From Acetobacter tropicalis (GTDB lineage Bacteria > Pseudomonadota > Alphaproteobacteria > Acetobacterales > Acetobacteraceae): a DNA stretch of 64,000 nucleotides. Of this stretch, positions 1 through 64,000 are shown in pieces (position 1 is the stretch's first letter; each line of letters opens with the position of its first letter). The notes beneath the pieces were generated by a model. The model saw nothing but the letters and a program-made list of their open reading frames with translations, did not search any database and was not told the origin of the DNA. The stretch is from NCBI RefSeq assembly GCF_001580915.1, contig NZ_LHZQ01000221.1, positions 62,001 through 126,000 on the forward strand, given 5' to 3'. Made by a program: the position numbers and the translations under genes.

Positions 1-39
1 AAACACACCGGCGGCCAGAAGACGGGAAAAAGAAGACAT
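1..39 (-). CDS. N-terminus of an unidentified probable exported protein (partial)
   Basis: An ATG at 37-39 on the minus strand opens a reading frame that runs off the window edge. The 13 visible residues are MSSFSRLLAAGVF, a basic residue followed by a hydrophobic stretch, as at the start of a signal peptide or membrane anchor. A strong ribosome binding site (GGAGGAA) lies about five bases upstream. The product cannot be identified from this fragment. Confidence 0.5.
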   Translation of the reverse strand, partial: MSSFSRLLAAGVF

Positions 40-486
40 GCGGTTCCTCCGATATATGCTGGAACGGGCCTCCCTCATCACTTTAAGGTGTTCCCTGTCG
101 CGCAGCGTATGTAACGGTCTCTTCAAGGTTTGACGAAACGAAATAGCGTATTCAGCAGAGAAAGATACAGGTAATTTTTCATACCGCATCTCAGCTTTTC
201 TGAAGGGCGTTTCCGCCTTCAGAGCAGGGTGGTGCGGCAGATGGTCATACGTACGGACACAAAGCGCGAATTTGGGGCAAAATAATGTTTTTGTTGTTCC
301 GGCGGCAGGCGGGAACCTGATGTGTGATGATGGGGCCTCTTATGCCTCTTTCTTCCTTGCGCGGGATGTTCTAAACGCAAAAGCGAATCATGGCGTGCAG
401 GGCATCGGGGCAGGGCGAGAGCATCTGTCGATAGACCTTGGAACGCGCAGGGTTCATCCTTTTTATTATTTAACCGGAGCTGACGA
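40..486. other. Intergenic region between divergent genes
   Basis: This gap separates the leftward partial gene from the rightward lipoprotein gene, so it should hold both promoters. A hairpin-forming inverted repeat (CTGAAGGGCG/CGCCTTCAG) lies at 200-222. An AT-rich TATTATTTAA stretch lies just before the GGAG ribosome binding site of the downstream gene. A short frame in this region has no homology I recognise and was not called. Confidence 0.4.
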
Positions 487-1020
487 GTGCGCTTGCGAGG
501 AATTGCCGTTCTGGCGCTAACTGGTGGTATGCTTGCCGGCTGTGCGACAACAAGCGGCCCTGTTCAGGTTGGAACCCCCAACCCGTTCGGGTATATGAAG
601 AAGTCGGCCGTATGTAGCACAACACCCATCAAGACGGGTGCGGATGGCCAGATGTCCACAACCATGACTGTCCGGTCCGATGATGGACTGTGCGAGCTGA
701 AAATCTCGCAGCCTTCAGGCAAGTCTTATGCCTCCTTCGGTGTGTCCCCTGCGCCGGAACACGGTAAGGCGTTTCTGTACAGCCTGGATCGGGACACCCA
801 CGTAACCTACACCCCCACCATGGGGTATGCGGGCACGGATACCTTCACGGTTATTCTGGTGCCGGGGCAGGGTGAAAAACGGACCCGCCTGACGGTAACG
901 GCTCAGGTTGATGCAACTGGTGTTGTGCTGCCCCGCCCTGTTGTGCCAGCGGTAACAGCCCCCACCGAAACCAAGAAGACCACCACGACACGCCGTCGTG
1001 TAACGGCCCGCAAGAAATAA
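487..1020 (+). CDS. Putative lipoprotein with an Ig/cadherin-like segment
   Basis: The 177-residue product starts at GTG, placed by a GGAG motif at 476-479. The N-terminus is a lipoprotein signal with lipobox L-A-G-C, so Cys19 would be lipidated and the protein membrane-anchored in the envelope. Residues about 90-140 contain YTPTMGYAGTDTFTV, typical of the bacterial Ig-like/cadherin-like repeats seen in surface and adhesion proteins. Two further cysteines (about 43 and 69) could form a disulphide. The tail is rich in Thr, Lys and Arg and ends ARKK, possibly contacting the cell wall or nucleic acid; that is a guess. It stands alone, followed by two hairpins. I do not recognise a named family. 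Confidence 0.7.
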   Translation: MRLRGIAVLALTGGMLAGCATTSGPVQVGTPNPFGYMKKSAVCSTTPIKTGADGQMSTTMTVRSDDGLCELKISQPSGKSYASFGVSPAPEHGKAFLYSLDRDTHVTYTPTMGYAGTDTFTVILVPGQGEKRTRLTVTAQVDATGVVLPRPVVPAVTAPTETKKTTTTRRRVTARKK

Positions 1021-1025
1021 TTTTT

Positions 1026-1058
1026 TCTGACAGAGCAGGCCGAGGTCTGTTCTGTCAG
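1026..1058 (+). other. Inverted repeat just after the lipoprotein stop
   Basis: CTGACAGAGCAG and CTGTTCTGTCAG form an imperfect inverted repeat beginning five bases after the stop codon. There is no T-run directly after it; the true terminator seems to be the next hairpin. Confidence 0.4.
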
Positions 1059-1074
1059 TGTTCTGCGGTTACAA

Positions 1075-1118
1075 AAAAGCGCGTCTGGCTTCCTGTAGCC
1101 CAGACGCGCTTTTTTTGT
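1075..1118 (+). terminator. Rho-independent terminator of the lipoprotein gene
   Basis: AAGCGCGTCTGG and CCAGACGCGCTT form a perfect 12-base stem, followed by a run of seven Ts. This is a textbook intrinsic terminator for rightward transcription. Confidence 0.9.
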
Positions 1119-1214
1119 TTCCCCCTCCGCCCGAACGCGTTTTCCAAAACCACGCGTGAGGAGGGGGCTTGACGAGAGATAACTGACCTCAAAGGCAGAA
1201 TGCCTGAGGCAGTG

Positions 1215-1260
1215 GGCCGAAAAAGAGTGGTGTCAGATGTAGAAAAGCACGTCTGACACT
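1215..1260 (-). terminator. Probable terminator of the Rrf2 regulator gene
   Basis: GTGTCAGA at 1230-1237 pairs with TCTGACAC at 1252-1259. Read leftward, the stem is followed by CACTCTTTTTC. It lies immediately after the stop of the leftward regulator gene. Confidence 0.65.
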
Positions 1261-1270
1261 GGAGAGTGTC

Positions 1271-1720
1271 TTAGATTGAGAACGTGATGGGTTCGCTCAA
1301 CGGACGCTTCAGGCCAGAGCTTTCCGCTTTTTTCACCAGATCATCCAGACTGGTCTTTTTCATCTGGATGGTCAGTTCCTTGTCAAACAGCTTCCAGCTT
1401 GGCTCAATGACTTTGGTGAACAGGGGCCCCTGTGGTCCATCATCTCCCCCCTGATCATCCTGTGTCACGGCATTGATGATATCTACCAGAGAGATATCAC
1501 GCCGGGGGCGGCCAAGCCGATACCCGCCACGGGGGCCACGGATACTTTCCAGCAGGCTGGAACGGGAAAGCGCCTGAAGAAGGGGTTCAATACCCCGGCG
1601 GGCCAGATTGGATCGTTCTGCAATATCGGCTGCGCTGACTGTGCCAGAACGTCCGGCATGGAAAGCAACATCCAGCATGATAAGCACGGCAGTCATGGCT
1701 CTATCACGGCGCAGGATCAT
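1271..1720 (-). CDS. Rrf2-family transcriptional regulator, cysteine-free (CymR-like setting)
   Basis: The 149-residue protein has the Rrf2 layout: a winged helix-turn-helix over about the first 75 residues, with the wing signature RGPRGGYRLGRP, then a short helical region (DISLVDIINAV). ATG at 1718-1720 was chosen because GAAAGGAAAC precedes it; an upstream TTG lacks such a site. There are no cysteines, so it cannot bind an Fe-S cluster as IscR or NsrR do. It is divergent from cysK, an arrangement recalling Bacillus CymR, an Rrf2 protein without Fe-S that controls cysteine metabolism and uses CysK as partner. Cysteine-responsive control of cysK and of itself is my inference. Confidence 0.85.
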   Translation of the reverse strand: MILRRDRAMTAVLIMLDVAFHAGRSGTVSAADIAERSNLARRGIEPLLQALSRSSLLESIRGPRGGYRLGRPRRDISLVDIINAVTQDDQGGDDGPQGPLFTKVIEPSWKLFDKELTIQMKKTSLDDLVKKAESSGLKRPLSEPITFSI

Positions 1721-1777
1721 GGGCCTGTTTCCTTTCACCTCAAAAAAAGGCAAATGTAGTGGTATGTCTTCGTTAGC

Positions 1778-1853
1778 TTGACATATAGCAGGGGAAGTCA
1801 GATTTATCTACGTAGTTCATTCGTATTATACTGATGCCAGTTGTGCTGACAAA
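1778..1853. promoter_or_regulatory. Divergent promoter/operator region between the Rrf2 gene and cysK
   Basis: The minus strand shows a perfect TATAAT (plus-strand 1825-1830) with TTGTCA 16 bases upstream, suiting the regulator gene. A perfect 8-base palindrome CTACGTAG lies at 1808-1815, just downstream of that -10 box and upstream of cysK, a good place for a repressor. A plus-strand TTGACA lies at 1778-1783. The assignment is by eye only. Confidence 0.4.
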
Positions 1854-1868
1854 TAAAAAGGCGGGTTC

Positions 1869-2855
1869 ATGACAGTTTCTGATCGTTCTGTTGAAAACTA
1901 CGGTTTTGCCGCACCGCGCGGACAGATTTACGAGTCTATCGTCAATGTGGTTGGGGGAACGCCGCTGGTGGCGCTGCCGCACATCACAGAGGAAGACAAG
2001 CTGAAGGCCCGCGTGCTGCTCAAACTCGAGTTTTTCAATCCGCTCGGATCAGTAAAGGACCGTATTGGTGCGGCCATGATTCTTTCTGCGGAAAGGGAAG
2101 GGCGCATTGTTCCCGGCCGCACGGTGCTGGTGGAACCTACCTCTGGAAATACCGGTATTTCTCTGGCGTTTGTTGCTGCGGCCCGTGGCTACCGCCTGAT
2201 TGTCACCATGCCAGAAGGCGCTTCCATTGAACGCCGACGGATGTTGCGCCTGATGGACGCACAGGTTGAACTCACCCCCTCACGCCTTGGCATGGCCGGT
2301 GCGATTGCCCGCGCTAACGAGATTGTTGCCGAAACGCCGGACGCATGGATGCCGGACCAGTTTGATAACGAGGCTAACCCGGCCGTGCATGCTGCCACTA
2401 CGGCAGAAGAAATCTGGGCGGATACCAATGGCAAGGTTGATGTGGTTGTGGCTGGTGTTGGCACCGGCGGCACCGCAACCGGCATCGCAGAAGCTCTAAA
2501 GCCGCGCCGCAAAGGTTTGCAGGTATTTGGGGTGGAACCAGTTGAAAGTGCCATTCTGAACGGTGATGAACCCGGCCCACACGGTATTCAGGGCATCGGC
2601 CCCGGTTTCTGTCCGGCTACGCTTCATACCAAATCTCTGGATGGCGTGCTGACGGTGTCCGAACGTGAAGCCATTGCCGCAGCACGGCGGTGTGCGCGTC
2701 TGGATGGTATTCCGGTGGGTATTTCTTCCGGTGCAGCCTTGCATGCCGCGCTCCAGCTTGCCCAGAAGCCTGCCTATAAAAACAAGACCATTGTTGTGAT
2801 TACGCCGTCTTTTGCGGAGCGTTATCTCTCCACATCGTTGTTTAACGGACTGTAA
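1869..2855 (+). CDS. cysK: Cysteine synthase A (O-acetylserine sulfhydrylase)
   Basis: This PLP enzyme makes L-cysteine from O-acetylserine and sulphide in the cytoplasm. The 328-residue protein carries the PLP lysine in NPLGSVKDRIGAAM (Lys63), the substrate-binding loop PTSGNTG (about 90-96), the glycine-rich phosphate cradle GVGTGGTATG (about 196-205) and PVGISSGAA near the end. Length and motif order are normal for CysK. The C-terminus LSTSLFNGL resembles CysK ends rather than CysM. It is a single gene facing an Rrf2 regulator that probably controls it, and it ends at a strong terminator. Confidence 0.95.
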   Translation: MTVSDRSVENYGFAAPRGQIYESIVNVVGGTPLVALPHITEEDKLKARVLLKLEFFNPLGSVKDRIGAAMILSAEREGRIVPGRTVLVEPTSGNTGISLAFVAAARGYRLIVTMPEGASIERRRMLRLMDAQVELTPSRLGMAGAIARANEIVAETPDAWMPDQFDNEANPAVHAATTAEEIWADTNGKVDVVVAGVGTGGTATGIAEALKPRRKGLQVFGVEPVESAILNGDEPGPHGIQGIGPGFCPATLHTKSLDGVLTVSEREAIAAARRCARLDGIPVGISSGAALHAALQLAQKPAYKNKTIVVITPSFAERYLSTSLFNGL

Positions 2856-2873
2856 AAACAGCACCTGTTTGCC

Positions 2874-2912
2874 TGAAAAACGCTGGTTCCCTTACGGGGC
2901 CAGCGTTTTTTG
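2874..2912 (+). terminator. Rho-independent terminator of cysK
   Basis: AAAAACGCTGG at 2876-2886 pairs with CCAGCGTTTTT at 2900-2910, ending in a T-run. It begins about 20 bases after the cysK stop. Confidence 0.9.
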
Positions 2913-3086
2913 TGCGCCACGATCTTTCCGCGCTGGGTATCGTCCCTTCTCGCACTGTCTTTTTCGGCATCCTTTTCCATCACCAGACACCGGCTGGCTG
3001 CGTTTCCGCTCTGGCTGGGGTGGAGGGGGACTTGTGGAGGCCTTCTCAACCATGGTGCTTGAGCCTGTGTGTAAGACGCCTTTCTT

Positions 3087-4202
3087 TTAGGGAAGGGGAG
3101 CAGTCTGGAACAGAGTGATGCGTAACCCTCCATGGGGCACTGGTGCGGCAGGAGGCAGGAAGGGCAGGCCAGTTGCGTAGGCCAAGGTCGGCTCACTGGT
3201 CACCATTCCTACCCGCCAGCCGGAGAAGCGCTCTCGCATGGTTTGTCCAAACGCCCGATAGAGAGCCGCAAGTTGCGCCTTGTCTCCCAGCCGGGTGCCG
3301 TAAGGCGGATTGGTGATGACTAATCCTGTCGGGCCGTCTGGAGGTGTGAGGGTACTTATTGTTTGCTGGGTAAAGGTGGTGCAGCCGGTCACATCAGCTC
3401 GTTCCGCATTGGCGCGGCTCATGGCTATGGCTCCGGCATCACGGTCACTACCGTAGAAATGGGCGGTGGGTGTGCGGCTGCTTTTAACAGCGCGCATCTG
3501 CTGCCATGCCTCAATGTTGAACGAGACCAGATGTTCAAAGGCAAAATGGCGGGTGCGGCCCGGATTGAGCCGTGCCGCGATTTCTGCCGCTTCAATCACA
3601 AAGGTTCCAGATCCACACATGGGGTCCAGCACAGGTTCCGCGCCGGTGTACCCACATTGGAGCAGGAACAGGGACGCCATGGTTTCTCGCAAAGGGGCGC
3701 GATTGACGGCCTCTTTATGGCCGCGCTTATGCAGGAGATCGCCTGATGTATCGATACTGATGGTGCAGACATTCTGTTCAATGCGGGCCTTCAGCACAAT
3801 TTCCGCATCTGGTGCCTGGGGGGCGCCCAACGTTTTTTCAATGGCGTTGGCAATGCGCTCGGCGGCGGCTCCTGCATGATAGATGCGCGAGCCTGCGCAG
3901 GAGGCTTCTACCCGGAAAGGAACATCAGGCCGTAGAATATCCGCCCACGCCACCTGCCGCGTACGGCGCTCCAGTTGGGAGAGGTGCAAGGCTGGAAAAG
4001 AGACGATTCGCGCCAGCACGCGGCTTGCGCCACGCACCCATAAATTGGCGCGCCAGACTTCTGGCCAGCCCCCTTTTATGGTGACACCCCCGGGGACAGC
4101 CGCGGGTTTCTTGAACCCTTTCAGGCGCACTTCAGAGCACAGCACGGATTCCAGACCCGGTGTGGTGGCAAGAAAAATCTCGAAATCAGCCTGTTTTGTC
4201 AT
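3087..4202 (-). CDS. THUMP-domain class I SAM RNA methyltransferase (RlmL-type, N2-guanine)
   Basis: The 371-residue protein has an N-terminal ferredoxin-like/THUMP part (about 1-155), ending in KARIEQNVCTISIDTSGDLL and RGHKEA, and a C-terminal Rossmann methyltransferase. The SAM motif is DPMCGSGTFVIEAAEIA (about 193-209) and the catalytic motif is NPPYG (about 298-302). This matches the N-terminal module of E. coli RlmL/YcbY, which methylates guanine 2445 of 23S rRNA. The second methyltransferase module of E. coli RlmKL is absent, as is usual in alphaproteobacteria. The exact target base is inferred. It is flanked by terminators, so it is probably monocistronic. Confidence 0.85.
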   Translation of the reverse strand: MTKQADFEIFLATTPGLESVLCSEVRLKGFKKPAAVPGGVTIKGGWPEVWRANLWVRGASRVLARIVSFPALHLSQLERRTRQVAWADILRPDVPFRVEASCAGSRIYHAGAAAERIANAIEKTLGAPQAPDAEIVLKARIEQNVCTISIDTSGDLLHKRGHKEAVNRAPLRETMASLFLLQCGYTGAEPVLDPMCGSGTFVIEAAEIAARLNPGRTRHFAFEHLVSFNIEAWQQMRAVKSSRTPTAHFYGSDRDAGAIAMSRANAERADVTGCTTFTQQTISTLTPPDGPTGLVITNPPYGTRLGDKAQLAALYRAFGQTMRERFSGWRVGMVTSEPTLAYATGLPFLPPAAPVPHGGLRITLFQTAPLP

Positions 4203-4251
4203 GGCGTCTGAATGGCAGGAACGGACGAGGAGAGCAATGCAGGGCGCAAGA

Positions 4252-4290
4252 CTAAAAAGCCGCTCTGGCAGGGCACCAGAGCGGCTTTCA
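4252..4290 (-). terminator. Terminator downstream of the first ompA-like gene
   Basis: AAGCCGCTCTGG at 4257-4268 and CCAGAGCGGCTT at 4276-4287 form a perfect 12-base stem with a 7-base loop. Read leftward it ends in CTTTTTAG. It lies just after the stop at 4317 and before the leftward methyltransferase gene. Confidence 0.85.
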
Positions 4291-4316
4291 AAAAAGGGAG
4301 GAGGCAGACGCCCGTT

Positions 4317-5465
4317 TTAGCGGAAAATAATTTCCACCCGACGGTTCTGCGGTTCCTTGGTATTGGGGCCTGTTGGCACCAGAGGATTGCTTTCCCCATA
4401 GCCATGAATATCGATGGTGGCGCCGGGCACACCGTCCCGCATCAGTTCGGCTTTAACAATTTCCGCACGGCGCAGAGAGAGCTTCATGTTGTAAGCCTCC
4501 CCACGTTTCTGACCCGGAAAAGCGGAAGAGTTGTCCGTATAGCCTGAAACGGTAATGCGCGTCAGGTTGGTGTGGGTAGAAGCCTGCGCGGCAACAGAGA
4601 CAATGGAACGGGCGCGGTCTGTCAGGTCCGATTTATCCCAGTCAAAAAACACCAGATAGCTGCGCGCCGCCTGTGGAGCCGGAGCAGCCTGTTCAGCAGG
4701 CGGCGGCGGGGGAGGCGGTGCAGGGTTAAATTCGTACCGCAGGCCCAGCATCAGCGAGTGGTTGAAATCGGTTTTTGTGTCGCGGTTGCCGCTGGCAAAG
4801 CTGTATGGCTTGCTCTGGTTGGCCCCCCCAATGGTGCCCCATGCCGTTGCGCCATGAGACTGCGGACCAAGCATGGTCCAGAACCGGTATTCCGCCGTAA
4901 AGGACAGGCCAACCACCCATGGGGTGGGGAAGGCCAGACCAAAAATGCCCTGATACGCAAAATTGCCGAACGTGCCGCCAATATGCTGGTTAAACTGATT
5001 ACCCGGTGCGGTCACGGTGGTGTTTAGATGGGTCCAGCCATACCCGATGCCTGCTCCAAAATACGGGAACAGCCAGGGCTTGCCGATATCCATGTCAAAC
5101 AGGGCGTTGGCCATTACGCCATAGGTCTCACGCCGCCCATCAGCACGGCTGCTCAGCGTGTTGGTGACAAAGCGTGAATACGCCATGGAGCGGTAATCCC
5201 CCTCCACTTCAACGCGGAACCCATTCCCAAGACCGTAGCCGATAGACCCGATTCCGGTGCCGCCGGTGTGCCAGCGGTCCCGTCCATCAGGAAACATGGG
5301 GGAAGTTCTGACGCGTTGATCCTGATTGAAGGTGGCTCCGCCTTCACCTGCAATATACAGCCCCTGCACGGGCTGAGCCATTGCCGGGGCGGCAAACAGC
5401 AGGAAGCCAGCGACAAGCGGCGCAGAAAGCAGTGATTGCGCGAGGAGGCCTTGGCGCAGCTTCAT
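4317..5465 (-). CDS. Outer-membrane beta-barrel protein with C-terminal OmpA domain
   Basis: The start ATG at 5463-5465 is supported by AGGGAGAAG upstream and by a signal peptide (MKLRQGLLAQSLL... ending AAPAMA). About 230 residues of beta-barrel, rich in aromatic and glycine residues, follow, then a short proline run (about nine consecutive P near NPAPPPP). A C-terminal OmpA/MotB-type peptidoglycan-binding domain includes FDWDKSDLT, VSGYTDNS and NRRVEIIF. It should span the outer membrane and grip the cell wall. A paralogue is encoded at 51345-52475 with an almost matching C-terminal domain. A perfect CRP-type operator lies about 170 bases upstream. The protein is 382 residues from this start. 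Confidence 0.9.
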   Translation of the reverse strand: MKLRQGLLAQSLLSAPLVAGFLLFAAPAMAQPVQGLYIAGEGGATFNQDQRVRTSPMFPDGRDRWHTGGTGIGSIGYGLGNGFRVEVEGDYRSMAYSRFVTNTLSSRADGRRETYGVMANALFDMDIGKPWLFPYFGAGIGYGWTHLNTTVTAPGNQFNQHIGGTFGNFAYQGIFGLAFPTPWVVGLSFTAEYRFWTMLGPQSHGATAWGTIGGANQSKPYSFASGNRDTKTDFNHSLMLGLRYEFNPAPPPPPPPAEQAAPAPQAARSYLVFFDWDKSDLTDRARSIVSVAAQASTHTNLTRITVSGYTDNSSAFPGQKRGEAYNMKLSLRRAEIVKAELMRDGVPGATIDIHGYGESNPLVPTGPNTKEPQNRRVEIIFR

Positions 5466-5635
5466 GTTCTTCTCCCTGCTGTGGCACTGTTTCCGCAGTG
5501 ACCGGGCATCACGATATTGGTGCGTATAAAGCACATATGCCTGCCTTCTTTGCTGTAAACTTGCGTTGTGTGCAACAGGCAGGGACGGCAGATTTCAAAA
5601 ACACAGGGGTTTTGTGTGTCATCAGGCCGCTCTGC

Positions 5636-5653
5636 GTGTGACATAAGTCACAC
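5636..5653. promoter_or_regulatory. Perfect CRP-type operator (TGTGA-N6-TCACA)
   Basis: The sequence GTGTGACATAAGTCACAC is a perfect palindrome apart from its centre and contains the consensus CRP half-sites TGTGA and TCACA with six bases between. It lies in the 203-base gap upstream of the first ompA-like gene and just downstream of the DUF1491 stop. A CRP/FNR-superfamily protein controlling the outer-membrane protein is the likely meaning. Confidence 0.6.
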
Positions 5654-5668
5654 ATCCTTCAGGTTATT

Positions 5669-6007
5669 TCAGACCAGAGTTGCTTCAAACGGAGGTCTGA
5701 ATCCGGGGGCTTCAAGTTCCAGCACCCAGATATCCGGATCAAAACGTGTCTGGCGTTCAATATAGAGGGCCGTTTCTTCTGGCGTAAGCGGTGTTTCACC
5801 TGATGCACGAAGCCACGCGGCCTCGCCTTCTGCTGTTCTTGTCTGGCTGAGAACAACAGTAGAGCCATCCCGTTCCTGCAAAAGGACTAAAATACTTCCA
5901 GCATCCGGGTCTCCCTTGCGCAGCAGCATGGCGGAGCGCCCATCCTGCGCGCTCTGGCGCAGGATGGCGCGTGCCACAAAATCAGAACGCAGGCGGGAAC
6001 TGGTCAT
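5669..6007 (-). CDS. DUF1491 family protein
   Basis: The 112-residue cytoplasmic protein matches the alphaproteobacterial DUF1491 pattern: an N-terminal R-x-DFVARAILRQ segment, LLRKGDPDAGSILV in the middle, and ERQTRFDPDIWVLELE near the end. Function is not established. It is the last gene of a long minus-strand run; its ATG overlaps the stop of the S41 protease gene by four bases (ATGA), so the two are translationally coupled. There is no signal peptide or membrane helix. Confidence 0.8.
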   Translation of the reverse strand: MTSSRLRSDFVARAILRQSAQDGRSAMLLRKGDPDAGSILVLLQERDGSTVVLSQTRTAEGEAAWLRASGETPLTPEETALYIERQTRFDPDIWVLELEAPGFRPPFEATLV

Positions 6008-7866
6008 TCGCGTACCGTAGTGGGCATGGCGGCGGGGTCATCGGGTATGGCGGAAAGGGCCGTGGCGTACCACGCCTTGTTTTCCAGTAAGGAACGCGCC
6101 ACCGTCAGGTCCCGATCACTGCCCAATGCAGCCGGGCAGGCCTTGCGGATAGCCAGAATTCGCGAGACCGGCAGGGGAAAACGCGCCGCGCGGGAGGCCT
6201 GCACGGCAGGCTGGTTATCAAGCTGGCCATGGGCAAGGTCATGCATCTGGCGTGTGCTGTCCGCTTCACCAAGACTGGTGCAGATCTGCGGCATGACACC
6301 CAGCCCCTGCAACGGCCAATGCAGCGGCGCGATCACGCGGCTCCATGTCACAAACAACTCTCCTTCATCAGGCAACTGCGCCACGGTCTGCACCAGCCCT
6401 TTGCCCAGTGTAGAGCTGCCGATGACAACCGCACGCTTGTGGTCGGCCAAGGCGGCAGCCAGAATTTCGGCGGCACTTGCCGTTCGCCCATCCACCAGAA
6501 TGGCAATAGGGAGACCGTTCGTCATGTCTCCACCCTGAACAGCCCAGATATGGTTGGCTTGCGCGTCCCGCCCATCGGTGACGGCCGCCACGCCGCGGTC
6601 CAGCAGCAGGGCGGCGGCGGTTACAGCCTGTTGCAGCACACCGCCCCGGTTGCCGCGCAGATCAATAATCAGCCCCTTCAGGCCGGGGTCTTGCGTGGCC
6701 TGATCCAGATACTGGCTCATTTCCTCGGCCGTATCAGAGGAGAACGCCGTCACGCGCAGCACCACCAGAGATCCGCTGGCGAAGGCGAACACGGTTTCGG
6801 GCGGCACCTTGGCGCGGTGCAGCACAACCGTATGCCCCCTGCGCCGACCGGGTGAGAGCAATCGCAATGTTACACGGGAATCTTCCTCACCGCGCAACCA
6901 GTTGGTGACGGTCTCTACTGATTGCCCCGCCGTCAGCCGGTTATTGACCGCCAGAAGCTTGTCCCCGGTGTCCACCTCAGCCGACCATGCAGGCCCGTTG
7001 GCATTGACGGCGGAAATGACGATATCCCGTCCCTTGCGGGCCAGCGTGATACCAGCATCCGCTTCTCCTCCTACGCGGGCCTCGCGGTCCGTTGTGGCGG
7101 AGGACGGGCCGATATAGCGGGAGTAGGGGTCCAGATGGTTGAACAGTTCATCAAAAAAAGCTTGCACCAGTTCTTCCCGTGTGGCGGTGCGCACACCTTC
7201 TGAATGGTCACGGGCTGCGGCCATGAAATCCACCGCAAGTTGAGCCCATGCCTCATCGTTTTGGGCGGCGGGGGCAGGGCGCGTGAGCAGGGGTGTCTGT
7301 CCGGACAGCAGGCGGATATCAGCGCCTCGGGAATCGAGGGTCAGCGTGGGATCCAGTGCGGTCAGGCTTCCAAGCCCCCATAGTGCGAAGTCTCGGCTGG
7401 AATGCTGTTCAAGTGTGCGCGGGCCAAGGAATTCCAGCGCGGTCGCAATCACGGAATGCACAAGCGGCATATCCAGCGGGGGCGCGGCGGGAGGGGGCTG
7501 AACAGCATCAGGCAAGGCGGAAGCCGCCTGCTTCGGCGCGGCCTCCGTCCCGGCTCCGGCTTCCGGCTGGGCGGCATGTGCGTCTTCCTGCGTGTTGGCC
7601 GCACTTGTTACCGTGGTGTTGGAAGGGCCTGAAGAAGAGGCTGCCTGTGCCGCACTGGCAGCGGCTGGTGCCGTCGGCGCTTGTGCAGGTTGGGCGGCTT
7701 TCTGTGCATCCGGCGGAGCGGAGGGGAGTGTGTCTGGCCGGGGTGGCGTGTTGCCTGACTGTGCTTTAAGCGGCACGGGTTGGCACACCAGTAATGTGGC
7801 AATCAGAACACAGGGCAGCACCCGGCGTATGGGTGGCACAAGGCGTAAGGCTGCTTCAGCGCGCAT
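6004..7866 (-). CDS. Periplasmic S41 (C-terminal processing) serine protease
   Basis: The enzyme cleaves protein C-termini in the periplasm using a Ser/Lys dyad. The chosen start (MRAEAALRL) overlaps the rnr stop by 11 bases. A signal segment (VLPCVLIATLLVC) is followed by about 90 residues of Ala/Pro/Gln-rich linker. Next come a helical region, a PDZ domain (GITLARKGRDIVISAV, GDKLLAVNNR) and the S41 core. The catalytic Ser is in DGRTASAAEI (about residue 463) and the Lys in TLGKGLVQ (about 487). The linker is unusually long for CtpA. Whether it belongs to the CtpA or a divergent S41 subgroup is uncertain. The following gene is DUF1491. Confidence 0.88.
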   Translation of the reverse strand: MRAEAALRLVPPIRRVLPCVLIATLLVCQPVPLKAQSGNTPPRPDTLPSAPPDAQKAAQPAQAPTAPAAASAAQAASSSGPSNTTVTSAANTQEDAHAAQPEAGAGTEAAPKQAASALPDAVQPPPAAPPLDMPLVHSVIATALEFLGPRTLEQHSSRDFALWGLGSLTALDPTLTLDSRGADIRLLSGQTPLLTRPAPAAQNDEAWAQLAVDFMAAARDHSEGVRTATREELVQAFFDELFNHLDPYSRYIGPSSATTDREARVGGEADAGITLARKGRDIVISAVNANGPAWSAEVDTGDKLLAVNNRLTAGQSVETVTNWLRGEEDSRVTLRLLSPGRRRGHTVVLHRAKVPPETVFAFASGSLVVLRVTAFSSDTAEEMSQYLDQATQDPGLKGLIIDLRGNRGGVLQQAVTAAALLLDRGVAAVTDGRDAQANHIWAVQGGDMTNGLPIAILVDGRTASAAEILAAALADHKRAVVIGSSTLGKGLVQTVAQLPDEGELFVTWSRVIAPLHWPLQGLGVMPQICTSLGEADSTRQMHDLAHGQLDNQPAVQASRAARFPLPVSRILAIRKACPAALGSDRDLTVARSLLENKAWYATALSAIPDDPAAMPTTVRE

Positions 7867-10105
7867 TGCGGGCAAGAGCCAGATCAAGCGTGCCTTGCGC
7901 CGGATTGGTTGAGATCAGGACAACAGGCACCACAGCGCCCACCTGAAGCGCGGCTTCAGAGGGTAAGCTTGTGCATGGGGTAGGCGAGTCGTCATTCATC
8001 CGTAATTCATCCGGCAAGGCGCTTGAAAAAAGGAAAGACGGAGTTCCGGTTTTCGTCAATGTCACGGTAGCGCCGGTCCGTGTTGTTCCGGTTACACGTG
8101 CATGCAGGATCTGGCCGATAAAAGGCCGCAAGAAGAGGGCTGCTAACCGATTATAGCACGCTTGTGTGGCAGAAGAAGCACGGCGCTCTGCAAGATGCAG
8201 ATGCCCGGCCAGAGCATGCGCCGCACGAGTTGAAAGGGTGTCTGATTCGCTACCGGTCTGCGGCGTGGTGTTAAACGGCTCCAGTGTTGCCAGTAGGGCG
8301 CGGTGATTCACCAGATCCGCATATCGGCGGATGGGGCTGGTGAAATGGGTATAACAGGCCAGCCTCAGCCCATCATGCCACGCAGGGCGCGGGGCATAGC
8401 GCGCCATCTGGCGACCCAGCCCCATGGTGGGGGATGGTGCCGGATGCACCCGGAACAGCCCCGGGGCCATGCGGCGGTCCAGTTCCTCCGCGGCAAAGCC
8501 GTTTGCTGCAATCATGAAACTGGCCACAAGCTCATGTGCAGGCAGTCGCTGCCGGGGGGTAAAGGCGGTGGGGAGGCCTTGGGCGTCCAGTGTGACCACA
8601 AACTCCTCTTCTGGCGTGACGTCCGCCGCCTGAGGTGACTGCGCCTGCCGCAAGGCTTGGGCGGCGGCCATAAGGGTTGGCAGCAGATCTGGCGGGAGAG
8701 AAGAAGAGGCGTCTGACCCGGAGGGCAGGGGAGACGATGAGGAAGAGGCTGGCTGAGGAGAAGGCTCAAGGGCTGCGTGCACGGCCTGATAGGTCAGGCG
8801 TGCGGCGCTGCGCATCAAACCTCGTCCTAACGTGCCTGATATCCGTTGCCCTTGAGGCGTGATCTGCAGATCAATATAAACACACAGCCGGTCTTCTCCC
8901 GGTTTGAGCGAGCACAGCCCAGCAGAAAGCGCCAGCGGCAACATGGGCACCACCTGCCCGGGCAGATAGACCGAATTGCCCCGATTTCTGGCTTCCTGAT
9001 CCAGTGCCGAACCAGGACGGACATAATGGGCGACATCCGCAATGGCGATGAGGATGTGAAAACCATCATCCGTGCGTTCCGCCCAGATGGCGTCATCAAA
9101 GTCCTGCGCCGTTTCCTCATCAATCGTGACAAGCGGAATGCTGCGCAGATCCCGACGACCAGATGGGTGAGCCGGTAACTTGCGCGGAATATCAGAGAGA
9201 GAGGGTGTATCTGTGACGGTGGAGGCTGCTGCCTTTGCATCAACAGGGCGGGCTGCCAGAAGATGTGCTTCTGCCTCCGCTTCCGGGGAGAAGGCAGAGG
9301 GCATGGGGTGTGTAAGAACAGCGAGTCTGGCGGCCATGCCTGGCGCATCCACAGGCCCTAGAACGGAGCGGATATCGGCTTCCGGCGGATTTCCGGTCTG
9401 CTGCTGTGCCCGTATTTCAGCCAGTACCACCGTATCAGGTGCCAGAGGTTCAGAAACTGTGTGAAGCACCAGATCGAATCGACGATCACACGGGATGAGC
9501 CTGATTATTTGTTCGCTCTGCTCCGAGGTATCGAGAGAGGGAGCGGTTGATGCCGCTCGCGGTGCGGTCAGGCTTCCACCATTTGAAACGCGAGGGAGAA
9601 GGGTATGCGCCTGAGCTTCCTTGCCCGGCGGTGTGGGAGCCGCCTGTACTGTTGCGGGGAAGTAGCGTGGAGCAGAGGAAATCAGGTGCAGGGGGCGCCC
9701 TTCCCGTCTGCCGCGCAGGGAGAGGCGAGGCCGCAAGCGGGCAATGACCTCATCGCCCGGGAGAAGCAATGTGCCATCTGGCAGGGTTGCCGTCAGTAGA
9801 ATGGAGGTGCCGGGATGATCGGGCTGAGAGGCGTAAGCCTGCCCGTCTGATCGGAGGCGGGTCAGGGTTGCCCGCACGGTTTCAGGCAGACCAGTTACGC
9901 CTTTCAGGCGACCCGGCGGCAGGCAGGCCAGATCACCTGCCAGTGCCATATCATGCAGCGTTGCACGGAGGGCCGCCTTCAGGCGCGCAGGCAAGCCGAG
10001 TGCCCGCAGAATGTCCGTAGGCCCTACGGGAGCGCTGTCTGCCTCCAGAAACTGGCGAATGACCTCATGTCCGGGCAGGGCCGAGGCCCCGATGCCCTTG
10101 GGCAT
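7856..10105 (-). CDS. rnr: Ribonuclease R (RNB-domain 3'-5' exoribonuclease)
   Basis: The 749-residue enzyme degrades structured RNA from the 3' end. An N-terminal winged helix (PTDILRALGLPARLKAALRATL) and cold-shock-type domains are followed by the RNB core with TIDEETAQDFDDAIW, which holds the metal-binding aspartates, then ADVAHYVRPGSALDQEARNRG, VYLPGQVVPMLPLALS and the late TSPIRRYADLVNHRALL. An S1-like domain closes the protein. A Ser/Pro-rich low-complexity stretch of roughly 30 residues (plus-strand about 8680-8785) interrupts the RNB domain. The start lies six bases after the topA stop and the end overlaps the protease gene. Confidence 0.93.
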   Translation of the reverse strand: MPKGIGASALPGHEVIRQFLEADSAPVGPTDILRALGLPARLKAALRATLHDMALAGDLACLPPGRLKGVTGLPETVRATLTRLRSDGQAYASQPDHPGTSILLTATLPDGTLLLPGDEVIARLRPRLSLRGRREGRPLHLISSAPRYFPATVQAAPTPPGKEAQAHTLLPRVSNGGSLTAPRAASTAPSLDTSEQSEQIIRLIPCDRRFDLVLHTVSEPLAPDTVVLAEIRAQQQTGNPPEADIRSVLGPVDAPGMAARLAVLTHPMPSAFSPEAEAEAHLLAARPVDAKAAASTVTDTPSLSDIPRKLPAHPSGRRDLRSIPLVTIDEETAQDFDDAIWAERTDDGFHILIAIADVAHYVRPGSALDQEARNRGNSVYLPGQVVPMLPLALSAGLCSLKPGEDRLCVYIDLQITPQGQRISGTLGRGLMRSAARLTYQAVHAALEPSPQPASSSSSPLPSGSDASSSLPPDLLPTLMAAAQALRQAQSPQAADVTPEEEFVVTLDAQGLPTAFTPRQRLPAHELVASFMIAANGFAAEELDRRMAPGLFRVHPAPSPTMGLGRQMARYAPRPAWHDGLRLACYTHFTSPIRRYADLVNHRALLATLEPFNTTPQTGSESDTLSTRAAHALAGHLHLAERRASSATQACYNRLAALFLRPFIGQILHARVTGTTRTGATVTLTKTGTPSFLFSSALPDELRMNDDSPTPCTSLPSEAALQVGAVVPVVLISTNPAQGTLDLALARNAR

Positions 10106-10111
10106 GATGGG

Positions 10112-12808
10112 CTACTCCGCCTTTTTCTTCCGTGTGGTGGTGGCGCGTGGTTTTTTGGGCGCTGCTTTCTTCTCCTGGGCAGGAGCAGCCTCACCCTCAG
10201 CGGTTTTTGCTGTCTTTTTGGTAGCCGTTTTTTTCGGTGCGGCCTTGGTGGTGCTTTTGGCCGCGGTTTTCTTTTTGGCGGCTCCCGCTTTGGCTTTCAG
10301 GGGTTTGCCTTTTTCAGCCAGCAACGCCAGTGCCTCATCCAGCGTAACCGCGTCCATATCCGTGCCACGGGGAAGGGTCGCAACAATCTGGCCATGCTGC
10401 ACATAGGGGCCAAACCGGCCCTTGCGCACCATAACGGGTTCCTGATCCTTGGGGTGGTTGCCCAGCGTACGGATGGAGGCCAGCTTTTTGGCCAGCGCAT
10501 CCACAGCCCGGTTCAGGCCAATGGTCAGAACATCATCGTCCTTATCCAGAGACCCATAGACCGCGCCCATTTTCACAAACGGGCCAAAGCGCCCCAGTCC
10601 GGCCTGAATGGGTTCTCCTGTTTCAGGATGAATGCCAACCAGACGTGGTAGCGAGAGCAAGCCCACGGCCTGATCAAGCGTGATCTTTTCTCCATCCAGC
10701 CCTTTGGGCAGGGAAGCACGTTTGGGTTTGGCTTTCTTGTCTTCCGGGTCTGGTTCACCCTGCTGCACATACAGGCCCCATGGGCCCTGACGCACGGTGA
10801 TATCCTCACCCGTTTCGGGGTGTTGACCCAGAACGCGCATACCATCCTTCAGCGCGCTGCTGCCGTCACCGTCTTCTGCACTGTCAGCAGAAAGGCGGCG
10901 GGTGTACTGGCACTCAGGATAGTTGGAGCAGCCAATGAACGCGCCATAACGGCCCAGCTTCAGCCCAAGCCGCCCCGTGCCGCAGGCCGTGCAGTGGCGT
11001 GGGTCAGACCCGTCCGGGCGCGGCGGGAAGAAGAACGGCCCAAGATCCTGATCCAGTGCGTTCAGCACATCAGTGATGGTCAGTTCCTTGGTGTCATCCA
11101 CCGCCTTGGAGAAATCGTGCCAGAAGGAGGCCAGAACCTGCTTCCATTCCGCACGGCCGCCAGAAATATCATCCAGCAGTTCTTCAAGGCTGGCGGTGAA
11201 CTTGGTGTCCACATAGCGTTCAAAGAACGAGACAAGGAACGCCGTGACCAACCGCCCGCGGGCTTCCGGCACAAAGCGCCGGTTTTCCAGCGTGACGTAA
11301 TTGCGGTCACGCAGCACGGTAAGAATGGAAGCGTAAGTGGAAGGGCGGCCAATGCCGATTTCTTCCATTTTCTTGACCAGTGAGGCTTCCGAGAAACGCG
11401 GCGGCGGCTGCGTGAAATGCTGATCGGCCTTTACATCCTCACGCTTGAGCGGGTCACGCTCCTGCATGGGGGGCAGCATCCGGGATTCGTCATCCGCCGG
11501 TTTGTCACTGTCATCCCGCCCTTCCGTATAAAGGCGCAGGAAGCCATCAAACGTGATGATGGAGCCATTGGCGCGCAGCACGGTTTTGCCGGAGGGGCCT
11601 GCAATATCCACCGCAACCTGATCAAGGGCTGCCGATTCCATCTGGCTGGCCACCGCGCGTTTCCAGATCAGCTCATACAGGCGGCGCTGGTCCTGCGTCA
11701 GATGGGAGGCAACGGAGGACGGCGTGCGGAAGACATCCGTGGGGCGAATGGCTTCATGCGCTTCCTGCGCGTTTTTGGCTTTGGATGTGTAATGGCGCGG
11801 CTGCGCCGGAACGTAATTTTCACCAATATGCTTGCCAATGTGGGAGCGAATGGCCCCGATGGCTTCTCCTGCCATCTGCACACCATCGGTTCGCATATAG
11901 GTGATCAGACCAACGGTTTCCCCGCCCAGATCAATGCCTTCATAAAGCTGCTGGGCTGTGCGCATGGTGACCTGCGCCCCCATGCCCAGCTTGCGGGAGG
12001 CTTCCTGCTGCAAGGTGGAGGTGGTGAAAGGCGGCTGCGGATTGCGCCGCACCTTCCGCCGCTCAACAGATTTGACGGAAAGGTTTTCTGCTTCCACAGC
12101 CTTGCGGGCAGCTTCGGCCAGTTCGGCGTTGGCCAGATCAAACTGGTCAAGCTTCTTGCCATCCAGATGTGTCAGCCGGGCTGTAAACGGTGCGCCAGAA
12201 GGCGTGGTGAGGGATGCGGTAACGGTCCAGTATTCACGCGGCTGGAAAACTTCAATTTCCGCCTCACGCTCGCAGATCAGCCGCAGGGCGACGGACTGCA
12301 CGCGGCCAGCACTGCGGGAGCCCGGCAGCTTGCGCCACAGTACGGGAGAAAGCGTGAACCCCACCAGATAATCCAGCGCGCGGCGGGCCAGATAGGCTTC
12401 GATCAACGGGAAATCGAGCTCACGCGGGTGCGCCATAGCGTATTTGATGGCGCTTTTGGTGATCTCGTTGAAGGTGACGCGCTGCACCTCCACCCCTTTC
12501 AGGGCTTTCTTTTCTTCCAGCATGGACCGGACGTGCCAGGAAATAGCCTCGCCTTCACGGTCCGGGTCAGTGGCCAGATAGAGGTGCTTGGCGCCCCGCA
12601 ACGCCTTGATGATGGCGGCAACCTGCTTGGTGCCACGCTCATCAGACTGCCAGGACATGGCAAAGCCTTCGTCCGGGCGTACGGAACCATCTTTGGGCGG
12701 CAAATCGCGTACATGCCCAAAGGAGGCCAGCACGGTGTAGCCATCGCCAAGATATTTGTTGATCGTTTTCGCCTTTGCGGGCGACTCGACCACCACAACG
12801 TCAGTCAT
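10112..12808 (-). CDS. topA: DNA topoisomerase I
   Basis: This type IA topoisomerase relaxes negative supercoils. The 898-residue protein opens with the Toprim domain (VVVESPAKAKTINKYLG, then DPDREGEAISWH). The catalytic tyrosine is in GLITYMRTDGV (about residue 305). A single zinc ribbon follows (CTACGTG ... CSNYPEC), then three short C-terminal repeats recognised by GPWGLYVQQG, GRFGPFVKMG and GRFGPYVQHG. It ends in a long Lys/Ala/Thr-rich basic tail likely to bind DNA. It lies between dprA and rnr with short gaps. A long open frame on the opposite strand is a codon-bias shadow. Confidence 0.97.
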   Translation of the reverse strand: MTDVVVVESPAKAKTINKYLGDGYTVLASFGHVRDLPPKDGSVRPDEGFAMSWQSDERGTKQVAAIIKALRGAKHLYLATDPDREGEAISWHVRSMLEEKKALKGVEVQRVTFNEITKSAIKYAMAHPRELDFPLIEAYLARRALDYLVGFTLSPVLWRKLPGSRSAGRVQSVALRLICEREAEIEVFQPREYWTVTASLTTPSGAPFTARLTHLDGKKLDQFDLANAELAEAARKAVEAENLSVKSVERRKVRRNPQPPFTTSTLQQEASRKLGMGAQVTMRTAQQLYEGIDLGGETVGLITYMRTDGVQMAGEAIGAIRSHIGKHIGENYVPAQPRHYTSKAKNAQEAHEAIRPTDVFRTPSSVASHLTQDQRRLYELIWKRAVASQMESAALDQVAVDIAGPSGKTVLRANGSIITFDGFLRLYTEGRDDSDKPADDESRMLPPMQERDPLKREDVKADQHFTQPPPRFSEASLVKKMEEIGIGRPSTYASILTVLRDRNYVTLENRRFVPEARGRLVTAFLVSFFERYVDTKFTASLEELLDDISGGRAEWKQVLASFWHDFSKAVDDTKELTITDVLNALDQDLGPFFFPPRPDGSDPRHCTACGTGRLGLKLGRYGAFIGCSNYPECQYTRRLSADSAEDGDGSSALKDGMRVLGQHPETGEDITVRQGPWGLYVQQGEPDPEDKKAKPKRASLPKGLDGEKITLDQAVGLLSLPRLVGIHPETGEPIQAGLGRFGPFVKMGAVYGSLDKDDDVLTIGLNRAVDALAKKLASIRTLGNHPKDQEPVMVRKGRFGPYVQHGQIVATLPRGTDMDAVTLDEALALLAEKGKPLKAKAGAAKKKTAAKSTTKAAPKKTATKKTAKTAEGEAAPAQEKKAAPKKPRATTTRKKKAE

Positions 12809-12840
12809 ACTCTCTCCGACCTGCCGGAAGCAGCACTTGA

Positions 12841-14058
12841 TCAGCCGTCTTTTCCATGCGGTGCTGCCAGAACAATCCGCCCACCGGGGAGGGAGTCTAC
12901 GCAGCCGGAAAGCTCAAGTTCCGTGAGCACGGTCAAGACAGTGGAAGCTGAGAACTGGCAGTGCCTAACAAGATCGTCAACCGGTATGGGCGTAAAGGAG
13001 AGAAGATCAAGCACTTTTTCCCGCACGTTTTCGGGGCTGACTGGTGCCCCGCCGGAGCGTTCTGCCGGTGCGGGAAGAGGCAGGGAAAATGCGCTTTGAA
13101 TGGCGGATTTGTTCTGCTTTTGTGCAGTTGATCCCTTTTTTACACTCCCTTCCTGCACCGGGTCGGGTTGCGTGGGGAAGAGGGGAGGGTTTTTTTCAGG
13201 GCATGCAGGAATGGCGGGCAGATTGGGCAGGATATCCGCTACGCTTTCGGTCAGAATGGCACCCTGGCGCAGCAGATTGTTGCTGCCTCGGCAGCGCGAA
13301 TCAAGCGGTGAGCCGGGCACGGCAAACAGTTCTCGGCCATAATCCACCACCAGCCGGGCAGTAATCAGGGTGCCGGAATGGGGCGCAGCCTCCACCACAA
13401 CACAGCCTAGCCCCAGCCCAGCAATCAGGCGGTTGCGGCGTGGAAAATGGCGGGCCGTGGGTGTGGTGCCTAAGGGTGCTTCTGTAACCAGCACGCCTTT
13501 TTCTGCAATTTCGGCATGAAGGGCGGCGTTTTCACGCGGGTAGGGGCAGTCCAGTCCGCCCGCAATGGCGGCAATGGTCAGACCGTGCCGGTGCAACGCC
13601 CCCATATGGGCCGCACGATCTATGCCGCGCGCTAATCCGGAAATAACCACCAGCCCAGCTTCAGCCAGTTCCGTGGCCAGACTTTCCGCCAGTCTGACGC
13701 CGTGGGCCGAGGCATTTCGTGCGCCCACCAACCCCACCCCCGGTTTGCTCAGGCAGGAGGCATCTCCCAACACACTGATAACAGGCGGTGCGTCCGGGCA
13801 GGCGCGCAGCAAGGGAGGGTAGGTGGCATCGAGCAGAGTCAGAAACTGGCCCCCTATTTTCAGGGTGGCGTCTATTTCCGCCTCAATGTGCGTGGGTGAT
13901 GGAGGGATAAGTTGAGTGCGCCCGTTGCGGGCTGGCAGATGGGGCAGGGCGTCCAGCGCTGCTTCCGGGGTTTGGTAGCGCTCCACCAGCCGCCGCCATG
14001 TGCGCGGCCCTACCGAATCGGTCCGGGCCAGGCGCAGGCAGGCGGCCAGGGAGGTCAT
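12841..14058 (-). CDS. dprA: DNA-processing protein DprA (Smf)
   Basis: DprA loads RecA on incoming single-stranded DNA during transformation. The chosen ATG (MTSLAACLRLART) lies ten bases after the plsY stop, giving 405 residues. The order is a SAM-like N-terminus, the Rossmann core with LVGARNASAHG, SGLARGIDRAAH, IAGGLDCPYPREN and FPRRNRLIAGLG, a variable Pro/Gln/Ser-rich linker, and a C-terminal winged helix (PVDDLVRHCQFSASTVLTVL). comEC lies a few kilobases away, so two core competence genes share this region, although it is the gltX-to-DUF1491 run that contains dprA. Confidence 0.95.
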   Translation of the reverse strand: MTSLAACLRLARTDSVGPRTWRRLVERYQTPEAALDALPHLPARNGRTQLIPPSPTHIEAEIDATLKIGGQFLTLLDATYPPLLRACPDAPPVISVLGDASCLSKPGVGLVGARNASAHGVRLAESLATELAEAGLVVISGLARGIDRAAHMGALHRHGLTIAAIAGGLDCPYPRENAALHAEIAEKGVLVTEAPLGTTPTARHFPRRNRLIAGLGLGCVVVEAAPHSGTLITARLVVDYGRELFAVPGSPLDSRCRGSNNLLRQGAILTESVADILPNLPAIPACPEKNPPLFPTQPDPVQEGSVKKGSTAQKQNKSAIQSAFSLPLPAPAERSGGAPVSPENVREKVLDLLSFTPIPVDDLVRHCQFSASTVLTVLTELELSGCVDSLPGGRIVLAAPHGKDG

Positions 14059-14068
14059 ACGCGCGCCG

Positions 14069-14713
14069 TCATTTCTGTTTTGGCGCAACCCGTGGTTCGG
14101 TGCCGTTCAGAATACGGCCAATGTTGGCGTGATGCCGCGCCAGCACCAGAATGCTGATCAGCAACGTGGCCATGGGCTTGGGGGATGCCCGAAAGCTGAA
14201 CCCATAAAGCGCACAGTTTACCACTGGCATGACAATAAAGGCGGCAATGGCTCCGGCAGAGGAAATGCGGGTAACCCGTGCAACACCCAGCCACGCAGCG
14301 CAACCCGCCAGCCCCGTGAGCGGCGAAAGGGCGAGCATGGCGCCCAACCCCGTAGCCACGCCTTTGCCGCCCTTGAACCCAAGGAAAATGGGATAGCAAT
14401 GGCCCACAACCACCGCCAATGCGGTGACGGAGGTAATGCGGTCTGCAAAGTCTGGCGGGGTCATGATCCATGCGATCAGAACCGCCAGAAGCCCCTTGGC
14501 GGCATCCAACCCCAGCGTGGCGGCGGCAAGGTCCTTGCGGCCTGTGCGCAGCACGTTGGTGGCCCCAATATTGCCAGACCCGATTTTGCGCAGATCCCCC
14601 GCACCGGCCAGATTGGTCAGGATCAGCCCAAAGGGAACGCTTCCCAGCACGTACCCCAGGAAAGCCATGGCAGCCATAAGCCACAGCGCGTAGGACGGCA
14701 GGGCTTCCATCAT
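14069..14713 (-). CDS. plsY: Glycerol-3-phosphate acyltransferase PlsY
   Basis: The inner-membrane enzyme transfers an acyl group from acyl-phosphate to glycerol-3-phosphate, the first step of phospholipid synthesis. The 214-residue protein has several hydrophobic helices and the three family motifs: GSVPFGLIL with the following GSGNIGATNVLR, GHCYPIFLGFKGGKGVATGLG, and a later loop. Its start overlaps the stop of pyrC' by four bases (ATGA). Placement with pyrimidine genes looks like operon packing rather than pathway logic. Confidence 0.95.
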   Translation of the reverse strand: MMEALPSYALWLMAAMAFLGYVLGSVPFGLILTNLAGAGDLRKIGSGNIGATNVLRTGRKDLAAATLGLDAAKGLLAVLIAWIMTPPDFADRITSVTALAVVVGHCYPIFLGFKGGKGVATGLGAMLALSPLTGLAGCAAWLGVARVTRISSAGAIAAFIVMPVVNCALYGFSFRASPKPMATLLISILVLARHHANIGRILNGTEPRVAPKQK

Positions 14714-16002
14714 GCGCTGGTAGCCTCATACACGCGGCGCCCGGCTTTCCATGTGCCGAGAACACGGCCTTCCAGTGGGCGGCCATCGAACGGTGTGTTC
14801 TGGGCCCGGCCCGGCAATTTACCCGCTTCCACCAGCCAGCTTTGTTCCGGTGCAAACAGGCACAGATCAGCCGTGGCTCCTTTGGCGAGGGTGCCAGCCG
14901 AGGTGCCAAGCAGAGCGGCCGGCTTGTGGGTCAGAAGGGCAATGGCTTGCGGCAGGGTGAGTGTGCCGTCATGAACGCGGGCCAGTGTTACGCCCAGCAG
15001 GGTCACCATGCCGGTGCCACCTGTTGCGGCCTGCGCAAAAGGCAGCCGCTTATCATCCGCATCGCGCGGCAGATGGTCGGACGCTATGGCGTCAATGGTG
15101 CCATCGGCCAACGCAGCGCAGATTGCCAGACGGTCTTCTTCCGCCCGCAGAGGGGGCGAGAACTTGGCGTAGGTGCGGAAGTCACCAATCGCGTTTTCGT
15201 TCAGGTCAAAATAAGGAGGGGCGGTGTCACACGTCACATTCAGGCCGCGTGCCTTGGCCCGACGGATCAGGTTTACGCCTTCCCCGGTCGAGACATGGCC
15301 GAAATGCAATCGCCCGCCCGTTAGTTCCGCCAGACGGATATCACGGGCAATCATGATGGCTTCCGCCACCGGGGGGATGCCGGGCAGACCAAGGCGGGTG
15401 GCCAGTTCTCCCGCCGTGGCGCAGCCGGAACCGGCCAGAGAAGGCTCTTCCGGGTGCTGCACCACCATAGCTCCGAACCCGCCAGCATAAGACAGCGCCA
15501 GCCGCATCAGTTTGGCGGGGTCTATGGCACGTGCGCCATCAGTAAAGGCTACGGCTCCGGCTTCATGCAGCAGGCCGATTTCCGCCAGTTCCTGCCCCTT
15601 GCAGCCTTTGGTCAGTGCGCCGTAGGGCAGAATGGTAATGGCGCCAGTTTCCTCCCCACGGGTGCGGAGCAGACGCACCAGCGCGGGGTTATCAATGGCG
15701 GGCTCGCAGGTTGGCAGAATGGCAATGGTGGTGATGCCGCCAGCCGAGGCCGCACGGGCGGCAGAGGCGATGGTTTCACGATATTCATGGCCGGGCTCAC
15801 CAATTTCAACGCGCATGTCCACAAGGCCGGGGCACAGAACCGCGCCCTGACCATTGATAACCTGCGCGTCTTCAGGCGTGCCTTCGGCTCCGGCTTTGTC
15901 CGTGGCGTCAACTACGCCATCGCGGACCAGCAGACGACCGGGTTCATCCAGCCCGGAGGAAGGGTCCAGAAGGCGGACGTTTTCAAAAAGAAGGGTGCTC
16001 AT
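14710..16002 (-). CDS. pyrC: Dihydroorotase homologue without HxH ligands (PyrC'-type partner of PyrB)
   Basis: The 430-residue amidohydrolase-fold protein matches type I dihydroorotases along its length (ends GATADLCLF ... [13 protein letters not shown]). Active enzymes have the metal-binding H-x-H in GLVDxHxH; here the segment reads [13 protein letters not shown], with Arg64 and Glu66 replacing both histidines. HFGHVST and [11 protein letters not shown] are still recognisable. In Pseudomonas an inactive PyrC' assembles with PyrB and is needed for carbamoyltransferase activity; this protein most likely plays that structural role. A catalytic dihydroorotase should exist elsewhere in the genome. 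It overlaps pyrB by four bases. Confidence 0.9.
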
Positions 16003-16940
16003 GCGGAGTGCCTGCTGCGGGTCAGCCGATCAAGCACGGCCATACGCACGGCCACGCCCATTTCAACCTGTTCCTGAATCACGCTCTGGTCTGAATCAGC
16101 CACCTGACTGTCAATTTCCACACCCCGGTTCATGGGGCCGGGGTGCATGACCAGTGCCTTGGGTTTGGCTAGCGCCAGCCGCCGGTTATCCAGCCCGTAG
16201 AAACGGAAATATTCACGCGCGCTGGGAATAAGGCCGGAAGACATGCGTTCGCGTTGCAGGCGTAGCATCATCACCACATCCACATCGCGCAGGCCTTCTT
16301 CCATGGTGTGGAAAATATCCACACCCAGATGGCGGATGGCCCCCGGCACCAAAGTAGGCGGGCCGACCACGCGCACACGGCTGCCCATGGTGGTGAGCAG
16401 ATGGATATTGGAGCGCGCCACGCGGGAATGGGCGACATCGCCGCAGATGGCTACTGTCAGCCCTGCCAGATGGCCGCAATGACGGCGGATGGTCAGGGCA
16501 TCCAGCAATGCCTGTGTAGGGTGCTCGTGCGTGCCATCACCCGCGTTTACCACACATGCTTCCACCTTCTGCGCCAGCAGGGCCGGTGCGCCCGACTGTG
16601 CATGCCGTACCACCAGCAGATCCGCCTGCATGGCGTTGAGGGTAGCTGCGGTGTCCAGCAGCGTTTCGCCCTTGTTTACGGAAGACTGCGCCACGGACAT
16701 GTTGATCACATCCGCGCCCAGCCGCTTGCCCGCAAGCTCGAAGGAGGTGCGGGTGCGGGTGCTGTCTTCAAAAAACAGGTTGATCAGCGTGCGGCCCCGC
16801 AGCACATCGCGTGGGACCTTGCGGGAGCGGTTCAGCAGGGCATAGCTTTCGGCCAGATCAAGCAACGGCTCGATCTGATTGGGCGTCATGCCTTCCAGTC
16901 CGAGCAGATGCTGTGTGTGACGGCCGGAAAAGCTAGCCAT
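15999..16940 (-). CDS. pyrB: Aspartate carbamoyltransferase catalytic subunit
   Basis: This enzyme joins carbamoyl phosphate and aspartate, the committed step of pyrimidine synthesis. The protein has the carbamoyl-phosphate loop [13 protein letters not shown], later [12 protein letters not shown] and the aspartate-domain segments [14 protein letters not shown] and [16 protein letters not shown] at 16938-16940 is chosen ([11 protein letters not shown], 313 residues); it sits inside the last codons of gltX, an eight-base overlap. The earlier in-frame start would lie deep in gltX. The next gene is the inactive dihydroorotase homologue, consistent with a PyrB-PyrC' complex. No pyrI-like regulatory subunit is present. 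Confidence 0.95.
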
Positions 16941-18339
16941 TGAGCACGGCTCCGATACGGGCCAGCGTTTCATCCTTGCCAAGGGCAAAGAGGGTCGCGT
17001 CGATCCCCGGTGAAGTGTTGGACCCGGTTACGGCAGCGCGCAGCGGCTGCGCAACCTGCCCCAGCTTATGGCCTTCACGCTCGGCAAAGCGGCGTAGGGC
17101 GGCGTCAATTTCTTCCGGGGTGAAGTCCGGCACGGCGGCCAGTTCACGCGCCAGACCATCCAGAATGGTGCGGGCTTCCGGTGTCAGCAGTTTTTCCGCC
17201 TTGGCGTTGAAGGGCAGCGGCACATGGCGGCCAAGGAAGGCGGCACTGTCCGCCAGTTCAACCAGCGTGCGGGCGCGTTCCTTCAGGCCGGGCATCAGGG
17301 CCAGCACACGGGCGCAGGTGGTGTCGTCCGTTGCAACGCCATCTACGGCTTTCAGGCGGTCCATCACATCATTGGTCAGGCGGTCATCATCGGCCTGACG
17401 CAGCCATACAGCGTTGATGTGCAGCAGCTTGGCGTAATCCATGCGAGAGGGGGAGCGACCGACGCCGTCCAGATCAAACAGCTTGATCTGTTCTTCACGG
17501 GAGAGGATTTCCGCATCGCCATGGCCCCAGCCCAGACGCAGCAGGTAGTTGCACAGGGCTTCCGGCAGATAGCCTTCATCGCGGAATTCCACCACGGACT
17601 GCGCGCCGTGCCGCTTGGACAGCTTGGCGCCATCCGGCCCATGAATAAGCGGCAGATGGGCAAAGCGGGGCAGATCCCAGCCCATGGCGCGGTAGATCAT
17701 GGCCTGACGGAAGGTATTGGTCAGATGGTCATCGCCACGAATCACGTGCGTAATGTCCATGTCATGATCATCCACCACCACGGCATGCTGGTAGGTGGGG
17801 GTGCCGTCGGAGCGCAGGATGATCATGTCATCCAGTTCCGCATTGGCTACGCGCACTTCGCCCTGCACCAGATCTTCAATCACGGTTTCCCCTTCACGCG
17901 GGGCCTTGATGCGCACGGCGTAGGGGGCTCCGGCTGGAGCTTCTGAGGGATCACGGTCACGCCACATGCCATTATAGCGTGGGGGTTTGCCATTTTTCAT
18001 AGCGTCCTCACGCATCTGCTTCAGCTCTTCAGGCGTGCAGTAGCATTTGTAGGCGAGGCCTTTTTCCAGTAGCTCCAGCGCCACTTCCGTATGGCGGGGC
18101 TGGCGGGTGGACTGGAAAACGGGTTCTTCATCCGCCGTAATGCCCATCCAGGCCAGCCCGTCAAAAATAACGTCTACTGCCTGTTGGGTGGAACGCTCAC
18201 GGTCGGTATCCTCGATACGCAGGAGGAACTCGCCGCCGTGATGACGGGCAAAGAGAAAATTGAACAGGGCCGCGCGGGCGTTGCCGATATGCAGCAGGCC
18301 TGTCGGACTCGGGGCAAAACGTGTGCGGATTTTCGTCAT
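16933..18339 (-). CDS. gltX: Glutamyl-tRNA synthetase
   Basis: A class I synthetase that charges tRNA with glutamate. ATG at 18337-18339 ([14 protein letters not shown]) is chosen because GGAAG precedes it and the HIGH-type motif [16 protein letters not shown] follows at once, as in the family; this gives 468 residues. The KMSKS-type motif is [20 protein letters not shown] segment lies in the insertion that binds zinc in some members. Many alphaproteobacteria carry two GluRS genes, one charging tRNA-Gln for the amidotransferase route; which one this is cannot be told from sequence alone. It is the first gene of the minus-strand run. Confidence 0.95.
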
Positions 18340-18492
18340 GAGGCGCTTCCTTATCACGCACGGGCGCGGGGAGCCATATGGTCTTGAGCGTTCCGGTGCC
18401 TCAGCCTGTGCACGTGGCCTGCCCGGAGGGCGCATGGCTGTTCCGGGTGCGGGCTTCATGCAGCACAGGATGCTGATGCCGGATGCTCCGTT

Positions 18493-20715
18493 TTGAAGGA
18501 GGGCTCCCTGCGCGAAACAATCGTGTTCCTCAAAAGTGATCTCCTTACCGCCGTGACGGCCCTTTTGCTGGCGGAGCAGGGGCGGCTGGTGCTGTGGGTG
18601 CCTGTTGGCATGGCGCTGGGTGTGGCGGGATATTTCGGGTTGCGGCAGGAGCCTTCCGTATGGGGCGGGGTCGCTTTGCCCATGCTCTGCATTGGGGCGG
18701 CTTTGTTGGGGCTGTGGCGCGGCTGGCAGAGCGTTTGGGGGCGCATAGTGGCTGGTGGCTGCCTCGCGGTTGCTGTGGGGTTTCTGGCGGCGTGGCTTTC
18801 AACGCATCGGCATCCGCCCATGCCGGAGCTACCGCGTCGGGCGGTGGAGATAACGGGCACGGTGCAGAGTATGGCCGCAGTAGCAGGGCGGGATGGCGCT
18901 GTGCCTGGCCGTATGGTTGTGCTGGCGAACGCCCGGTTCGAGACCTCGCTGGATGCGGACATGCTGCCCCTGAAGCGCACCCTGCGCGTGAAATTGAAGC
19001 CCGACGATATGGGGAATCTGGCCCCCGGTGATGAAGTGTGGGTGCGGGTCATGCTGATGCCGCCGCCGTTTCCTGCATTCCCCGGCGGGAGAGACCTTCA
19101 GCGGGAGGCATGGTTTGCCAACAGCGCCGGGTATGGCCGGGCTTTGAATCCGGTTGAGCGTCTCAGTGTATCCTCTCGTCAGAGAGGCTGGATTGTCACG
19201 GTTCTCGAACCTTTGCGGGAAACGCTGGATGCCCGTATTCGTGTGGTGCTGCCGGGAGCCGTGGGAGGAGTGGCCTCTACCGTGCTGACGGGAGAAAGCG
19301 CCAGTGTGCCGCGCGCTGTGCGGGAGGATTTTGCAGCGTCTGGTCTGGCGCATCTTCTGGCTGTGGCCGGGCTGCATCTGGGCTTGGTGATGGGCTTGCT
19401 GATGGGGCTTTTCCGGCTTGGGCTCGCCCTGTGGGAATGGGCTGCCCTGCGTTGGCCCTGCAAGGCACTGTCCGCTTTGCTGGCGTTGGTGGGCGGGGCC
19501 GGATACGCCATGCTGACCGGGCTGCATCTGCCCGTCATCCGCAGTTTGATCATGGCGTCAATCGCTGTGCTGGGCATAGCGGTGGGCAGGCGCGTTGTGT
19601 CTATGCGAGGGCTGGCTTTGGCTGCCGCGCTTCTGCTGCTGATCATGCCGGAGGAACTGCTGGGCGTGGCGTTCCAGATGTCCTTCGCCGCCGTTATGGC
19701 GCTTGTTGCCGGTTATGAGGCTCTGGGGCCATGGTTTGCCAGGTATCGGGCGCGGGCAACGGGTATGGCGCACTGGTTGGTATGCCATCTCATAGCGCTG
19801 GCGCTCACCAGCCTGCTGGCCGGGCTGGCAACGTTGCCCATCGTTATGGCGCATTTTGGCCAGATCCAGCCTTTTTTTGTGCTCGCCAATTTGCTGGCCG
19901 TGCCCCTGATGGCGGTGTGGATTATGCCGCTCGGGCTGCTGGCCCTGCTGCTGATGCCATTTCATGTGGAAGCGATGGCACTGATGCCCATGGGCTGGGG
20001 AATAGATCTGGTGCTTTCCATGGCGCATGGGGTTGCCCGATTGCCTGCTGCACGGGTGAGTGTGCCGCACATGCCCACATGGGGGCTTGGGGTCGTGTTG
20101 CTGGGGCTCTGCTGGCTGTGTTTATGGCGGCAGCGCTGGCGATTGTGGGGCGTGGTGCCTGTAGCGCTAGGCATGCTGTCCCCATTATTGCTGGTTCAGC
20201 CGGATGTTCTGATCAGCCCGGACGGTGGGCTGATGGCGGTGCGGGATGGCGGCCATCTGCTGGTTGCTGGTCGTTCGCGGGATTCTGCGGCTGTGCAGGC
20301 TGCATGGGCGCAGGCTTTTGCGCGTGTGCCTGAACCGTTTCCTGTAAAAGGGCAGACGCCTGATGGTGTGCTCAGTTGTGGGGAAGATGGAGATCCGGAT
20401 ATCTGTTTTGTCAGCAAAAACGGGCGAATGGCGTTGCTGCGGGTCGTGGATAAAACCGATGGCATGGCGCGTCTGCCTGACGCTCTGTGCGCTGACATGG
20501 ATGTAGTGATCAGCAGCGCGCCCCTGCGCGACTCCTGCCCCAATGCGCGCAGGTTGGATCGCTTCTCCGCATGGCGGGAAGGAGCGCAGGCTGTGTATCT
20601 GGAAAAGCAGGGCGTGCGCGTCGTGACAGATCGCGCCGTGCGCGGCGCGCGCCCTTGGGTAATGAAACCCGGAGGGCACGGCATGCCCAACCTGCCCCTT
20701 GCGCCTTCTGAATAA
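18493..20715 (+). CDS. comEC: ComEC/Rec2-family DNA uptake channel
   Basis: The 740-residue inner-membrane protein should carry single-stranded DNA into the cytoplasm during transformation. An N-terminal hydrophobic part and soluble OB-like domain (DUF4131) are followed by the competence domain, recognised by LTGESASVPRAVREDFAASG and HLLAVAGLHLGLVMGL, with about ten membrane helices. The C-terminal 150 residues occupy the place of the metallo-beta-lactamase domain but show no HxHxDH motif, so nuclease activity there is unlikely. The start is uncertain: TTG at 18493 overlaps a GGAGGG, and GTG at 18523 is an alternative. It is divergent from gltX. Confidence 0.9.
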   Translation: MKEGSLRETIVFLKSDLLTAVTALLLAEQGRLVLWVPVGMALGVAGYFGLRQEPSVWGGVALPMLCIGAALLGLWRGWQSVWGRIVAGGCLAVAVGFLAAWLSTHRHPPMPELPRRAVEITGTVQSMAAVAGRDGAVPGRMVVLANARFETSLDADMLPLKRTLRVKLKPDDMGNLAPGDEVWVRVMLMPPPFPAFPGGRDLQREAWFANSAGYGRALNPVERLSVSSRQRGWIVTVLEPLRETLDARIRVVLPGAVGGVASTVLTGESASVPRAVREDFAASGLAHLLAVAGLHLGLVMGLLMGLFRLGLALWEWAALRWPCKALSALLALVGGAGYAMLTGLHLPVIRSLIMASIAVLGIAVGRRVVSMRGLALAAALLLLIMPEELLGVAFQMSFAAVMALVAGYEALGPWFARYRARATGMAHWLVCHLIALALTSLLAGLATLPIVMAHFGQIQPFFVLANLLAVPLMAVWIMPLGLLALLLMPFHVEAMALMPMGWGIDLVLSMAHGVARLPAARVSVPHMPTWGLGVVLLGLCWLCLWRQRWRLWGVVPVALGMLSPLLLVQPDVLISPDGGLMAVRDGGHLLVAGRSRDSAAVQAAWAQAFARVPEPFPVKGQTPDGVLSCGEDGDPDICFVSKNGRMALLRVVDKTDGMARLPDALCADMDVVISSAPLRDSCPNARRLDRFSAWREGAQAVYLEKQGVRVVTDRAVRGARPWVMKPGGHGMPNLPLAPSE

Positions 20716-20748
20716 GGGGAGGAGGGGCGCAAGGGGGTGGGCGGAATG

Positions 20749-20791
20749 GCCTGCTTTTTCTGAAAAGCCGGAGGGCCTTCTGAAAGCAGGC
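20749..20791. terminator. Inverted repeat between convergent comEC and the AhpD-like gene
   Basis: GCCTGCTTT at 20749-20757 and AAAGCAGGC at 20783-20791 form a perfect nine-base stem with an inner AAGCC/GGCCTT arm. Lying between two convergent stops, it may end transcription from both sides; there is no clear T-run. Confidence 0.45.
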
Positions 20792-20797
20792 GGCGGC

Positions 20798-21136
20798 TTA
20801 GTCTTTCACAGTCTCAAACGCATCCAGCGCACGGCTGGAATAGACAAGGGCCGCTCCGGCGTTCAGGGCCACGGCTACGCCCAGTGCCTCGGCAATTTCT
20901 TCCTTGCTGGCACCGGCTTTTTTGGCCGCAACCGTATGGACGGAAATGCAGCCGTCACACCGGGTTGTTACAGCCACGGCAAGTGAGATCAGTTCCCGCG
21001 TCTTGTCGTCCAGATGTTTGTGTTCTGGCGCAACCGTTTCCAGCTTCTGCAAGCCTTCCAGCGTGTTGGGAGAAAGCTTTGCCAGCACTTTTACGCTCTG
21101 GCCCAGATGGGCGCGATAGGCATTCCAGTCGGTCAC
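20798..21136 (-). CDS. AhpD-like/carboxymuconolactone decarboxylase family protein
   Basis: A 112-residue all-helical protein with the family signature: ELISLAVAVTTRCDGCISVHTVAAKKAGAS, containing the redox CxxC (CDGC) and the nearby His. In AhpD these residues give alkylhydroperoxidase activity; in other members the role is unknown. A GTG at 21134-21136 is chosen as start because AGGAG precedes it. It is a single gene between convergent comEC and divergent zapE. Protection against peroxide would suit an obligate aerobe, but that is inference. Confidence 0.85.
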   Translation of the reverse strand: MTDWNAYRAHLGQSVKVLAKLSPNTLEGLQKLETVAPEHKHLDDKTRELISLAVAVTTRCDGCISVHTVAAKKAGASKEEIAEALGVAVALNAGAALVYSSRALDAFETVKD

Positions 21137-21267
21137 AATGATGCACTCCTGCTTTTGTGAAAATAACAGGCTAGACTGCATCAGAACGGGCAGAGTCTGT
21201 CACGACACGGTTAGGAGAGCCTTACGCTCTTGCGGAGCAGTCCGCCCCCCAGCTATCGGCGTAAGGT

Positions 21268-22461
21268 ATGAACGATATGAGCATGAATAAGGCCTCGGCT
21301 TTGTCAGGGCAGGGGCCTCTGGCGGTTTATCAGCAGCGTATCGCTGCGGGTGAGCTGAAGAGCGATCCGGATCAGGCCCGCGTTATCAAGCGGCTGGACC
21401 AGTTGTGGCATGAGCTGAGCACCATGCAGCCTCCGCCGCCCCCGCCCAAGGGGCTGCTGGCCGGGCTTGCGCGCCGTATCAAGCCGCCCCCGCCGCCCCA
21501 GCGCCCACGCGGGCTGTATATTGTGGGCCGGGTTGGCCGAGGCAAAACCATGGTGATGGACCTGTTCTACAGTTGCGCGCCGGTCAAACTGAAGGAACGC
21601 ATCCATTTTCTGCGTTTCATGCAGGATGTGCACCAGAAGCTGCATGACCTCAAAGCCGCCAATCCGGGCATGACGGACCCCATTCCGCCGCTGGCCAAGG
21701 CGCTTGCTGCCCGTGCTCATCTTTTGTGCTTTGACGAATTTCAGGTGAATGACATTGCTGACGCCATGATTCTGGGGCGTCTGTTCGAGGCCCTGTTTGC
21801 CGATGGTGTGGTGATTGTTGCCACGTCCAACACGGAACCGGGTGAGTTGTTTCAGAACCGCCCTGGTGCTGATGCGTTCAAGCCCTTTATCGCCATCATC
21901 AAGCGTGAGCTGGACACCGTGGAGCTTGATTCGCCACGGGATTACCGGCGTGGGCGCCAGCAGGACCGCGAGACATGGATTGTGCCTGCCGATGCACAGG
22001 CAAAAGCCCGATTGGGCGAGATTTTTGCCCGCTATGCGGAGGGCGAGCAGCCCAAACCCGTCACGCTGGAGTTCAGTGGGCGCACGTTTGAGGTGGATCA
22101 GGCGGCAGGCCCGGTGGCGCGCTTTGATTTCAACTCTTTGTGTGGAAAACCACGCGGCCCGAATGACTATCTGGCCCTGGCGAAACAGTTCACGGTGCTG
22201 GTCATAGATGACATTCCCAAAATGGGACAGGACGAAGCCAACCTCGCCCGCCGCTTCATAACGTTGATTGACGCCTTGTACGACAACGGAAATCTGCTTT
22301 TTGCCTCGGCTGCCGCTACCCCGGACCAGTTGTTCACAACGGGGGAAGGAGCGGATGCCTTTGCCCGTACGGCATCACGTCTTGCTGAGATGAGTAGTGA
22401 AAGCTGGCTGGAGCAAGGTGCCAAGGCAGCACAGGCGGCGCATCGGCTCTCTAGAGCGTGA
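21268..22461 (+). CDS. zapE: ZapE-type cell division ATPase (AFG1 family)
   Basis: The 397-residue P-loop ATPase belongs to the AFG1/ZapE family; in E. coli ZapE associates with the Z-ring and is needed under stress. Walker A is GRVGRGKT (about 87-94), Walker B is LLCFDEF (about 151-157), and IDDIPKMGQDEANLARRFITL is the second conserved block. Two proline runs precede Walker A, as in other members. It lies directly before the 2-oxoglutarate dehydrogenase genes, separated by 284 bases, so it is probably transcribed on its own. Confidence 0.92.
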   Translation: MNDMSMNKASALSGQGPLAVYQQRIAAGELKSDPDQARVIKRLDQLWHELSTMQPPPPPPKGLLAGLARRIKPPPPPQRPRGLYIVGRVGRGKTMVMDLFYSCAPVKLKERIHFLRFMQDVHQKLHDLKAANPGMTDPIPPLAKALAARAHLLCFDEFQVNDIADAMILGRLFEALFADGVVIVATSNTEPGELFQNRPGADAFKPFIAIIKRELDTVELDSPRDYRRGRQQDRETWIVPADAQAKARLGEIFARYAEGEQPKPVTLEFSGRTFEVDQAAGPVARFDFNSLCGKPRGPNDYLALAKQFTVLVIDDIPKMGQDEANLARRFITLIDALYDNGNLLFASAAATPDQLFTTGEGADAFARTASRLAEMSSESWLEQGAKAAQAAHRLSRA

Positions 22462-22745
22462 CAGCCGGCTCTCTTGTTCCTGCCGCAGGCGCGGTCTAGC
22501 AAAATCACAGTGCGGCTGGCGGAGAGAGACCTCCAGCCGAAGAAAAACGAATGTGAGGGCAGGAATGGGAAACGAACCGATACCCACAGGTAGCGCGCCA
22601 TCTTCCTTTCTGCCCGGACAGGGGAAGGCAGGGCATCCTGCACACAGGTGTGGGATGAAAAAAACAATGTTCCGCGTTTTGTTCGGGAATGACACAACAA
22701 CTGGCTGCCAGCACAGGGTTGGCCGGCAGCAGGGAGGAGTCTGAC
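22462..22745. other. Leader region of sucA
   Basis: No gene is seen here. CGGCTGG at 22513-22519 and CCAGCCG at 22533-22539 form a seven-base hairpin after zapE, without a T-run. A strong GGGAGGAG ribosome binding site ends the region just before the sucA ATG. I could not identify a confident promoter. Confidence 0.35.
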
Positions 22746-25622
22746 ATGGCGGCTTCAGATGTGCTTGTCACAGCGCTGAATGGCGCAAATATCGCTTATC
22801 TGGCAGATCTGTATGCCCGGTGGGCAAAAGACCACAAAAGCGTTGATCCATCCTTTGATACGCTTTTTGGTTCTCTGGAAGATGAAGAAGCCGCCGTTCT
22901 GAAGGACGCCGTTGGCGCATCATGGGCACCACGGCCTTCCATCATCACGGGTGAGGAAAAGGCTGCTCCGGCAAAAGGCGCCAAAGGCGCTGCCGCTGGT
23001 GGGCTGGCCGCTGAAGACAGTCTGGCCATTGCCCGTCTGGTGCGTGCGTTCCGTGAATATGGTCACCTTGAAGCCAAGCTGGACCCGTTGGGGCTGAAAG
23101 AGCCGACAGCACGGGAAGAGCTGGACCCGGCAACATACGGATTTGCTGAAAAAGATCTGGGCCGCGAAGTTTATATCGGTTCCCTGCTTTCTCCGCTGCT
23201 GGACGGTCCTTCCGCCAAGGTGAGTGACGTTGTGGACGCTCTGCGGGGTGTCTATTGCCACAGCATTGGTGCGGAATTCATGTATGCCCGCAACCATGAA
23301 CAGCGCGAATGGCTGCGTAAGCGGCTTGAAGGCGATAACTGGCAATCCAGCGTGACGGTGGATGAGCAGAAAGCCATCCTGAAAAATCTGACGGAAGCAG
23401 AAGGGTTTGAAACCTTCTGCCAGAAGCGGTACGTGGGCGCCAAGCGCTTCGGGCTGGAAGGTGGGGAAATCTCCATTCCGTCCCTGCATGCTATTATTGA
23501 TCAGGCTGCTGCGCAGGGTGTTTCCTCGGTCACCATCGGGATGGCGCACCGTGGGCGTCTGAACACGTTGGTGAACGTGGTGCGTAAACCCTACGTTGCC
23601 ATTTTCAATGAATTTGCCGGTGGGTCTTTCAAGCCGGACGATGTTGCTGGCTCTGGTGACGTGAAATACCATCTTGGCTCTTCCACAGATGTGGAAGTGG
23701 GTGGTCATTCCGTTCATATCGCCCTGCAGCCCAATCCGTCTCATCTTGAAGCGGTTGATCCTGTGGTATGCGGCAAGGTGCGCGCCATTCAGGACGATGC
23801 CGGAGATACGGAAAACCGGTCTGGCCATATGGGGATCATCATTCACGGTGATGCTGCCTTTGCCGGGCAGGGCGTGGTGTATGAAACCCTCTCCATGTCC
23901 CAGCTTAAGGGATACCGCACAGGCGGCACCATCCATATGGTGGTGAACAATCAGGTTGGGTTCACCACCAACCCTGAAAATGGACATTCCGGCATTTACG
24001 GCACGGATGTTGCCAAATCCATTGAAGCCCCGGTGCTGCATGTGAACGGTGACGATGCCGAGGCGGTGATTTACCTCTCCCGTCTGGCACAGGATTACCG
24101 GCAGGCTTTTGCCAGTGACATCATTCTGGATATCGTCTGCTATCGCCGCCATGGGCATAACGAAACGGATGAACCCGCCTTCACCCAGCCGGTGATGTAC
24201 AAGGCCATTGCGGCGCACGAAACCCCGCATACCCTGTATTCCAAAAAGCTGGTGGCTGCTGGGGTGGTTTCTCAGGATGAAGTGCAGGCCCAGTGGGATG
24301 CCTTCTTCAACAAGCTGGATGAAGACTACAAAGCTGCGCAGTCCTACAAGGTGAACAAGGCGGACTGGCTTGAAGGTGGCTGGTCCGGTCTGATTGCGCC
24401 CACCACGGGCAAGGTGGAAGCCGCTTATCCGGAAACCGGCATGGCGCTTGATAAGCTGCGTAAAATTGGCGCTGCTATCTCCAAGGTTCCGGATGATTTT
24501 GATCTGAACTCCAAGATCGCCCGTCAGCTCAAGGCCAAGGCCAAGATGTTTGATACGGGTGAAGGGTTTGACTGGGCAACCGGTGAAGCAATGGGCTTTG
24601 GCTCGCTGCTGCTGGAAAACCATCGTGTTCGTCTTTCTGGGGAAGACTGCCAGCGCGGCACGTTCAGCCAGCGTCACGCAACCCTGATTGATCAGACCAA
24701 CCAGTCTCAATACACGCCGCTGAATCATATTCAGGACGACCAGGCGAAAATTGAAATCTGGAACTCCTTCCTTTCAGAATATGGTGTTCTGGGCTTTGAG
24801 TATGGGTATTCCCTGCGCAACCCCAAAACGCTGGTGCTGTGGGAAGCCCAGTTTGGTGATTTTGCCAACTGCGCACAGGTGATTATTGATCAGTTCATTG
24901 CCTCGGGTGAAACCAAGTGGTTGCGGATGTCCGGTCTGGTCATGCTGTTGCCGCATGGATACGAAGGCCAGGGGCCGGAACATTCTTCCGCCCGTCTGGA
25001 ACGGTATTTGCAGCTTTGTGCAGAAGACAACATGTTTGTCTGCAATATCACCACGCCTGCCAACTACTTCCATGCCCTGCGCCGCCAGTTGAAGCTGGAT
25101 TACCGCAAGCCGTTGATCCTGATGGAGCCGAAATCTCTGCTGCGTCACAAACTGGCCGTGTCTGAACTGTCCGATTTCGGACCCGGCACGCGCTTCCAGC
25201 CGGTTCTGGGTGAGATTGATGCGCTGGGCCCGGATGCCGATATTGATCGCGTGGTGATCTGCTCGGGCAAGGTCTATTATGATCTGCTGGCCGAACGCCG
25301 TGAAAAAGAACTGAAAAACGTTGCCATTATCCGGCTTGAACAACTCTATCCGTTCCCGGAAAGCGCGCTGGCTGAAGAGCTGAAACGCTACCCGAAAGCC
25401 CAGATCATCTGGTGCCAGGAAGAAACGGAAAATGGTGGGGCCTGGCATTTTGCAGACCGCCGGATTGAAAAGGCACTGGTCGCGGCGAAACATCAGGCTG
25501 GCCGCCCGCAATATGTGGGCCGTGCCGCAGCAGCCAGCCCGGCAACGGGGCTTGCGCGCATTCATGCCACAGAGCAGGCTGATCTGGTTGAAAGGGCCCT
25601 GGGTTTGAAGAAAACGGACTGA
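22746..25622 (+). CDS. sucA: 2-oxoglutarate dehydrogenase E1 component
   Basis: The thiamine diphosphate enzyme decarboxylates 2-oxoglutarate and passes the succinyl group to the lipoyl arm of SucB in the TCA cycle. ATG at 22746 (MAASDVLVTALNG) is chosen because GGGAGGAG precedes it; 958 residues result, normal for the family. Motifs include GMAHRGRLN, the cofactor region HGDAAFAGQGVVYETLSMS and VNNQVGFTTNP, and the late LMLLPHGYEGQGPEHSSARLE segments (seen as MLLPHGYEGQGPEHSS). It heads the sucA-sucB-lpd cluster. No sucCD follows, in line with acetic acid bacteria that use a succinyl-CoA:acetate CoA-transferase. Confidence 0.97.
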   Translation: MAASDVLVTALNGANIAYLADLYARWAKDHKSVDPSFDTLFGSLEDEEAAVLKDAVGASWAPRPSIITGEEKAAPAKGAKGAAAGGLAAEDSLAIARLVRAFREYGHLEAKLDPLGLKEPTAREELDPATYGFAEKDLGREVYIGSLLSPLLDGPSAKVSDVVDALRGVYCHSIGAEFMYARNHEQREWLRKRLEGDNWQSSVTVDEQKAILKNLTEAEGFETFCQKRYVGAKRFGLEGGEISIPSLHAIIDQAAAQGVSSVTIGMAHRGRLNTLVNVVRKPYVAIFNEFAGGSFKPDDVAGSGDVKYHLGSSTDVEVGGHSVHIALQPNPSHLEAVDPVVCGKVRAIQDDAGDTENRSGHMGIIIHGDAAFAGQGVVYETLSMSQLKGYRTGGTIHMVVNNQVGFTTNPENGHSGIYGTDVAKSIEAPVLHVNGDDAEAVIYLSRLAQDYRQAFASDIILDIVCYRRHGHNETDEPAFTQPVMYKAIAAHETPHTLYSKKLVAAGVVSQDEVQAQWDAFFNKLDEDYKAAQSYKVNKADWLEGGWSGLIAPTTGKVEAAYPETGMALDKLRKIGAAISKVPDDFDLNSKIARQLKAKAKMFDTGEGFDWATGEAMGFGSLLLENHRVRLSGEDCQRGTFSQRHATLIDQTNQSQYTPLNHIQDDQAKIEIWNSFLSEYGVLGFEYGYSLRNPKTLVLWEAQFGDFANCAQVIIDQFIASGETKWLRMSGLVMLLPHGYEGQGPEHSSARLERYLQLCAEDNMFVCNITTPANYFHALRRQLKLDYRKPLILMEPKSLLRHKLAVSELSDFGPGTRFQPVLGEIDALGPDADIDRVVICSGKVYYDLLAERREKELKNVAIIRLEQLYPFPESALAEELKRYPKAQIIWCQEETENGGAWHFADRRIEKALVAAKHQAGRPQYVGRAAAASPATGLARIHATEQADLVERALGLKKTD

Positions 25623-25643
25623 AACACACCGTCTGGGAAGGCC

Positions 25644-25665
25644 GCCCGCCCCGGTGAGGGCGGGC
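25644..25665 (+). other. GC-rich hairpin between sucA and sucB
   Basis: GCCCGCC and GGCGGGC form a seven-base perfect stem with an eight-base loop. There is no T-run, so it is more likely an mRNA stability or processing element than a terminator. Confidence 0.4.
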
Positions 25666-25737
25666 ATGAACAAGCCAGTAAGGGTGGGAATAGAAAAGAC
25701 CCTGCTGGTGTCTGTTTGAAGGAAATGGGGATAGAGG

Positions 25738-26979
25738 ATGTCAGTCGAAATCAAGGTGCCGACACTTGGTGAGAGCGTAACAACTGCAACAATCGCCAAA
25801 TGGCTGAAAAAAGCTGGCGATACCGTTGCGGCGGATGAACCGATTGTTGAGCTTGAAACCGACAAGGTGAGTGTTGAGGTGTCTGCACCACAGGCCGGGG
25901 TTCTTGGCGCGGAAGTGGCCAAGGAAGGGGATGAAGTGGAAGTAGGCGCCCTGCTGACCACGCTTGAACCCGGCGCAGGTGCACCGAAGGCAGCCGCCAA
26001 GAGCGCACCGGCTGAAAAACCTGCTGAAAAGAAGGCTGCTCCTGCTGCCTCTGCTCCGGCAGCCGCTCCGGCTCCTGCAAAGGCCGCTCCGGAAGTTGAT
26101 GCCGCTGCGGCACTTCCTGCTGCCCGCAAGCTGATGGCGGAAAACAGCCTGAGCGCCGAGCAGGTTGGCTCTGGCACGGGTCTGAATGGCCGTATTACCA
26201 AGGGTGACGTTCTGGGCTTCCTGTCCCAGCCGCCGGTTGCGCAGCAGAAAGCTGCCCCCAAGCCGCCGCGTAATGATGACCCGCGTGAAGAACGTGTGAA
26301 AATGACACGTCTGCGCCGCACCATTGCCCGCCGCCTGAAAGATGCGCAGAACACGGCAGCTATCCTGACAACCTTCAACGAGGTTGATCTTTCCAACGCC
26401 ATGCAGATGCGCGCTGAATATCAGGATGCTTTTGTAAAGAAGCATGGGGTGAAGCTGGGCTATATGTCCATTTTCTCCCGCGCTGTGATTGCTGCCCTGA
26501 AAGAGTTCCCGGCCATTAACGCCGAAATTGACGGTGATGATGTTATTTACCGTGATTTTGTGAACCTGGGCATTGCCGTGGGTGGCCCGAACGGGCTGGT
26601 GGTTCCGGTTATCCGCGATGCGGACAAGCTGAGCTACGCCCAGATTGAAAAAACCATTGCAGGCTTTGGCAAGGCTGCACGGGAAGGCACGCTGAAGATT
26701 GATGATCTGGCAGGCGGCACCTTCTCCATCACCAATGGCGGTATTTACGGCTCCCTGCTGTCCACCCCCATTCTGAATGCACCGCAGTCCGGTATTCTGG
26801 GCATGCACTCCATTCAGGAACGTCCGGTGGCAGTAAACGGGCAGGTCGTTATCCGCCCCATGATGTATATTGCTCTGTCTTATGACCATCGGATTGTGGA
26901 TGGTAAGGAAGCGGTCAGCTTCCTGGTGCGTATCAAGCAGAATGTGGAAGATCCGCGTCGTCTTCTGATTGACGCCTGA
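25738..26979 (+). CDS. sucB: Dihydrolipoyllysine succinyltransferase, E2 of 2-oxoglutarate dehydrogenase
   Basis: The 413-residue E2 forms the core of the 2-oxoglutarate dehydrogenase complex. Domains in order: a lipoyl domain (1-77, lipoylated Lys43 in ETDKVS), an Ala/Pro/Lys-rich linker, the subunit-binding domain ([16 protein letters not shown] ... [11 protein letters not shown], about 123-163) and the catalytic acyltransferase domain ending in [16 protein letters not shown] with the active-site His. It is followed by a terminator-like hairpin before lpd. The lipoyl coding sequence is closely similar to that in lpd. Confidence 0.97.
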
Positions 26980-26989
26980 TTACGCGGAA

Positions 26990-27023
26990 CGGGCCGGGTA
27001 TGATGTCCGGCCTGTTCTTTTTT
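26990..27023 (+). terminator. Terminator or attenuator between sucB and lpd
   Basis: GGCCGG at 26992-26997 pairs with CCGGCC at 27007-27012, followed by TGTTCTTTTTT. In the middle of the sucAB-lpd cluster it would lower, rather than abolish, lpd expression from the sucA promoter. Confidence 0.65.
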
Positions 27024-27057
27024 CATCTGACCCTGAACGCTAAGCGAGACGAAATTC

Positions 27058-28809
27058 ATGCCGATTGAGATCAAGGTTCCTTCCCTGGGAGAAAGTGTCA
27101 CAACCGCCACGGTGGGGAAATGGCTGAAGCAGCCTGGTGATGCGGTCAAGGCGGATGAGCCGATTGTTGAGCTTGAAACAGATAAAGTCAGCGTTGAAGT
27201 GCCCGCTCCGGCAGACGGACGGCTGGAAAGCCATGCCGTAGCCGAAGGGGATGAAGTGGATGTTGGCGCGGTTCTGGCGACGCTGGAAAAAGGCGCTGCT
27301 GGCAACGCGGCTTCTGCAAAACCGGCGGCTGCCAAATCTGCCGCGAAAAGCGATACCAAACCGGCGGAAGCCCCCAAACAGGCTCCCAAGGCTGCCGCAC
27401 CCGCTGCTGATGCGCCCACGCAAACCGATTACGATGTAATTGTGATTGGTGCTGGCCCCGGCGGGTATGTCGGCGCCATTCGCGCCGCACAGCTTGGCTT
27501 CAAGGTGGCCTGCGTTGAAAAACGCGCCACACTGGGCGGCACCTGCCTGAACGTAGGGTGTATTCCCTCCAAGGCGCTGTTGCAGTCTTCTGAAAACTTC
27601 CATGCTGCAGGCCATGATTTTGCTGCCCATGGGGTGGTGATTGACAGCGTGAAGCTGGATCTGGCCAAGATGCAGGCCCGCAAGGCGGATATTGTTGGTG
27701 CCAACGTGAAAGGGGTTGAATACCTCTTCAAGAAAAACGGCATCACATGGCTGAAGGGCCACGGCAAGGTTGAAGGCACTGGCCGTATTACGGTGGACGG
27801 CAAGCCTGTTACTGCCAAGCACATCATCGTTGCTTCGGGTAGTGATAGTGCCAACCTGCCGGGTATTGAAATTGATGAGAAGGTGATTGTTACCTCCACC
27901 GGCGCGCTGGAACTGTCATCCGTGCCCAAGCGGCTGGTGGTGATTGGTGGCGGTGTGATCGGCCTTGAACTGGGCAGCGTCTGGAGCCGTCTGGGTGCTG
28001 ACGTGACAGTGGTTGAATTCCTTGATCGGCTGGTGCCGGGCACGGATAATGAAGTGGCCACCCAGTTCCAGAAACTGCTTGTAAAGCAGGGCTTCAAAAT
28101 GAAGCTGGGCCATAAGGTCACTAAGGCTGAAAAAACCAAAAGCGGTGTTGTGCTGACGGTTGAACCCTCTGCCGGTGGTCAGGCTGAAACGCTGGAAGCC
28201 GATGTGGTTCTGGTTGCTGTGGGCCGCACGGCCGCCAGCAAGAATATGGGTCTGGAAGAAGCCGGTATTGAACTGGATAAACGGGGCCGTATTGTTGTTG
28301 ATGCCCATTACGCCACCAATGTTCCGGGCATTTACGCCATTGGCGATGTGATTGCTGGCCCCATGCTGGCGCATAAGGCTGAGGAAGAAGGCGTGGCTTT
28401 GGCCGAACTGCTGGCCGGGCAGGCCGGGCATGTGAATTATGATGCCATCCCTGGCGTGATCTACACATGGCCGGAAGTAGCTTCCGTCGGCTTTACGGAA
28501 GAGCAGTTGAAGGAAAAGGGTACCGAATACAAAATCGGTAAATTCCCCTTCATGGCAAATGGTCGTGCCCGCGCACTGGGCATGACGGACGGCTTTGTGA
28601 AGGTTCTGGCCTGCAAGCAGACCGACCGCGTGCTGGGCGTGCACATTATTGGCCCGTGTGCTGGTGAACTGATTGCTGAAGCCACCATGGCCATTGAATT
28701 TGGTGCTTCTGCTGAAGACATCGGCCGTGTCTGCCATGCGCACCCGACACTGAGCGAAGCAGTGAAGGAAGCAGCTCTGGGGGCCGATGGTCGGTCTCTG
28801 AATATTTGA
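27058..28809 (+). CDS. lpd: Dihydrolipoamide dehydrogenase with N-terminal lipoyl domain
   Basis: E3 reoxidises dihydrolipoamide using FAD and NAD+. The 583-residue protein is about 110 longer than a simple E3 because it begins with a lipoyl domain (Lys43 in ETDKVS) and an Ala/Lys/Pro linker. Then come FAD-binding [15 protein letters not shown], the redox disulphide [16 protein letters not shown]-binding [15 protein letters not shown], the second FAD motif YAIGDV and the catalytic pair HAHPTLSEA. Such lipoyl-E3 fusions are known in Neisseria and some other proteobacteria, usually with pyruvate dehydrogenase; here it sits with 2-oxoglutarate dehydrogenase. Confidence 0.96.
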
Positions 28810-28873
28810 CGATTTCCTTCTTTCTGGAAGGAATGCCATAATCTTCTGGCATGAATGACAGGAGAGACGTGGC

Positions 28874-29881
28874 ATGCAAGGCGTAAACTGTCCGACACTG
28901 TTTTTGCTGGCGGGCAGTTTGCTCCTTGCTCCGGCTACCGGGTGGGCTACTGCACAGCAGGACGTACCCGTAGCAAGCCCAACACCTGATAAGGAAAAGG
29001 GCCAGCCTGCTCAGGCGGATCAGGAAGGTGCTCCCTCACCAGCACTGCCTCCGCCGGTAGAAGCGCCTTTGCCGATTGATCTTCCTCCCTTGCCTGTTCT
29101 GAACGAAGACGAAGCACGGGAAGAAGCAACACGCCTGAATCATGATTTCCGACATGAAGTGCCTGTGGCTTTGAAAGTGCCAACGGTGCGTAAGGAAGCA
29201 TGGATTGCGCTGGCCCAGAAACAACTGGAGCTTGCCTCTTATCCGCTTGATCGCCCGCAGGTGCTGGTCATTGTGGACCGTAATCCTGCCGTGCAGCGCT
29301 TGTGCCTGATGCTGGCGCTTCCTCACAGTTCAGATTGGCAGGTGATCGGCAGCACCAAAGTCTCTACTGGCACCACAGGCCGAAAATTCTATTACATCAC
29401 CCCAACTGGTGTGTTCGTGAACACAGCGGATATTCTGGGCTACCGCGCACTGGGTACCAAAAACGCCAACGGTATTATGGGTAACGGCATCAAAGGCATG
29501 CGGGTGTGGGATTTTGGCTGGCAGTGGGCCGAAAAAGGCTGGCTTCCATCGCGTGAAAAAGGGCAGATCCGTCTGGAGATGCATGCGACCGACCCTGTGT
29601 ATCTGGAAAGCCGGTTGGGGCATGTGGCGTCTGAAGGGTGTATTCGTATTCCGGCATCCCTGAACGTGTTCATTGATAAACATGGCCTGATTGACGCGGA
29701 ATATGAGCGTATGGCGACGGTTGATATTCGTTTCCGGGCGTTGTTGCGCAAGGATCGTGTGGCCTCGCCGCTGGCAGGGGCTGCGGTGGTGGTGGTGGAT
29801 ACATCCGATATGCCGGAAGTGATGAACGTGAATACTGCAGATGCAAAAGCCGTAACGCACCGTCCGGGTGTAAAAGGGTGA
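28874..29881 (+). CDS. Proline-rich YkuD-family L,D-transpeptidase
   Basis: The 335-residue exported enzyme should crosslink or edit peptidoglycan in the periplasm. A signal peptide (CPTLFLLAGSLLLAPATGWA) is followed by a proline-rich stretch (PALPPPVEAPLPIDLPP, about 56-72), a helical part, and the YkuD domain with HATDPVYLESRLGHVASEG and catalytic Cys in SEGCIRI. AGGAGAG precedes the ATG. The proline-rich region and divergent active-site block recall LDTGo of Gluconobacter oxydans, which makes L-Ala(1)-mDAP(3) crosslinks in acetic acid bacteria; that assignment is from memory of the family and is inference. It follows lpd by 64 bases. Confidence 0.85.
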   Translation: MQGVNCPTLFLLAGSLLLAPATGWATAQQDVPVASPTPDKEKGQPAQADQEGAPSPALPPPVEAPLPIDLPPLPVLNEDEAREEATRLNHDFRHEVPVALKVPTVRKEAWIALAQKQLELASYPLDRPQVLVIVDRNPAVQRLCLMLALPHSSDWQVIGSTKVSTGTTGRKFYYITPTGVFVNTADILGYRALGTKNANGIMGNGIKGMRVWDFGWQWAEKGWLPSREKGQIRLEMHATDPVYLESRLGHVASEGCIRIPASLNVFIDKHGLIDAEYERMATVDIRFRALLRKDRVASPLAGAAVVVVDTSDMPEVMNVNTADAKAVTHRPGVKG

Positions 29882-30107
29882 TGATATGTGGCGCACAAAG
29901 CCGCTTTTGGGTCGTGATGGTGGGCTTAAGCACTGTTCAGTCAAAACTTTTGTAGCAGTGGTGCATTAAGCGTGGGGTATGCCCGGTGCCGCCATCACGG
30001 GATGAGGGAATGCCTAGCAGGCATCCCGAGATGAAGATGGTGCCGTATCAAAAAAACGTTATAACAAAAACCAAGTGGCATCAGCAGAACGTGGAGATCC
30101 CCTGAAT
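29882..30107. other. Intergenic region before dld
   Basis: An imperfect hairpin (GGGAATGCCT/AGGCATCCC) lies at about 30006-30028 and an A-rich stretch follows. It may be a terminator of the transpeptidase gene or part of the dld leader; I see no clear T-run. Confidence 0.3.
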
Positions 30108-31826
30108 ATGACAACCACACAGCTTCCGAGTGACCAGGCGTTGCTGGCCAGCCTGAAAACCATTGTCGGCCATCATCATGTCTTGACGGGTGAAGCCGAA
30201 ACATACCGTTTCCGGCATGGCTTTCGTTTTGGGGCAGGAAACGTTCTGGCGGTTGTGCAACCGGGAACGCTGGTTGAATTGTGGAAGGTGGCGCAGGCTT
30301 GCGTGGCTTCCGGCAAGATTATCATCATGCAGGCCGCCAACACTGGGCTGACGGGTGGTTCCACGCCGGATGGTAATGATTATGACCGCGAGATTGTGCT
30401 GATCAGCACCCTGCGATTGACGGGTATTCATCTGATTGGTGAGGGCAAGCAGGTTGTCTGCCTGCCGGGTGCCACATTGTATGAACTCGAAAACAAACTG
30501 ACGCCGATCGGGCGGGAGCCGCACTCGGTTATCGGGTCGTCCTGTATTGGTGCGTCTGTGCTTGGTGGGGTGAGCAACAATTCCGGTGGGGCGCTTGTTC
30601 AACGCGGGCCCGCTTATACGGAAATGGCTGTGTTCGGTCAGGTCGGGGATGATGGGGTGCTCCGCCTTGTTAACCATCTGGGCATCCAGTTGGGCAATGA
30701 CCCGGAAACTATTCTGACCAAGTTGCAGAACGGCACGTTCAGCGAAGCGGACATCGACTGGAATGCAGGCCGCGGGCACGATGGCAATTACGTCACCCAT
30801 GTGCGGGAAGTGGATGCGGATACGCCCGCCCGTTACAATGCTGATCCGGGCCGGTGGTATGAAGCCGCAGGCTGTGCAGGCAAACTGGTGGTGTTTGCTG
30901 TGCGGCTGGATACTTTTCCGGCCAACAAGAATTCTTCCGTTTTCTATATCGGCACGAACAGCACGGATGAACTGGAAGACCTGCGCCGCCATGTGCTGAC
31001 AGCATTTGATGAACTGCCGATTGCGGGTGAATACATCCATCGCGATGCGTTCAATATTGCGGAACAGTATGGCAAGGACACGTTCTTTGTCATTCGCAAA
31101 TTTGGCACCAGTTTTCTGCCGAAGATGTTCGCCATGAAATCCCGGTTTGATATCTTCACCAAACAGTTCGGATTTCTGCCTGAAAACCTGAGTGATCGGA
31201 TCATGCAGGCGCTGAGTGTGCTGATCCCCAGCCAGTTGCCTGACCGGATGCTGGATTACCGGGATCGGTTTGAACATCATCTGATGCTCAAGGTGACGGA
31301 ATCCCTCACACCCAAGATGCGCGCTTATCTGACCGAGTATTTTGCAAAAGTGACGGGCGAGTTCTTTGAATGTACGCCAGATGAAGGCACTCGTGCGTTC
31401 CTGCATCGCTTTGCGGCGGCTGGGGCTGCGGTGCGATATCGCGCCGTGCATCATCGGGATGCGGAAGACATTGTGGCGCTGGATGTGGCACTGCGACGGA
31501 ATGACCGTGAATGGTTCGAGACGCTACCTCCCGAAATTGAAGATAAGCTGATCGTCAAACTCTATTACGGTCACTTCCTTTGCCACGTGATGCATCAGGA
31601 TTACGTGGTGAAGAAGGGGTACAACGCGGTTGCTGTTGAGCACAGCATGTTGCCGGGGCTGGATCAGCGTGGCGCGCGTTACCCTGCCGAGCATAACGTA
31701 GGGCATCTGTACAAGGCGCCAGACGATATGGTGGCGCATTATCGCAGCCTGGACCCCTGCAACTGCTTTAACCCCGGTATTGGCCAGGCCACCAAGAAGA
31801 AAAACTGGGTGGCGGAAAGCGTCTGA
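30108..31826 (+). CDS. dld: Quinone-dependent D-lactate dehydrogenase
   Basis: A peripheral membrane flavoenzyme that oxidises D-lactate to pyruvate and feeds electrons to ubiquinone. ATG at 30108 (MTTTQLPSDQALL) is chosen with GTGGAGAT upstream; 572 residues, as in E. coli Dld. The FAD-binding part shows IIIMQAANTGLTGGSTPDG and SSCIGASVLGGVSNNSGGAL. The C-terminal part contains the membrane-binding segment and ends AEHNVGHLYKAPDDMV ... LDPCNCFNPGIGQATKKK, typical of Dld. Periplasmic or membrane oxidases are central to acetic acid bacteria; lactate use supplies pyruvate to the nearby TCA enzymes. Confidence 0.95.
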   Translation: MTTTQLPSDQALLASLKTIVGHHHVLTGEAETYRFRHGFRFGAGNVLAVVQPGTLVELWKVAQACVASGKIIIMQAANTGLTGGSTPDGNDYDREIVLISTLRLTGIHLIGEGKQVVCLPGATLYELENKLTPIGREPHSVIGSSCIGASVLGGVSNNSGGALVQRGPAYTEMAVFGQVGDDGVLRLVNHLGIQLGNDPETILTKLQNGTFSEADIDWNAGRGHDGNYVTHVREVDADTPARYNADPGRWYEAAGCAGKLVVFAVRLDTFPANKNSSVFYIGTNSTDELEDLRRHVLTAFDELPIAGEYIHRDAFNIAEQYGKDTFFVIRKFGTSFLPKMFAMKSRFDIFTKQFGFLPENLSDRIMQALSVLIPSQLPDRMLDYRDRFEHHLMLKVTESLTPKMRAYLTEYFAKVTGEFFECTPDEGTRAFLHRFAAAGAAVRYRAVHHRDAEDIVALDVALRRNDREWFETLPPEIEDKLIVKLYYGHFLCHVMHQDYVVKKGYNAVAVEHSMLPGLDQRGARYPAEHNVGHLYKAPDDMVAHYRSLDPCNCFNPGIGQATKKKNWVAESV

Positions 31827-31973
31827 TCTGCCCGGAAGAACGCTGTGGGGTAGAGCCTGCTTACCAGCCGGAGAGGCTGGCTGGTGAGGAGGAGAGGAGT
31901 GGTCTGACGGGGGAAGCCTTCAGCAAGAAGCGCCAGACAAAGCTGGCCAGATAAGGCCGAAACGTCAGACAGA

Positions 31974-32010
31974 AAAAAAGCGTGCAGGGCGAACCCGGCA
32001 CGCTTTTTTC
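31974..32010. terminator. Bidirectional terminator between dld and the DUF3597 gene
   Basis: AAAGCGTGC and GCACGCTTT form a nine-base stem flanked by an A-run on the left and a T-run on the right, so it can end transcription from both convergent genes. Confidence 0.8.
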
Positions 32011-32073
32011 ATATCAGGGCCACGTCAGACTTCCCGCCATGACAACGGGAGAGCCTGTGTGGTCTGGGCTGGA

Positions 32074-32481
32074 TTACAGGCCAGCAGGAACCTTGCCGCC
32101 GTTTTCAACCAGCTTCTGGCGCACTTCCTTGATCAGCCACACATTCATGGTGGCGGAATCATTGGTGTCACCCGTGTAGCCTAGTTCACCAGCCAGCTTC
32201 TTGCGAGAGTCCAGAGAGCTGTCCAGCCCGAGGAGTTTCAGCAGATCAACAATAGACTCTTTCCAGTTGAGGTTCTGGCCATTTTTGGCAGCCATGTCGC
32301 TCAGAACGGCGTCAATGTTGACAGGTGCGCCAGCCGGCGGGGTGGCGCTGGCAGCAGCTTCAGCCGGTGCGCCAGCAGGGGTGGCGGCGGAGGCTGCGGC
32401 AGTGGCGCCGGTGGTGCTGTCAGGGGTGGCAGCCTTGGCGTGGTGGAAAATGGAGGAAAGAATGGAGCCGAAAATGCTCAT
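32074..32481 (-). CDS. DUF3597 domain protein
   Basis: The 135-residue protein starts at ATG 32479-32481 (MSIFGSILSSIFHH), with AAGGAAAC upstream. Its C-terminal half is the DUF3597 domain: NLNWKESIVDLLKLLGLDSS, RKKLAGELGYTGDTNDSATM and KLVENGGKVP, close to the usual family text. An Ala/Thr/Pro-rich segment separates it from the N-terminus. The family resembles small stress or LysM-associated proteins but has no proven function. A perfect ATTAACT palindrome lies about 130 bases upstream. Confidence 0.88.
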   Translation of the reverse strand: MSIFGSILSSIFHHAKAATPDSTTGATAAASAATPAGAPAEAAASATPPAGAPVNIDAVLSDMAAKNGQNLNWKESIVDLLKLLGLDSSLDSRKKLAGELGYTGDTNDSATMNVWLIKEVRQKLVENGGKVPAGL

Positions 32482-32943
32482 GCTAATGTTTCCTTCTGCA
32501 ATAGTGGACAGGCTGTGCTGTGAGAAACAGCCGCTTGAAACCCTGTCCAGACACGCATGCAAGCATACAACAGGGGTAAAGGTTGCATAGAGTGCTTGAG
32601 GAAAAGCAAAAATTAACTTTAGTTAATCAAATTCATTTCAAAAAGAGAAAGAGACCGCCGTGTTTCTGACGTCTTTTCATGCTGAAATCTATGAAATTAC
32701 CATGACATTATTTAAAGCCAGTATCAAAGAGAACCCGCTGGCGCGCGAGATCCACGATGTTTTCTGGTGAGGCTAAAGCCACTTTGAGTTTTTGAAAAAG
32801 AAAGAGGCTGCGGGGGAAAGGCGTTTCCAGAAGAAACAAGCCGTTTCGACGGGCGAGCCCGCAGGCGTGGTCTGGCAGGCAGCAGCCCAGACCGAAAAGG
32901 GGAGGGCAGCCCTTGCTGGAAAGCAAAGGCCGCCGAACCGTTT
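32482..32943. other. AT-rich gap upstream of the DUF3597 gene and downstream of ahcY
   Basis: No convincing gene. It contains the palindrome at 32612-32627 and a weak hairpin (GCCCTTGCT/AGCAAAGGC, about 32910-32930) after the ahcY stop. A 72-codon minus-strand frame at 32708-32926 has no recognised homology and no clear ribosome binding site. Confidence 0.4.
32612..32627. promoter_or_regulatory. Palindromic operator candidate ATTAACT-TT-AGTTAAT
   Basis: A perfect seven-base inverted repeat with a two-base centre, in AT-rich DNA about 130 bases upstream of the DUF3597 start. The size and symmetry suit a dimeric regulator. The binding protein is unknown. Confidence 0.4.
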
Positions 32944-34233
32944 TTAGTAGCGATATTCTTCGTGCTTGAACGGGCCGGTTACCGGCACGCCAATGTAATC
33001 TGCCTGGGTCTGGGACAGTTTGGTCAGCTGCGCGCCAACCTTTGCCAGATGCAGGGCAGCCACTTTTTCGTCCAGCTTCTTCGGCAGGGTGTAAACCTTC
33101 GCTTCATATTTGCCTGCCGGAGCCGTCCAGAGTTCGATCTGGGCCAGCGTCTGGTTGGTGAAGGAAGCGGACATCACGAAGGAGGGGTGGCCCGTGGCGT
33201 TGCCAAGGTTCACCAGACGCCCTTCAGAAAGAACAATCAGGCGCTTGCCGTCAGGGAACACAACTTCATCCACCTGCGGCTTCACGTTGTCCCACTTGAA
33301 GTTGCGCAGGGCTTCGATCTGAATTTCAGAATCGAAGTGGCCGATGTTGCACACAATGGCGCGGTTTTTCATGGCGCGCATGTGGTCAACGGTAATCACG
33401 TCCACGTTGCCGGTTGCGGTCACAAAGATATCGCCACGGGGGGCGGCATCTTCCATGGTCACAACTTCATAGCCTTCCATGGCGGCCTGAAGGGCGCAGA
33501 TTGGGTCAGCTTCCGTCACCAGCACGCGGCAGCCTGCGTTGCGCAGGGAAGCAGCAGAGCCTTTGCCCACGTCACCATGACCGGCAACCACGGCAACCTT
33601 GCCTGCCATCATCACGTCCGTGCCACGGCGGATGGCGTCAACAAGGCTTTCACGGCAGCCGTACAGGTTATCAAACTTGGATTTGGTAACGCTGTCATTC
33701 ACGTTGATGGCCGGAACCTTCAGCGTGCCTTTTTTCTGCATTTCCCACAGGCGATGCACGCCTGTTGTGGTTTCTTCAGACAGGCCTTTCACGTTGGCCA
33801 GCAGATCGGGATACTTGTCGTGCATCAGCACGGTCAGATCACCGCCATCATCCAGAATCATGTTGGGGGTCCAGCCGTCCGGCCCCTTCACGGTCTGTTC
33901 AATGCACCACCAGAATTCTTCCTCGTTCAGCCCTTTCCAGGCAAAGACGGGAATACCGGCAGCCGCAATGGCAGCCGCGGCGTGATCCTGCGTGGAGAAA
34001 ATGTTGCAGGAAGACCAGCGCACGGTTGCACCCAGCGCCACCAGCGTTTCAATCAGCACGGCGGTCTGAATGGTCATGTGCAGACAGCCAGCAATGCGTG
34101 CGCCCTTCAGCGGCTGGCTTTTACCGTATTCTTCACGCAGAGCCATCAGGCCCGGCATTTCGCCTTCTGCAATGGAGATTTCCTTACGGCCCCAGTCTGC
34201 CAGAGAGAGGTCTTTTACCTTGTAGTCGCTCAT
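32944..34233 (-). CDS. ahcY: Adenosylhomocysteinase (SAH hydrolase)
   Basis: The enzyme splits S-adenosylhomocysteine to adenosine and homocysteine, relieving product inhibition of methyltransferases. The 429-residue protein shows [13 protein letters not shown] near the N-terminus, [30 protein letters not shown], the NAD-binding [15 protein letters not shown] and the C-terminal tail [10 protein letters not shown], whose Lys and Tyr contact NAD. The usual GYGDVGKG reads GHGDVGKG here. I looked for an SAH riboswitch in the short leader and saw none. Several SAM methyltransferases are encoded nearby, but this gene is alone. Confidence 0.96.
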
Positions 34234-34387
34234 GTCCGTCCTGTTCTTCCAAGAGAATATGGTGGCTTTCTATACAGGCTGGCTCCTGCTCAGGCCAGAT
34301 ATAACCAACATGTTGGTGGTTAAAGCTGTGCTGCGGCTTGCAAGATTGGCGCTTTTCTGGTCTCCACAGGGCAGTCTGAAGCTGAAA

Positions 34388-35110
34388 ATGTGGTGGTCTG
34401 GCGCGGTTATGGCGGTGTTTCGTTCTATCCTGTTCAATGTCCTGGCGTTTCTGCTCACGCTGGTTATGGGGGTGGGGGCGTTTCCGGTGCGCTGGTTTGC
34501 CCACGGGCTGGCGCTACCCTACGCCAAGCTGTGGTCCCGGCTGGTGCTGCGCCTGTTCCAGGCCATCTGCGGCGTAGAAGTGCGGATTACAGGGCAGGAG
34601 CATCTGGCAACCAACGGCCCCCTGCTGATTGCGTCCCAGCATCAGTCCGCTTTTGATACGCTGATCTGGATGCTGCTGGTGCCAGCGCCCTCCTATGTGA
34701 TGAAAGGGGAGCTGCGCCGGATTCCGCTGCTTGGCCCCATGTTGATCCTGACGGGCATGATGCCGATAGAACGGGCAGATGGCGCGCGGGCGCTGCGTAT
34801 TCTGCTGCGGGAGACTGATACCGCAGTGCAGAAAGGCAAGCAGATCATCATTTTCCCCGAAGGTACACGCACTGCCCCCGGTGAGCACGTACCCCTCAAA
34901 CCCGGCATTGCGGCCATGGCGACTCATACCCGGTTGCCCGTTGTGCCGGTTGCCACCAATTCCGGCCGGTTCTGGGGCCGGAACGCGTTTTTTAAGCGTT
35001 CCGGGGTGCTGCATGTTGCGATCGGCGCGCCCATAGGGCCAGCTAACCGCAAGGTGCTGCTGCCTCAGATTGAAAAAGAGTGGCGGGCCTTGGAAAAAGA
35101 GTTTTCCTGA
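34388..35110 (+). CDS. plsC: 1-acyl-sn-glycerol-3-phosphate acyltransferase
   Basis: The membrane enzyme acylates lysophosphatidic acid to phosphatidic acid. Motifs are QHQSAFDTLIW (catalytic H-x4-D), GELRRIPLLGPM and IIIFPEGTRTAPGE (block III). A hydrophobic helix (ILFNVLAFLLTLVMGVGAF) precedes them. The start is uncertain: ATG at 34388 is used, giving 240 residues, and ATG at 34409 is possible; a frame from 34232 would collide with the divergent ahcY start. With plsY, pssA and psd, it gives the window a near-complete phospholipid route, although the genes are scattered. Confidence 0.9.
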   Translation: MWWSGAVMAVFRSILFNVLAFLLTLVMGVGAFPVRWFAHGLALPYAKLWSRLVLRLFQAICGVEVRITGQEHLATNGPLLIASQHQSAFDTLIWMLLVPAPSYVMKGELRRIPLLGPMLILTGMMPIERADGARALRILLRETDTAVQKGKQIIIFPEGTRTAPGEHVPLKPGIAAMATHTRLPVVPVATNSGRFWGRNAFFKRSGVLHVAIGAPIGPANRKVLLPQIEKEWRALEKEFS

Positions 35111-35153
35111 CCTCTCGAAATCGTGAGGAGGAGAGGGATAACTGCGTCCGTCC

Positions 35154-35162
35154 TGTGGATAA
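35154..35162 (+). promoter_or_regulatory. DnaA box 1 (TGTGGATAA)
   Basis: A perfect match to the consensus DnaA nonamer (TTATCCACA on the other strand). A near-match TGTGGATGT follows at 35166-35174 in the same orientation. Confidence 0.5.
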
Positions 35163-35358
35163 AGTTGTGGATGTGGTGGCTGAATTCTTGTGCTCTTCTT
35201 GGCTGATCTTCCGTTTTTCTGTGAGCATTAAACAAAACTGTCATGAAGGAGTGTGTGTAACGCTTTCTAAATGATAACGATTTTTATGGAAATTCACGGT
35301 AAAATAACAAGATTTCGCAATTTTTAATTGTGAAGAAATTATGACGTGAAGCGCGCTA

Positions 35359-35393
35359 TTCAAAGCGAAGGCAGGAGTCTCACGCGCTTTGAA
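35359..35393. repeat. Inverted repeat in the DnaA-box region
   Basis: TTCAAAGCG and CGCTTTGAA, nine bases each and perfectly complementary, are separated by 17 bases. Confidence 0.5.
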
Positions 35394-35406
35394 AACGCTG
35401 CCGTCT

Positions 35407-35415
35407 TGTGGATAA
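35407..35415 (+). promoter_or_regulatory. DnaA box 2 (TGTGGATAA)
   Basis: A second perfect nonamer in the same orientation, 253 bases from the first and on the other side of the AT-rich stretch. Confidence 0.5.
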
Positions 35416-35552
35416 AATGAAAATACCGCTGGAATGACCCTGAAAACAGCCAATTTCCCTGTTCTGTTCTCCCCACGTTTTTCTGCTATTTGGAACGGAT
35501 ATGACTTTTTGGTAAGAACACGCTTGGAACACAGACGCAGATAGAGTTTTTT

Positions 35553-36242
35553 ATGCCAGGCATGACACCCGCAGTCCCTCTTCCGGAATTTCTTCTGCGG
35601 AATGCGCGCATTGTTCCCAATCGGGATGATATTCTGCCGCTTTTGCCACGCAATGCCGTTGTTGCGGAGGTGGGCGTGATGACGGGCGATTTTTCAAAGA
35701 AAATTCTGGACGTTTGTCAGCCCTCAAAGTTCTACGCCCTTGATCTGTTCACCATTCATGAACTGCCCATAGTCTGGGGGCAGCCCACCACGGACATGTT
35801 CGCCAACAAGACGCATCTGGATTTTTACCAGAAACGGTTTGCTGGGCAGATTGCAAAGGGGCAGATGGAGGTTCTGGCGGGAGACAGCGCTGCCATGCTG
35901 GAAAGCCTGCCCGATAACAGTCTGGATGTGGTGTATCTGGATGCGGATCACACCTATCCGGCTGTAGCGCGTGAGCTTGACGTGTGCAGCCGTAAACTCA
36001 AGCCGCATACGGGCCTGATTGTTCTAAATGACTACATTATGGCTGATGGTGGCGGCCCATACGGTGTTATTCAGGCTGCCCATGAATTCATGCTGAAATA
36101 TGGCTGGGAAATGCTGGTCTTTGCCCTGCAGGAATACATGTATTGTGACATTGTTATTCGAAAACTGCCTGCCAGCAGACCACGCCGCCTGATGCAACGG
36201 CTGGCCCTGCAACTGGGCTATACCAAACTTGGACGGTTTTAG
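35553..36242 (+). CDS. Class I SAM-dependent methyltransferase (Methyltransf_24 type)
   Basis: The 229-residue protein has a Rossmann SAM fold: motif I VVAEVGVMTGDFSKKIL (about 35-51), the acidic end of strand 2 in YALDLFTIHE, and the strand-4 block VVYLDADHTYPAVAREL with a possible metal or catalytic DADH, then GLIVLNDYI. This pattern belongs to the Methyltransf_24 group, often seen with glycan or secondary-metabolite loci. The substrate is unknown. It lies directly downstream of the AT-rich DnaA-box region and has no operon partner. Confidence 0.82.
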   Translation: MPGMTPAVPLPEFLLRNARIVPNRDDILPLLPRNAVVAEVGVMTGDFSKKILDVCQPSKFYALDLFTIHELPIVWGQPTTDMFANKTHLDFYQKRFAGQIAKGQMEVLAGDSAAMLESLPDNSLDVVYLDADHTYPAVARELDVCSRKLKPHTGLIVLNDYIMADGGGPYGVIQAAHEFMLKYGWEMLVFALQEYMYCDIVIRKLPASRPRRLMQRLALQLGYTKLGRF

Positions 36243-36436
36243 AGATCCGTTGTCCTGGCTTCATTCTGGCTAGTAACAGGCCGGTGCAGGGTGCCAAATG
36301 AGTGACTGTGGCAGGACTGCAGGCTTCCCGTTGCCGGGTAGGTTGCGGACGCATGGAACTCATCAAGCGGAGCACACTCTTCCGTCCATACTCTGCCGTT
36401 CAGGCAGACGGCGCAGAGACTGGAGAGGATGGCAGT

Positions 36437-37624
36437 ATGACCATAGCACGTAAGCGGGCTCTTCTTGGGGGAGTAGCCGGTCTGGCCGGGGTCATGCTGC
36501 TGGAGACATGCGTGTGGTGGAGCGGTGTTTCCTACCTCAGGCACCGGGTAGAAGCGCTTCAGTCCAGAACCGGATGCTCGGTGGTCTCGCAGCGCCAGCA
36601 CGCGGCAGGGTGGCCTTTCGCCGCCCGGCTTCGGTTGGAGCCTGTGCGCATACAGTGTGAGGCACCGTCTTCCGGAACCATTGTGGGGACAATCGGGGCC
36701 GTCAGTGTGGAACTGGCCCCCTGGCATCCGGCCTCTGTCCGTGTGCTGTTGGAAGGAGGAGAGGTCTGGGGAGTTGTTCGCCCGCTGGAGGAACCAGCAA
36801 AGGCGGAACCGGGCATGCAGGTACCCCATGCAGGGGAGGCGGTGCGGGTCGTCGCCCGGCGGACGGGCGCACCCTTGCAACTGTTTTTTCCTTTGCCGCA
36901 TCGTCAACGGGGGCGGGTGGACTTTCAAACGGATTTCATGCGGGTTGCAGGGGAAGAAGGGCAGATGGCCGAGCATCCTGTTACAGCGCGGGATGTGGCC
37001 GGATATGGTGTGTGGAATATGCAGGCAGACCCGCAGGCCAGTGTGCTCGCGGTTTCTCTTCACGCCCGTCAGGCGTTGGTCACGCCTTGGCCAGACAGAT
37101 TTGAAAATGTGGATATCGCGCTGGCTGTCCCCGGCCCGGTCAGAAATGCCGGGTTGTTCTGGCAGGCGCTGGCGGGCAGCGTGGGGCGACCTCCGTCTTC
37201 TCTGGTGGCGCAGAGCCCGTCCAAGGTGGGCAGTCCGCTTCCTTTTGAGCCCAATCTGCTTGTGCAGCATGTGGCTGCGCAATGGCGCGGGCTGAAGGCG
37301 GTCTGGTCCGCTAAACTGGTTTTACCGGCAGAGGGCGGGGCGGCAGGAGAAAGCTGGCTGAGCCTGACGAACTGGCGGCTGCTGGTGAATGATCTGACGC
37401 GAGACAGTCTTCTCAGCCCCGAACAGGCGGCTTTTCTCAATCGTGTTTCGGAGCATGTGGAACAGAAACAGGGAACGCCGGATGGCCCGCTTATGGTGCC
37501 GTTGCCTGTCAGAGAAGGGCAGTTGCAACTGGGGGGCTTCTCGGTGGACATGCTGTATGGGCTCGCCCGCAAGGCCATGGATGGCCAGGGAGAGGACAAG
37601 ACATCCCTCCCTGTGCGGCACTGA
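36437..37624 (+). CDS. DUF2125 envelope protein
   Basis: The 395-residue protein starts at ATG 36437, with GGAGAGG upstream. An N-terminal membrane anchor or signal (ALLGGVAGLAGVMLLETCVWW) is followed by a large beta-rich soluble part, as in the alphaproteobacterial DUF2125 family; cues are CSVVSQRQHAAGWPFAARL and GTIGAVSVELAPWHP. The protein probably lies in the periplasm. No function is known. It is convergent with gloB and I see no partner genes. Confidence 0.75.
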   Translation: MTIARKRALLGGVAGLAGVMLLETCVWWSGVSYLRHRVEALQSRTGCSVVSQRQHAAGWPFAARLRLEPVRIQCEAPSSGTIVGTIGAVSVELAPWHPASVRVLLEGGEVWGVVRPLEEPAKAEPGMQVPHAGEAVRVVARRTGAPLQLFFPLPHRQRGRVDFQTDFMRVAGEEGQMAEHPVTARDVAGYGVWNMQADPQASVLAVSLHARQALVTPWPDRFENVDIALAVPGPVRNAGLFWQALAGSVGRPPSSLVAQSPSKVGSPLPFEPNLLVQHVAAQWRGLKAVWSAKLVLPAEGGAAGESWLSLTNWRLLVNDLTRDSLLSPEQAAFLNRVSEHVEQKQGTPDGPLMVPLPVREGQLQLGGFSVDMLYGLARKAMDGQGEDKTSLPVRH

Positions 37625-37739
37625 CGCAAGGGGCTTCGGGGCAGAAGCCGATGCAGCGAGAGATAAAAAATCCGTCAGTCAGGCATGACAGAGGGGGGGC
37701 TATCTTGTTCGCAACAGTCCATCGGCTCGCGGTGAAAAT

Positions 37740-38465
37740 TTAGAATGAATCCTTTTCCCGGCGTAGGCGGCCAAGGGTGGTAGCGTCTGCAGACCGGAGA
37801 AAAGGGTTGGTCGCACGTTCCTGGCCCAGTGTAGAGGGAATGGTGGGTTTGCCAGCCGCCCGCAGGCGGGTGACTTCTTCGGCGCGCGCCGCCAGGGCGG
37901 TGTTGGCCGGGTCTGCATGCAAGGCGAAGGCGGCGTTGCTCTGGGTATATTCATGCCCGCAGCACACCAGCGTGTTGTGTGGCAACGCGTCAAACCGATG
38001 CAGGCTGTGGAACATCTGCTCCGGCGTTCCTTCAAACAGACGACCACACCCGAGGCTGAACAGGGTATCTCCACAGAACAGCGTTGGAGGATCGGGAAAA
38101 TACAGAGCTATGTGCCCCATGGTATGGCCCGGCACGGCAATAACCTGCCCTTGGGAGCTTCCTATGGCAATGCTGTCATCATCATGCAGGGGGATGTCCA
38201 GCGCGGGCATGCGGTGCTGTTCGCTGGCGGGGCCTGCCACACGGGCATGATAGCGGGCGCGCAGGACTTCCGTGCCGCCTACATGGTCTGCATGGTGATG
38301 AGTGAGCAGAATAAAATCCAGTCTGCCGCCTTCTGCATCCAGCACCGCTTCAATGGGGCCGGATTCTCCGGGGTCCACGATAGCGGTGGTGCCGGTCGCA
38401 CTATCCCGCAGTAGCCAGGCGTAGTTGTCAGATAAAACAGGAATGGCTTGGGTCAGGAGGGTCAT
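37740..38465 (-). CDS. gloB: Hydroxyacylglutathione hydrolase (glyoxalase II)
   Basis: The enzyme hydrolyses S-D-lactoylglutathione, the second step of methylglyoxal detoxification, yielding D-lactate. The 241-residue protein from ATG 38463-38465 has the metallo-hydrolase motif LTHHHADHVGG, the later GHTMGHIALYF, FCGDTLFSLGCGRLFEG with the bridging Asp, and CCGHEYTQSN. The C-terminal substrate-binding helices end LRREKDSF. The D-lactate it makes could be oxidised by the Dld encoded at 30108. The gene is divergent from a methyltransferase gene. Confidence 0.94.
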   Translation of the reverse strand: MTLLTQAIPVLSDNYAWLLRDSATGTTAIVDPGESGPIEAVLDAEGGRLDFILLTHHHADHVGGTEVLRARYHARVAGPASEQHRMPALDIPLHDDDSIAIGSSQGQVIAVPGHTMGHIALYFPDPPTLFCGDTLFSLGCGRLFEGTPEQMFHSLHRFDALPHNTLVCCGHEYTQSNAAFALHADPANTALAARAEEVTRLRAAGKPTIPSTLGQERATNPFLRSADATTLGRLRREKDSF

Positions 38466-38544
38466 GATGGTTTTCTTCCTCTCCAACAGTCAGGGGGCTG
38501 TCGCAGCGTGGCATCAGGCATGTGGATCATGATAGGCAGGGTCC

Positions 38545-39309
38545 ATGCACAATGTCATGCCCCCGGCGGCCACTCCCATGGCTGTCACCACATTTTACCA
38601 ATCCCATGAAGGTGCGGTGTGTGCTGCCCTGCTGCGGGAGCGGCTGCAATGGTTCTGGCCGGACCTACGGCAGCAGACAGTGCTGGGGGTGGGGTATGCA
38701 CAGCCCTATCTGGGTGCATGGCAGGAACAGGGCGCGGGCTGTGTGTCTGCCGTACTCGCCGCTCATGCCTCTGCTGTCATGACCCAGCAAAAGGAACGGC
38801 GCGGAGTGCCGCCGGAGGAACGGACCTGTCTTGTGGATGCCCGGCATCTGCCATTTGATGATGATGCATTCGACCGCATTCTCCTTGTGCATGCCCTTCA
38901 GGATGAGGAACAGGCCGTTACACTCCTGCGCGCCGCAGGCCGAGTGTTGCGGGACGACGGACGTATGGTGCTGATTGTGCCCAACAGGTTTGGCGGCCGT
39001 CTGCGCCAGCGTACCACACCGTTTGCACGGGAAGCCGCTTTTACGCGGGGGAGCCTGCGCCGTGTTCTGGCCCACGCCATGCTACATGTGGAGCGGCGGG
39101 ACGAGGCCCTGTTCCTCCCTGCCGCGCAGGGCTGTACCAGCCTTCAACGGGGACAGGCCTCCGATATTGCAGGCAAGGTGCTTTCTCCCGGTCTGGGCAG
39201 CCTGAGGCTGGTGGAGGTGGTGAAAGATGTGCATTCCGTTCGCCCGTTGCCTGTAGCCTCACGCAAGGCGTGGTTCTCAAAAATGGTGGTACCGGTGCAG
39301 GATGCCTGA
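38545..39309 (+). CDS. Class I SAM-dependent methyltransferase
   Basis: The 254-residue protein has a weak motif I (TVLGVGYAQPYLGAW), the post-motif DARHLPFDDDAFDRILLVHAL and GRVLRDDGRMVLIVPNRFGG, as in Methyltransf_11 enzymes. The glycine-rich loop is less regular than usual. Proteins of this type in alphaproteobacteria are commonly next to gloB, as here (divergent, 79 bases apart). The substrate is unknown. It is followed by a terminator, so it is not part of the downstream hyf-like operon. Confidence 0.85.
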   Translation: MHNVMPPAATPMAVTTFYQSHEGAVCAALLRERLQWFWPDLRQQTVLGVGYAQPYLGAWQEQGAGCVSAVLAAHASAVMTQQKERRGVPPEERTCLVDARHLPFDDDAFDRILLVHALQDEEQAVTLLRAAGRVLRDDGRMVLIVPNRFGGRLRQRTTPFAREAAFTRGSLRRVLAHAMLHVERRDEALFLPAAQGCTSLQRGQASDIAGKVLSPGLGSLRLVEVVKDVHSVRPLPVASRKAWFSKMVVPVQDA

Positions 39310-39394
39310 TGGAGGCGGTCCCCCGGAGTATTTCCGCCACAAAGGCTGTATTTAAAGAACCCGTGTAATGAGGGAGCGGGCAGGGGCATGACAT

Positions 39395-39423
39395 ACGGCG
39401 GATGGTGCTTTCCGCCTTTTTTC
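39395..39423 (+). terminator. Terminator between the methyltransferase gene and the hyf-like operon
   Basis: GGCGGA at 39397-39402 pairs with TCCGCC at 39411-39416, followed by six Ts. It separates the hyf-like operon from the upstream gene, which implies a promoter in the 40 bases before 39463 or within the methyltransferase gene. Confidence 0.7.
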
Positions 39424-39462
39424 TGGTAAAGGCTGCACTTCGCTGCGGTTGGGCGTTTTCTT

Positions 39463-41202
39463 GTGGTTGGGGCTGGTTCCATTCTCACGTCTTTTCTTCT
39501 TTGCGGTCTGTTTGTGCTGTTTGTTGGCGCGGGTGTTCTGGCGTTGCTGCCAGATCGTGCCTTGCGGCAAGCCGCATACTGGCGGGCGGAAATGCTTGCC
39601 GCGCTGTGGGGTGGTATTGGCGTGCTGGCCATTGTTGGCGCTGCGTTGCGGGTTGAAGGCGGGGTAAGCTGGTGCCCGGTGTTCGGGCTGGATGGTCCTG
39701 CTCTCCCCATGTTGGTTTTGCTTGCGTTTACCGGCGGAATGATAAGTCAGGGGCGGCGGGGTATGGCCTGCATGCTGACAGGCCTTGCCTTTCTGGCGCT
39801 TTCTCCGCTGGTGTTTGGGCTGCTGGCGGGTACCGCGCTTGTCATGCTGGCGGATCGGGGGCGGCAGGGTGTGTGTCTGCCGGTTGCCGTTATTCCGGCC
39901 TGTATTCCAGCCGATAGTCCTCTTTCACCGTTGCTGCTGTGCCTTATGGTTCTGCTGCTGGGTTGGGGGGTATCCTCCCAGAAGGGGCCGGAAGCCATGC
40001 TGCCCGCAGGCATTGGTCTGTTTCTGTTTGGGCGCCTGCTGGCTGAGGTGGGCATTCTGGCCCCCGTGCAGCAGACCTTGCTGTTGCTGAGCGGGGGAGC
40101 GGTTGCGCTGGGTGGCTGCGTACAGGCCCTGCGCGCACCGTATGCGGCCCGTGTGGCCAGTGGGCTGGCAAGTGCCGGGTTCGGCGCGCTTGTGGTGTTG
40201 CTGACACTGGCTCTGGGCACCAGCCTTGAAGGAATGGAACAATTCCGCACGGCCACCCTGCTTGGGGCCGGGGCGCCGTTTCTGGCCATGCTGGCGCTTC
40301 TCTGGCTCTGTCGGGGGGAAACGGCACTGGATGGTCCCTTCTTTTCTCCCCGCAGTCTTGTTACGGAACTACCCGCAGGGCGTGTGTTGGTGGGGGTGGC
40401 GGTGCTGATGCTTTCCGGCCTGCCGCCTCTGGGTGGCTTTTCCGTTCTGTGGTGTTTGCTGACCGCCGGTGAACTGGCCGCCGTGAGCGCTCAGCCTGTG
40501 CAGGCGCTTTGCACCATTATGGTGCTTGTTGGGGCGAGCGTGCTCATGGTGTTGGGGCTATTGGGTCTGCTGCGGGTGACGCTGGCTGCCCTTGAGCGCC
40601 AGAAAATGCAGGTGATGCAGGCTGACGCCATGCCGGAAGGATACGGGCTGCTTTTGCTGCCTGCCGGTCTTGCTCTGGCAGCGGCGGCTGTGGTGGGCGT
40701 CTTGCCCGGTGGCTGGCTGGCCCTGATGGACCATCTGTTTGTGGGGACGGCCCCGCGTGATTTTTCATGGCGAACCCTGCTGAGCGTGTGGTTTGTGGAT
40801 ACGTCCATCAGCTTCACGCCCTTGTTCTGTGTGCTGGCGCTTCTGGTTTGTGTGGCTGCGGCTGTTGCTGTTGAGCGCGTGCTGGGGCTTTACCCCTTCC
40901 GTCACCCGCAAGCCGTGCGGGCAGAGTGGCAGGAAGCCGGGCCGGTGGTGGCACACGGTGGCGCAGTTATGGCAGCACCCAAGGCAGACCCGGTTTTGCT
41001 ATGGACCATGCTGCTGGTTTTTCTGGGTATGGAAAAACAGAAACCTGCGTCCTGGCCTGTTGTGGAGAAAACAGCGGCAGGCGGACGGTATATACGCAGC
41101 GTGCTGTTCAGAACGGTTGCATGGTGTGAGGCGCAGGGCATGGTCCTGATCCTGCTTTTTCTGGGAGCAGGGCTTGTTTGGGGACTGTTTGCCAACAAAT
41201 GA
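39463..41202 (+). CDS. hyfB: Hydrogenase-4 HyfB-like membrane subunit (antiporter-type, eroded)
   Basis: The 579-residue protein is almost wholly hydrophobic, with about 14 predicted helices, and follows the outline of HyfB/NuoM-type proton-pumping subunits (E. coli HyfB is near 670 residues). The P-L-H-x-W-L-P and V-S-A...K-x-G-x-Y signatures of active pumps are not recognisable; the matching region reads GVSSQKGPEAMLPAGIGL. Start GTG at 39463 is the first in frame and has no strong ribosome binding site. The gene heads a six-gene unit whose ends overlap by four bases or less. The assignment rests on helix pattern and gene order. Confidence 0.75.
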   Translation: MVGAGSILTSFLLCGLFVLFVGAGVLALLPDRALRQAAYWRAEMLAALWGGIGVLAIVGAALRVEGGVSWCPVFGLDGPALPMLVLLAFTGGMISQGRRGMACMLTGLAFLALSPLVFGLLAGTALVMLADRGRQGVCLPVAVIPACIPADSPLSPLLLCLMVLLLGWGVSSQKGPEAMLPAGIGLFLFGRLLAEVGILAPVQQTLLLLSGGAVALGGCVQALRAPYAARVASGLASAGFGALVVLLTLALGTSLEGMEQFRTATLLGAGAPFLAMLALLWLCRGETALDGPFFSPRSLVTELPAGRVLVGVAVLMLSGLPPLGGFSVLWCLLTAGELAAVSAQPVQALCTIMVLVGASVLMVLGLLGLLRVTLAALERQKMQVMQADAMPEGYGLLLLPAGLALAAAAVVGVLPGGWLALMDHLFVGTAPRDFSWRTLLSVWFVDTSISFTPLFCVLALLVCVAAAVAVERVLGLYPFRHPQAVRAEWQEAGPVVAHGGAVMAAPKADPVLLWTMLLVFLGMEKQKPASWPVVEKTAAGGRYIRSVLFRTVAWCEAQGMVLILLFLGAGLVWGLFANK

Positions 41203-42218
41203 CCCCAACACCTTCACCGCTTACCCTCTCCTGGGGCTGGATGTTTCTGTCTGCTCTGTCTCTTGTTGTGCAGACGGGCCTCATGCTGTTTGCCGCTCCC
41301 TTTTTTAGGGGATGGGTGGAGCGTCTGGCCGGGCGTCTGGCCGGGCAGACCCGGTATCTGGCAAGTGGCCGCTGGCAGGAAATCCGGCATCAGTTTGTGC
41401 GTCCCGGGTTTCATGAGCCTGGAGACCACCTGAGCGGTCTGGCAGCGCGTGCCGCCTTTGTGCTGGCCGTGTTGGGGGCCGGGCTTGTACCAGTTTACGC
41501 TTTGGTGCCGTCAGGCTTTCCGGCTCCTGGTTTGCTGCTGGTCTGTGGCGTGCTGGTGGGGGCCTCCCTGTTGCTCTCGTTGCCACGTGTGGTTTTGCGC
41601 GGTCAGGCCGCGCTGGGCGGCTACATGGCGTTCATGGCCGATGCCCTGCTATTGCCCTCTCTGGTGCCGGTGCTGGTTATGGTGGGTGGGCAGGATCTTT
41701 CCGCTTTTCTGGCGCATGTGCGGGGGCTTTCTCCCTTGGGGGCAGGCGCGCCTTTTGTGCTGATGGGTGTTGCATTGTTTGGTGCTGCGGCATGGCGTGG
41801 TACTTCGGTCGGGGCGGCGCAGGCCTGCCCGCTCTCTGGTGCTGACCGGGGGGTGTGGCTGCTGGCGGAAGATATTGTGCAGCTCTGCTGGGTTACGCTG
41901 GCCGGAGATGTGGCGTGGGCCGGCTGTCTGGCTCTGCCGACGGATGGCGGAGTGGAGCCATGGCTGATGGCCTGCCTGCAGGGCGGCGGTGCGTGGCTGC
42001 TCAAGCTTGTGATTGCTGCATTGCTGCTGGCCGGGATGCAGTTGATGGTTCTGCCGCCGGCCCGCCGCGCGCGGGTGCGGCTGGCCTGCGTCTTTCTGCT
42101 GGGCCTGCTGGCGTGGCAGGCGGCGTATCCGGGCCTTGCCACACCAACGGCACAGGATAAAACAGCCGCCATCCAGGTGCAGGACCCGGCCTTTGGCGCG
42201 GAAGGAATCACACAGTGA
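41199..42218 (+). CDS. hyfC: Hydrogenase-4 HyfC-like membrane subunit (NuoH family, eroded)
   Basis: The 339-residue protein begins at an ATGA overlap with hyfB. The N-terminal part (VVQTGLMLFAAPFFRGWVE ... RWQEIRHQF) matches the start of HyfC/HycD, which join the membrane arm to the catalytic core. About eight hydrophobic helices follow. The acidic loop P-F-D-x-x-E-A-E-x-E-L of the NuoH/HyfC family, near the quinone or coupling site, is replaced by CPLSGADRGVWLLAEDI. The overall fold seems kept while the charged coupling residues are reduced. The C-terminus is an extra soluble tail. Confidence 0.7.
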   Translation: MTPTPSPLTLSWGWMFLSALSLVVQTGLMLFAAPFFRGWVERLAGRLAGQTRYLASGRWQEIRHQFVRPGFHEPGDHLSGLAARAAFVLAVLGAGLVPVYALVPSGFPAPGLLLVCGVLVGASLLLSLPRVVLRGQAALGGYMAFMADALLLPSLVPVLVMVGGQDLSAFLAHVRGLSPLGAGAPFVLMGVALFGAAAWRGTSVGAAQACPLSGADRGVWLLAEDIVQLCWVTLAGDVAWAGCLALPTDGGVEPWLMACLQGGGAWLLKLVIAALLLAGMQLMVLPPARRARVRLACVFLLGLLAWQAAYPGLATPTAQDKTAAIQVQDPAFGAEGITQ

Positions 42219-42940
42219 CACTTGCCGCCATTCTGGCCCCTTTGCTGGCCCTGTGCGTGGTGGCGCGTGGCATGGGTTTCCTGCCCGTGCTGGGCGGGGT
42301 GACGGCGGTCGCCATGCTGGTGGACGGCGTGGCGTCACTGCAGGAAACAGCCGCAGCTTTTGTGCTGCTTTTTTCCATCGGGCCGGTATGGTTCCTCTCG
42401 TATTACCAGCAGGACAGAGGGCAGGAGCGGAGTGGGCCCACGGTGCCGTTTTTTGCGCTAGGGCTGATGGTTGTGCTGCTGCTGGCCAGCGCGCGGTCTG
42501 GTGCGCCGCAGTTTCCGGCTGGTCTGTGTGTGGTTCTGGCTGGGCTGGTGGCCGTAACGTACCGGCAGGCCATGATCTGGCAGTGGGCCGGGCTGCTAAC
42601 ATGTATCAACGGCGTCATGCTGGCCGGTGTGATTGAAAAGCAGGTGATGGTCGTTGGCGTGGCGGCGCTGGCGGGGTGCGTCATCAGTGTTCTGGGCGGC
42701 CTGTATGTCCACCGTGTCATGCCGCGTGTGGCGGTGGTACGGGCCTCTGGCCGCAAGGATGCGGACAGGAAAAGCAAACCTGCCGAAACGCGCTTTCGGG
42801 GGGAAGCCCCCTTACCCTCTGACCCCGTGCCTGCTTTTGGAACAACGCGGCTGGCCAAAGAGCCCCCGCGAGCTCCTGCTGATGAAGAAGGGAACGAGAC
42901 GGACAAACCCGCCCCTAAGGCAGAGGATGACCCTGCATGA
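42215..42940 (+). CDS. hyfE: Hydrogenase-4 HyfE-like membrane subunit
   Basis: The 241-residue protein starts at a GTGA overlap with the previous gene. The first 170 residues are six or so hydrophobic helices, including YRQAMIWQWAGLLTCINGVM, which fits the position and size of HyfE (NuoK-related, about 216 residues). The last 70 residues are hydrophilic and rich in Lys, Pro and Asp, not part of the usual family. The assignment depends strongly on operon position. Confidence 0.65.
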   Translation: MTLAAILAPLLALCVVARGMGFLPVLGGVTAVAMLVDGVASLQETAAAFVLLFSIGPVWFLSYYQQDRGQERSGPTVPFFALGLMVVLLLASARSGAPQFPAGLCVVLAGLVAVTYRQAMIWQWAGLLTCINGVMLAGVIEKQVMVVGVAALAGCVISVLGGLYVHRVMPRVAVVRASGRKDADRKSKPAETRFRGEAPLPSDPVPAFGTTRLAKEPPRAPADEEGNETDKPAPKAEDDPA

Positions 42941-44058
42941 CGGTGCCCGTTTTTCTTGCCGCCCTGGCGTTTGCATGGCCTTTGCTGGGGGCGGTTGTGG
43001 TCATGAGCGCCCCTACCGTGCGCAGCCGCGAGGTTGCGGTGTGGATGGCGGCCATTGGGTGTGTGCTGGCGTTGGCCGTGTTTCTTTTTCCCGCAACTGG
43101 AGCCGTGGCTGCCGGGTGGGATGATGATCCCGTGCAACGGGCCGGGCGTGTGATGCTGGCCTTTGGGCTCCTGCTGACAGTGCTGGAAAGCCGCGATATG
43201 GCGGACCGCTTCCTGCGCGGGCTGCCGCATGTGTCCACCGCATTGGCCGGGCTTGCCTGTGTTACGCCTGATCCGGTGGTGGGGCTTGGTATTCTTGAAG
43301 CCTCTCTGGCCTATGGTGTGTTTGTTTTTGGCCGTCCGGCAGGGCAGGCGCGTGCGGGTTGGGCGCTGGTGCGTACAGGGTCAGTTGGCATGTTTCTGGT
43401 GCTGGGGGGGCTGCTGTTGCCGGGGGCCTCCCCCTCGGCAGGGCTGATGATGGCCTGCGGCATTGTCATGCTGGCGGGTTTGACGCCTTTCGGTCAGCCG
43501 TGGCGTGAGGAAAATGATACCTTCCTGTTTTTGCCATTTGCCGGTGCGGCATTATTGCTCTCCATGCGGCTGCGTCCCCACGGGGGAGAGGCGTTTGATA
43601 CAGCGCTGGTTGCCGCAGGGTTGGCTTCCGTCTGGCTGACAGCGTGTGCAGGCCGGTCTGATGATGGTTTGCGCCTGTTCCGCACATTTCCTTCCGCCTT
43701 GGCGCTCATTGCCGTGGGCGCGCGGGCTGATGTAGCGGCGCTGCTGTTTCTGTGCGGTTGGTGTTTAGCAGGCGGAAGCCGCTCCGGGCGGTCCTGGGCG
43801 GCGCGGGCACTGGCCTGTTTTCCACCTGGCGCCCCGTTTGTGGGGTGTCTGCTGCTGCTTTCCGTGATGAGTGACTGGTCATGGGTGTTCACGGTGCTCA
43901 CTGTGGCGGGCATTTTATGCGCGGTTGTGAGGGCTGTACCTGCCGGGGGCTTCGGGCAGGATATCTGGCCCCGTGATACGGCAGGCCGCGTGGCGTGTTC
44001 CGTGCTGGTGGTAACCGGGTTTCTGGTGCCGCTGGCCATGATGCTGGGAGCGTTCTGA
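42937..44058 (+). CDS. hyfF: Hydrogenase-4 HyfF-like membrane subunit (short, eroded)
   Basis: The 373-residue protein starts at an ATGA overlap. It is hydrophobic throughout and lies where HyfF (about 526 residues in E. coli) belongs; it is about 150 residues shorter. The region matching the pump motif reads GIVMLAGLTPFGQPWREEND, lacking the membrane lysine expected before the P-F-H. The D-L-K-R segment after it is also absent. It therefore looks like a reduced antiporter-type subunit with a structural role or a changed ion path; that is inference. Confidence 0.65.
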   Translation: MTVPVFLAALAFAWPLLGAVVVMSAPTVRSREVAVWMAAIGCVLALAVFLFPATGAVAAGWDDDPVQRAGRVMLAFGLLLTVLESRDMADRFLRGLPHVSTALAGLACVTPDPVVGLGILEASLAYGVFVFGRPAGQARAGWALVRTGSVGMFLVLGGLLLPGASPSAGLMMACGIVMLAGLTPFGQPWREENDTFLFLPFAGAALLLSMRLRPHGGEAFDTALVAAGLASVWLTACAGRSDDGLRLFRTFPSALALIAVGARADVAALLFLCGWCLAGGSRSGRSWAARALACFPPGAPFVGCLLLLSVMSDWSWVFTVLTVAGILCAVVRAVPAGGFGQDIWPRDTAGRVACSVLVVTGFLVPLAMMLGAF

Positions 44059-45557
44059 TGGACCCTGTGGCCCATATCCGCGCTGGAGCGGAAACCGGCA
44101 CACCATGGCGGTTTCGTCTGGAAGAACTGGCTTGGCGGGATCTGGTGGATGGCCTGAAGCAGGAGGCTCTGCCTTTTGTTGGTCTGTGGTGTGATGGAAC
44201 AGACGTACACGTGCTGTTTCTGCCTCATGGCAATCAGCCTCTGGCCGCTACGCTTGCATTGGAAGATGGCCGCTACCCCGCTTTGTCTCCGGCCCGAGCG
44301 GTTTCCAGCCTGTATGAACGCATGGTGTTTGACCTGTATGGCGCAGAAGCCATGTGGGCGCGGGATGTGCGGCCTCTGGTTGATCATGATGTCTGGACCA
44401 GCACCACGCCGCTTGCGTCAATGCCGGGACCGGCAGGTGGCCATAAGGGCATGATTGCATATCAACCGTCCGAGGCCTTTTTGGCAGCGGAAGGGCTTGC
44501 AGCAGGCATCGGGCCTGCCACTGGCCGCACAGGCGCCCCCATGCATGTTGCCCTGACCTTGGCAGGTGAGACCATTGTGGGTGCTGAAACGGTGACAGGC
44601 TATGCGCATCGGGGCATGGCCTTGCGGTGGCGTAACAGCCGCGTGGATGAGGCCTGCCGCCTGAGCGGGCGTGTGGCTGCCGGATGTTCCGCAGCGCATC
44701 AGGTGGCGTTCTGTCAGGCTATAGAAACGGCCTGTGGCGAGCAGATCGGGCATGAGGTCAGCCAGTTGCGCGTGGTGCTTCTGGAACTGGAACGTTGCGT
44801 GCAGCATCTCTACACGCTGGCGGCGCTGGCGCAGGAGGCCGGAGCGGTTCTGGTTGCGTCTCGCTGCATGTGGTTCCGGGAACAGCTTTTGAAGGAGGCT
44901 GCTCCCATTCTGGGGTCACGTCTGTTGATGGATCATTGCGTTCCGGGCGGCGTAAGCCTGCGCAGTGCGTCTGACGTAGGGGACCTTTGCACGCGTCTGG
45001 CAGAATTGGGCGAGGAAAACTATTCCGCCCTCTCAGAACTCTGGCGCGGGTATCCGGGGCTTTCTGCACGTCTGGCAGGTATCGGCATACTAGACCGTGC
45101 GGCATTGGAACGGTTGGGGCTGGACGGGCCTGTTGCCCGTGCTGCTGGTGGCGATAGTGACTGCCGCCGCGATATGCGAATGTATGATGGCCTATGGCGT
45201 TTTACGGCAGGCCGACATGGGGGCAGCGTGGACGATCGTACTGCCGTGCTGCTTGATGAGGTTGGAGAAAGCCTGCGCATGCTGGCTGATCTGGCTCCGC
45301 GCCTTGGTCTGACCGCGGGAGGCCGCATAGACCTTTCCTATCAGGACGGAGAAGGTATTGGCATGGCGGAAGGTCCATGGGGCAGGGTGCTCTACTGGGT
45401 GCGTTTGCTGAATGGGCGGGTGGAGCACGTTTTCCTGCGCGATCCCTCCTATCCGGCACTGATGGCATTTGAAACCGTGCTGCCCGGCCAGAACGTTGCG
45501 GATGTTGCGCTCATAAAAGCCTCGTTGGGCGTAAATGCCGCAGCCCAAGATGGATGA
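44058..45557 (+). CDS. hyfG: Hydrogenase-4 large-subunit homologue HyfG lacking NiFe ligands
   Basis: The 499-residue protein starts at a TGATG overlap. The N-terminal 120 residues resemble the NuoC-like part (YPALSPARAVSSLYERMVFD); the rest matches the hydrogenase/NuoD-like part (GYAHRGMALRWRN). In NiFe enzymes two C-x-x-C pairs bind the metals. Here the first reads RVAAGCSAAH, so only Cys210 remains and position 207 is Ala. The C-terminal S-L-D-P-C-x-x-C reads SLGVNAAAQDG, so both Cys are lost (Asn493 and Ala496). Hydrogen chemistry is therefore excluded on known mechanisms. The family called Ehr shows this kind of loss. Confidence 0.8.
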   Translation: MDPVAHIRAGAETGTPWRFRLEELAWRDLVDGLKQEALPFVGLWCDGTDVHVLFLPHGNQPLAATLALEDGRYPALSPARAVSSLYERMVFDLYGAEAMWARDVRPLVDHDVWTSTTPLASMPGPAGGHKGMIAYQPSEAFLAAEGLAAGIGPATGRTGAPMHVALTLAGETIVGAETVTGYAHRGMALRWRNSRVDEACRLSGRVAAGCSAAHQVAFCQAIETACGEQIGHEVSQLRVVLLELERCVQHLYTLAALAQEAGAVLVASRCMWFREQLLKEAAPILGSRLLMDHCVPGGVSLRSASDVGDLCTRLAELGEENYSALSELWRGYPGLSARLAGIGILDRAALERLGLDGPVARAAGGDSDCRRDMRMYDGLWRFTAGRHGGSVDDRTAVLLDEVGESLRMLADLAPRLGLTAGGRIDLSYQDGEGIGMAEGPWGRVLYWVRLLNGRVEHVFLRDPSYPALMAFETVLPGQNVADVALIKASLGVNAAAQDG

Positions 45558-45593
45558 TGGCGGAGAGCAGGACGTGAAGAAAGACAAACACCC

Positions 45594-46115
45594 ATGGGCC
45601 TGATTCGCGCCGTGTTTGATGCCACTTTTCGTCAGGGAGGTGCGCGCCTCAAGCCTGTGGGACCGCGCTGGCCCCTGCTTCTGTTTCATGTGGATACGGG
45701 CGGCTGTGGTGGGTGCGGTATGGAACTCCAGGCATTGGCAACCGGCCCCTATGATGCTCAGGGCGCGGGGTTCGGGTTTGTGCAGTCTCCCCGTGCGGCT
45801 GATGTTTTGCTGGTAACGGGTGCAGTGACACGCAGCATGATGCCTGTTCTGGAAGCCACATGGCAGGCCATGCCGACTCCAAAAGGGCTGATCTGCGTGG
45901 GGAATTGTGCTGTGGATGGAGGGATGTTCACAGAAAACTACGCCGTAATGGGCGGACTGGACCGGAAGGTGCAGATTGATCTGCGTATTCCCGGCTGTCC
46001 GCCTTCACCGCACGATGTGCTGGAAGGTCTGTTTTCCCTGTTTGGGAAGCGGTTGGAAGAGAATGCCTCAGCCGGTCAGGATGAGGGAGTGGGTTCGTCT
46101 TCCACGTCTTCCTGA
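45594..46115 (+). CDS. hyfI: Hydrogenase-4 small-subunit homologue HyfI (NuoB-like, Fe-S)
   Basis: The 173-residue protein keeps the [4Fe-4S] ligands of the NuoB/HyfI family: VDTGGCGGCGMEL (Cys38 and Cys41), ICVGNCAVDGG (Cys101 or Cys105) and RIPGCPPSPHDVLEGL (Cys135). It would pair with the HyfG-like protein and hold the cluster next to its active site. The gene starts 36 bases after hyfG with a weak ribosome binding site. Its 3' end overlaps the convergent pssA by 40 bases, so the last residues (GQDEGVGSSSTSS) share DNA with the end of pssA. No ferredoxin-like HyfH follows. Confidence 0.85.
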   Translation: MGLIRAVFDATFRQGGARLKPVGPRWPLLLFHVDTGGCGGCGMELQALATGPYDAQGAGFGFVQSPRAADVLLVTGAVTRSMMPVLEATWQAMPTPKGLICVGNCAVDGGMFTENYAVMGGLDRKVQIDLRIPGCPPSPHDVLEGLFSLFGKRLEENASAGQDEGVGSSSTSS

Positions 46116-47116
46116 AGGTCTTCCGCTGCTTTTTTCAGCTTGAAGAAGCTCAGGCGGCTTAACGGCAGCAGCGCCATATAAATCACGCCAGCCGCAGCCA
46201 ATGCCCCCCATGGGTCTGCCACCAGCACGGCGGCATAAGCGCCAGTGCCCAGCATAACGGGCAGCACAAAATGAGCAGGCACCTTGAAGTTCTTGAAAGA
46301 CCAGACCGGCAAGGTAGACACCAGCAGGAACGCGGTGCTGATCAAGGTAAAGCTGGGCAGATAGGCAAGCCGGGTGAACTTGTAGAGCCAGACAATATCC
46401 AGCTTTTCCGCTTCCAGCCCCAGAAACATTGGAAACAGGGCGAGACCAGCACCGGCTGGTGCGGGAACACCGGTAAAGAAATTGCTGGCGTATTTGGGTT
46501 TTTCCTCGGCTTCATCCAGCGTCGCGTTGAACCGGGCCAGCCGCAGCGCCATACAGACCGTAAACATCAGGCACGGCAGAAACGCGTAGCGTCCGCCATC
46601 CCGCAAGGCCCAGAAATACAGCAGGAAGGACGGAGCGACACCAAAGCAGACAAAATCTGAAAGGCTGTCAAATTCCGCACCAAAACGGGTAGAGCCGCGC
46701 AGCAGACGGGCAATGCGGCCATCCAGACCATCAATGAAGGCCGAAATGAGCAAGGCAATTCCCGCAGCCTGAAACCGGCCATCCACAGCAAAGCGCATGC
46801 CGGTCAAACCCGCACACAACCCAAGCATGGTCAGAATATTCGGGATCAGGCGATTGAAGGATGGTCCCTTGATCTTGTTCCGCACACGCCGCCGTAACCG
46901 CTTGCGCCTCAGGCCACGCGGACGAGGCTGAGCATTTTCCGCAGCCGCGCCATCAGGCGTGCCTGTCTGGGGGGTGCCATTCGCCAGTGAGGACGTGCTG
47001 TTTGCACTGTTCTCAGACGCATGGGGAGGAAGCGCTCCTGTTGCCGGAGTAATTGTGGCACCGGCAGGCAGATTGCTGTCAGAAGAGGATGTGGAAGAAG
47101 GAGGCTGCACTGTCAC
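46076..47116 (-). CDS. pssA: CDP-diacylglycerol-serine O-phosphatidyltransferase
   Basis: This inner-membrane enzyme makes phosphatidylserine. The CDP-alcohol phosphotransferase signature is FIDGLDGRIARLLRGSTRFG plus AEFDSLSD (about 128-154) with all acidic ligands present. Several membrane helices follow. The first 60 residues are Ser/Thr/Pro/Ala-rich and probably disordered, then comes a cluster of about ten Arg/Lys (RGLRRKRLRRRVRNKIK), so the protein is longer than simple PssA. The start is GTG at 47116, five bases after the psd stop: psd and pssA form an operon feeding phosphatidylethanolamine synthesis. Confidence 0.94.
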   Translation of the reverse strand: MTVQPPSSTSSSDSNLPAGATITPATGALPPHASENSANSTSSLANGTPQTGTPDGAAAENAQPRPRGLRRKRLRRRVRNKIKGPSFNRLIPNILTMLGLCAGLTGMRFAVDGRFQAAGIALLISAFIDGLDGRIARLLRGSTRFGAEFDSLSDFVCFGVAPSFLLYFWALRDGGRYAFLPCLMFTVCMALRLARFNATLDEAEEKPKYASNFFTGVPAPAGAGLALFPMFLGLEAEKLDIVWLYKFTRLAYLPSFTLISTAFLLVSTLPVWSFKNFKVPAHFVLPVMLGTGAYAAVLVADPWGALAAAGVIYMALLPLSRLSFFKLKKAAEDLQEDVEDEPTPSS

Positions 47117-47121
47117 GGCGA

Positions 47122-47811
47122 TCAGAGACGCGCCATCACGGTTTCACCGCCCACCATGGTCTGACCAACGGAGACCAGAGGCTCAACCCCTGGCGGCAGA
47201 TACAGGTCCGTGCGGGAGCCAAAGCGAATCAGGCCAAACCGTTCCCCGGCTTCCAGTTGCATGCCTTCCGTGACACTGCACACAATACGGCGGGCCACCA
47301 GCCCTGCAATCTGCACCACCGCCATCATGCGGCCATCCGGCAGCGTGAGGCTGAGGGCATTGCGTTCGTTCAGTTCAGACGCCTTGTCCAGACTGGCGTT
47401 CAGGAACTGGCCCGGATGATAGGCAATGCGGGTCACAGTCCCTGCTGCGGGTATTCTGTTCACATGTACATCCAGCACGGACAGGAACGTGGCAATGCGC
47501 CACACAGGCACCGGGCTCCTACCCAGTTCAGCCGGAGGAGCAACTTTTTCAATAGAAACAATGCGCCCGTCAGCCGGTGCGACCGCAACATCCGCACGGG
47601 GAGGGGTAATGCGCTCCGGGTCACGGAAGAAATATAGGCAGAAGCCAAAGAACAGGCCGCTGGCCGTGCCCAGTAGCTTCAGTTTGGGGCAGGACAGTTT
47701 TTTGGCCAGATAGCGCGTAGCCAGTGTGGCGGCACCAGATGCCAGAAGGAAAGGCCGCGCTTCCGGGTGGGGAGGGGCCATAACCATTTTAAGAGAACCA
47801 AGAAGAGACAT
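47122..47811 (-). CDS. psd: Phosphatidylserine decarboxylase, short type
   Basis: The pyruvoyl enzyme turns phosphatidylserine into phosphatidylethanolamine. ATG at 47809-47811 ([11 protein letters not shown]) is chosen with AAGGA upstream; an earlier frame would run into alaS. The 229-residue size and the late [10 protein letters not shown] segment mark the short proenzyme type, in which self-cleavage at Gly-Ser creates the pyruvoyl group. [12 protein letters not shown] and [16 protein letters not shown] are the conserved blocks. It is 73 bases from the alaS stop and coupled to pssA. Confidence 0.94.
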
Positions 47812-47884
47812 CAGGAAGTCCTTATGAAGTGAGCCGGGGCATGAACAGGGGCGGCTGCCAGCCGTTCCCTGTTTGTGGTCTGGG

Positions 47885-50530
47885 TCAGGCCGCGCCTGCC
47901 AGTGCCTCACGCACGGCGATGAAGGCCGCATCGGCTGCATCGGCATTCGGGCCGCCTGCCTGCGCCATGTCTCGGCGGCCACCACCGCCTTTGCCTCCCA
48001 TGGCCACACTGGCCGCACGCACCAAGGCAACGGCGTCCACTTTTTCAACAGTTTCGGGCGCCACGGCAGCGACAACACTGCCTTTGTCACCCGCTGTTGA
48101 AATCAGCACCACAACATCCGCATTGCCCTGCTTCAGAATGGTTTCTGCAAGCCCTTTCAGTTCACGCGGGGCGGTGTCCCCCACGTTGCGGCTGGCCAGT
48201 CTTACGCCACCAACGTCTTCCACACCGGCGGAGGCGGCATTGCCTGCTGCCAACTGGCGCTGAAGCTGGGAAATCTGCCGTTCCATGGTGCGGCGCTCTT
48301 CCAGCAGCAGGGCCAGACGTTCCGGTGCATCTGTAACGCTCACCTTCATCATGGCGGCCATCTGGTTGAGGCGCTGCTCATTGGCGAGGGAAAGCGTTTC
48401 AGCCGCTTTGCCTGCAACGGCTTCAATACGGCGCACGCCAGCAGAAACGCCGTTTTCCGCCGTAATGCGGAACTGGCCGATATCGCCCGTGCGGTTTACG
48501 TGCGTGCCCCCGCAGAGTTCGATCGACCATGCGCTTTTGTTGCCATCGGCACCGCCCATGGAAACCACGCGCACTTCATCACCGTATTTTTCGCCAAACA
48601 GGGCCATAGCCCCTTCAGCCACGGCTTCTTCTGGCGTCATGGAGCGGGTGACTACCTGAGAGTTCTCACGGATCAGGCGATTCACCTCGGCTTCCACTTC
48701 CGCCAGTTCTTCCGCCGTGATGGGGCGCGGCTGGCTGACGTCAAAGCGCAGGCGGTCTGGCGTGTTCAGGCTGCCTTTCTGGGCAACATGCGTGCCCAGC
48801 TTGCGGCGCAGAGCCTCATGCAGCAGATGCGTGGCGGAGTGATGCGCACGAATGGCGGAGCGGCGGTCATGATCCACGGTAGCGGTTACGGCCTGACCGG
48901 GGCGCAGTGTGCCTTCGGTCACGGTGCCATAATGCACGATCAGATCGCCGGCTTTTTTCTGCGTATCGGTTACGGCAATGCGCAGGCCGTTCGCTGTAAG
49001 GGTGCCGGTATCTCCGGCTTGCCCGCCACTTTCTCCATAGAATGGGGTCTGGTTGAGCAACACGGCCACTTCCGCACCAACCGGGGCTTCTTTCACAAAG
49101 CCATTGCCCACAACCACGGCCTGAACTTCGCCATCAGCCTGTTCTGTGCTGTAGCCAAGGAATTCAGACGCACCAAACTTGTCACGTGCTTCAAACCACA
49201 CAGTTTCAAGCGCCGTATCGCCCGAGCCTACCCAGGAGGCACGGGCGCGTTCACGCTGCACGGTCATGGCGGCATCAAAGCCTTCCACGTCCACCGGGTG
49301 ACCGCTGCCGCGCAGGGCGTCCTGTGTCAGGTCAAGCGGGAAGCCGAACGTATCATACAGGCGGAAGGCAACATCACCCGGCAGGGCAGCGCCCGGCGTG
49401 AGTTTGTCGGTTTCTTCCGCCAGCAGGCCCAGACCGCGATCAAGCATGGCTTTGAAGCGTTCTTCTTCACCACGCATGGTTTCACGGATCAGGGCTTCAC
49501 CCTGCACCAGTTCAGGATAAGCCTGACCCATCTGCTGGATGAGCACGGGCAGCAGTTTGTAGAACACGGGCTCGCGCGTGCCCATCATGTGCAGATGGCG
49601 CATGGCGCGGCGCATGATGCGGCGCAGCACATACCCTCGGCCATCCTTGGAGGGCAGAACACCATCGGCAATCAGGAACGCTGTTGAGCGCAGATGGTCC
49701 GCCACTACGCGATGACTGGCTTTGAACGGGCCATCAACGCTTTGGTGGGTCAGATCCGCAGAAGCCTGGGTCAGAGCCACAAACGTGTCGGTATCGTAGT
49801 TGTCGCGCTTGCCCTGCATGATGGCGGCAAAGCGTTCCAGACCAAGGCCGGTGTCAATGGAAGGGCGGGGCAGCGGAGAGCGCACGCCCGGCGGATCTTC
49901 AAAATACTGCATGAAGACCAGATTCCAGATTTCCACAAACCGGTCCCCGTCTTCATCAGGGGAGCCAGGGGGGCCACCGGGAACATCAGGACCGTGATCA
50001 AAGAAAATTTCGGAGCAGGGGCCGCAGGGGCCGGTGTCACCCATCCGCCAGAAATTGTCAGAGGTGGGAATACGGATAATGCGGCTGTCATCCAGCCCCG
50101 CAATGGAGCGCCACAGTCCGGCGGCGTCTTCATCTTCAGAGAAGACGGTCACCAGCAGTTTGTCTTTCGGCAGACCGAAATTCTTGGTCACCAATGTCCA
50201 GGCGAGTTCAATCGCTTCGGGCTTGAAATAATCACCGAAGGAGAAATTGCCCATCATCTCAAAGAAGGTGTGGTGCCGGGCTGTATAGCCTACGTTATCC
50301 AGATCGTTATGCTTGCCGCCTGCCCGCACAACTTTCTGCGCTGTGGTAGCGCGTGAGTAGGGGCGGGTTTCCTGCCCGGTAAACACGTTCTTGAACTGCA
50401 CCATCCCCGCATTGGTGAAAAGCAGGGTGGGGTCATTGCGCGGCACCAGAGAAGAGGAAGGCACAATCTGGTGCCCTTTCCCGGCGAAATACTCCAGAAA
50501 GGTGGTGCGAATTTCGTTTGTGGTCAGCAT
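47885..50530 (-). CDS. alaS: Alanyl-tRNA synthetase
   Basis: The class II synthetase charges tRNA-Ala and edits mischarged Ser and Gly. The 881-residue protein opens [20 protein letters not shown], with [21 protein letters not shown] of the catalytic core, the editing domain [17 protein letters not shown] and [17 protein letters not shown] (zinc-binding Cys and His), and a C-terminal glycine-rich domain ([16 protein letters not shown]). Motifs and length are normal. It is transcribed leftward ahead of psd-pssA. Confidence 0.97.
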
Positions 50531-50737
50531 GGCGTGAGGCAGACGGTCCTGAAACTGGTTGGGCGCGTGAATTCCAAAAGCCTGCCTTTTCCGGATGCTC
50601 CGAAAAAAGTTTGCTTCAGGGACAAGTCCTCACGGCCAGGTAGAAAGCACCCAAGCTTTCCTTAACCCGTTGCCAGATGTAGCGCACCCGGCGCGTTACC
50701 GGAAGGGGTTAGCGTTCAGCCCCGCCTTATCGTCATA

Positions 50738-51250
50738 TTAAGACTCAGATGTGGGGTTTTTGTGTGACGTTGACACGTCCACGCTCAGTTCGGCCAGTTC
50801 CAGCGCGGACTGAGGTGGTTTTTCCTTGAACACCATTTTCTGGCTGAGGTTGAAATTGGCGAACATGCCTGCCAGCGCACCGGCTGCCAGAGCCAACACC
50901 GGGTAGGTTACGCACAGGGGCACGGTATAAAACAGGGTGTAAACCGTGCCGCGATTAAGCAGAAACCCAAAACTGTTGGCGGTAAGGAAGCGCAGCCATT
51001 GCAGGAGCGGGTGATCATGCAGGCCAACACCTTTGAAGGTCCATAGCCGGTTGAGCAGCCAGTTCAACGTGGCGGCGACAAAATAGGCGACCAATGTTGC
51101 AGCACTGAGCCCGATTGCTGGACGCAACGCGTAAACCGTGCCGGAATCCCACAGAAACCCTAACCCGCCTACGGTGCCGAATTTCAGCAACCGCATGAGC
51201 TTGGTTCTGGTCAGGCCAAAAGGGAGGGGAGACGGGGCGGTCTGGGTCAC
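50738..51250 (-). CDS. GtrA-family membrane protein
   Basis: The 170-residue protein has four hydrophobic helices and the GtrA pattern: LLKFGTVGGLGFLWDSGTVY, FVAATLNWLLNRLWTFKG and ANFNLSQKMVFKE. GtrA proteins are thought to flip polyprenyl-linked sugars for O-antigen or arabinogalactan decoration. No glycosyltransferase partner is adjacent. The C-terminal 30 residues are polar and specific to this protein. It lies downstream of the ompA-like gene but a terminator separates them. Confidence 0.88.
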   Translation of the reverse strand: MTQTAPSPLPFGLTRTKLMRLLKFGTVGGLGFLWDSGTVYALRPAIGLSAATLVAYFVAATLNWLLNRLWTFKGVGLHDHPLLQWLRFLTANSFGFLLNRGTVYTLFYTVPLCVTYPVLALAAGALAGMFANFNLSQKMVFKEKPPQSALELAELSVDVSTSHKNPTSES

Positions 51251-51292
51251 GCCATGGGCCTACGCGAAAGGAGAAGGGGAAAACAAGACAAA

Positions 51293-51324
51293 AAAAGAGG
51301 CACCCGAAGGTGCCTCCTCTTTTG
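51293..51324 (-). terminator. Terminator of the second ompA-like gene
   Basis: GAGGCACC at 51297-51304 and GGTGCCTC at 51309-51316 form an eight-base stem around a four-base CGAA loop (TTCG on the transcribed leftward strand, an especially stable tetraloop), followed leftward by a seven-T run. Confidence 0.9.
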
Positions 51325-51344
51325 ATCACGAAGATCAGACCGAA

Positions 51345-52475
51345 TTAGTGGAGGATGATTTCCACGCGACGGTTCTGAGGTTCGCGGGTGTTCGGGCCGG
51401 TCGGCACCAGCGGCTTGGATTCACCATAACCGTGGACGTCGATCGCGGTGGCCGGCACGCCGTCACGGATCAGTTCAGCCTTCACGCTGTCAGCACGACG
51501 CAGGGACAGACCCAGGTTGTACTTTTCACCGCGCGGGCCAGGGTGAGCAGCGGAGTTATCGGTGTAACCGTTAACTTCGATGCGGGTTGTCTGAACGTGC
51601 GTGGAAGCCTGAGCAGCTTCAGCAACGATCTGGCGGGCGCGAGCCGTCAGGACAGACTTATCCCAGTCGAAGAACACCAGGTAGGAGCGAGCCGGCAGCG
51701 GAGCCGGAGCAGCAACAACCGGAGCTGGCGGCGGCGGCGGCGGAGCCGTATCGAACGCGTAGCGCAGACCCAGGATGAACTGGTGGTTGAAGCGATGATC
51801 GAAGCTTACATTGCCACCAGTACCCCTTGAGCCAGAATAATGGAAAGCGCCATCCGTGAAGGAACCAGGCTGGCCGATCATACGGTATTCTGTGGTGATC
51901 TGCAGGCCCGGAACGCCAACATCATAAGCCGCACCGACGATGCCCTGATAAGCAAAGCCACCGTTTGTGCCCCCAATACGGGTATGGCCAGCACCGTGAG
52001 CATAATTAGTATCAATCGGGTTGTAGTGCTGCCACAGGTAGCCAGCACCGATACCAACGAATGGGGTAACCGGAGCATCGATACCGAACTGCTTCAGGTC
52101 GATATCATACAGCAGGTTGATCAGGCCCCCGTAAGATTGGTCAGACCCACGGGTATGACCAGGCAGAGACGTGCCCGGTCGGTGATCAATATTGGAATAG
52201 TTGTAAACACCTTCAACTTCAGCGCGCAGGCCGTTGCCGAAGCCCCAGCCGAATGCGCCAAAACCAGTGAAGCCTGTGTTATGGCGAAGCTGAGAAGATG
52301 TACCACCTGGAGGTGATCCAGCGAGGTTATCACCATTGAGGTGAGCATGCTGATTCTGGACCAGGTTGTAACCACCGCCCAGGTCAACATACGGGCCTGT
52401 AATTGTGGTGGCAGATGCGGCCGCCGGAGCCGCTGCCATCAATGTCGTTGCAAGTAACGCCGTGCGGAGACGCAT
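51345..52475 (-). CDS. Outer-membrane beta-barrel protein with C-terminal OmpA domain (second copy)
   Basis: The 376-residue protein has a signal peptide (MRLRTALLATTLMAAAPAAASA), a barrel region of about 220 residues, a proline run (APPPPPPAP) and an OmpA domain (FFDWDKSVLTARARQIV, VNGYTDNSAAHPG, NRRVEIILH). It is a paralogue of the protein at 4317-5465: the C-terminal domains agree at most positions while the barrels diverge. GAGGACG precedes the ATG. Probably an abundant outer-membrane protein with strong promoter and terminator. Confidence 0.92.
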   Translation of the reverse strand: MRLRTALLATTLMAAAPAAASATTITGPYVDLGGGYNLVQNQHAHLNGDNLAGSPPGGTSSQLRHNTGFTGFGAFGWGFGNGLRAEVEGVYNYSNIDHRPGTSLPGHTRGSDQSYGGLINLLYDIDLKQFGIDAPVTPFVGIGAGYLWQHYNPIDTNYAHGAGHTRIGGTNGGFAYQGIVGAAYDVGVPGLQITTEYRMIGQPGSFTDGAFHYSGSRGTGGNVSFDHRFNHQFILGLRYAFDTAPPPPPPAPVVAAPAPLPARSYLVFFDWDKSVLTARARQIVAEAAQASTHVQTTRIEVNGYTDNSAAHPGPRGEKYNLGLSLRRADSVKAELIRDGVPATAIDVHGYGESKPLVPTGPNTREPQNRRVEIILH

Positions 52476-52811
52476 TTTTTCGTCCTCAATATTTCATCTG
52501 TTCGACTCTGCCGCCAACCATTCATCGGTCAGACCCAGCAAGATGCCTAAAGCCGTATAAAACGATCGGTTCCAAAATAGAAACCCGAAGCTTCATACTC
52601 TTGGTGATTAGAAGCCATAACCGTGTTTTCTTTGCAACAGTTCATTTCGGTTTCCCAAGATGTCGTGGTTGCATGGAAGTAATCAGCTTTAAACGTCCTG
52701 CTATGAACATTGCGTATTAGCGAATGCCGCGCCTCTCTCCCGTCTGAATAAGGCGGAATTGAGGCGTGGATACTTAATTGCCACAGGTGGGTAAAGTTAA
52801 GTGGCGGTTTT
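52476..52811. other. Leader region of the second ompA-like gene
   Basis: This 336-base gap between the aroKB stop and the ompA-like start is relatively AT-rich and should hold its promoter and a long leader. It contains a 32-codon minus-strand frame (52547-52645) without good support. No clear CRP-type site is present, unlike the first ompA-like gene. Confidence 0.35.
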
Positions 52812-54545
52812 CTAGGGCGCGCAGCCATCTTCAAGCAGTACCTCGCGCACCAGTTCAGCCGGTACATCCCGTGATGTAAAAGCCTTGCCGATTCCGCGCA
52901 CCAGAACGAAAGAGAGACGACCGTCCTGCATTTTCTTGTCCCGCTGCATGTGGACTATCAGGTCAGTTGCGCTGAACGAGTATGGCAGGTTTCTAATGCG
53001 TGCAGGCATGCCCAGCGTCTCCAGATGGGCAGTTACCCGCTCCAGGTCTGCCTGAGGGCATACCCCCAGCTTAACGGAGAGCGCAAAGGCCAGACGCAGC
53101 CCGATGGAGACTCCTTCTCCGTGCAAAAGGCGGCCGTCATAACCCAGTTCAGCCTCCAGAGCGTGGCCGAACGTGTGGCCCAGATTCAGCAGGGCGCGCC
53201 CATCCGAGCCTTGTTGTTCCCGCTCATCCGCCGCCACAACGCGGGCTTTGAAGGCGCAGGCCTGTCGTACGGCTTCCGTCTGGGATTCAGGATCAAAATT
53301 CAGGACCGATTCCCCGTGCTTTTCACACCATTCAAACAGGGCCGGGTCTCCGATCAGGCCGGACTTCACAATTTCGGCATAACCCGCGATCAGTTCCCTT
53401 TTGGGCAGAGTTGTCAGTGCCGATGCATCTGCCAGCACACTTAACGGTTGATGGAACGCGCCGAGGAGATTCTTGCCCCAGCGTGTGTTGATGCCGGTTT
53501 TTCCCCCAACGGACGAATCAACCTGAGAAAGTAGAGTTGTGGGAATCTGCACAAAGGGAAGGCCGCGCAACGTGGTGGCTGCTATAAATCCGGCAAGATC
53601 CCCTACCACGCCGCCGCCCAGAGCAACGATGGTGGTTTTACGCTCCACCCCTTCTTGTAGAATCTCATCTACCAGCCGTTCATAGGTGGCAAAGCTTTTG
53701 GACTGCTCTCCTGGCTGCACGATAAGAGTGCGGAACCGGATGCCTGTATCCTGCATGGAGGCTTCCAGTCGGGGCAGATGCAGGTCAGCGACGTTTTCAT
53801 CCGTGATAATGATGACACGTTTCTGCGGCAGCACGGGGGCCAGAAGCGCACCCGCCCGGCTGATCAGATCCGTGCCGATCACCACATCATAAGTCGTATG
53901 GCTCAGGCTGACAGGCAGGCGTATGGGCCGGCGGGAAAGCGCCATGGCTTCAATCACGCGGGAAGTGCTGTGGTCCACGTTGTGGTCTCCGCAATCAACA
54001 ATAATGTCCGCCTCCGCATAAATAGGGTGGCGGATGGTCATCAGCCGCGCCAGCACATCACGCGGGGGGGCATCATTCAGGAGGGGGCGATGGCTGCGGC
54101 CCTGCACCCGGCGTAAAAGAACAGGTAGGGGGCAACGCAGCCAGATGGAAATGGCACGTTCGCGCACCAGGTTGCGAGTACTTGCATCCATATACGCCCC
54201 TCCGCCGGTGGCCAGCACCATGGGCGGCCCTTCCAGAAGGCGGCGGATGACGCGGCGTTCTCCATCACGGAAGGCGGCTTCTCCATACAGGCGGAAAACA
54301 TCGGCAATGGAGCACCCGGCGGCGCGTTCTATTTCAATATCGGCATCAACAAAGGGCAGGCCCAGCCGTGTGGCCAGCCTGCGGCCAACGGTGGTTTTGC
54401 CCGCGCCCATCAGGCCAACAAGCACAATGCTGCGCCCGGAAGGGATAAGCCCGGTGCTGTGCCGGTTGCCAACCCTTTCCAGATCAAGCGGAATCGGCGG
54501 TGGGTCCGCCGTATCGTGTGGGGGATACGAGATACGTGATGACAT
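52812..54545 (-). CDS. aroKB: Bifunctional shikimate kinase / 3-dehydroquinate synthase
   Basis: The 577-residue fusion covers two steps of aromatic amino acid synthesis. The N-terminal kinase has the P-loop VLVGLMGAGKTTVGRRLA, the shikimate-binding DADIEIERAAG and FRDGE, and VLATGGGAYMD. From about residue 210 the NAD-dependent dehydroquinate synthase follows: TDENVADLHLP, GGGVVGDLAGFIAATTLRG, PTTLLSQVDSSVGGKTGIN and NLGHTFGHALE. In most bacteria aroK and aroB are separate adjacent genes; the fusion is known in acetic acid bacteria. ATG at 54543-54545 is chosen; the ribosome binding site is weak. It is divergent from a small membrane protein gene. Confidence 0.95.
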   Translation of the reverse strand: MSSRISYPPHDTADPPPIPLDLERVGNRHSTGLIPSGRSIVLVGLMGAGKTTVGRRLATRLGLPFVDADIEIERAAGCSIADVFRLYGEAAFRDGERRVIRRLLEGPPMVLATGGGAYMDASTRNLVRERAISIWLRCPLPVLLRRVQGRSHRPLLNDAPPRDVLARLMTIRHPIYAEADIIVDCGDHNVDHSTSRVIEAMALSRRPIRLPVSLSHTTYDVVIGTDLISRAGALLAPVLPQKRVIIITDENVADLHLPRLEASMQDTGIRFRTLIVQPGEQSKSFATYERLVDEILQEGVERKTTIVALGGGVVGDLAGFIAATTLRGLPFVQIPTTLLSQVDSSVGGKTGINTRWGKNLLGAFHQPLSVLADASALTTLPKRELIAGYAEIVKSGLIGDPALFEWCEKHGESVLNFDPESQTEAVRQACAFKARVVAADEREQQGSDGRALLNLGHTFGHALEAELGYDGRLLHGEGVSIGLRLAFALSVKLGVCPQADLERVTAHLETLGMPARIRNLPYSFSATDLIVHMQRDKKMQDGRLSFVLVRGIGKAFTSRDVPAELVREVLLEDGCAP

Positions 54546-54609
54546 GAAACGCAGCTTACCATAGAGCAGGGAGAACACACCTATCTCTGTTGTTATGGAG
54601 CAAAGCCTC

Positions 54610-54909
54610 ATGAACCGTATGGTTCTCATTGTTGCAGCCGTGGTCTGCGTTGCCCTGGTAGGCGGGTTTGCAGCACTTGGCCTGACCGCCCATCCTCCTG
54701 TGCCTCAGGCCGTGCATCGTGATGTGGCTCTGGCCGCACCGCCTGCGGCAGCCCCGGCCCCGCTGGCCCCTGTTCCGGCTCCGCCGTCTGCGCCCGTTGT
54801 AACGCCTGTGGCCCCGGTGCAGCAGCCTGTGGCCGCTCCGGCCGCGTCTGCACCTGTGCCAGCAGGCGCTGCTCCTGCTGCACCGGTAGCCGCTCCTGCC
54901 CAAAAATAA
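54610..54909 (+). CDS. Small Ala/Pro-rich membrane-anchored protein
   Basis: The 99-residue protein has one N-terminal hydrophobic helix (MVLIVAAVVCVALVGGFAALG) and a tail made almost entirely of Ala, Pro and Val with no predicted fold. GGAGCAAAG precedes the ATG at 54610; an ATG 15 bases earlier is also possible. It lies between aroKB (divergent) and xerD (17 bases downstream, same strand), so it is probably co-transcribed with xerD. Such tails span the periplasm in TonB-like proteins, but nothing else identifies it. Confidence 0.6.
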   Translation: MNRMVLIVAAVVCVALVGGFAALGLTAHPPVPQAVHRDVALAAPPAAAPAPLAPVPAPPSAPVVTPVAPVQQPVAAPAASAPVPAGAAPAAPVAAPAQK

Positions 54910-54925
54910 GGGTGCTGCTGTAATT

Positions 54926-55861
54926 ATGTCTGGCAGCCGCGAGACGGAGCTGTTTCTGGAAATGCTGGCGGCAGAACGGGCCGCCGCGCCGAACACGCTT
55001 TCTGCCTACGCGGCTGATCTGGAGTCCTGCTCTGCTTTTCTGGTGGCGCAGGGTATGTCTCTCATCGAGGCCGATACCAGTAGTCTGGCTGCATGGATGG
55101 CTGACCTGGGGGCGGAAGGGCAGGCACGGCGCACTGTGGCGCGTCGGCTTTCCTGCATCAGGCAGTTTTATCTGTTTCTGCTGCGCGAAGGGATGCGGGC
55201 CGATAATCCCGCCGCCCATCTGGAATCGCCTCAGCCGGAATCGACACTGCCGCATTTCCTCTCCGAATCGGAGGTCGTGGCGCTGATCGAGGCTTGTGTA
55301 GCCCCCGCCGAGGCTTCTCCGGCCAAACAGCGCCGGGCGTTGGTGGCGCGGGCGGCGCTGGAATTGCTCTACGCCTCCGGCCTGCGGATTTCCGAACTGC
55401 TAACCCTTCCTGCCGATGCCCTGAAAAACGAAAAGCCTATGCTGGTGATTCGCGGGAAAGGCGGGCGGGAACGTCTGGTGCCCATCTCGGCTAGTGCGCG
55501 GGAGGCTGCTCTGGCATTGCGGGCATGGGATCAGGCGTTGGAAAGCCCCTGGTTGTTTCCGGGCCGGGATACGCGCCGCCCCCTTACCCGGCAGGCCTTT
55601 GATAAAATCCTGCATGAAGTGGGCTGTCAGGCCGGGATTGATCCTGCCCGGCTTTCTCCGCATGTGCTGCGCCATTCCTTTGCAACGCATCTGCTGGCGC
55701 ATGGGGCGGACCTGCGGGCGTTGCAGATGCTGCTGGGGCATGCGGATATCGCCACCACCCAGATTTACACACATGTGCAGACCGAACGGCTGAAAAAGGT
55801 GGTGGAAACCTATCACCCGCTTGCCACACAGAGCGAAAAAACGCGCGAAAAAGCAGGCTGA
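54926..55861 (+). CDS. xerD: Tyrosine recombinase XerD
   Basis: XerD with XerC resolves chromosome dimers at dif during division. The 311-residue protein has the SAM-like core-binding domain and a catalytic domain with Arg in YASGLRISELLTL, Lys in IRGKGGRERLVP, the H-x-x-R motif SPHVLRHSFATHLL, the second His in LLGHADIATTQ and the nucleophile Tyr281 in TQIYTHV. The length and close match to chromosomal Xer proteins argue against a phage or transposon integrase. The XerD rather than XerC label is likely but not certain. Confidence 0.92.
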   Translation: MSGSRETELFLEMLAAERAAAPNTLSAYAADLESCSAFLVAQGMSLIEADTSSLAAWMADLGAEGQARRTVARRLSCIRQFYLFLLREGMRADNPAAHLESPQPESTLPHFLSESEVVALIEACVAPAEASPAKQRRALVARAALELLYASGLRISELLTLPADALKNEKPMLVIRGKGGRERLVPISASAREAALALRAWDQALESPWLFPGRDTRRPLTRQAFDKILHEVGCQAGIDPARLSPHVLRHSFATHLLAHGADLRALQMLLGHADIATTQIYTHVQTERLKKVVETYHPLATQSEKTREKAG

Positions 55862-55932
55862 GCCATCTTCATGCCAAGCATGATGCACGAAGTGGCTTGG
55901 TTTTACGCGTGACTGTGCTATCCGCTTTGCCC

Positions 55933-56889
55933 ATGCGTCAGTTCCTGGATTTCGAAAAGCCCGTCGCCGAACTTGAGAACAAGATCGACGAACTGCGGCA
56001 AATGACCGACCCGAACGGGGTCAATATTGCAGAAGAGACGGCCCGCCTTCAGGAAAAGGCGGAAAAGCATCTGCGTTCCATCTATGCCAAGCTTACGCCA
56101 TGGCAGAAGGTGCAGGTGGCCCGTCATGCGCAGCGTCCGCACACGCAGGACTATATCAATGCCCTGCTGACCGAATTCACGCCTTTGGCAGGGGATCGGC
56201 TGTATGCGGATGATAAAGCCATTATCGGCGGTATTGGCCGCTTTGATGGTATGCCCGTGGTGGTGATCGGGACGGAACGCGGTTCTGATCTTGAAACACG
56301 CCTTGCCCATAATTTTGGCATGGCGCGGCCGGAGGGCTACCGTAAGGCGCAGCGCCTGATGAAGCTGGCCGGACGGTTCAACCTGCCGATTCTCACCTTT
56401 ATTGATACCGCTGGCGCATGGCCCGGTATTGACGCGGAAGAACGTGGGCAGGCGGAAGCGATCGCCCGTTCCATTGAAGTCTGTCTTGAAGCGCCTGTGC
56501 CGCTGATTGCGACCGTGATTGGGGAAGGCGGATCAGGCGGGGCCGTGGCTCTCGGCGCGGGAGACCGCGTCATGATGCTGGAACACGCCATCTATTCCGT
56601 GATCTCGCCTGAAGCCTGCGCCTCCATTTTGTGGCGTGATCCAAAACAGGCCAGCACGGCGGCTGAAACCCTGAAACTGACGGCGCAGGATCTTTATCGT
56701 CTGGGTCTGATCGACCGGATTATTCCAGAGCCGATTGGTGGTGCCCAGCGTGCCCCGCAGGAAGCGCTTGATGCAGTCAAGCAGGCTCTGGGCGATGAAC
56801 TGAAGGAGCTTGTGCCTCTGGCTCCTGCACGCCTGAAAGAACTGCGGCGTGAGAAATTTCTGGCAATGGGGCGTGAAAGCCTGAGCTGA
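55933..56889 (+). CDS. accA: Acetyl-CoA carboxylase carboxyltransferase subunit alpha
   Basis: AccA with AccD transfers the carboxyl group to acetyl-CoA, the first step of fatty acid synthesis. The 318-residue protein starts at MRQFLDFEKPVAELENKI; the ribosome binding site is weak, and GTG at 55909 is an alternative. Motifs include PWQKVQVARHAQRPHTQDYI, TPLAGDRLYADDKAIIGGIG, FIDTAGAWPGIDAEERGQAE and GEGGSGGAVALGAGDRVMMLE. It is 71 bases after xerD and convergent with the CinA-like gene. Confidence 0.96.
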   Translation: MRQFLDFEKPVAELENKIDELRQMTDPNGVNIAEETARLQEKAEKHLRSIYAKLTPWQKVQVARHAQRPHTQDYINALLTEFTPLAGDRLYADDKAIIGGIGRFDGMPVVVIGTERGSDLETRLAHNFGMARPEGYRKAQRLMKLAGRFNLPILTFIDTAGAWPGIDAEERGQAEAIARSIEVCLEAPVPLIATVIGEGGSGGAVALGAGDRVMMLEHAIYSVISPEACASILWRDPKQASTAAETLKLTAQDLYRLGLIDRIIPEPIGGAQRAPQEALDAVKQALGDELKELVPLAPARLKELRREKFLAMGRESLS

Positions 56890-56914
56890 TCAGGCTTTCC
56901 CCTAACTGACCGGA

Positions 56915-57667
56915 TCAGGGCGGTGGTTCTCCTTCAATGGGGTCACCGCCCTTTTCTTTGATCAGCGTGTAAATGGCCCGAGCAGCCTCATTCACATCAT
57001 CCGTATTCTGGCCTTTGGCAACCAGCGCCACACCCCGGCGCCCATCATCCCGATGGAAGGGGTAGGACCCCAGATCAAGCGCCGGAAACCGGTTCTGGAT
57101 GGCTTCCAGCCCGTCCGCAATCGTGCCTTCAAACAGGGAGGTGGTGTGCCAGGTGCGGGAAAACACGGGGTTACCGCGTTTAAGGGTTGGGGCAAGTTCA
57201 TGGAACATGGCCCGCATGATGCGGGGCACCCCGGCCATCACATGCACGTTGCCAATGCTGAACCCCGGCGCGCGGGAGACAGGGTTGGGGATGGGCACGG
57301 CGCCGCGGGGTAGTTTGGCCATGCGCTGGCGGGCCGCGTTGAAGTCCTCGCCAAACTGTTCTTTCAGCATGTCATAGGTTGCCGGGTGGAATTCCCATGG
57401 CACCCCAAATGCCTCTGCCACACAGGGGGAGGTAATATCATCGTGCGTTGGGCCGATGCCGCCGGTGGTGAACACCTCGTCAAATCGGGCGCGGAACTCC
57501 ACAACCGTGTTTACAATCGTTTCCCGCACGTCTGGAATGACGCGGATTTCCCGTAGGGGAATGCCCAGTTCCCCCAGGTTTGTGGCCAGAAACTGGATGT
57601 TGTCGTCCCGGGTGCGGCCAGACAGGATTTCGTTCCCGATCAGAATAAGGGCAGCGATACGACCCAT
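56915..57667 (-). CDS. CinA-like molybdopterin-binding-domain protein (MoaB/Mog fold)
   Basis: The 250-residue protein from ATG 57665-57667 ([19 protein letters not shown]) carries the molybdopterin-binding fold: [28 protein letters not shown] and [13 protein letters not shown]. It corresponds to the N-terminal domain of CinA; the C-terminal nicotinamide-nucleotide amidase domain is absent, as in many alphaproteobacteria. The function of the lone domain is uncertain; pyrophosphatase activity on ADP-ribose has been reported for related proteins. GGACC upstream supports the start. It is divergent from lysS. Confidence 0.88.
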
Positions 57668-57832
57668 GAAAATCGGTCCTTTCAGCAAGGTCTGATGGTT
57701 GGGAGCAGAAGATGTGTGGCAGGATGGAACGCGCTTTCTGCGGGGTCAATGCTTCAGAAAAGCGCAAACACACCGCAGGCTGTGTGTGTTTATGGATTGA
57801 CCAGCCGCTGCCCAGTTCATAGCTTTCGCGCC

Positions 57833-59461
57833 ATGTCAGATAGCCGTACAAAAACCGAACCCACCCTTCCGCGCGCCTGGCCCTTTGAAGAGGCGCAGAA
57901 ACTTGCCACGCATGTTGAGGCCCGTACGGCTAAAGCCGGGGCGGATGATGATGCACGGCCCGCCCTGCTTGAAACCGGCTATGGCCCTTCTGGCCTGCCG
58001 CATATCGGCACGTTTGGCGAGGTTGCGCGCACATCCTGGGTGCGGCAGGCCTATACGGCGCTGACCGGCCGCCCGTCCCGGCTGTTGGCGTTTTCTGATG
58101 ACATGGATGCGTTGCGGAAGGTGCCCGACAACGTGCCCAACCGCGAGATGCTGGAAAAGTTTATTGGCCAGCCGCTCTCCCGCGTGCCCGATCCGTTTGG
58201 TACGCACGAGTCGTTTGCGGCCCATAATAACGCGCGCCTGTGCAGTTTTCTGGACAGCTTCGGCTTTGATTACGAATTTGCGTCCTCCACCCAGTATTAT
58301 ACCAGCGGCCGGTTTGATGCGGCGCTGAAGCGCGTTCTTGAAGTGCATGAAGAAGTGGTGGGCGTGATTGCTCCCACTCTCGGGCCAGACCGCCGCGCCA
58401 CGTACTCACCCGTGCTGCCCCTCCACCCGCGCACGGGTGAGGTGATGCAGGTGAAAATGGACGCCGTGAACCCGGAAGCCGGAACGGTGCGTTGGACAGA
58501 CCCCGCCACGGGCGAACAGTTTGAAACGCCCGTAACCGGTGGCCATGCCAAGATGCAGTGGAAGGCGGACTGGGCCATGCGCTGGTACGCGCTTGGCGTG
58601 GATTATGAAATGTCCGGCAAGGATCTGATTGATAGCGTGCGTCTGTCTGGCCGCATCTGCCGTATTCTGGGAGGCGAGCCCCCTGCTGGTCTGACCTATG
58701 AGCTTTTTCTGGACGAGAACGGCCAGAAGATATCCAAGTCCAAGGGGAACGGGCTGTCTGTGGAAGAGTGGCTGCGTTATGCGCCGCAGGAAAGCCTTGG
58801 GCAGTTCATGTTCAATCAGCCGCAACGCGCCAAGCGGCTGTATTTTGATGTCATCCCCAAAACGGCGGATGATTATCTGACCCATGTTGAAAAGGCCAAG
58901 GCGCTTCAGGCCGCAGACCCCAAAGGGAATGACCTGCGTGCCAATCCGGCGTGGTTCATCAACAAGGGTGAAATTGCCGAAAACGCAGGCTCTCCGGTTT
59001 CCTTCGGCATGTTGCTGAATCTGGCCAGTGTGGCCAATGCGGAAACCCCTGAAGTGCTGTGGGGCTTTATCCGCCGGTATGACACAACGGTTTCGCCCGA
59101 AACACACCCCATGCTGGCGTGTCTGGTGCAGCACGCCATTGCCTATTACGCTGACTTTGTGCGTCCGGCCAAAACCTTCCGTGCCCCAACGGACAAGGAA
59201 CGCACAGCGCTGGTTGATCTGGCGAACAGCCTGCGTGGGTATGAAGGTGAAGCGGCGGATGCCGCAACCTTGCAGAATCTGGTGTTCGAGATTGGCAAGC
59301 GGCACACATTTGAACCGCTGCGGAGCTGGTTCGGCTGCCTGTATGAAGTTCTGCTGGGCCAGAAGGAAGGCCCACGCTTTGGGGGGTTTGTCGCCCTTTA
59401 TGGCGTGCATGAAACCGTAGCGCTGATTGAGGCCGCATTGCTGCGAGAGCAGCAGGCCTAA
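57833..59461 (+). CDS. lysS: Class I lysyl-tRNA synthetase
   Basis: Unlike the usual bacterial class II enzyme, this is the archaeal-type class I LysRS common in alphaproteobacteria. ATG at 57833 ([16 protein letters not shown]) gives 542 residues. The HIGH-type motif is [15 protein letters not shown], the KMSKS-type motif is [13 protein letters not shown], and [16 protein letters not shown] is also conserved. It is followed after 18 bases by an mprF-like gene, a sensible pairing because MprF uses Lys-tRNA, though the downstream product lacks the transferase half. Confidence 0.96.
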
Positions 59462-59479
59462 GCGCGGGTTTTTGTCTCC

Positions 59480-61552
59480 ATGGTGAAGACTGTATCCTCA
59501 TCACCGCAAGGACAGGAGCCGGAACACAAGCCCAAACCTCAGGGATGGCGGCGGTGGCTGAAGCACCTGCCGCATCTTGTGGGGCTACTGCTTATGGTGG
59601 CCGCCATTGCCGTGGTACAGCATGAACTGCGGCATCTGCGCATTGCCGATATCCGTCACGCCATGGAGGCCATTCCCGGCAAGCGGGTGTGGCTGGGCGT
59701 GGCGTGCACCTTTCTGTCCTATTTTGTGCTCTCGTTTTATGATCGGTTGGCCGTGGTGCAGGTGGGGTATGGACAGTTGTCCTACCGCCGCACGGCGTTT
59801 GCGGCTTTCTGTTCTTACGTGCTCTCCCACAATCTCGGATTTTCTGCGGTTTCCGGGGCGGCGGTACGCTACAGGCTGTACCGTAACTGGGGGGTAGGCT
59901 CCTTCGCCATTGCGCAGATTATCGCCTTCTGTTCCGCCACCTATCTGCTTGGGGCGGCGGTGCTGATTGGTGGCGTGCTGATCTGGGAGCCCTCAGTTAT
60001 TCCCATGGCGGGCAACCATGTGCCTGGGGTGGTGCTCACGCTTGTGGGTGTGCTGCTGTGGCTGGTGGTGCTGGCTTATATCGGGCTGGCCTTCCGGGTG
60101 CGGGAATTCACATTCCGCAAATGGACCATTTCTCTACCATCTCCCACCATGGCGGTATTGCAGACGGTGGTTGCCGCAGCGGACGTTGCCGCCACGGCCG
60201 CCATTGCCTTTGTGCTGCTGCCCCCTGAAGCCGGGATTGATTACGGGTCTTTTCTGGCCATCTATATCGCCTCTTATACTGCAGGTCTGGTAGCGAGTGT
60301 GCCGGGTGGGCTGGGCGTATTTGATGGCGCGATGCTGCTGGCGCTGGGGCCTTACATGCCCGCGCCACAAATTCTTGGCGTCGTGCTTATTTTCCGGCTG
60401 TTTTACTACATCATTCCGCTCTTTCTGGCCGGTATCATGTTTGCCGCGCATGAGTTGTTTCTGCGCGGGGATGATGCGCTGGCCGCCAAGAAGCGCAAGA
60501 AACAGGCCCAGCCGGATCAGCCGCGCCGCGTGCGCCCCAGCCAGTTGGTGCGCGAAAGCGAGGCCGGATTCTCCGTAGCCGTGGCGACTGGCACGGTCTC
60601 TCTGTGCGGGATCATGCTGGTCTGCCTTGTGCTGCTGGACCCCGTTGCCAAATACGCGGTGGTGGAAGGGCCTTTGTTCGGCTGGGTCGGAGCAATCAGC
60701 ACCTATCTGCTTTCCCTTATGGGGGTTGGGTTGATCGGGCTGGGTATTGGTCTTTCTCAACGAGTGACACTAGCATGGCGTGGCACGTTGCTGCTGCTTG
60801 TTATGGCCGCCATCATGACCTTCCTGCGGGGGAATACGGTTTTTGTGCCGGTCATGCTTGGGTTGTCCGCGTTTCTCATCGCGCCCTTCCGGTCCTGTTA
60901 CTATCGCCACGCGCGCCTGTTGAGCGAACCTCTTTCAGCGTCCACGCTGCTGTCTTTGCTGTTGCTGTTCGGGTGTGTGATTGCACTTGCCACACGGCAT
61001 GGGGCGGGAAGCTGGTGGCAGATGGTGTTTGTCTTCCCCGCATCCGGTGCCGCACGGTGGACGGTGGCCCTTGCTGTGCTGCTGGCTCTGGTGGTCATCG
61101 GGCGGCTTATGCTGCCGGGGCGCATTGCCATCCAGGAATGGGATGCCGAAGCCTATGAGCGTTACCACACGCTTGATCATGCGCTCCCCACTGTGCAGGA
61201 CATGCATCCGGAAGGCTATGTGACGGGTGAAGCTGGTGAAGCCGTGATTCCCTTGTGCCGCCGTGGTGCGTTTCTGGTGGGGCTGGGTGATCCTGCTGGT
61301 TCTGAAGATGATAGCGTTTCCGCCATCTGGCGGCTGCGGGATGTGGCCTTGCAGGAAGGGCTGAAGCCAGCTTTCTGGCAGGTGGGTAATACCTTTGTGC
61401 GCATCTATGATGATATCGGGCTGAATGTCTGGCCGCTGGAAGGCAGCAACGGCTTGAATTTCTGTTGCCCGGCAGATGATATTGCACTCGCTTCCCGCGT
61501 TATCGCCTCCTATAAGGGCGGCGATGCCGAGCCTCCTGTTCCGGCGTCATAA
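59480..61552 (+). CDS. mprF: MprF-like lipid flippase with a truncated synthase domain
   Basis: MprF adds lysine to phosphatidylglycerol and flips it outward. Residues 1-545 give about 13 membrane helices with ASVPGGLGVFDGAMLLALG (about 272-290) and NLGFSAVSGAAVRYRLYRNWG, typical of the flippase and DUF2156-linked family. The soluble C-terminus is only about 145 residues: it matches the first half of the DUF2156 synthase (HPEGYVTGEAGEAVIPLCRR, FLVGLGDPAG, IYDDIGLNVWPLEG) and then stops. The second GNAT fold, which carries the catalytic site, is missing. I saw no frameshift continuation in the following frames. It may act as a flippase only. Confidence 0.85.
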   Translation: MVKTVSSSPQGQEPEHKPKPQGWRRWLKHLPHLVGLLLMVAAIAVVQHELRHLRIADIRHAMEAIPGKRVWLGVACTFLSYFVLSFYDRLAVVQVGYGQLSYRRTAFAAFCSYVLSHNLGFSAVSGAAVRYRLYRNWGVGSFAIAQIIAFCSATYLLGAAVLIGGVLIWEPSVIPMAGNHVPGVVLTLVGVLLWLVVLAYIGLAFRVREFTFRKWTISLPSPTMAVLQTVVAAADVAATAAIAFVLLPPEAGIDYGSFLAIYIASYTAGLVASVPGGLGVFDGAMLLALGPYMPAPQILGVVLIFRLFYYIIPLFLAGIMFAAHELFLRGDDALAAKKRKKQAQPDQPRRVRPSQLVRESEAGFSVAVATGTVSLCGIMLVCLVLLDPVAKYAVVEGPLFGWVGAISTYLLSLMGVGLIGLGIGLSQRVTLAWRGTLLLLVMAAIMTFLRGNTVFVPVMLGLSAFLIAPFRSCYYRHARLLSEPLSASTLLSLLLLFGCVIALATRHGAGSWWQMVFVFPASGAARWTVALAVLLALVVIGRLMLPGRIAIQEWDAEAYERYHTLDHALPTVQDMHPEGYVTGEAGEAVIPLCRRGAFLVGLGDPAGSEDDSVSAIWRLRDVALQEGLKPAFWQVGNTFVRIYDDIGLNVWPLEGSNGLNFCCPADDIALASRVIASYKGGDAEPPVPAS

Positions 61553-61645
61553 CCGTTTTTCGACCGGCTCCTTCAGGTGCCGCATAATCTGGGTTAAGGG
61601 ATGTCCGCTCATTTTACCGCCTCTTTCCTGTCAGGAGGAGGCGTT

Positions 61646-62338
61646 ATGCCGGTTGCTACCACCGCAACAACATCCTTCCTGCTGGCGTTTCCTGCGCTGT
61701 TTTCCATCGTCAATCCGCTTGGGGCCTCGCTTATTTTCGCGCAGGCCACGGCAGGCCGCTCCCGGCGTGAAATTCTGGCATTGGCCAAGCTGGTGGCGTT
61801 CTATTCTTTTATCCTGATGCTGGCTTCCATCTGGCTGGGCGGCAAGGTGCTGGTGTTCTTTGGCATTACCGTCAGTGCCTTGCGGGTGGCTGGGGGGCTG
61901 GTTGTGGCTGTGCGGGCGTGGAACCTGTTGCAAAGCCCGGAAAGTATGGAAGCCCAGAAGGAAAAACAGGCACTGCAAGGCGGCAAGACTGTTATGTCCC
62001 CCAACTGGTCAGATGCAGCATTTTTTCCGCTGGCCATGCCGTTCACCGTGGGGCCGGGCACCATTGCCGTCGCTATTGCGCTGGGATCAGGCTGCCCGGC
62101 AGGCGAATCGTTTCTGGCCTATGAAATGGGCATTACCATTGCTGCTGTCTGCGTGGTGCTGATTGTGTGGGCCGCCTATTCCGGCTCTGAAAAGCTGGTG
62201 TCCATGCTGGGCGTGACAGGTACCCGCATTGTCAGCCGTCTGGCCGCACTGGTCCTGCTGTGCATTGGTGTGCAGATTCTTGCTGCCGGTGTGCAGGGTT
62301 TTGCTGTGGAAATCTGGCAGCATATGAAGACGGCCTGA
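61646..62338 (+). CDS. MarC-family inner-membrane protein
   Basis: The 230-residue protein has six hydrophobic helices and the family motifs LLAFPALFSIVNPLGASLIF and FFPLAMPFTVGPGTIAVAIA. GGAGGAGG before ATG 61646 fixes the start. MarC proteins were once thought to give antibiotic resistance; this was later withdrawn, and their transport role is unknown. It follows mprF by 93 bases and is convergent with rlmJ. Confidence 0.9.
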   Translation: MPVATTATTSFLLAFPALFSIVNPLGASLIFAQATAGRSRREILALAKLVAFYSFILMLASIWLGGKVLVFFGITVSALRVAGGLVVAVRAWNLLQSPESMEAQKEKQALQGGKTVMSPNWSDAAFFPLAMPFTVGPGTIAVAIALGSGCPAGESFLAYEMGITIAAVCVVLIVWAAYSGSEKLVSMLGVTGTRIVSRLAALVLLCIGVQILAAGVQGFAVEIWQHMKTA

Positions 62339-62380
62339 TTTCCACCGTCGTCTTCTCAAAAGTGCTGTGAGGCCCCGGAC

Positions 62381-62475
62381 GGCAGAAGGCTGCGTTGGTT
62401 ACAGTGTATCTGACTTCTGCCGAGGCCCTTCTGCTTTGGAAACTCCCGCCTGCCTTCAACGGGGGAGAGCAGGCG
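62381..62475. terminator. Pair of inverted repeats between convergent marC and rlmJ
   Basis: GGCAGAAG/CTTCTGCC (62381-62388 and 62414-62421) and CGCCTGC/GCAGGCG (62447-62453 and 62469-62475) lie in the gap between the two stops. Neither has a clear T-run; they may act as transcription barriers or be protein-bound. Confidence 0.35.
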
Positions 62476-62494
62476 GCCTCTGAGGCTTTCGGTC

Positions 62495-63316
62495 CTATTC
62501 GGGCACAATCTGCGTAACAGACCATTCATGCGCGTTAAGCCGGGTTTTTAACCGTTCAAGCTGCGCTTTCGCCTGTTCGGCAAAGCCAAAGGGCGGCTTG
62601 ATAACCAGCAGCCCGGAGCCGTTCAGGCGGTCCGGATCAACCGGAGGGCGCATCAGCAGTTCTGCCGCCAGAATGTCTCGCACCCCAGCATCCTGCAACG
62701 CCATATGAAACGCCCGTACGGGTGTCCGATGTTTGATGGGATACCAGATGGCGATCATCCCATTGGAGAAGCGGGCCTGAATGGTCTGCACGGCGTTTTC
62801 CAGCCGTGCGAACTCGTTGGGCTCTTCAAATGGCGGGTCAATCAGCACAAGGCCCCGTTTGGCTGTTTGCGGCGGGAGGAGAGCCCGCAAGGCTTCATAC
62901 CCATCGCGCTCATGCACGGTGACATTCGGGGTGCGGGTAAAGATGCTATAGAGTTTACGTTTGTCTTCGGGATGTTTTTCGCAGCAGATCAGGTGATCGT
63001 GCTCCCGCAGCATCATGGAGACCAGCAGGGGTGAACCGGGATACATCTCCGGGCCGCCTGCTTTCCTGACCAGATCCAGCCACGGCGCGAGCGGACTGTC
63101 AGGTCCTTCCTCCGTCAAAAGCCCGATGCCGGTCCGCCATTCCTGTGTTTTTTCGGCTTCCTCGCAGCGCAGATCATACCGGCCGATACCCGCATGCGTA
63201 TCCAGCACCATGAAGGGCGTGGGTTTGCGCAGAAAACTGCCAATCAGTGACACCAGAAGCGCATGCTTCATGCAGTCGGCAAAGTTTCCGGCGTGGTAGG
63301 CGTGGCGATAATTCAT
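62495..63316 (-). CDS. rlmJ: 23S rRNA (adenine2030-N6)-methyltransferase RlmJ
   Basis: The 273-residue SAM enzyme methylates A2030 of 23S rRNA. The N-terminus MNYRHAYHAGNFADCMKHAL is nearly invariant in the family; FMVLDTHAGIGRYDL is the SAM motif and LIDPPFEEPNEF holds the catalytic D-P-P-F. The C-terminal NGSGLLVIKPPFGFAEQA is also typical. Its ATG overlaps the tsaD stop by four bases, so the two are co-translated. Confidence 0.96.
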   Translation of the reverse strand: MNYRHAYHAGNFADCMKHALLVSLIGSFLRKPTPFMVLDTHAGIGRYDLRCEEAEKTQEWRTGIGLLTEEGPDSPLAPWLDLVRKAGGPEMYPGSPLLVSMMLREHDHLICCEKHPEDKRKLYSIFTRTPNVTVHERDGYEALRALLPPQTAKRGLVLIDPPFEEPNEFARLENAVQTIQARFSNGMIAIWYPIKHRTPVRAFHMALQDAGVRDILAAELLMRPPVDPDRLNGSGLLVIKPPFGFAEQAKAQLERLKTRLNAHEWSVTQIVPE

Positions 63317-64000
63317 GCTGGGATATCCTGCGGGGCAAAGCGGGCGGCCATGTCTTCCAGCGGCCAGCGGGGGCGAGGGCGAAGGGCTGCGTCGTCGGGC
63401 TGTGGCAGGCCGCGTTCGGCGGCTTCACGGCAGGTTTCCAGTGCCGCCCAGCCCACCATCACGGCGTTATCCGTGCACAGGCGCAGGGGTGGGGCGGCAA
63501 ACTGCAAACCGTGCCGGGCGGCTACATCTTCCAGCCGGGCACGGAGCACCGTATTGGCGGCAACACCGCCAGCGGCAACCAGCAGTCTGGCTTCAGGCAT
63601 CATGCGCAGGGCATGTTCCATCCGGTTGGCGACCACATCGGCGACGGCCTGCTGGAAGGAGGCAGCCAGATCCGCCGCAAACTGGCGGGGGAGGGGAGCT
63701 TGCCCATATGGGGCCAGTTTCTGCGCAATGGCTGTTTTCAGGCCGGAGAACGAGAAATCACAGCCTTCGCGGCCCATGAGGGGACGCGGGAGCGGAATGG
63801 CCGTGGGGTCTCCCTCCCGTGCCAGTTTTTCCAGCGCCGGGCCACCAGGCCAGCCAAGGCCGAGCATTTTGGCAACCTTGTCAAACGCCTCGCCCGCAGC
63901 ATCGTCAATCGTGCCGCCCAATTTGCGGTAACGGCCTACCCCTTCCACGGCAATGCACTGACAATGGCCGCCGGAAACAAGCAGCAGCAGATAGGGGAAG
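63313..64000 (-). CDS. tsaD: tRNA threonylcarbamoyladenosine transferase TsaD (C-terminal part)
   Basis: The frame is open to the right edge, so the N-terminal third is outside the window. The visible part reads FPYLLLLVSGGHCQ, then EGVGRYRKLGGTIDDAAGEAFDKVAKMLGL, FSFSGLKTAI and VAAGGVAANTVLR, the ATPase-fold blocks of TsaD, which makes the t6A base at position 37 of ANN-decoding tRNAs. The common S-G-G-H-T-x has Cys in place of Thr. It is transcribed with rlmJ. Confidence 0.95.
   Translation of the reverse strand, partial: FPYLLLLVSGGHCQCIAVEGVGRYRKLGGTIDDAAGEAFDKVAKMLGLGWPGGPALEKLAREGDPTAIPLPRPLMGREGCDFSFSGLKTAIAQKLAPYGQAPLPRQFAADLAASFQQAVADVVANRMEHALRMMPEARLLVAAGGVAANTVLRARLEDVAARHGLQFAAPPLRLCTDNAVMVGWAALETCREAAERGLPQPDDAALRPRPRWPLEDMAARFAPQDIPA

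Follow-up and report, generated by a model that had tools for sequence, protein, structure and literature searches.

The locus and its genes

The window, by which we mean the whole 64,000-nucleotide stretch analysed, comes from an Acetobacter genome and carries on its forward strand, at 39463-46115, six stop-free open reading frames that are homologues of hyfB-C-E-F-G-I. The genes, and two motifs located by alignment within one of them, are as follows.

39463..41202, + strand: hyfB-like, antiporter-fold (predicted) subunit B, 579 residues, GTG start
41199..42218, + strand: hyfC/NuoH-like subunit C, 339 residues, ATG start; linked to canonical loci by iterated HMM searches
42215..42940, + strand: hyfE-like subunit E, 241 residues with a variable C-terminal tail, GTG start; assigned by position and HMM link
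42937..44058, + strand: hyfF-like, antiporter-fold (predicted) subunit F, 373 residues, ATG start
44058..45557, + strand: hyfG-like large subunit G (NuoC- plus NuoD-like), no NiFe site, 499 residues, ATG start
44670..44699, + strand: former L1 NiFe motif of G, reading RVAAGCSAAH
45522..45548, + strand: former L2 NiFe motif of G, reading SLGVNAAAQ
45594..46115, + strand: hyfI/NuoB-like small subunit I, 173 residues, ATG start; Oxidored_q6

Genes B and C, C and E, and E and F each overlap by 4 bases and F and G by a single base, while 36 bases separate G from I. The longest open reading frame for G begins at 43995, upstream of the ATG chosen at 44058. Gene order is identical in sister species and the large subunit is present in 48 of the 49 genomes of the genus, so that the arrangement is not a product of chance. 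The nearest named record for G is from Acetobacter senegalensis (89%).

The operon is flanked by a methyltransferase gene and pssA, with nothing extra between the six genes, and the wider surroundings comprise pssA, psd, the methyltransferase and a glyoxalase-II-like gene. Upstream neighbours shared among relatives are leucyl aminopeptidase, holC and an aldo/keto reductase, although gene calls in the high-GC relatives are crude and gene-order statements based on a single relative are approximate. The neighbours give no functional hint and those that are shared look like plain synteny.

In Pfam, G matches Complex1_49kDa (1.8e-21) and I matches Oxidored_q6 (2.6e-27). At E<=1 no match was obtained for B, C or F, and E matched two unrelated families alone (E-values of 0.37 and 0.56). 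As the membrane genes lack any relevant Pfam match, their hyf identity depends on comparing their profiles with those of canonical relatives. HHalign connects B with canonical HyfB at 1.7e-38 and F with canonical HyfF at 3.9e-7, and iterated HMM searches link C and E to canonical loci. In genomes without complex I, B was identified mainly by position, its HHalign probabilities against the hollowed B profile (see below) being 79, 77 and 11% (n=3). AlphaFold2 models of B and F (pLDDT 85.3 and 83.7, respectively) predict that both retain the antiporter fold: with VIA-align, the B model scores Z 29.3 against HycC (7z0s_C) and 29.4 against MBS (6u8y_X), and the F model Z 32.6 against E. coli NuoL (7p7l_L). 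The reading frames, overlaps and profile links thus agree with the original prediction of a hyf-type six-gene operon with overlapping ends.

Loss of the NiFe site

Only one of the four NiFe cysteines is found in G, in L1; L2 has none. In the same alignment, E. coli HyfG and HycE, which served as positive controls, have all four. Among 56 large subunits of the window's grade of the family, here termed hollowed, 43 have no NiFe cysteine and 13 have one. The four positions are equally devoid of cysteine in the other family members (19/19) and in other alphaproteobacteria (24/24). HypD (PF01924) is absent from the window's genome, in a search that was positive in 4 of 14 control genomes, and the operon contains no ferredoxin-type electron-input subunit of the HyfA or HyfH kind. 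The claims that three of four NiFe cysteines are missing and that the complex is not a hydrogenase are therefore both borne out.

It had been pointed out that sister homologues with intact cysteines, showing recent decay, would speak against a distinct complex. None was found: the hollowed grade has 0-1 cysteines in 56/56 and low dN/dS (see below). The sole intact homologue met, L219 in genome G029 (RVCGICG...DPCYSC), belongs to a separate Hyc-type hydrogenase with HypD nearby. Recent decay from an intact hydrogenase is rejected in view of the low dN/dS, the cysteine tallies and the separateness of L219.

Loss of the proton path

The residues considered here are named after NuoL, NuoM and NuoH, their identities in E. 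coli being read from its sequences, and we take them to be proton carriers. At four key positions E. coli HyfB and HyfF both read EKKE. The same pattern is seen in 12/19 B and 11/15 F sequences of the other, non-hollowed grade of the family, and at all four positions in F of other alphaproteobacteria (23/23). The window's B has no counterpart of the stretches bearing the TM5 Glu and TM7 Lys, and its TM8 Lys and TM12 Glu are replaced. Across the hollowed grade, F has L, V, A or M in place of the TM7 Lys in 52/52, and at least 51 of 52 B sequences carry a non-acidic residue where the TM12 Glu would be. The sole survivor among the four positions is the TM5 Glu of F: 21 of 52 sequences have it, the window's own included. 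Subunit C tells the same story, the equivalents of NuoH E157, D213 and E220 being present in 12/12 canonical sequences but in 0/56 hollowed ones; the equivalent of K274 stays K or R in 53/56.

With these presumed proton-carrying residues missing, a redox reaction coupled to ion pumping by the window complex is, judging from its sequence, unlikely, though a new ion path might be built from other charged residues. The 'helix patterns' cited for a membrane respiratory complex do not indicate an energy-converting one here, since B, C and F all lack most of the presumed proton-path residues.

The small subunit gives a different picture. The presumed cluster ligands of I, C38, C41, C105 and C135, are all there, and the four cysteines are invariant in 56/56 hollowed and 18/18 other sequences, so that I presumably carries one [4Fe-4S] cluster. 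At four loci (L214, L215, L218 and L221) the small subunit seemed absent. Whole-genome searches recovered a PF01058 protein in 12/12 genomes tested, which in G032 lies some 4 kb away from the large-subunit gene, although in genomes with complex I this protein may be NuoB.

Distribution and selection

The large subunit was matched in all 46 good genomes of the genus, in three of them (G268, G276 and G287) in pieces or in part only. The large subunit is split in two in G268, G274 and G276 and represented by its C-terminal part alone in G287, through either assembly or real breakage.

Median dN/dS is.126 for B,.101 for C,.134 for E,.030 for F,.082 for G and.049 for I, compared with.127 for the neighbouring methyltransferase,.051 for pssA,.061 for psd and.043 for alaS. 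These are Nei-Gojobori values from 37 non-independent pairs (32 for the methyltransferase) with partly saturated synonymous sites, and many loci cover alaS only partly. Medians of 0.03-0.13 point to purifying selection and argue against decay. F is the operon's most constrained protein in the genus, with dN/dS below that of alaS. An overlapping antisense gene is an unlikely cause of this conservation, as the dS of F in the closest pair, 0.77, falls among the values of 0.69-0.81 shown by B, C, E and I.

Within the family, 19 of 249 genomes lack a nuoF match, and 18 of these 19 hold the large subunit at E<=1e-33. Fourteen genomes of 99-100% completeness retain a large-subunit homologue with no nuoF, and the complex is kept in genomes of 1.5-2.6 Mb. 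One genome, G066 (100% complete, 2.0 Mb), lacks nuoF and, at E<=1e-3, also any match to the large subunit, which shows that the complex can be dispensed with. The form bearing the proton-path residues persists in other Acetobacteraceae and in other alphaproteobacteria. The original prediction had overlooked this form as well as the loss of the proton path and the presence of the stripped form where complex I is absent.

Phylogeny

In a tree of G with E. coli and NuoD outgroups, G groups with Ehr beside HyfG and HycE and apart from NuoD (Ehr node weak, 0.686), in line with the Ehr relationship first suggested. By its loss of NiFe ligands and by common descent, the window complex is a relative of Ehr. 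The same tree, from which L054 (excluded) and L068 (probably through the length filter) are missing, makes the hollowed clade the sister group of everything else, namely the canonical group. A 71-taxon tree of G plus I, rooted on Ehr from other alphaproteobacteria, instead nests the window complex among canonical Ehr and orders the losses in a nested series, within a 34-taxon clade that includes partial losers (support 0.977) and with the acetic acid bacteria at its end; support is weak at some of its inner nodes (0.539, 0.663 and 0.77). We prefer the second rooting, since a branch as long as that of the hollowed clade is easily drawn towards a distant outgroup. On that rooting the losses would have accumulated towards the acetic acid bacteria, in one or more events.

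A possible role

The reading we favour, with a probability of roughly 0.6, is that of a hollowed Ehr which neither pumps ions nor works as a hydrogenase but forms a single Fe-S module, anchored in the membrane and serving as a redox relay or sensor. The six proteins would come together in the membrane, with one [4Fe-4S] cluster at the interface of large and small subunits on an inert hydrophobic arm, and the resulting complex would act without H2 chemistry or ion pumping. Most likely it would be a redox relay, or a redox sensor or platform, for a partner common to acetic acid bacteria; in general, complex I is not this partner. Having lost both the metal site and the proton path while apparently remaining under selection, the complex probably does something not known of its relatives.

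The strongest competitor, which we consider a minority possibility, is a purely structural role in which the complex stabilises another membrane enzyme or assembly line, as proposed for the deranged bc1 of the family. The loss of catalytic residues here would fit, as would the ligand-less bc1 and COX1-like proteins kept in Acetobacteraceae (passages in PMC10715153). A pure scaffold, however, would have no need of the Fe-S cysteines found in 56/56, although a cluster can be structural too, and it is mainly these invariant ligands that lead us to prefer a relay or sensor. Stabilisation of complex I, the form of the proposal made for bc1, is excluded as a general cause by the 14 near-complete genomes that lack nuoF and retain the large subunit.

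An ordinary energy-converting Ehr, whose antiporter-like subunits would pump ions at the expense of redox chemistry in the cytoplasm, lies near the original idea but now looks improbable. Its attractions are an ancestry in canonical Ehr with the EKKE pattern of HyfB and HyfF, the modelled antiporter fold, the TM5 Glu retained in the window's F and the coupling of redox to charge translocation of which Ehr is suspected (passages in PMC6349859). Against these stand the missing proton-path residues of B, C and F, the absence of a Pfam antiporter match and an operon without an electron-input subunit. A functionless, decaying relic is very improbable: the loss of catalytic and ion-path residues, the four draft genomes with a split or partial large subunit and the unmatched G066 would suit it, but not the matches in all 46 good genomes of the genus (three only in pieces or part), the low dN/dS, with F under alaS, or retention in small genomes.

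The charged membrane-arm residues of complex I, Ech, Mbh and Ehr are regarded as the machine itself. A clade that has shed them yet keeps the folds and Fe-S ligands, its genes being under selection, suggests a further use for this architecture. The natural series, which runs from complexes with every residue, as in L057, through part-stripped ones, as in L058 and L065, to the fully stripped, is a test bed for the role of each residue. The bacteria concerned are those of vinegar and the oxidation industries, often said to have a poorly coupled respiration; genetic tools exist for them. A transposon mutant collection of Gluconobacter oxydans B58 has been described; the passages found on it name no gene of the complex (PMC12041372).

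Comparison with known systems

The literature searched contains no description of this complex in acetic acid bacteria, as had been supposed. Other respiratory proteins that lack metal ligands do persist in Acetobacteraceae, among them a deranged bc1 and COX1-like proteins (passages in PMC10715153). These are likewise ligand-less and retained but represent a different complex, and the main text of that paper gave no hit for Ehr, Hyf, Ech, 'group 4' or antiporter.

With complex I the window complex shares NuoC/D- and NuoB-like subunits (Pfam, NCBIfam) and, according to the models, NuoL/M/N-like folds. It differs in that the operon has no NADH module, while the genome carries two separate nuo loci, with nuoF homologues on contigs C54 and C154 rather than on C175, the contig of the window. 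With E. coli Hyf and Hyc it shares the B-C-E-F-G-I order within hyf and the fold evident in the match of the B model to HycC, but Hyf additionally has hyfA, hyfD, hyfH and hyfJ, and HyfG and HycE have all four NiFe cysteines; the window's operon has neither these extra genes nor the full set of cysteines.

The closest likeness is to canonical Ehr, compared here in 22 genomes of other families from a class sample of 240. Both have the six-gene B-C-E-F-G-I set (as in L057), a large subunit without NiFe cysteines and an Fe-S small subunit. The canonical complex, however, has antiporter and NuoH-like subunits that are recognisable by Pfam and bear EKKE, and the window form has neither. Since the fold is kept but the ion-path residues are lost, we file the window complex as a variant of Ehr rather than as an ordinary member.

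The locus and its relatives

The locus is an uninterrupted run of homologues of hyfB, C, E, F, G and I (hereafter B to I, G being the large and I the small subunit):

39463 to 46115, forward strand: six ORFs in tandem in the same direction, overlapping by 4 bases at B-C, C-E and E-F and by 1 base at F-G

A methyltransferase gene is the 5' neighbour of the operon, while pssA, psd and alaS lie 3' of it in the opposite orientation. The window belongs to contig C175 of a genome totalling 3.56 Mb. Judged from named relatives it is from Acetobacter: the nearest large subunit is that of A. senegalensis (89% identity), followed by A. indonesiensis (77%) and A. cibinongensis (71%), with Gluconacetobacter species more distant (40-44%), a comparison covering 26 loci confirmed out of 85 pattern matches, which may not include records from the window's genome itself or from ones very close to it. 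The hyfE-like ORF (window 42215-42940; relatives L035 and L104-L108) ranges from around 190 to around 400 residues across close Acetobacter species, the differences being chiefly in a C-terminal tail.

At the sequence level, relatives divide into two grades of Ehr (energy-converting hydrogenase-related) complex: a canonical grade, whose membrane subunits Pfam recognises, and a hollowed grade, including the window's complex, in which most canonical proton-path residues are gone as well. In the canonical locus L057 the HyfB-, HyfF- and HyfC-like proteins match PF00361 (2.3e-44 and 1.4e-42) and PF00146 (8.7e-38), respectively, and the HyfE-like protein matches PF00420 at 3e-4, too weakly to reach that family's cut-off. 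No relevant match at E<=1 was found for the four membrane proteins of the window or of locus L051, nor for two tested from each of L045 and L067; among the six window proteins, G and I alone are matched. The hollowed membrane proteins are nevertheless, by profile and model comparison, homologues of the canonical ones, since profiles link hollowed to canonical B (1.7e-38) and F (3.9e-7) and AlphaFold models match known antiporter subunits over nearly their full length. The F model (pLDDT 83.7) matches a complex I antiporter subunit with Z 32.6 at 3.1 A over 358 residues, and the B model (pLDDT 85.3) matches Hyc/MBS antiporter subunits with Z 29.4 at 4.0 A over 484 residues.

Two losses

The original prediction had the large subunit lacking three of the four NiFe cysteines, and this is borne out: at the hydrogenase CxxC-pair sites it reads RVAAGCSAAH, with one cysteine left, and SLGVNAAAQ, with none. 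Across the hollowed grade, counting the window's own, 43 of 56 large subunits retain no ligand cysteine and 13 retain one, at the first position in two, the second in 11 and the third or fourth in none (one or two sequences are gapped at each position). E. coli HyfG and HycE, as positive controls, have all four. Loss of the ligands evidently predates the Acetobacteraceae, because cysteine is also absent from the four positions in 19 other sequences of the family and 24 from other alphaproteobacteria. A search of the window's genome for HypD found none. HypD is present in two reduced Acetobacter genomes of 1.5-1.7 Mb (G210:C27:6305-7362, as two overlapping pieces, and G284:C21:12749-13789). A genuine group 4 hydrogenase of the Hyc type occurs in a 1.9 Mb Acetobacteraceae genome, at about 7782-14531 of locus L219 (G029:C1:741000-760000); it has all four cysteines (RVCGICG, DPCYSC), and HypD is encoded close by.

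Alignments show a second loss, of the presumed ion-path residues. HyfB and HyfF of E. coli both have EKKE at the positions equivalent to NuoL E144, K229 and K342 and NuoM E407 of that species. The same four residues occur in 12 of 19 B and 11 of 15 F sequences of the other, non-hollowed grade and in all 23 F sequences from other alphaproteobacteria. In hollowed B (n = 52) the alignments give no counterpart of the first two positions, the third holds A, S or C in 38, and at least 51 have a non-acidic residue at the fourth. In hollowed F (n = 52) the TM7 lysine is replaced by L, V, A or M throughout and the TM12 glutamate by a non-acidic residue in at least 51; the TM5 glutamate is still there in 21. 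The equivalents of E157, D213 and E220 in the NuoH-like subunit are present in 12/12 canonical and 0/56 hollowed sequences, the latter keeping the residue class of R37 in four, R46 in six and K274 in 53.

Conservation and selection

The four cysteines of I are present in all 56 hollowed and all 18 other sequences, and G residues including E87, R88, D92, G95, H184, R205, R238, E243, R288 and D292 are near-invariant in both grades. The operon is under purifying selection: over 37 species pairs, median dN/dS is.126 (B),.101 (C),.134 (E),.030 (F),.082 (G) and.049 (I), values for neighbouring genes being.127 (methyltransferase, 32 pairs),.051 (pssA),.061 (psd) and.043 (alaS). F is the most constrained protein of the operon within the genus; none of its near-invariant positions is charged, and its identity is 20-27% in other genera and more distant genus members. 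Searches of 49 genomes from the genus found the large subunit in 48, fragmented or partial in four, and in all 46 of good quality, the one genome with no match being 68% complete.

Order of the losses

A tree was built from G and I together (71 taxa, 620 columns), with Ehr from alphaproteobacteria outside the family as its root; the earliest branches within the family are canonical Acetobacteraceae copies. The next clade (34 taxa, support 0.977) holds part-stripped copies (L065, EKGQ; L058, ELSA), copies with almost all pump residues gone (L053, L072, L061, L063 and L220 (ALMR)) and a fully hollowed clade of 27 tips (support 1.0, stem 0.557). This order of losses is likely but not proven, because in an earlier tree, with E. 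coli and NuoD as outgroups, the hollowed clade falls outside the canonical one, the node that joins them being weakly supported. Canonical and stripped copies coexist on separate contigs in two genomes (L063/L064 in G099; L071/L072 in G127), and a third (G076, L065/L066) has a canonical and, on another contig, a partly stripped copy. Beyond the family canonical-type Ehr is rare, with 25 of 240 sampled genomes of the class positive at E<=1e-40, 22 of them from other families.

Relation to complex I

One report proposes that the bc1 complex of these bacteria, itself non-functional, serves to stabilise complex I (PMC10715153). As a general cause here such a role is ruled out, because near-complete genomes without nuoF keep a G homologue. 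Among 249 family genomes searched, 19 gave no nuoF match and 18 of these have a G homologue at E<=1e-33; 14 of the 18, from five genera (g32, g54, g61, g70 and g101), are 99-100% complete. The remaining four of the 18 (G026, G087, G144 and G240) are drafts or of lower completeness, and their lack of nuo may be mere incompleteness. Genome G066 matched neither nuoF nor G. Large subunits read in 10 of the 14 all lack the NiFe motifs and carry the hollowed-grade HRG signature. The protein in the B position was read in five genomes that have no complex I; assigned chiefly by that position, it has just 431-492 residues and lacks the four ion-path residues in 5/5.

The window's genome itself has two complex I loci (L001 and L002, contigs C54 and C154), the second with a longer NuoD-bearing frame (632 residues) and a nuoF under the family cut-off. 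In G032, of genus g32, the small-subunit gene lies some 4 kb from that of the large subunit (G032:C22:50131-50466 and 54518-55894).

Possible function and place among known systems

Besides the NiFe site and canonical proton path, the operon lacks a ferredoxin-type subunit. The presumed cluster ligands are intact, selection is in force, and B and F are predicted to have the antiporter fold. The six proteins would assemble into a membrane complex in which the small subunit binds an Fe-S cluster through its presumed ligand cysteines, the whole acting as a redox relay or sensor seated on an inert membrane arm. What favours a relay or sensor over a scaffold is that the ligand cysteines are invariant, whereas the ion-path charges are not; the genomic neighbours give no clue to a partner.

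The complex had been thought undescribed in acetic acid bacteria, and a literature search on hydrogenase-4, hyf and formate hydrogenlyase in these bacteria and Gluconobacter, mostly outside subscription papers, indeed found no description. It had also been called Ehr-type. Ehr complexes lack the NiFe ligands and, because of their antiporter subunits, are suspected of charge translocation (PMC6349859). The first half of the likeness holds, in that the window's complex descends from Ehr and shares the ligand loss, but it probably lacks the suspected charge translocation. It is therefore filed, on sequence grounds, as a new variant of Ehr.
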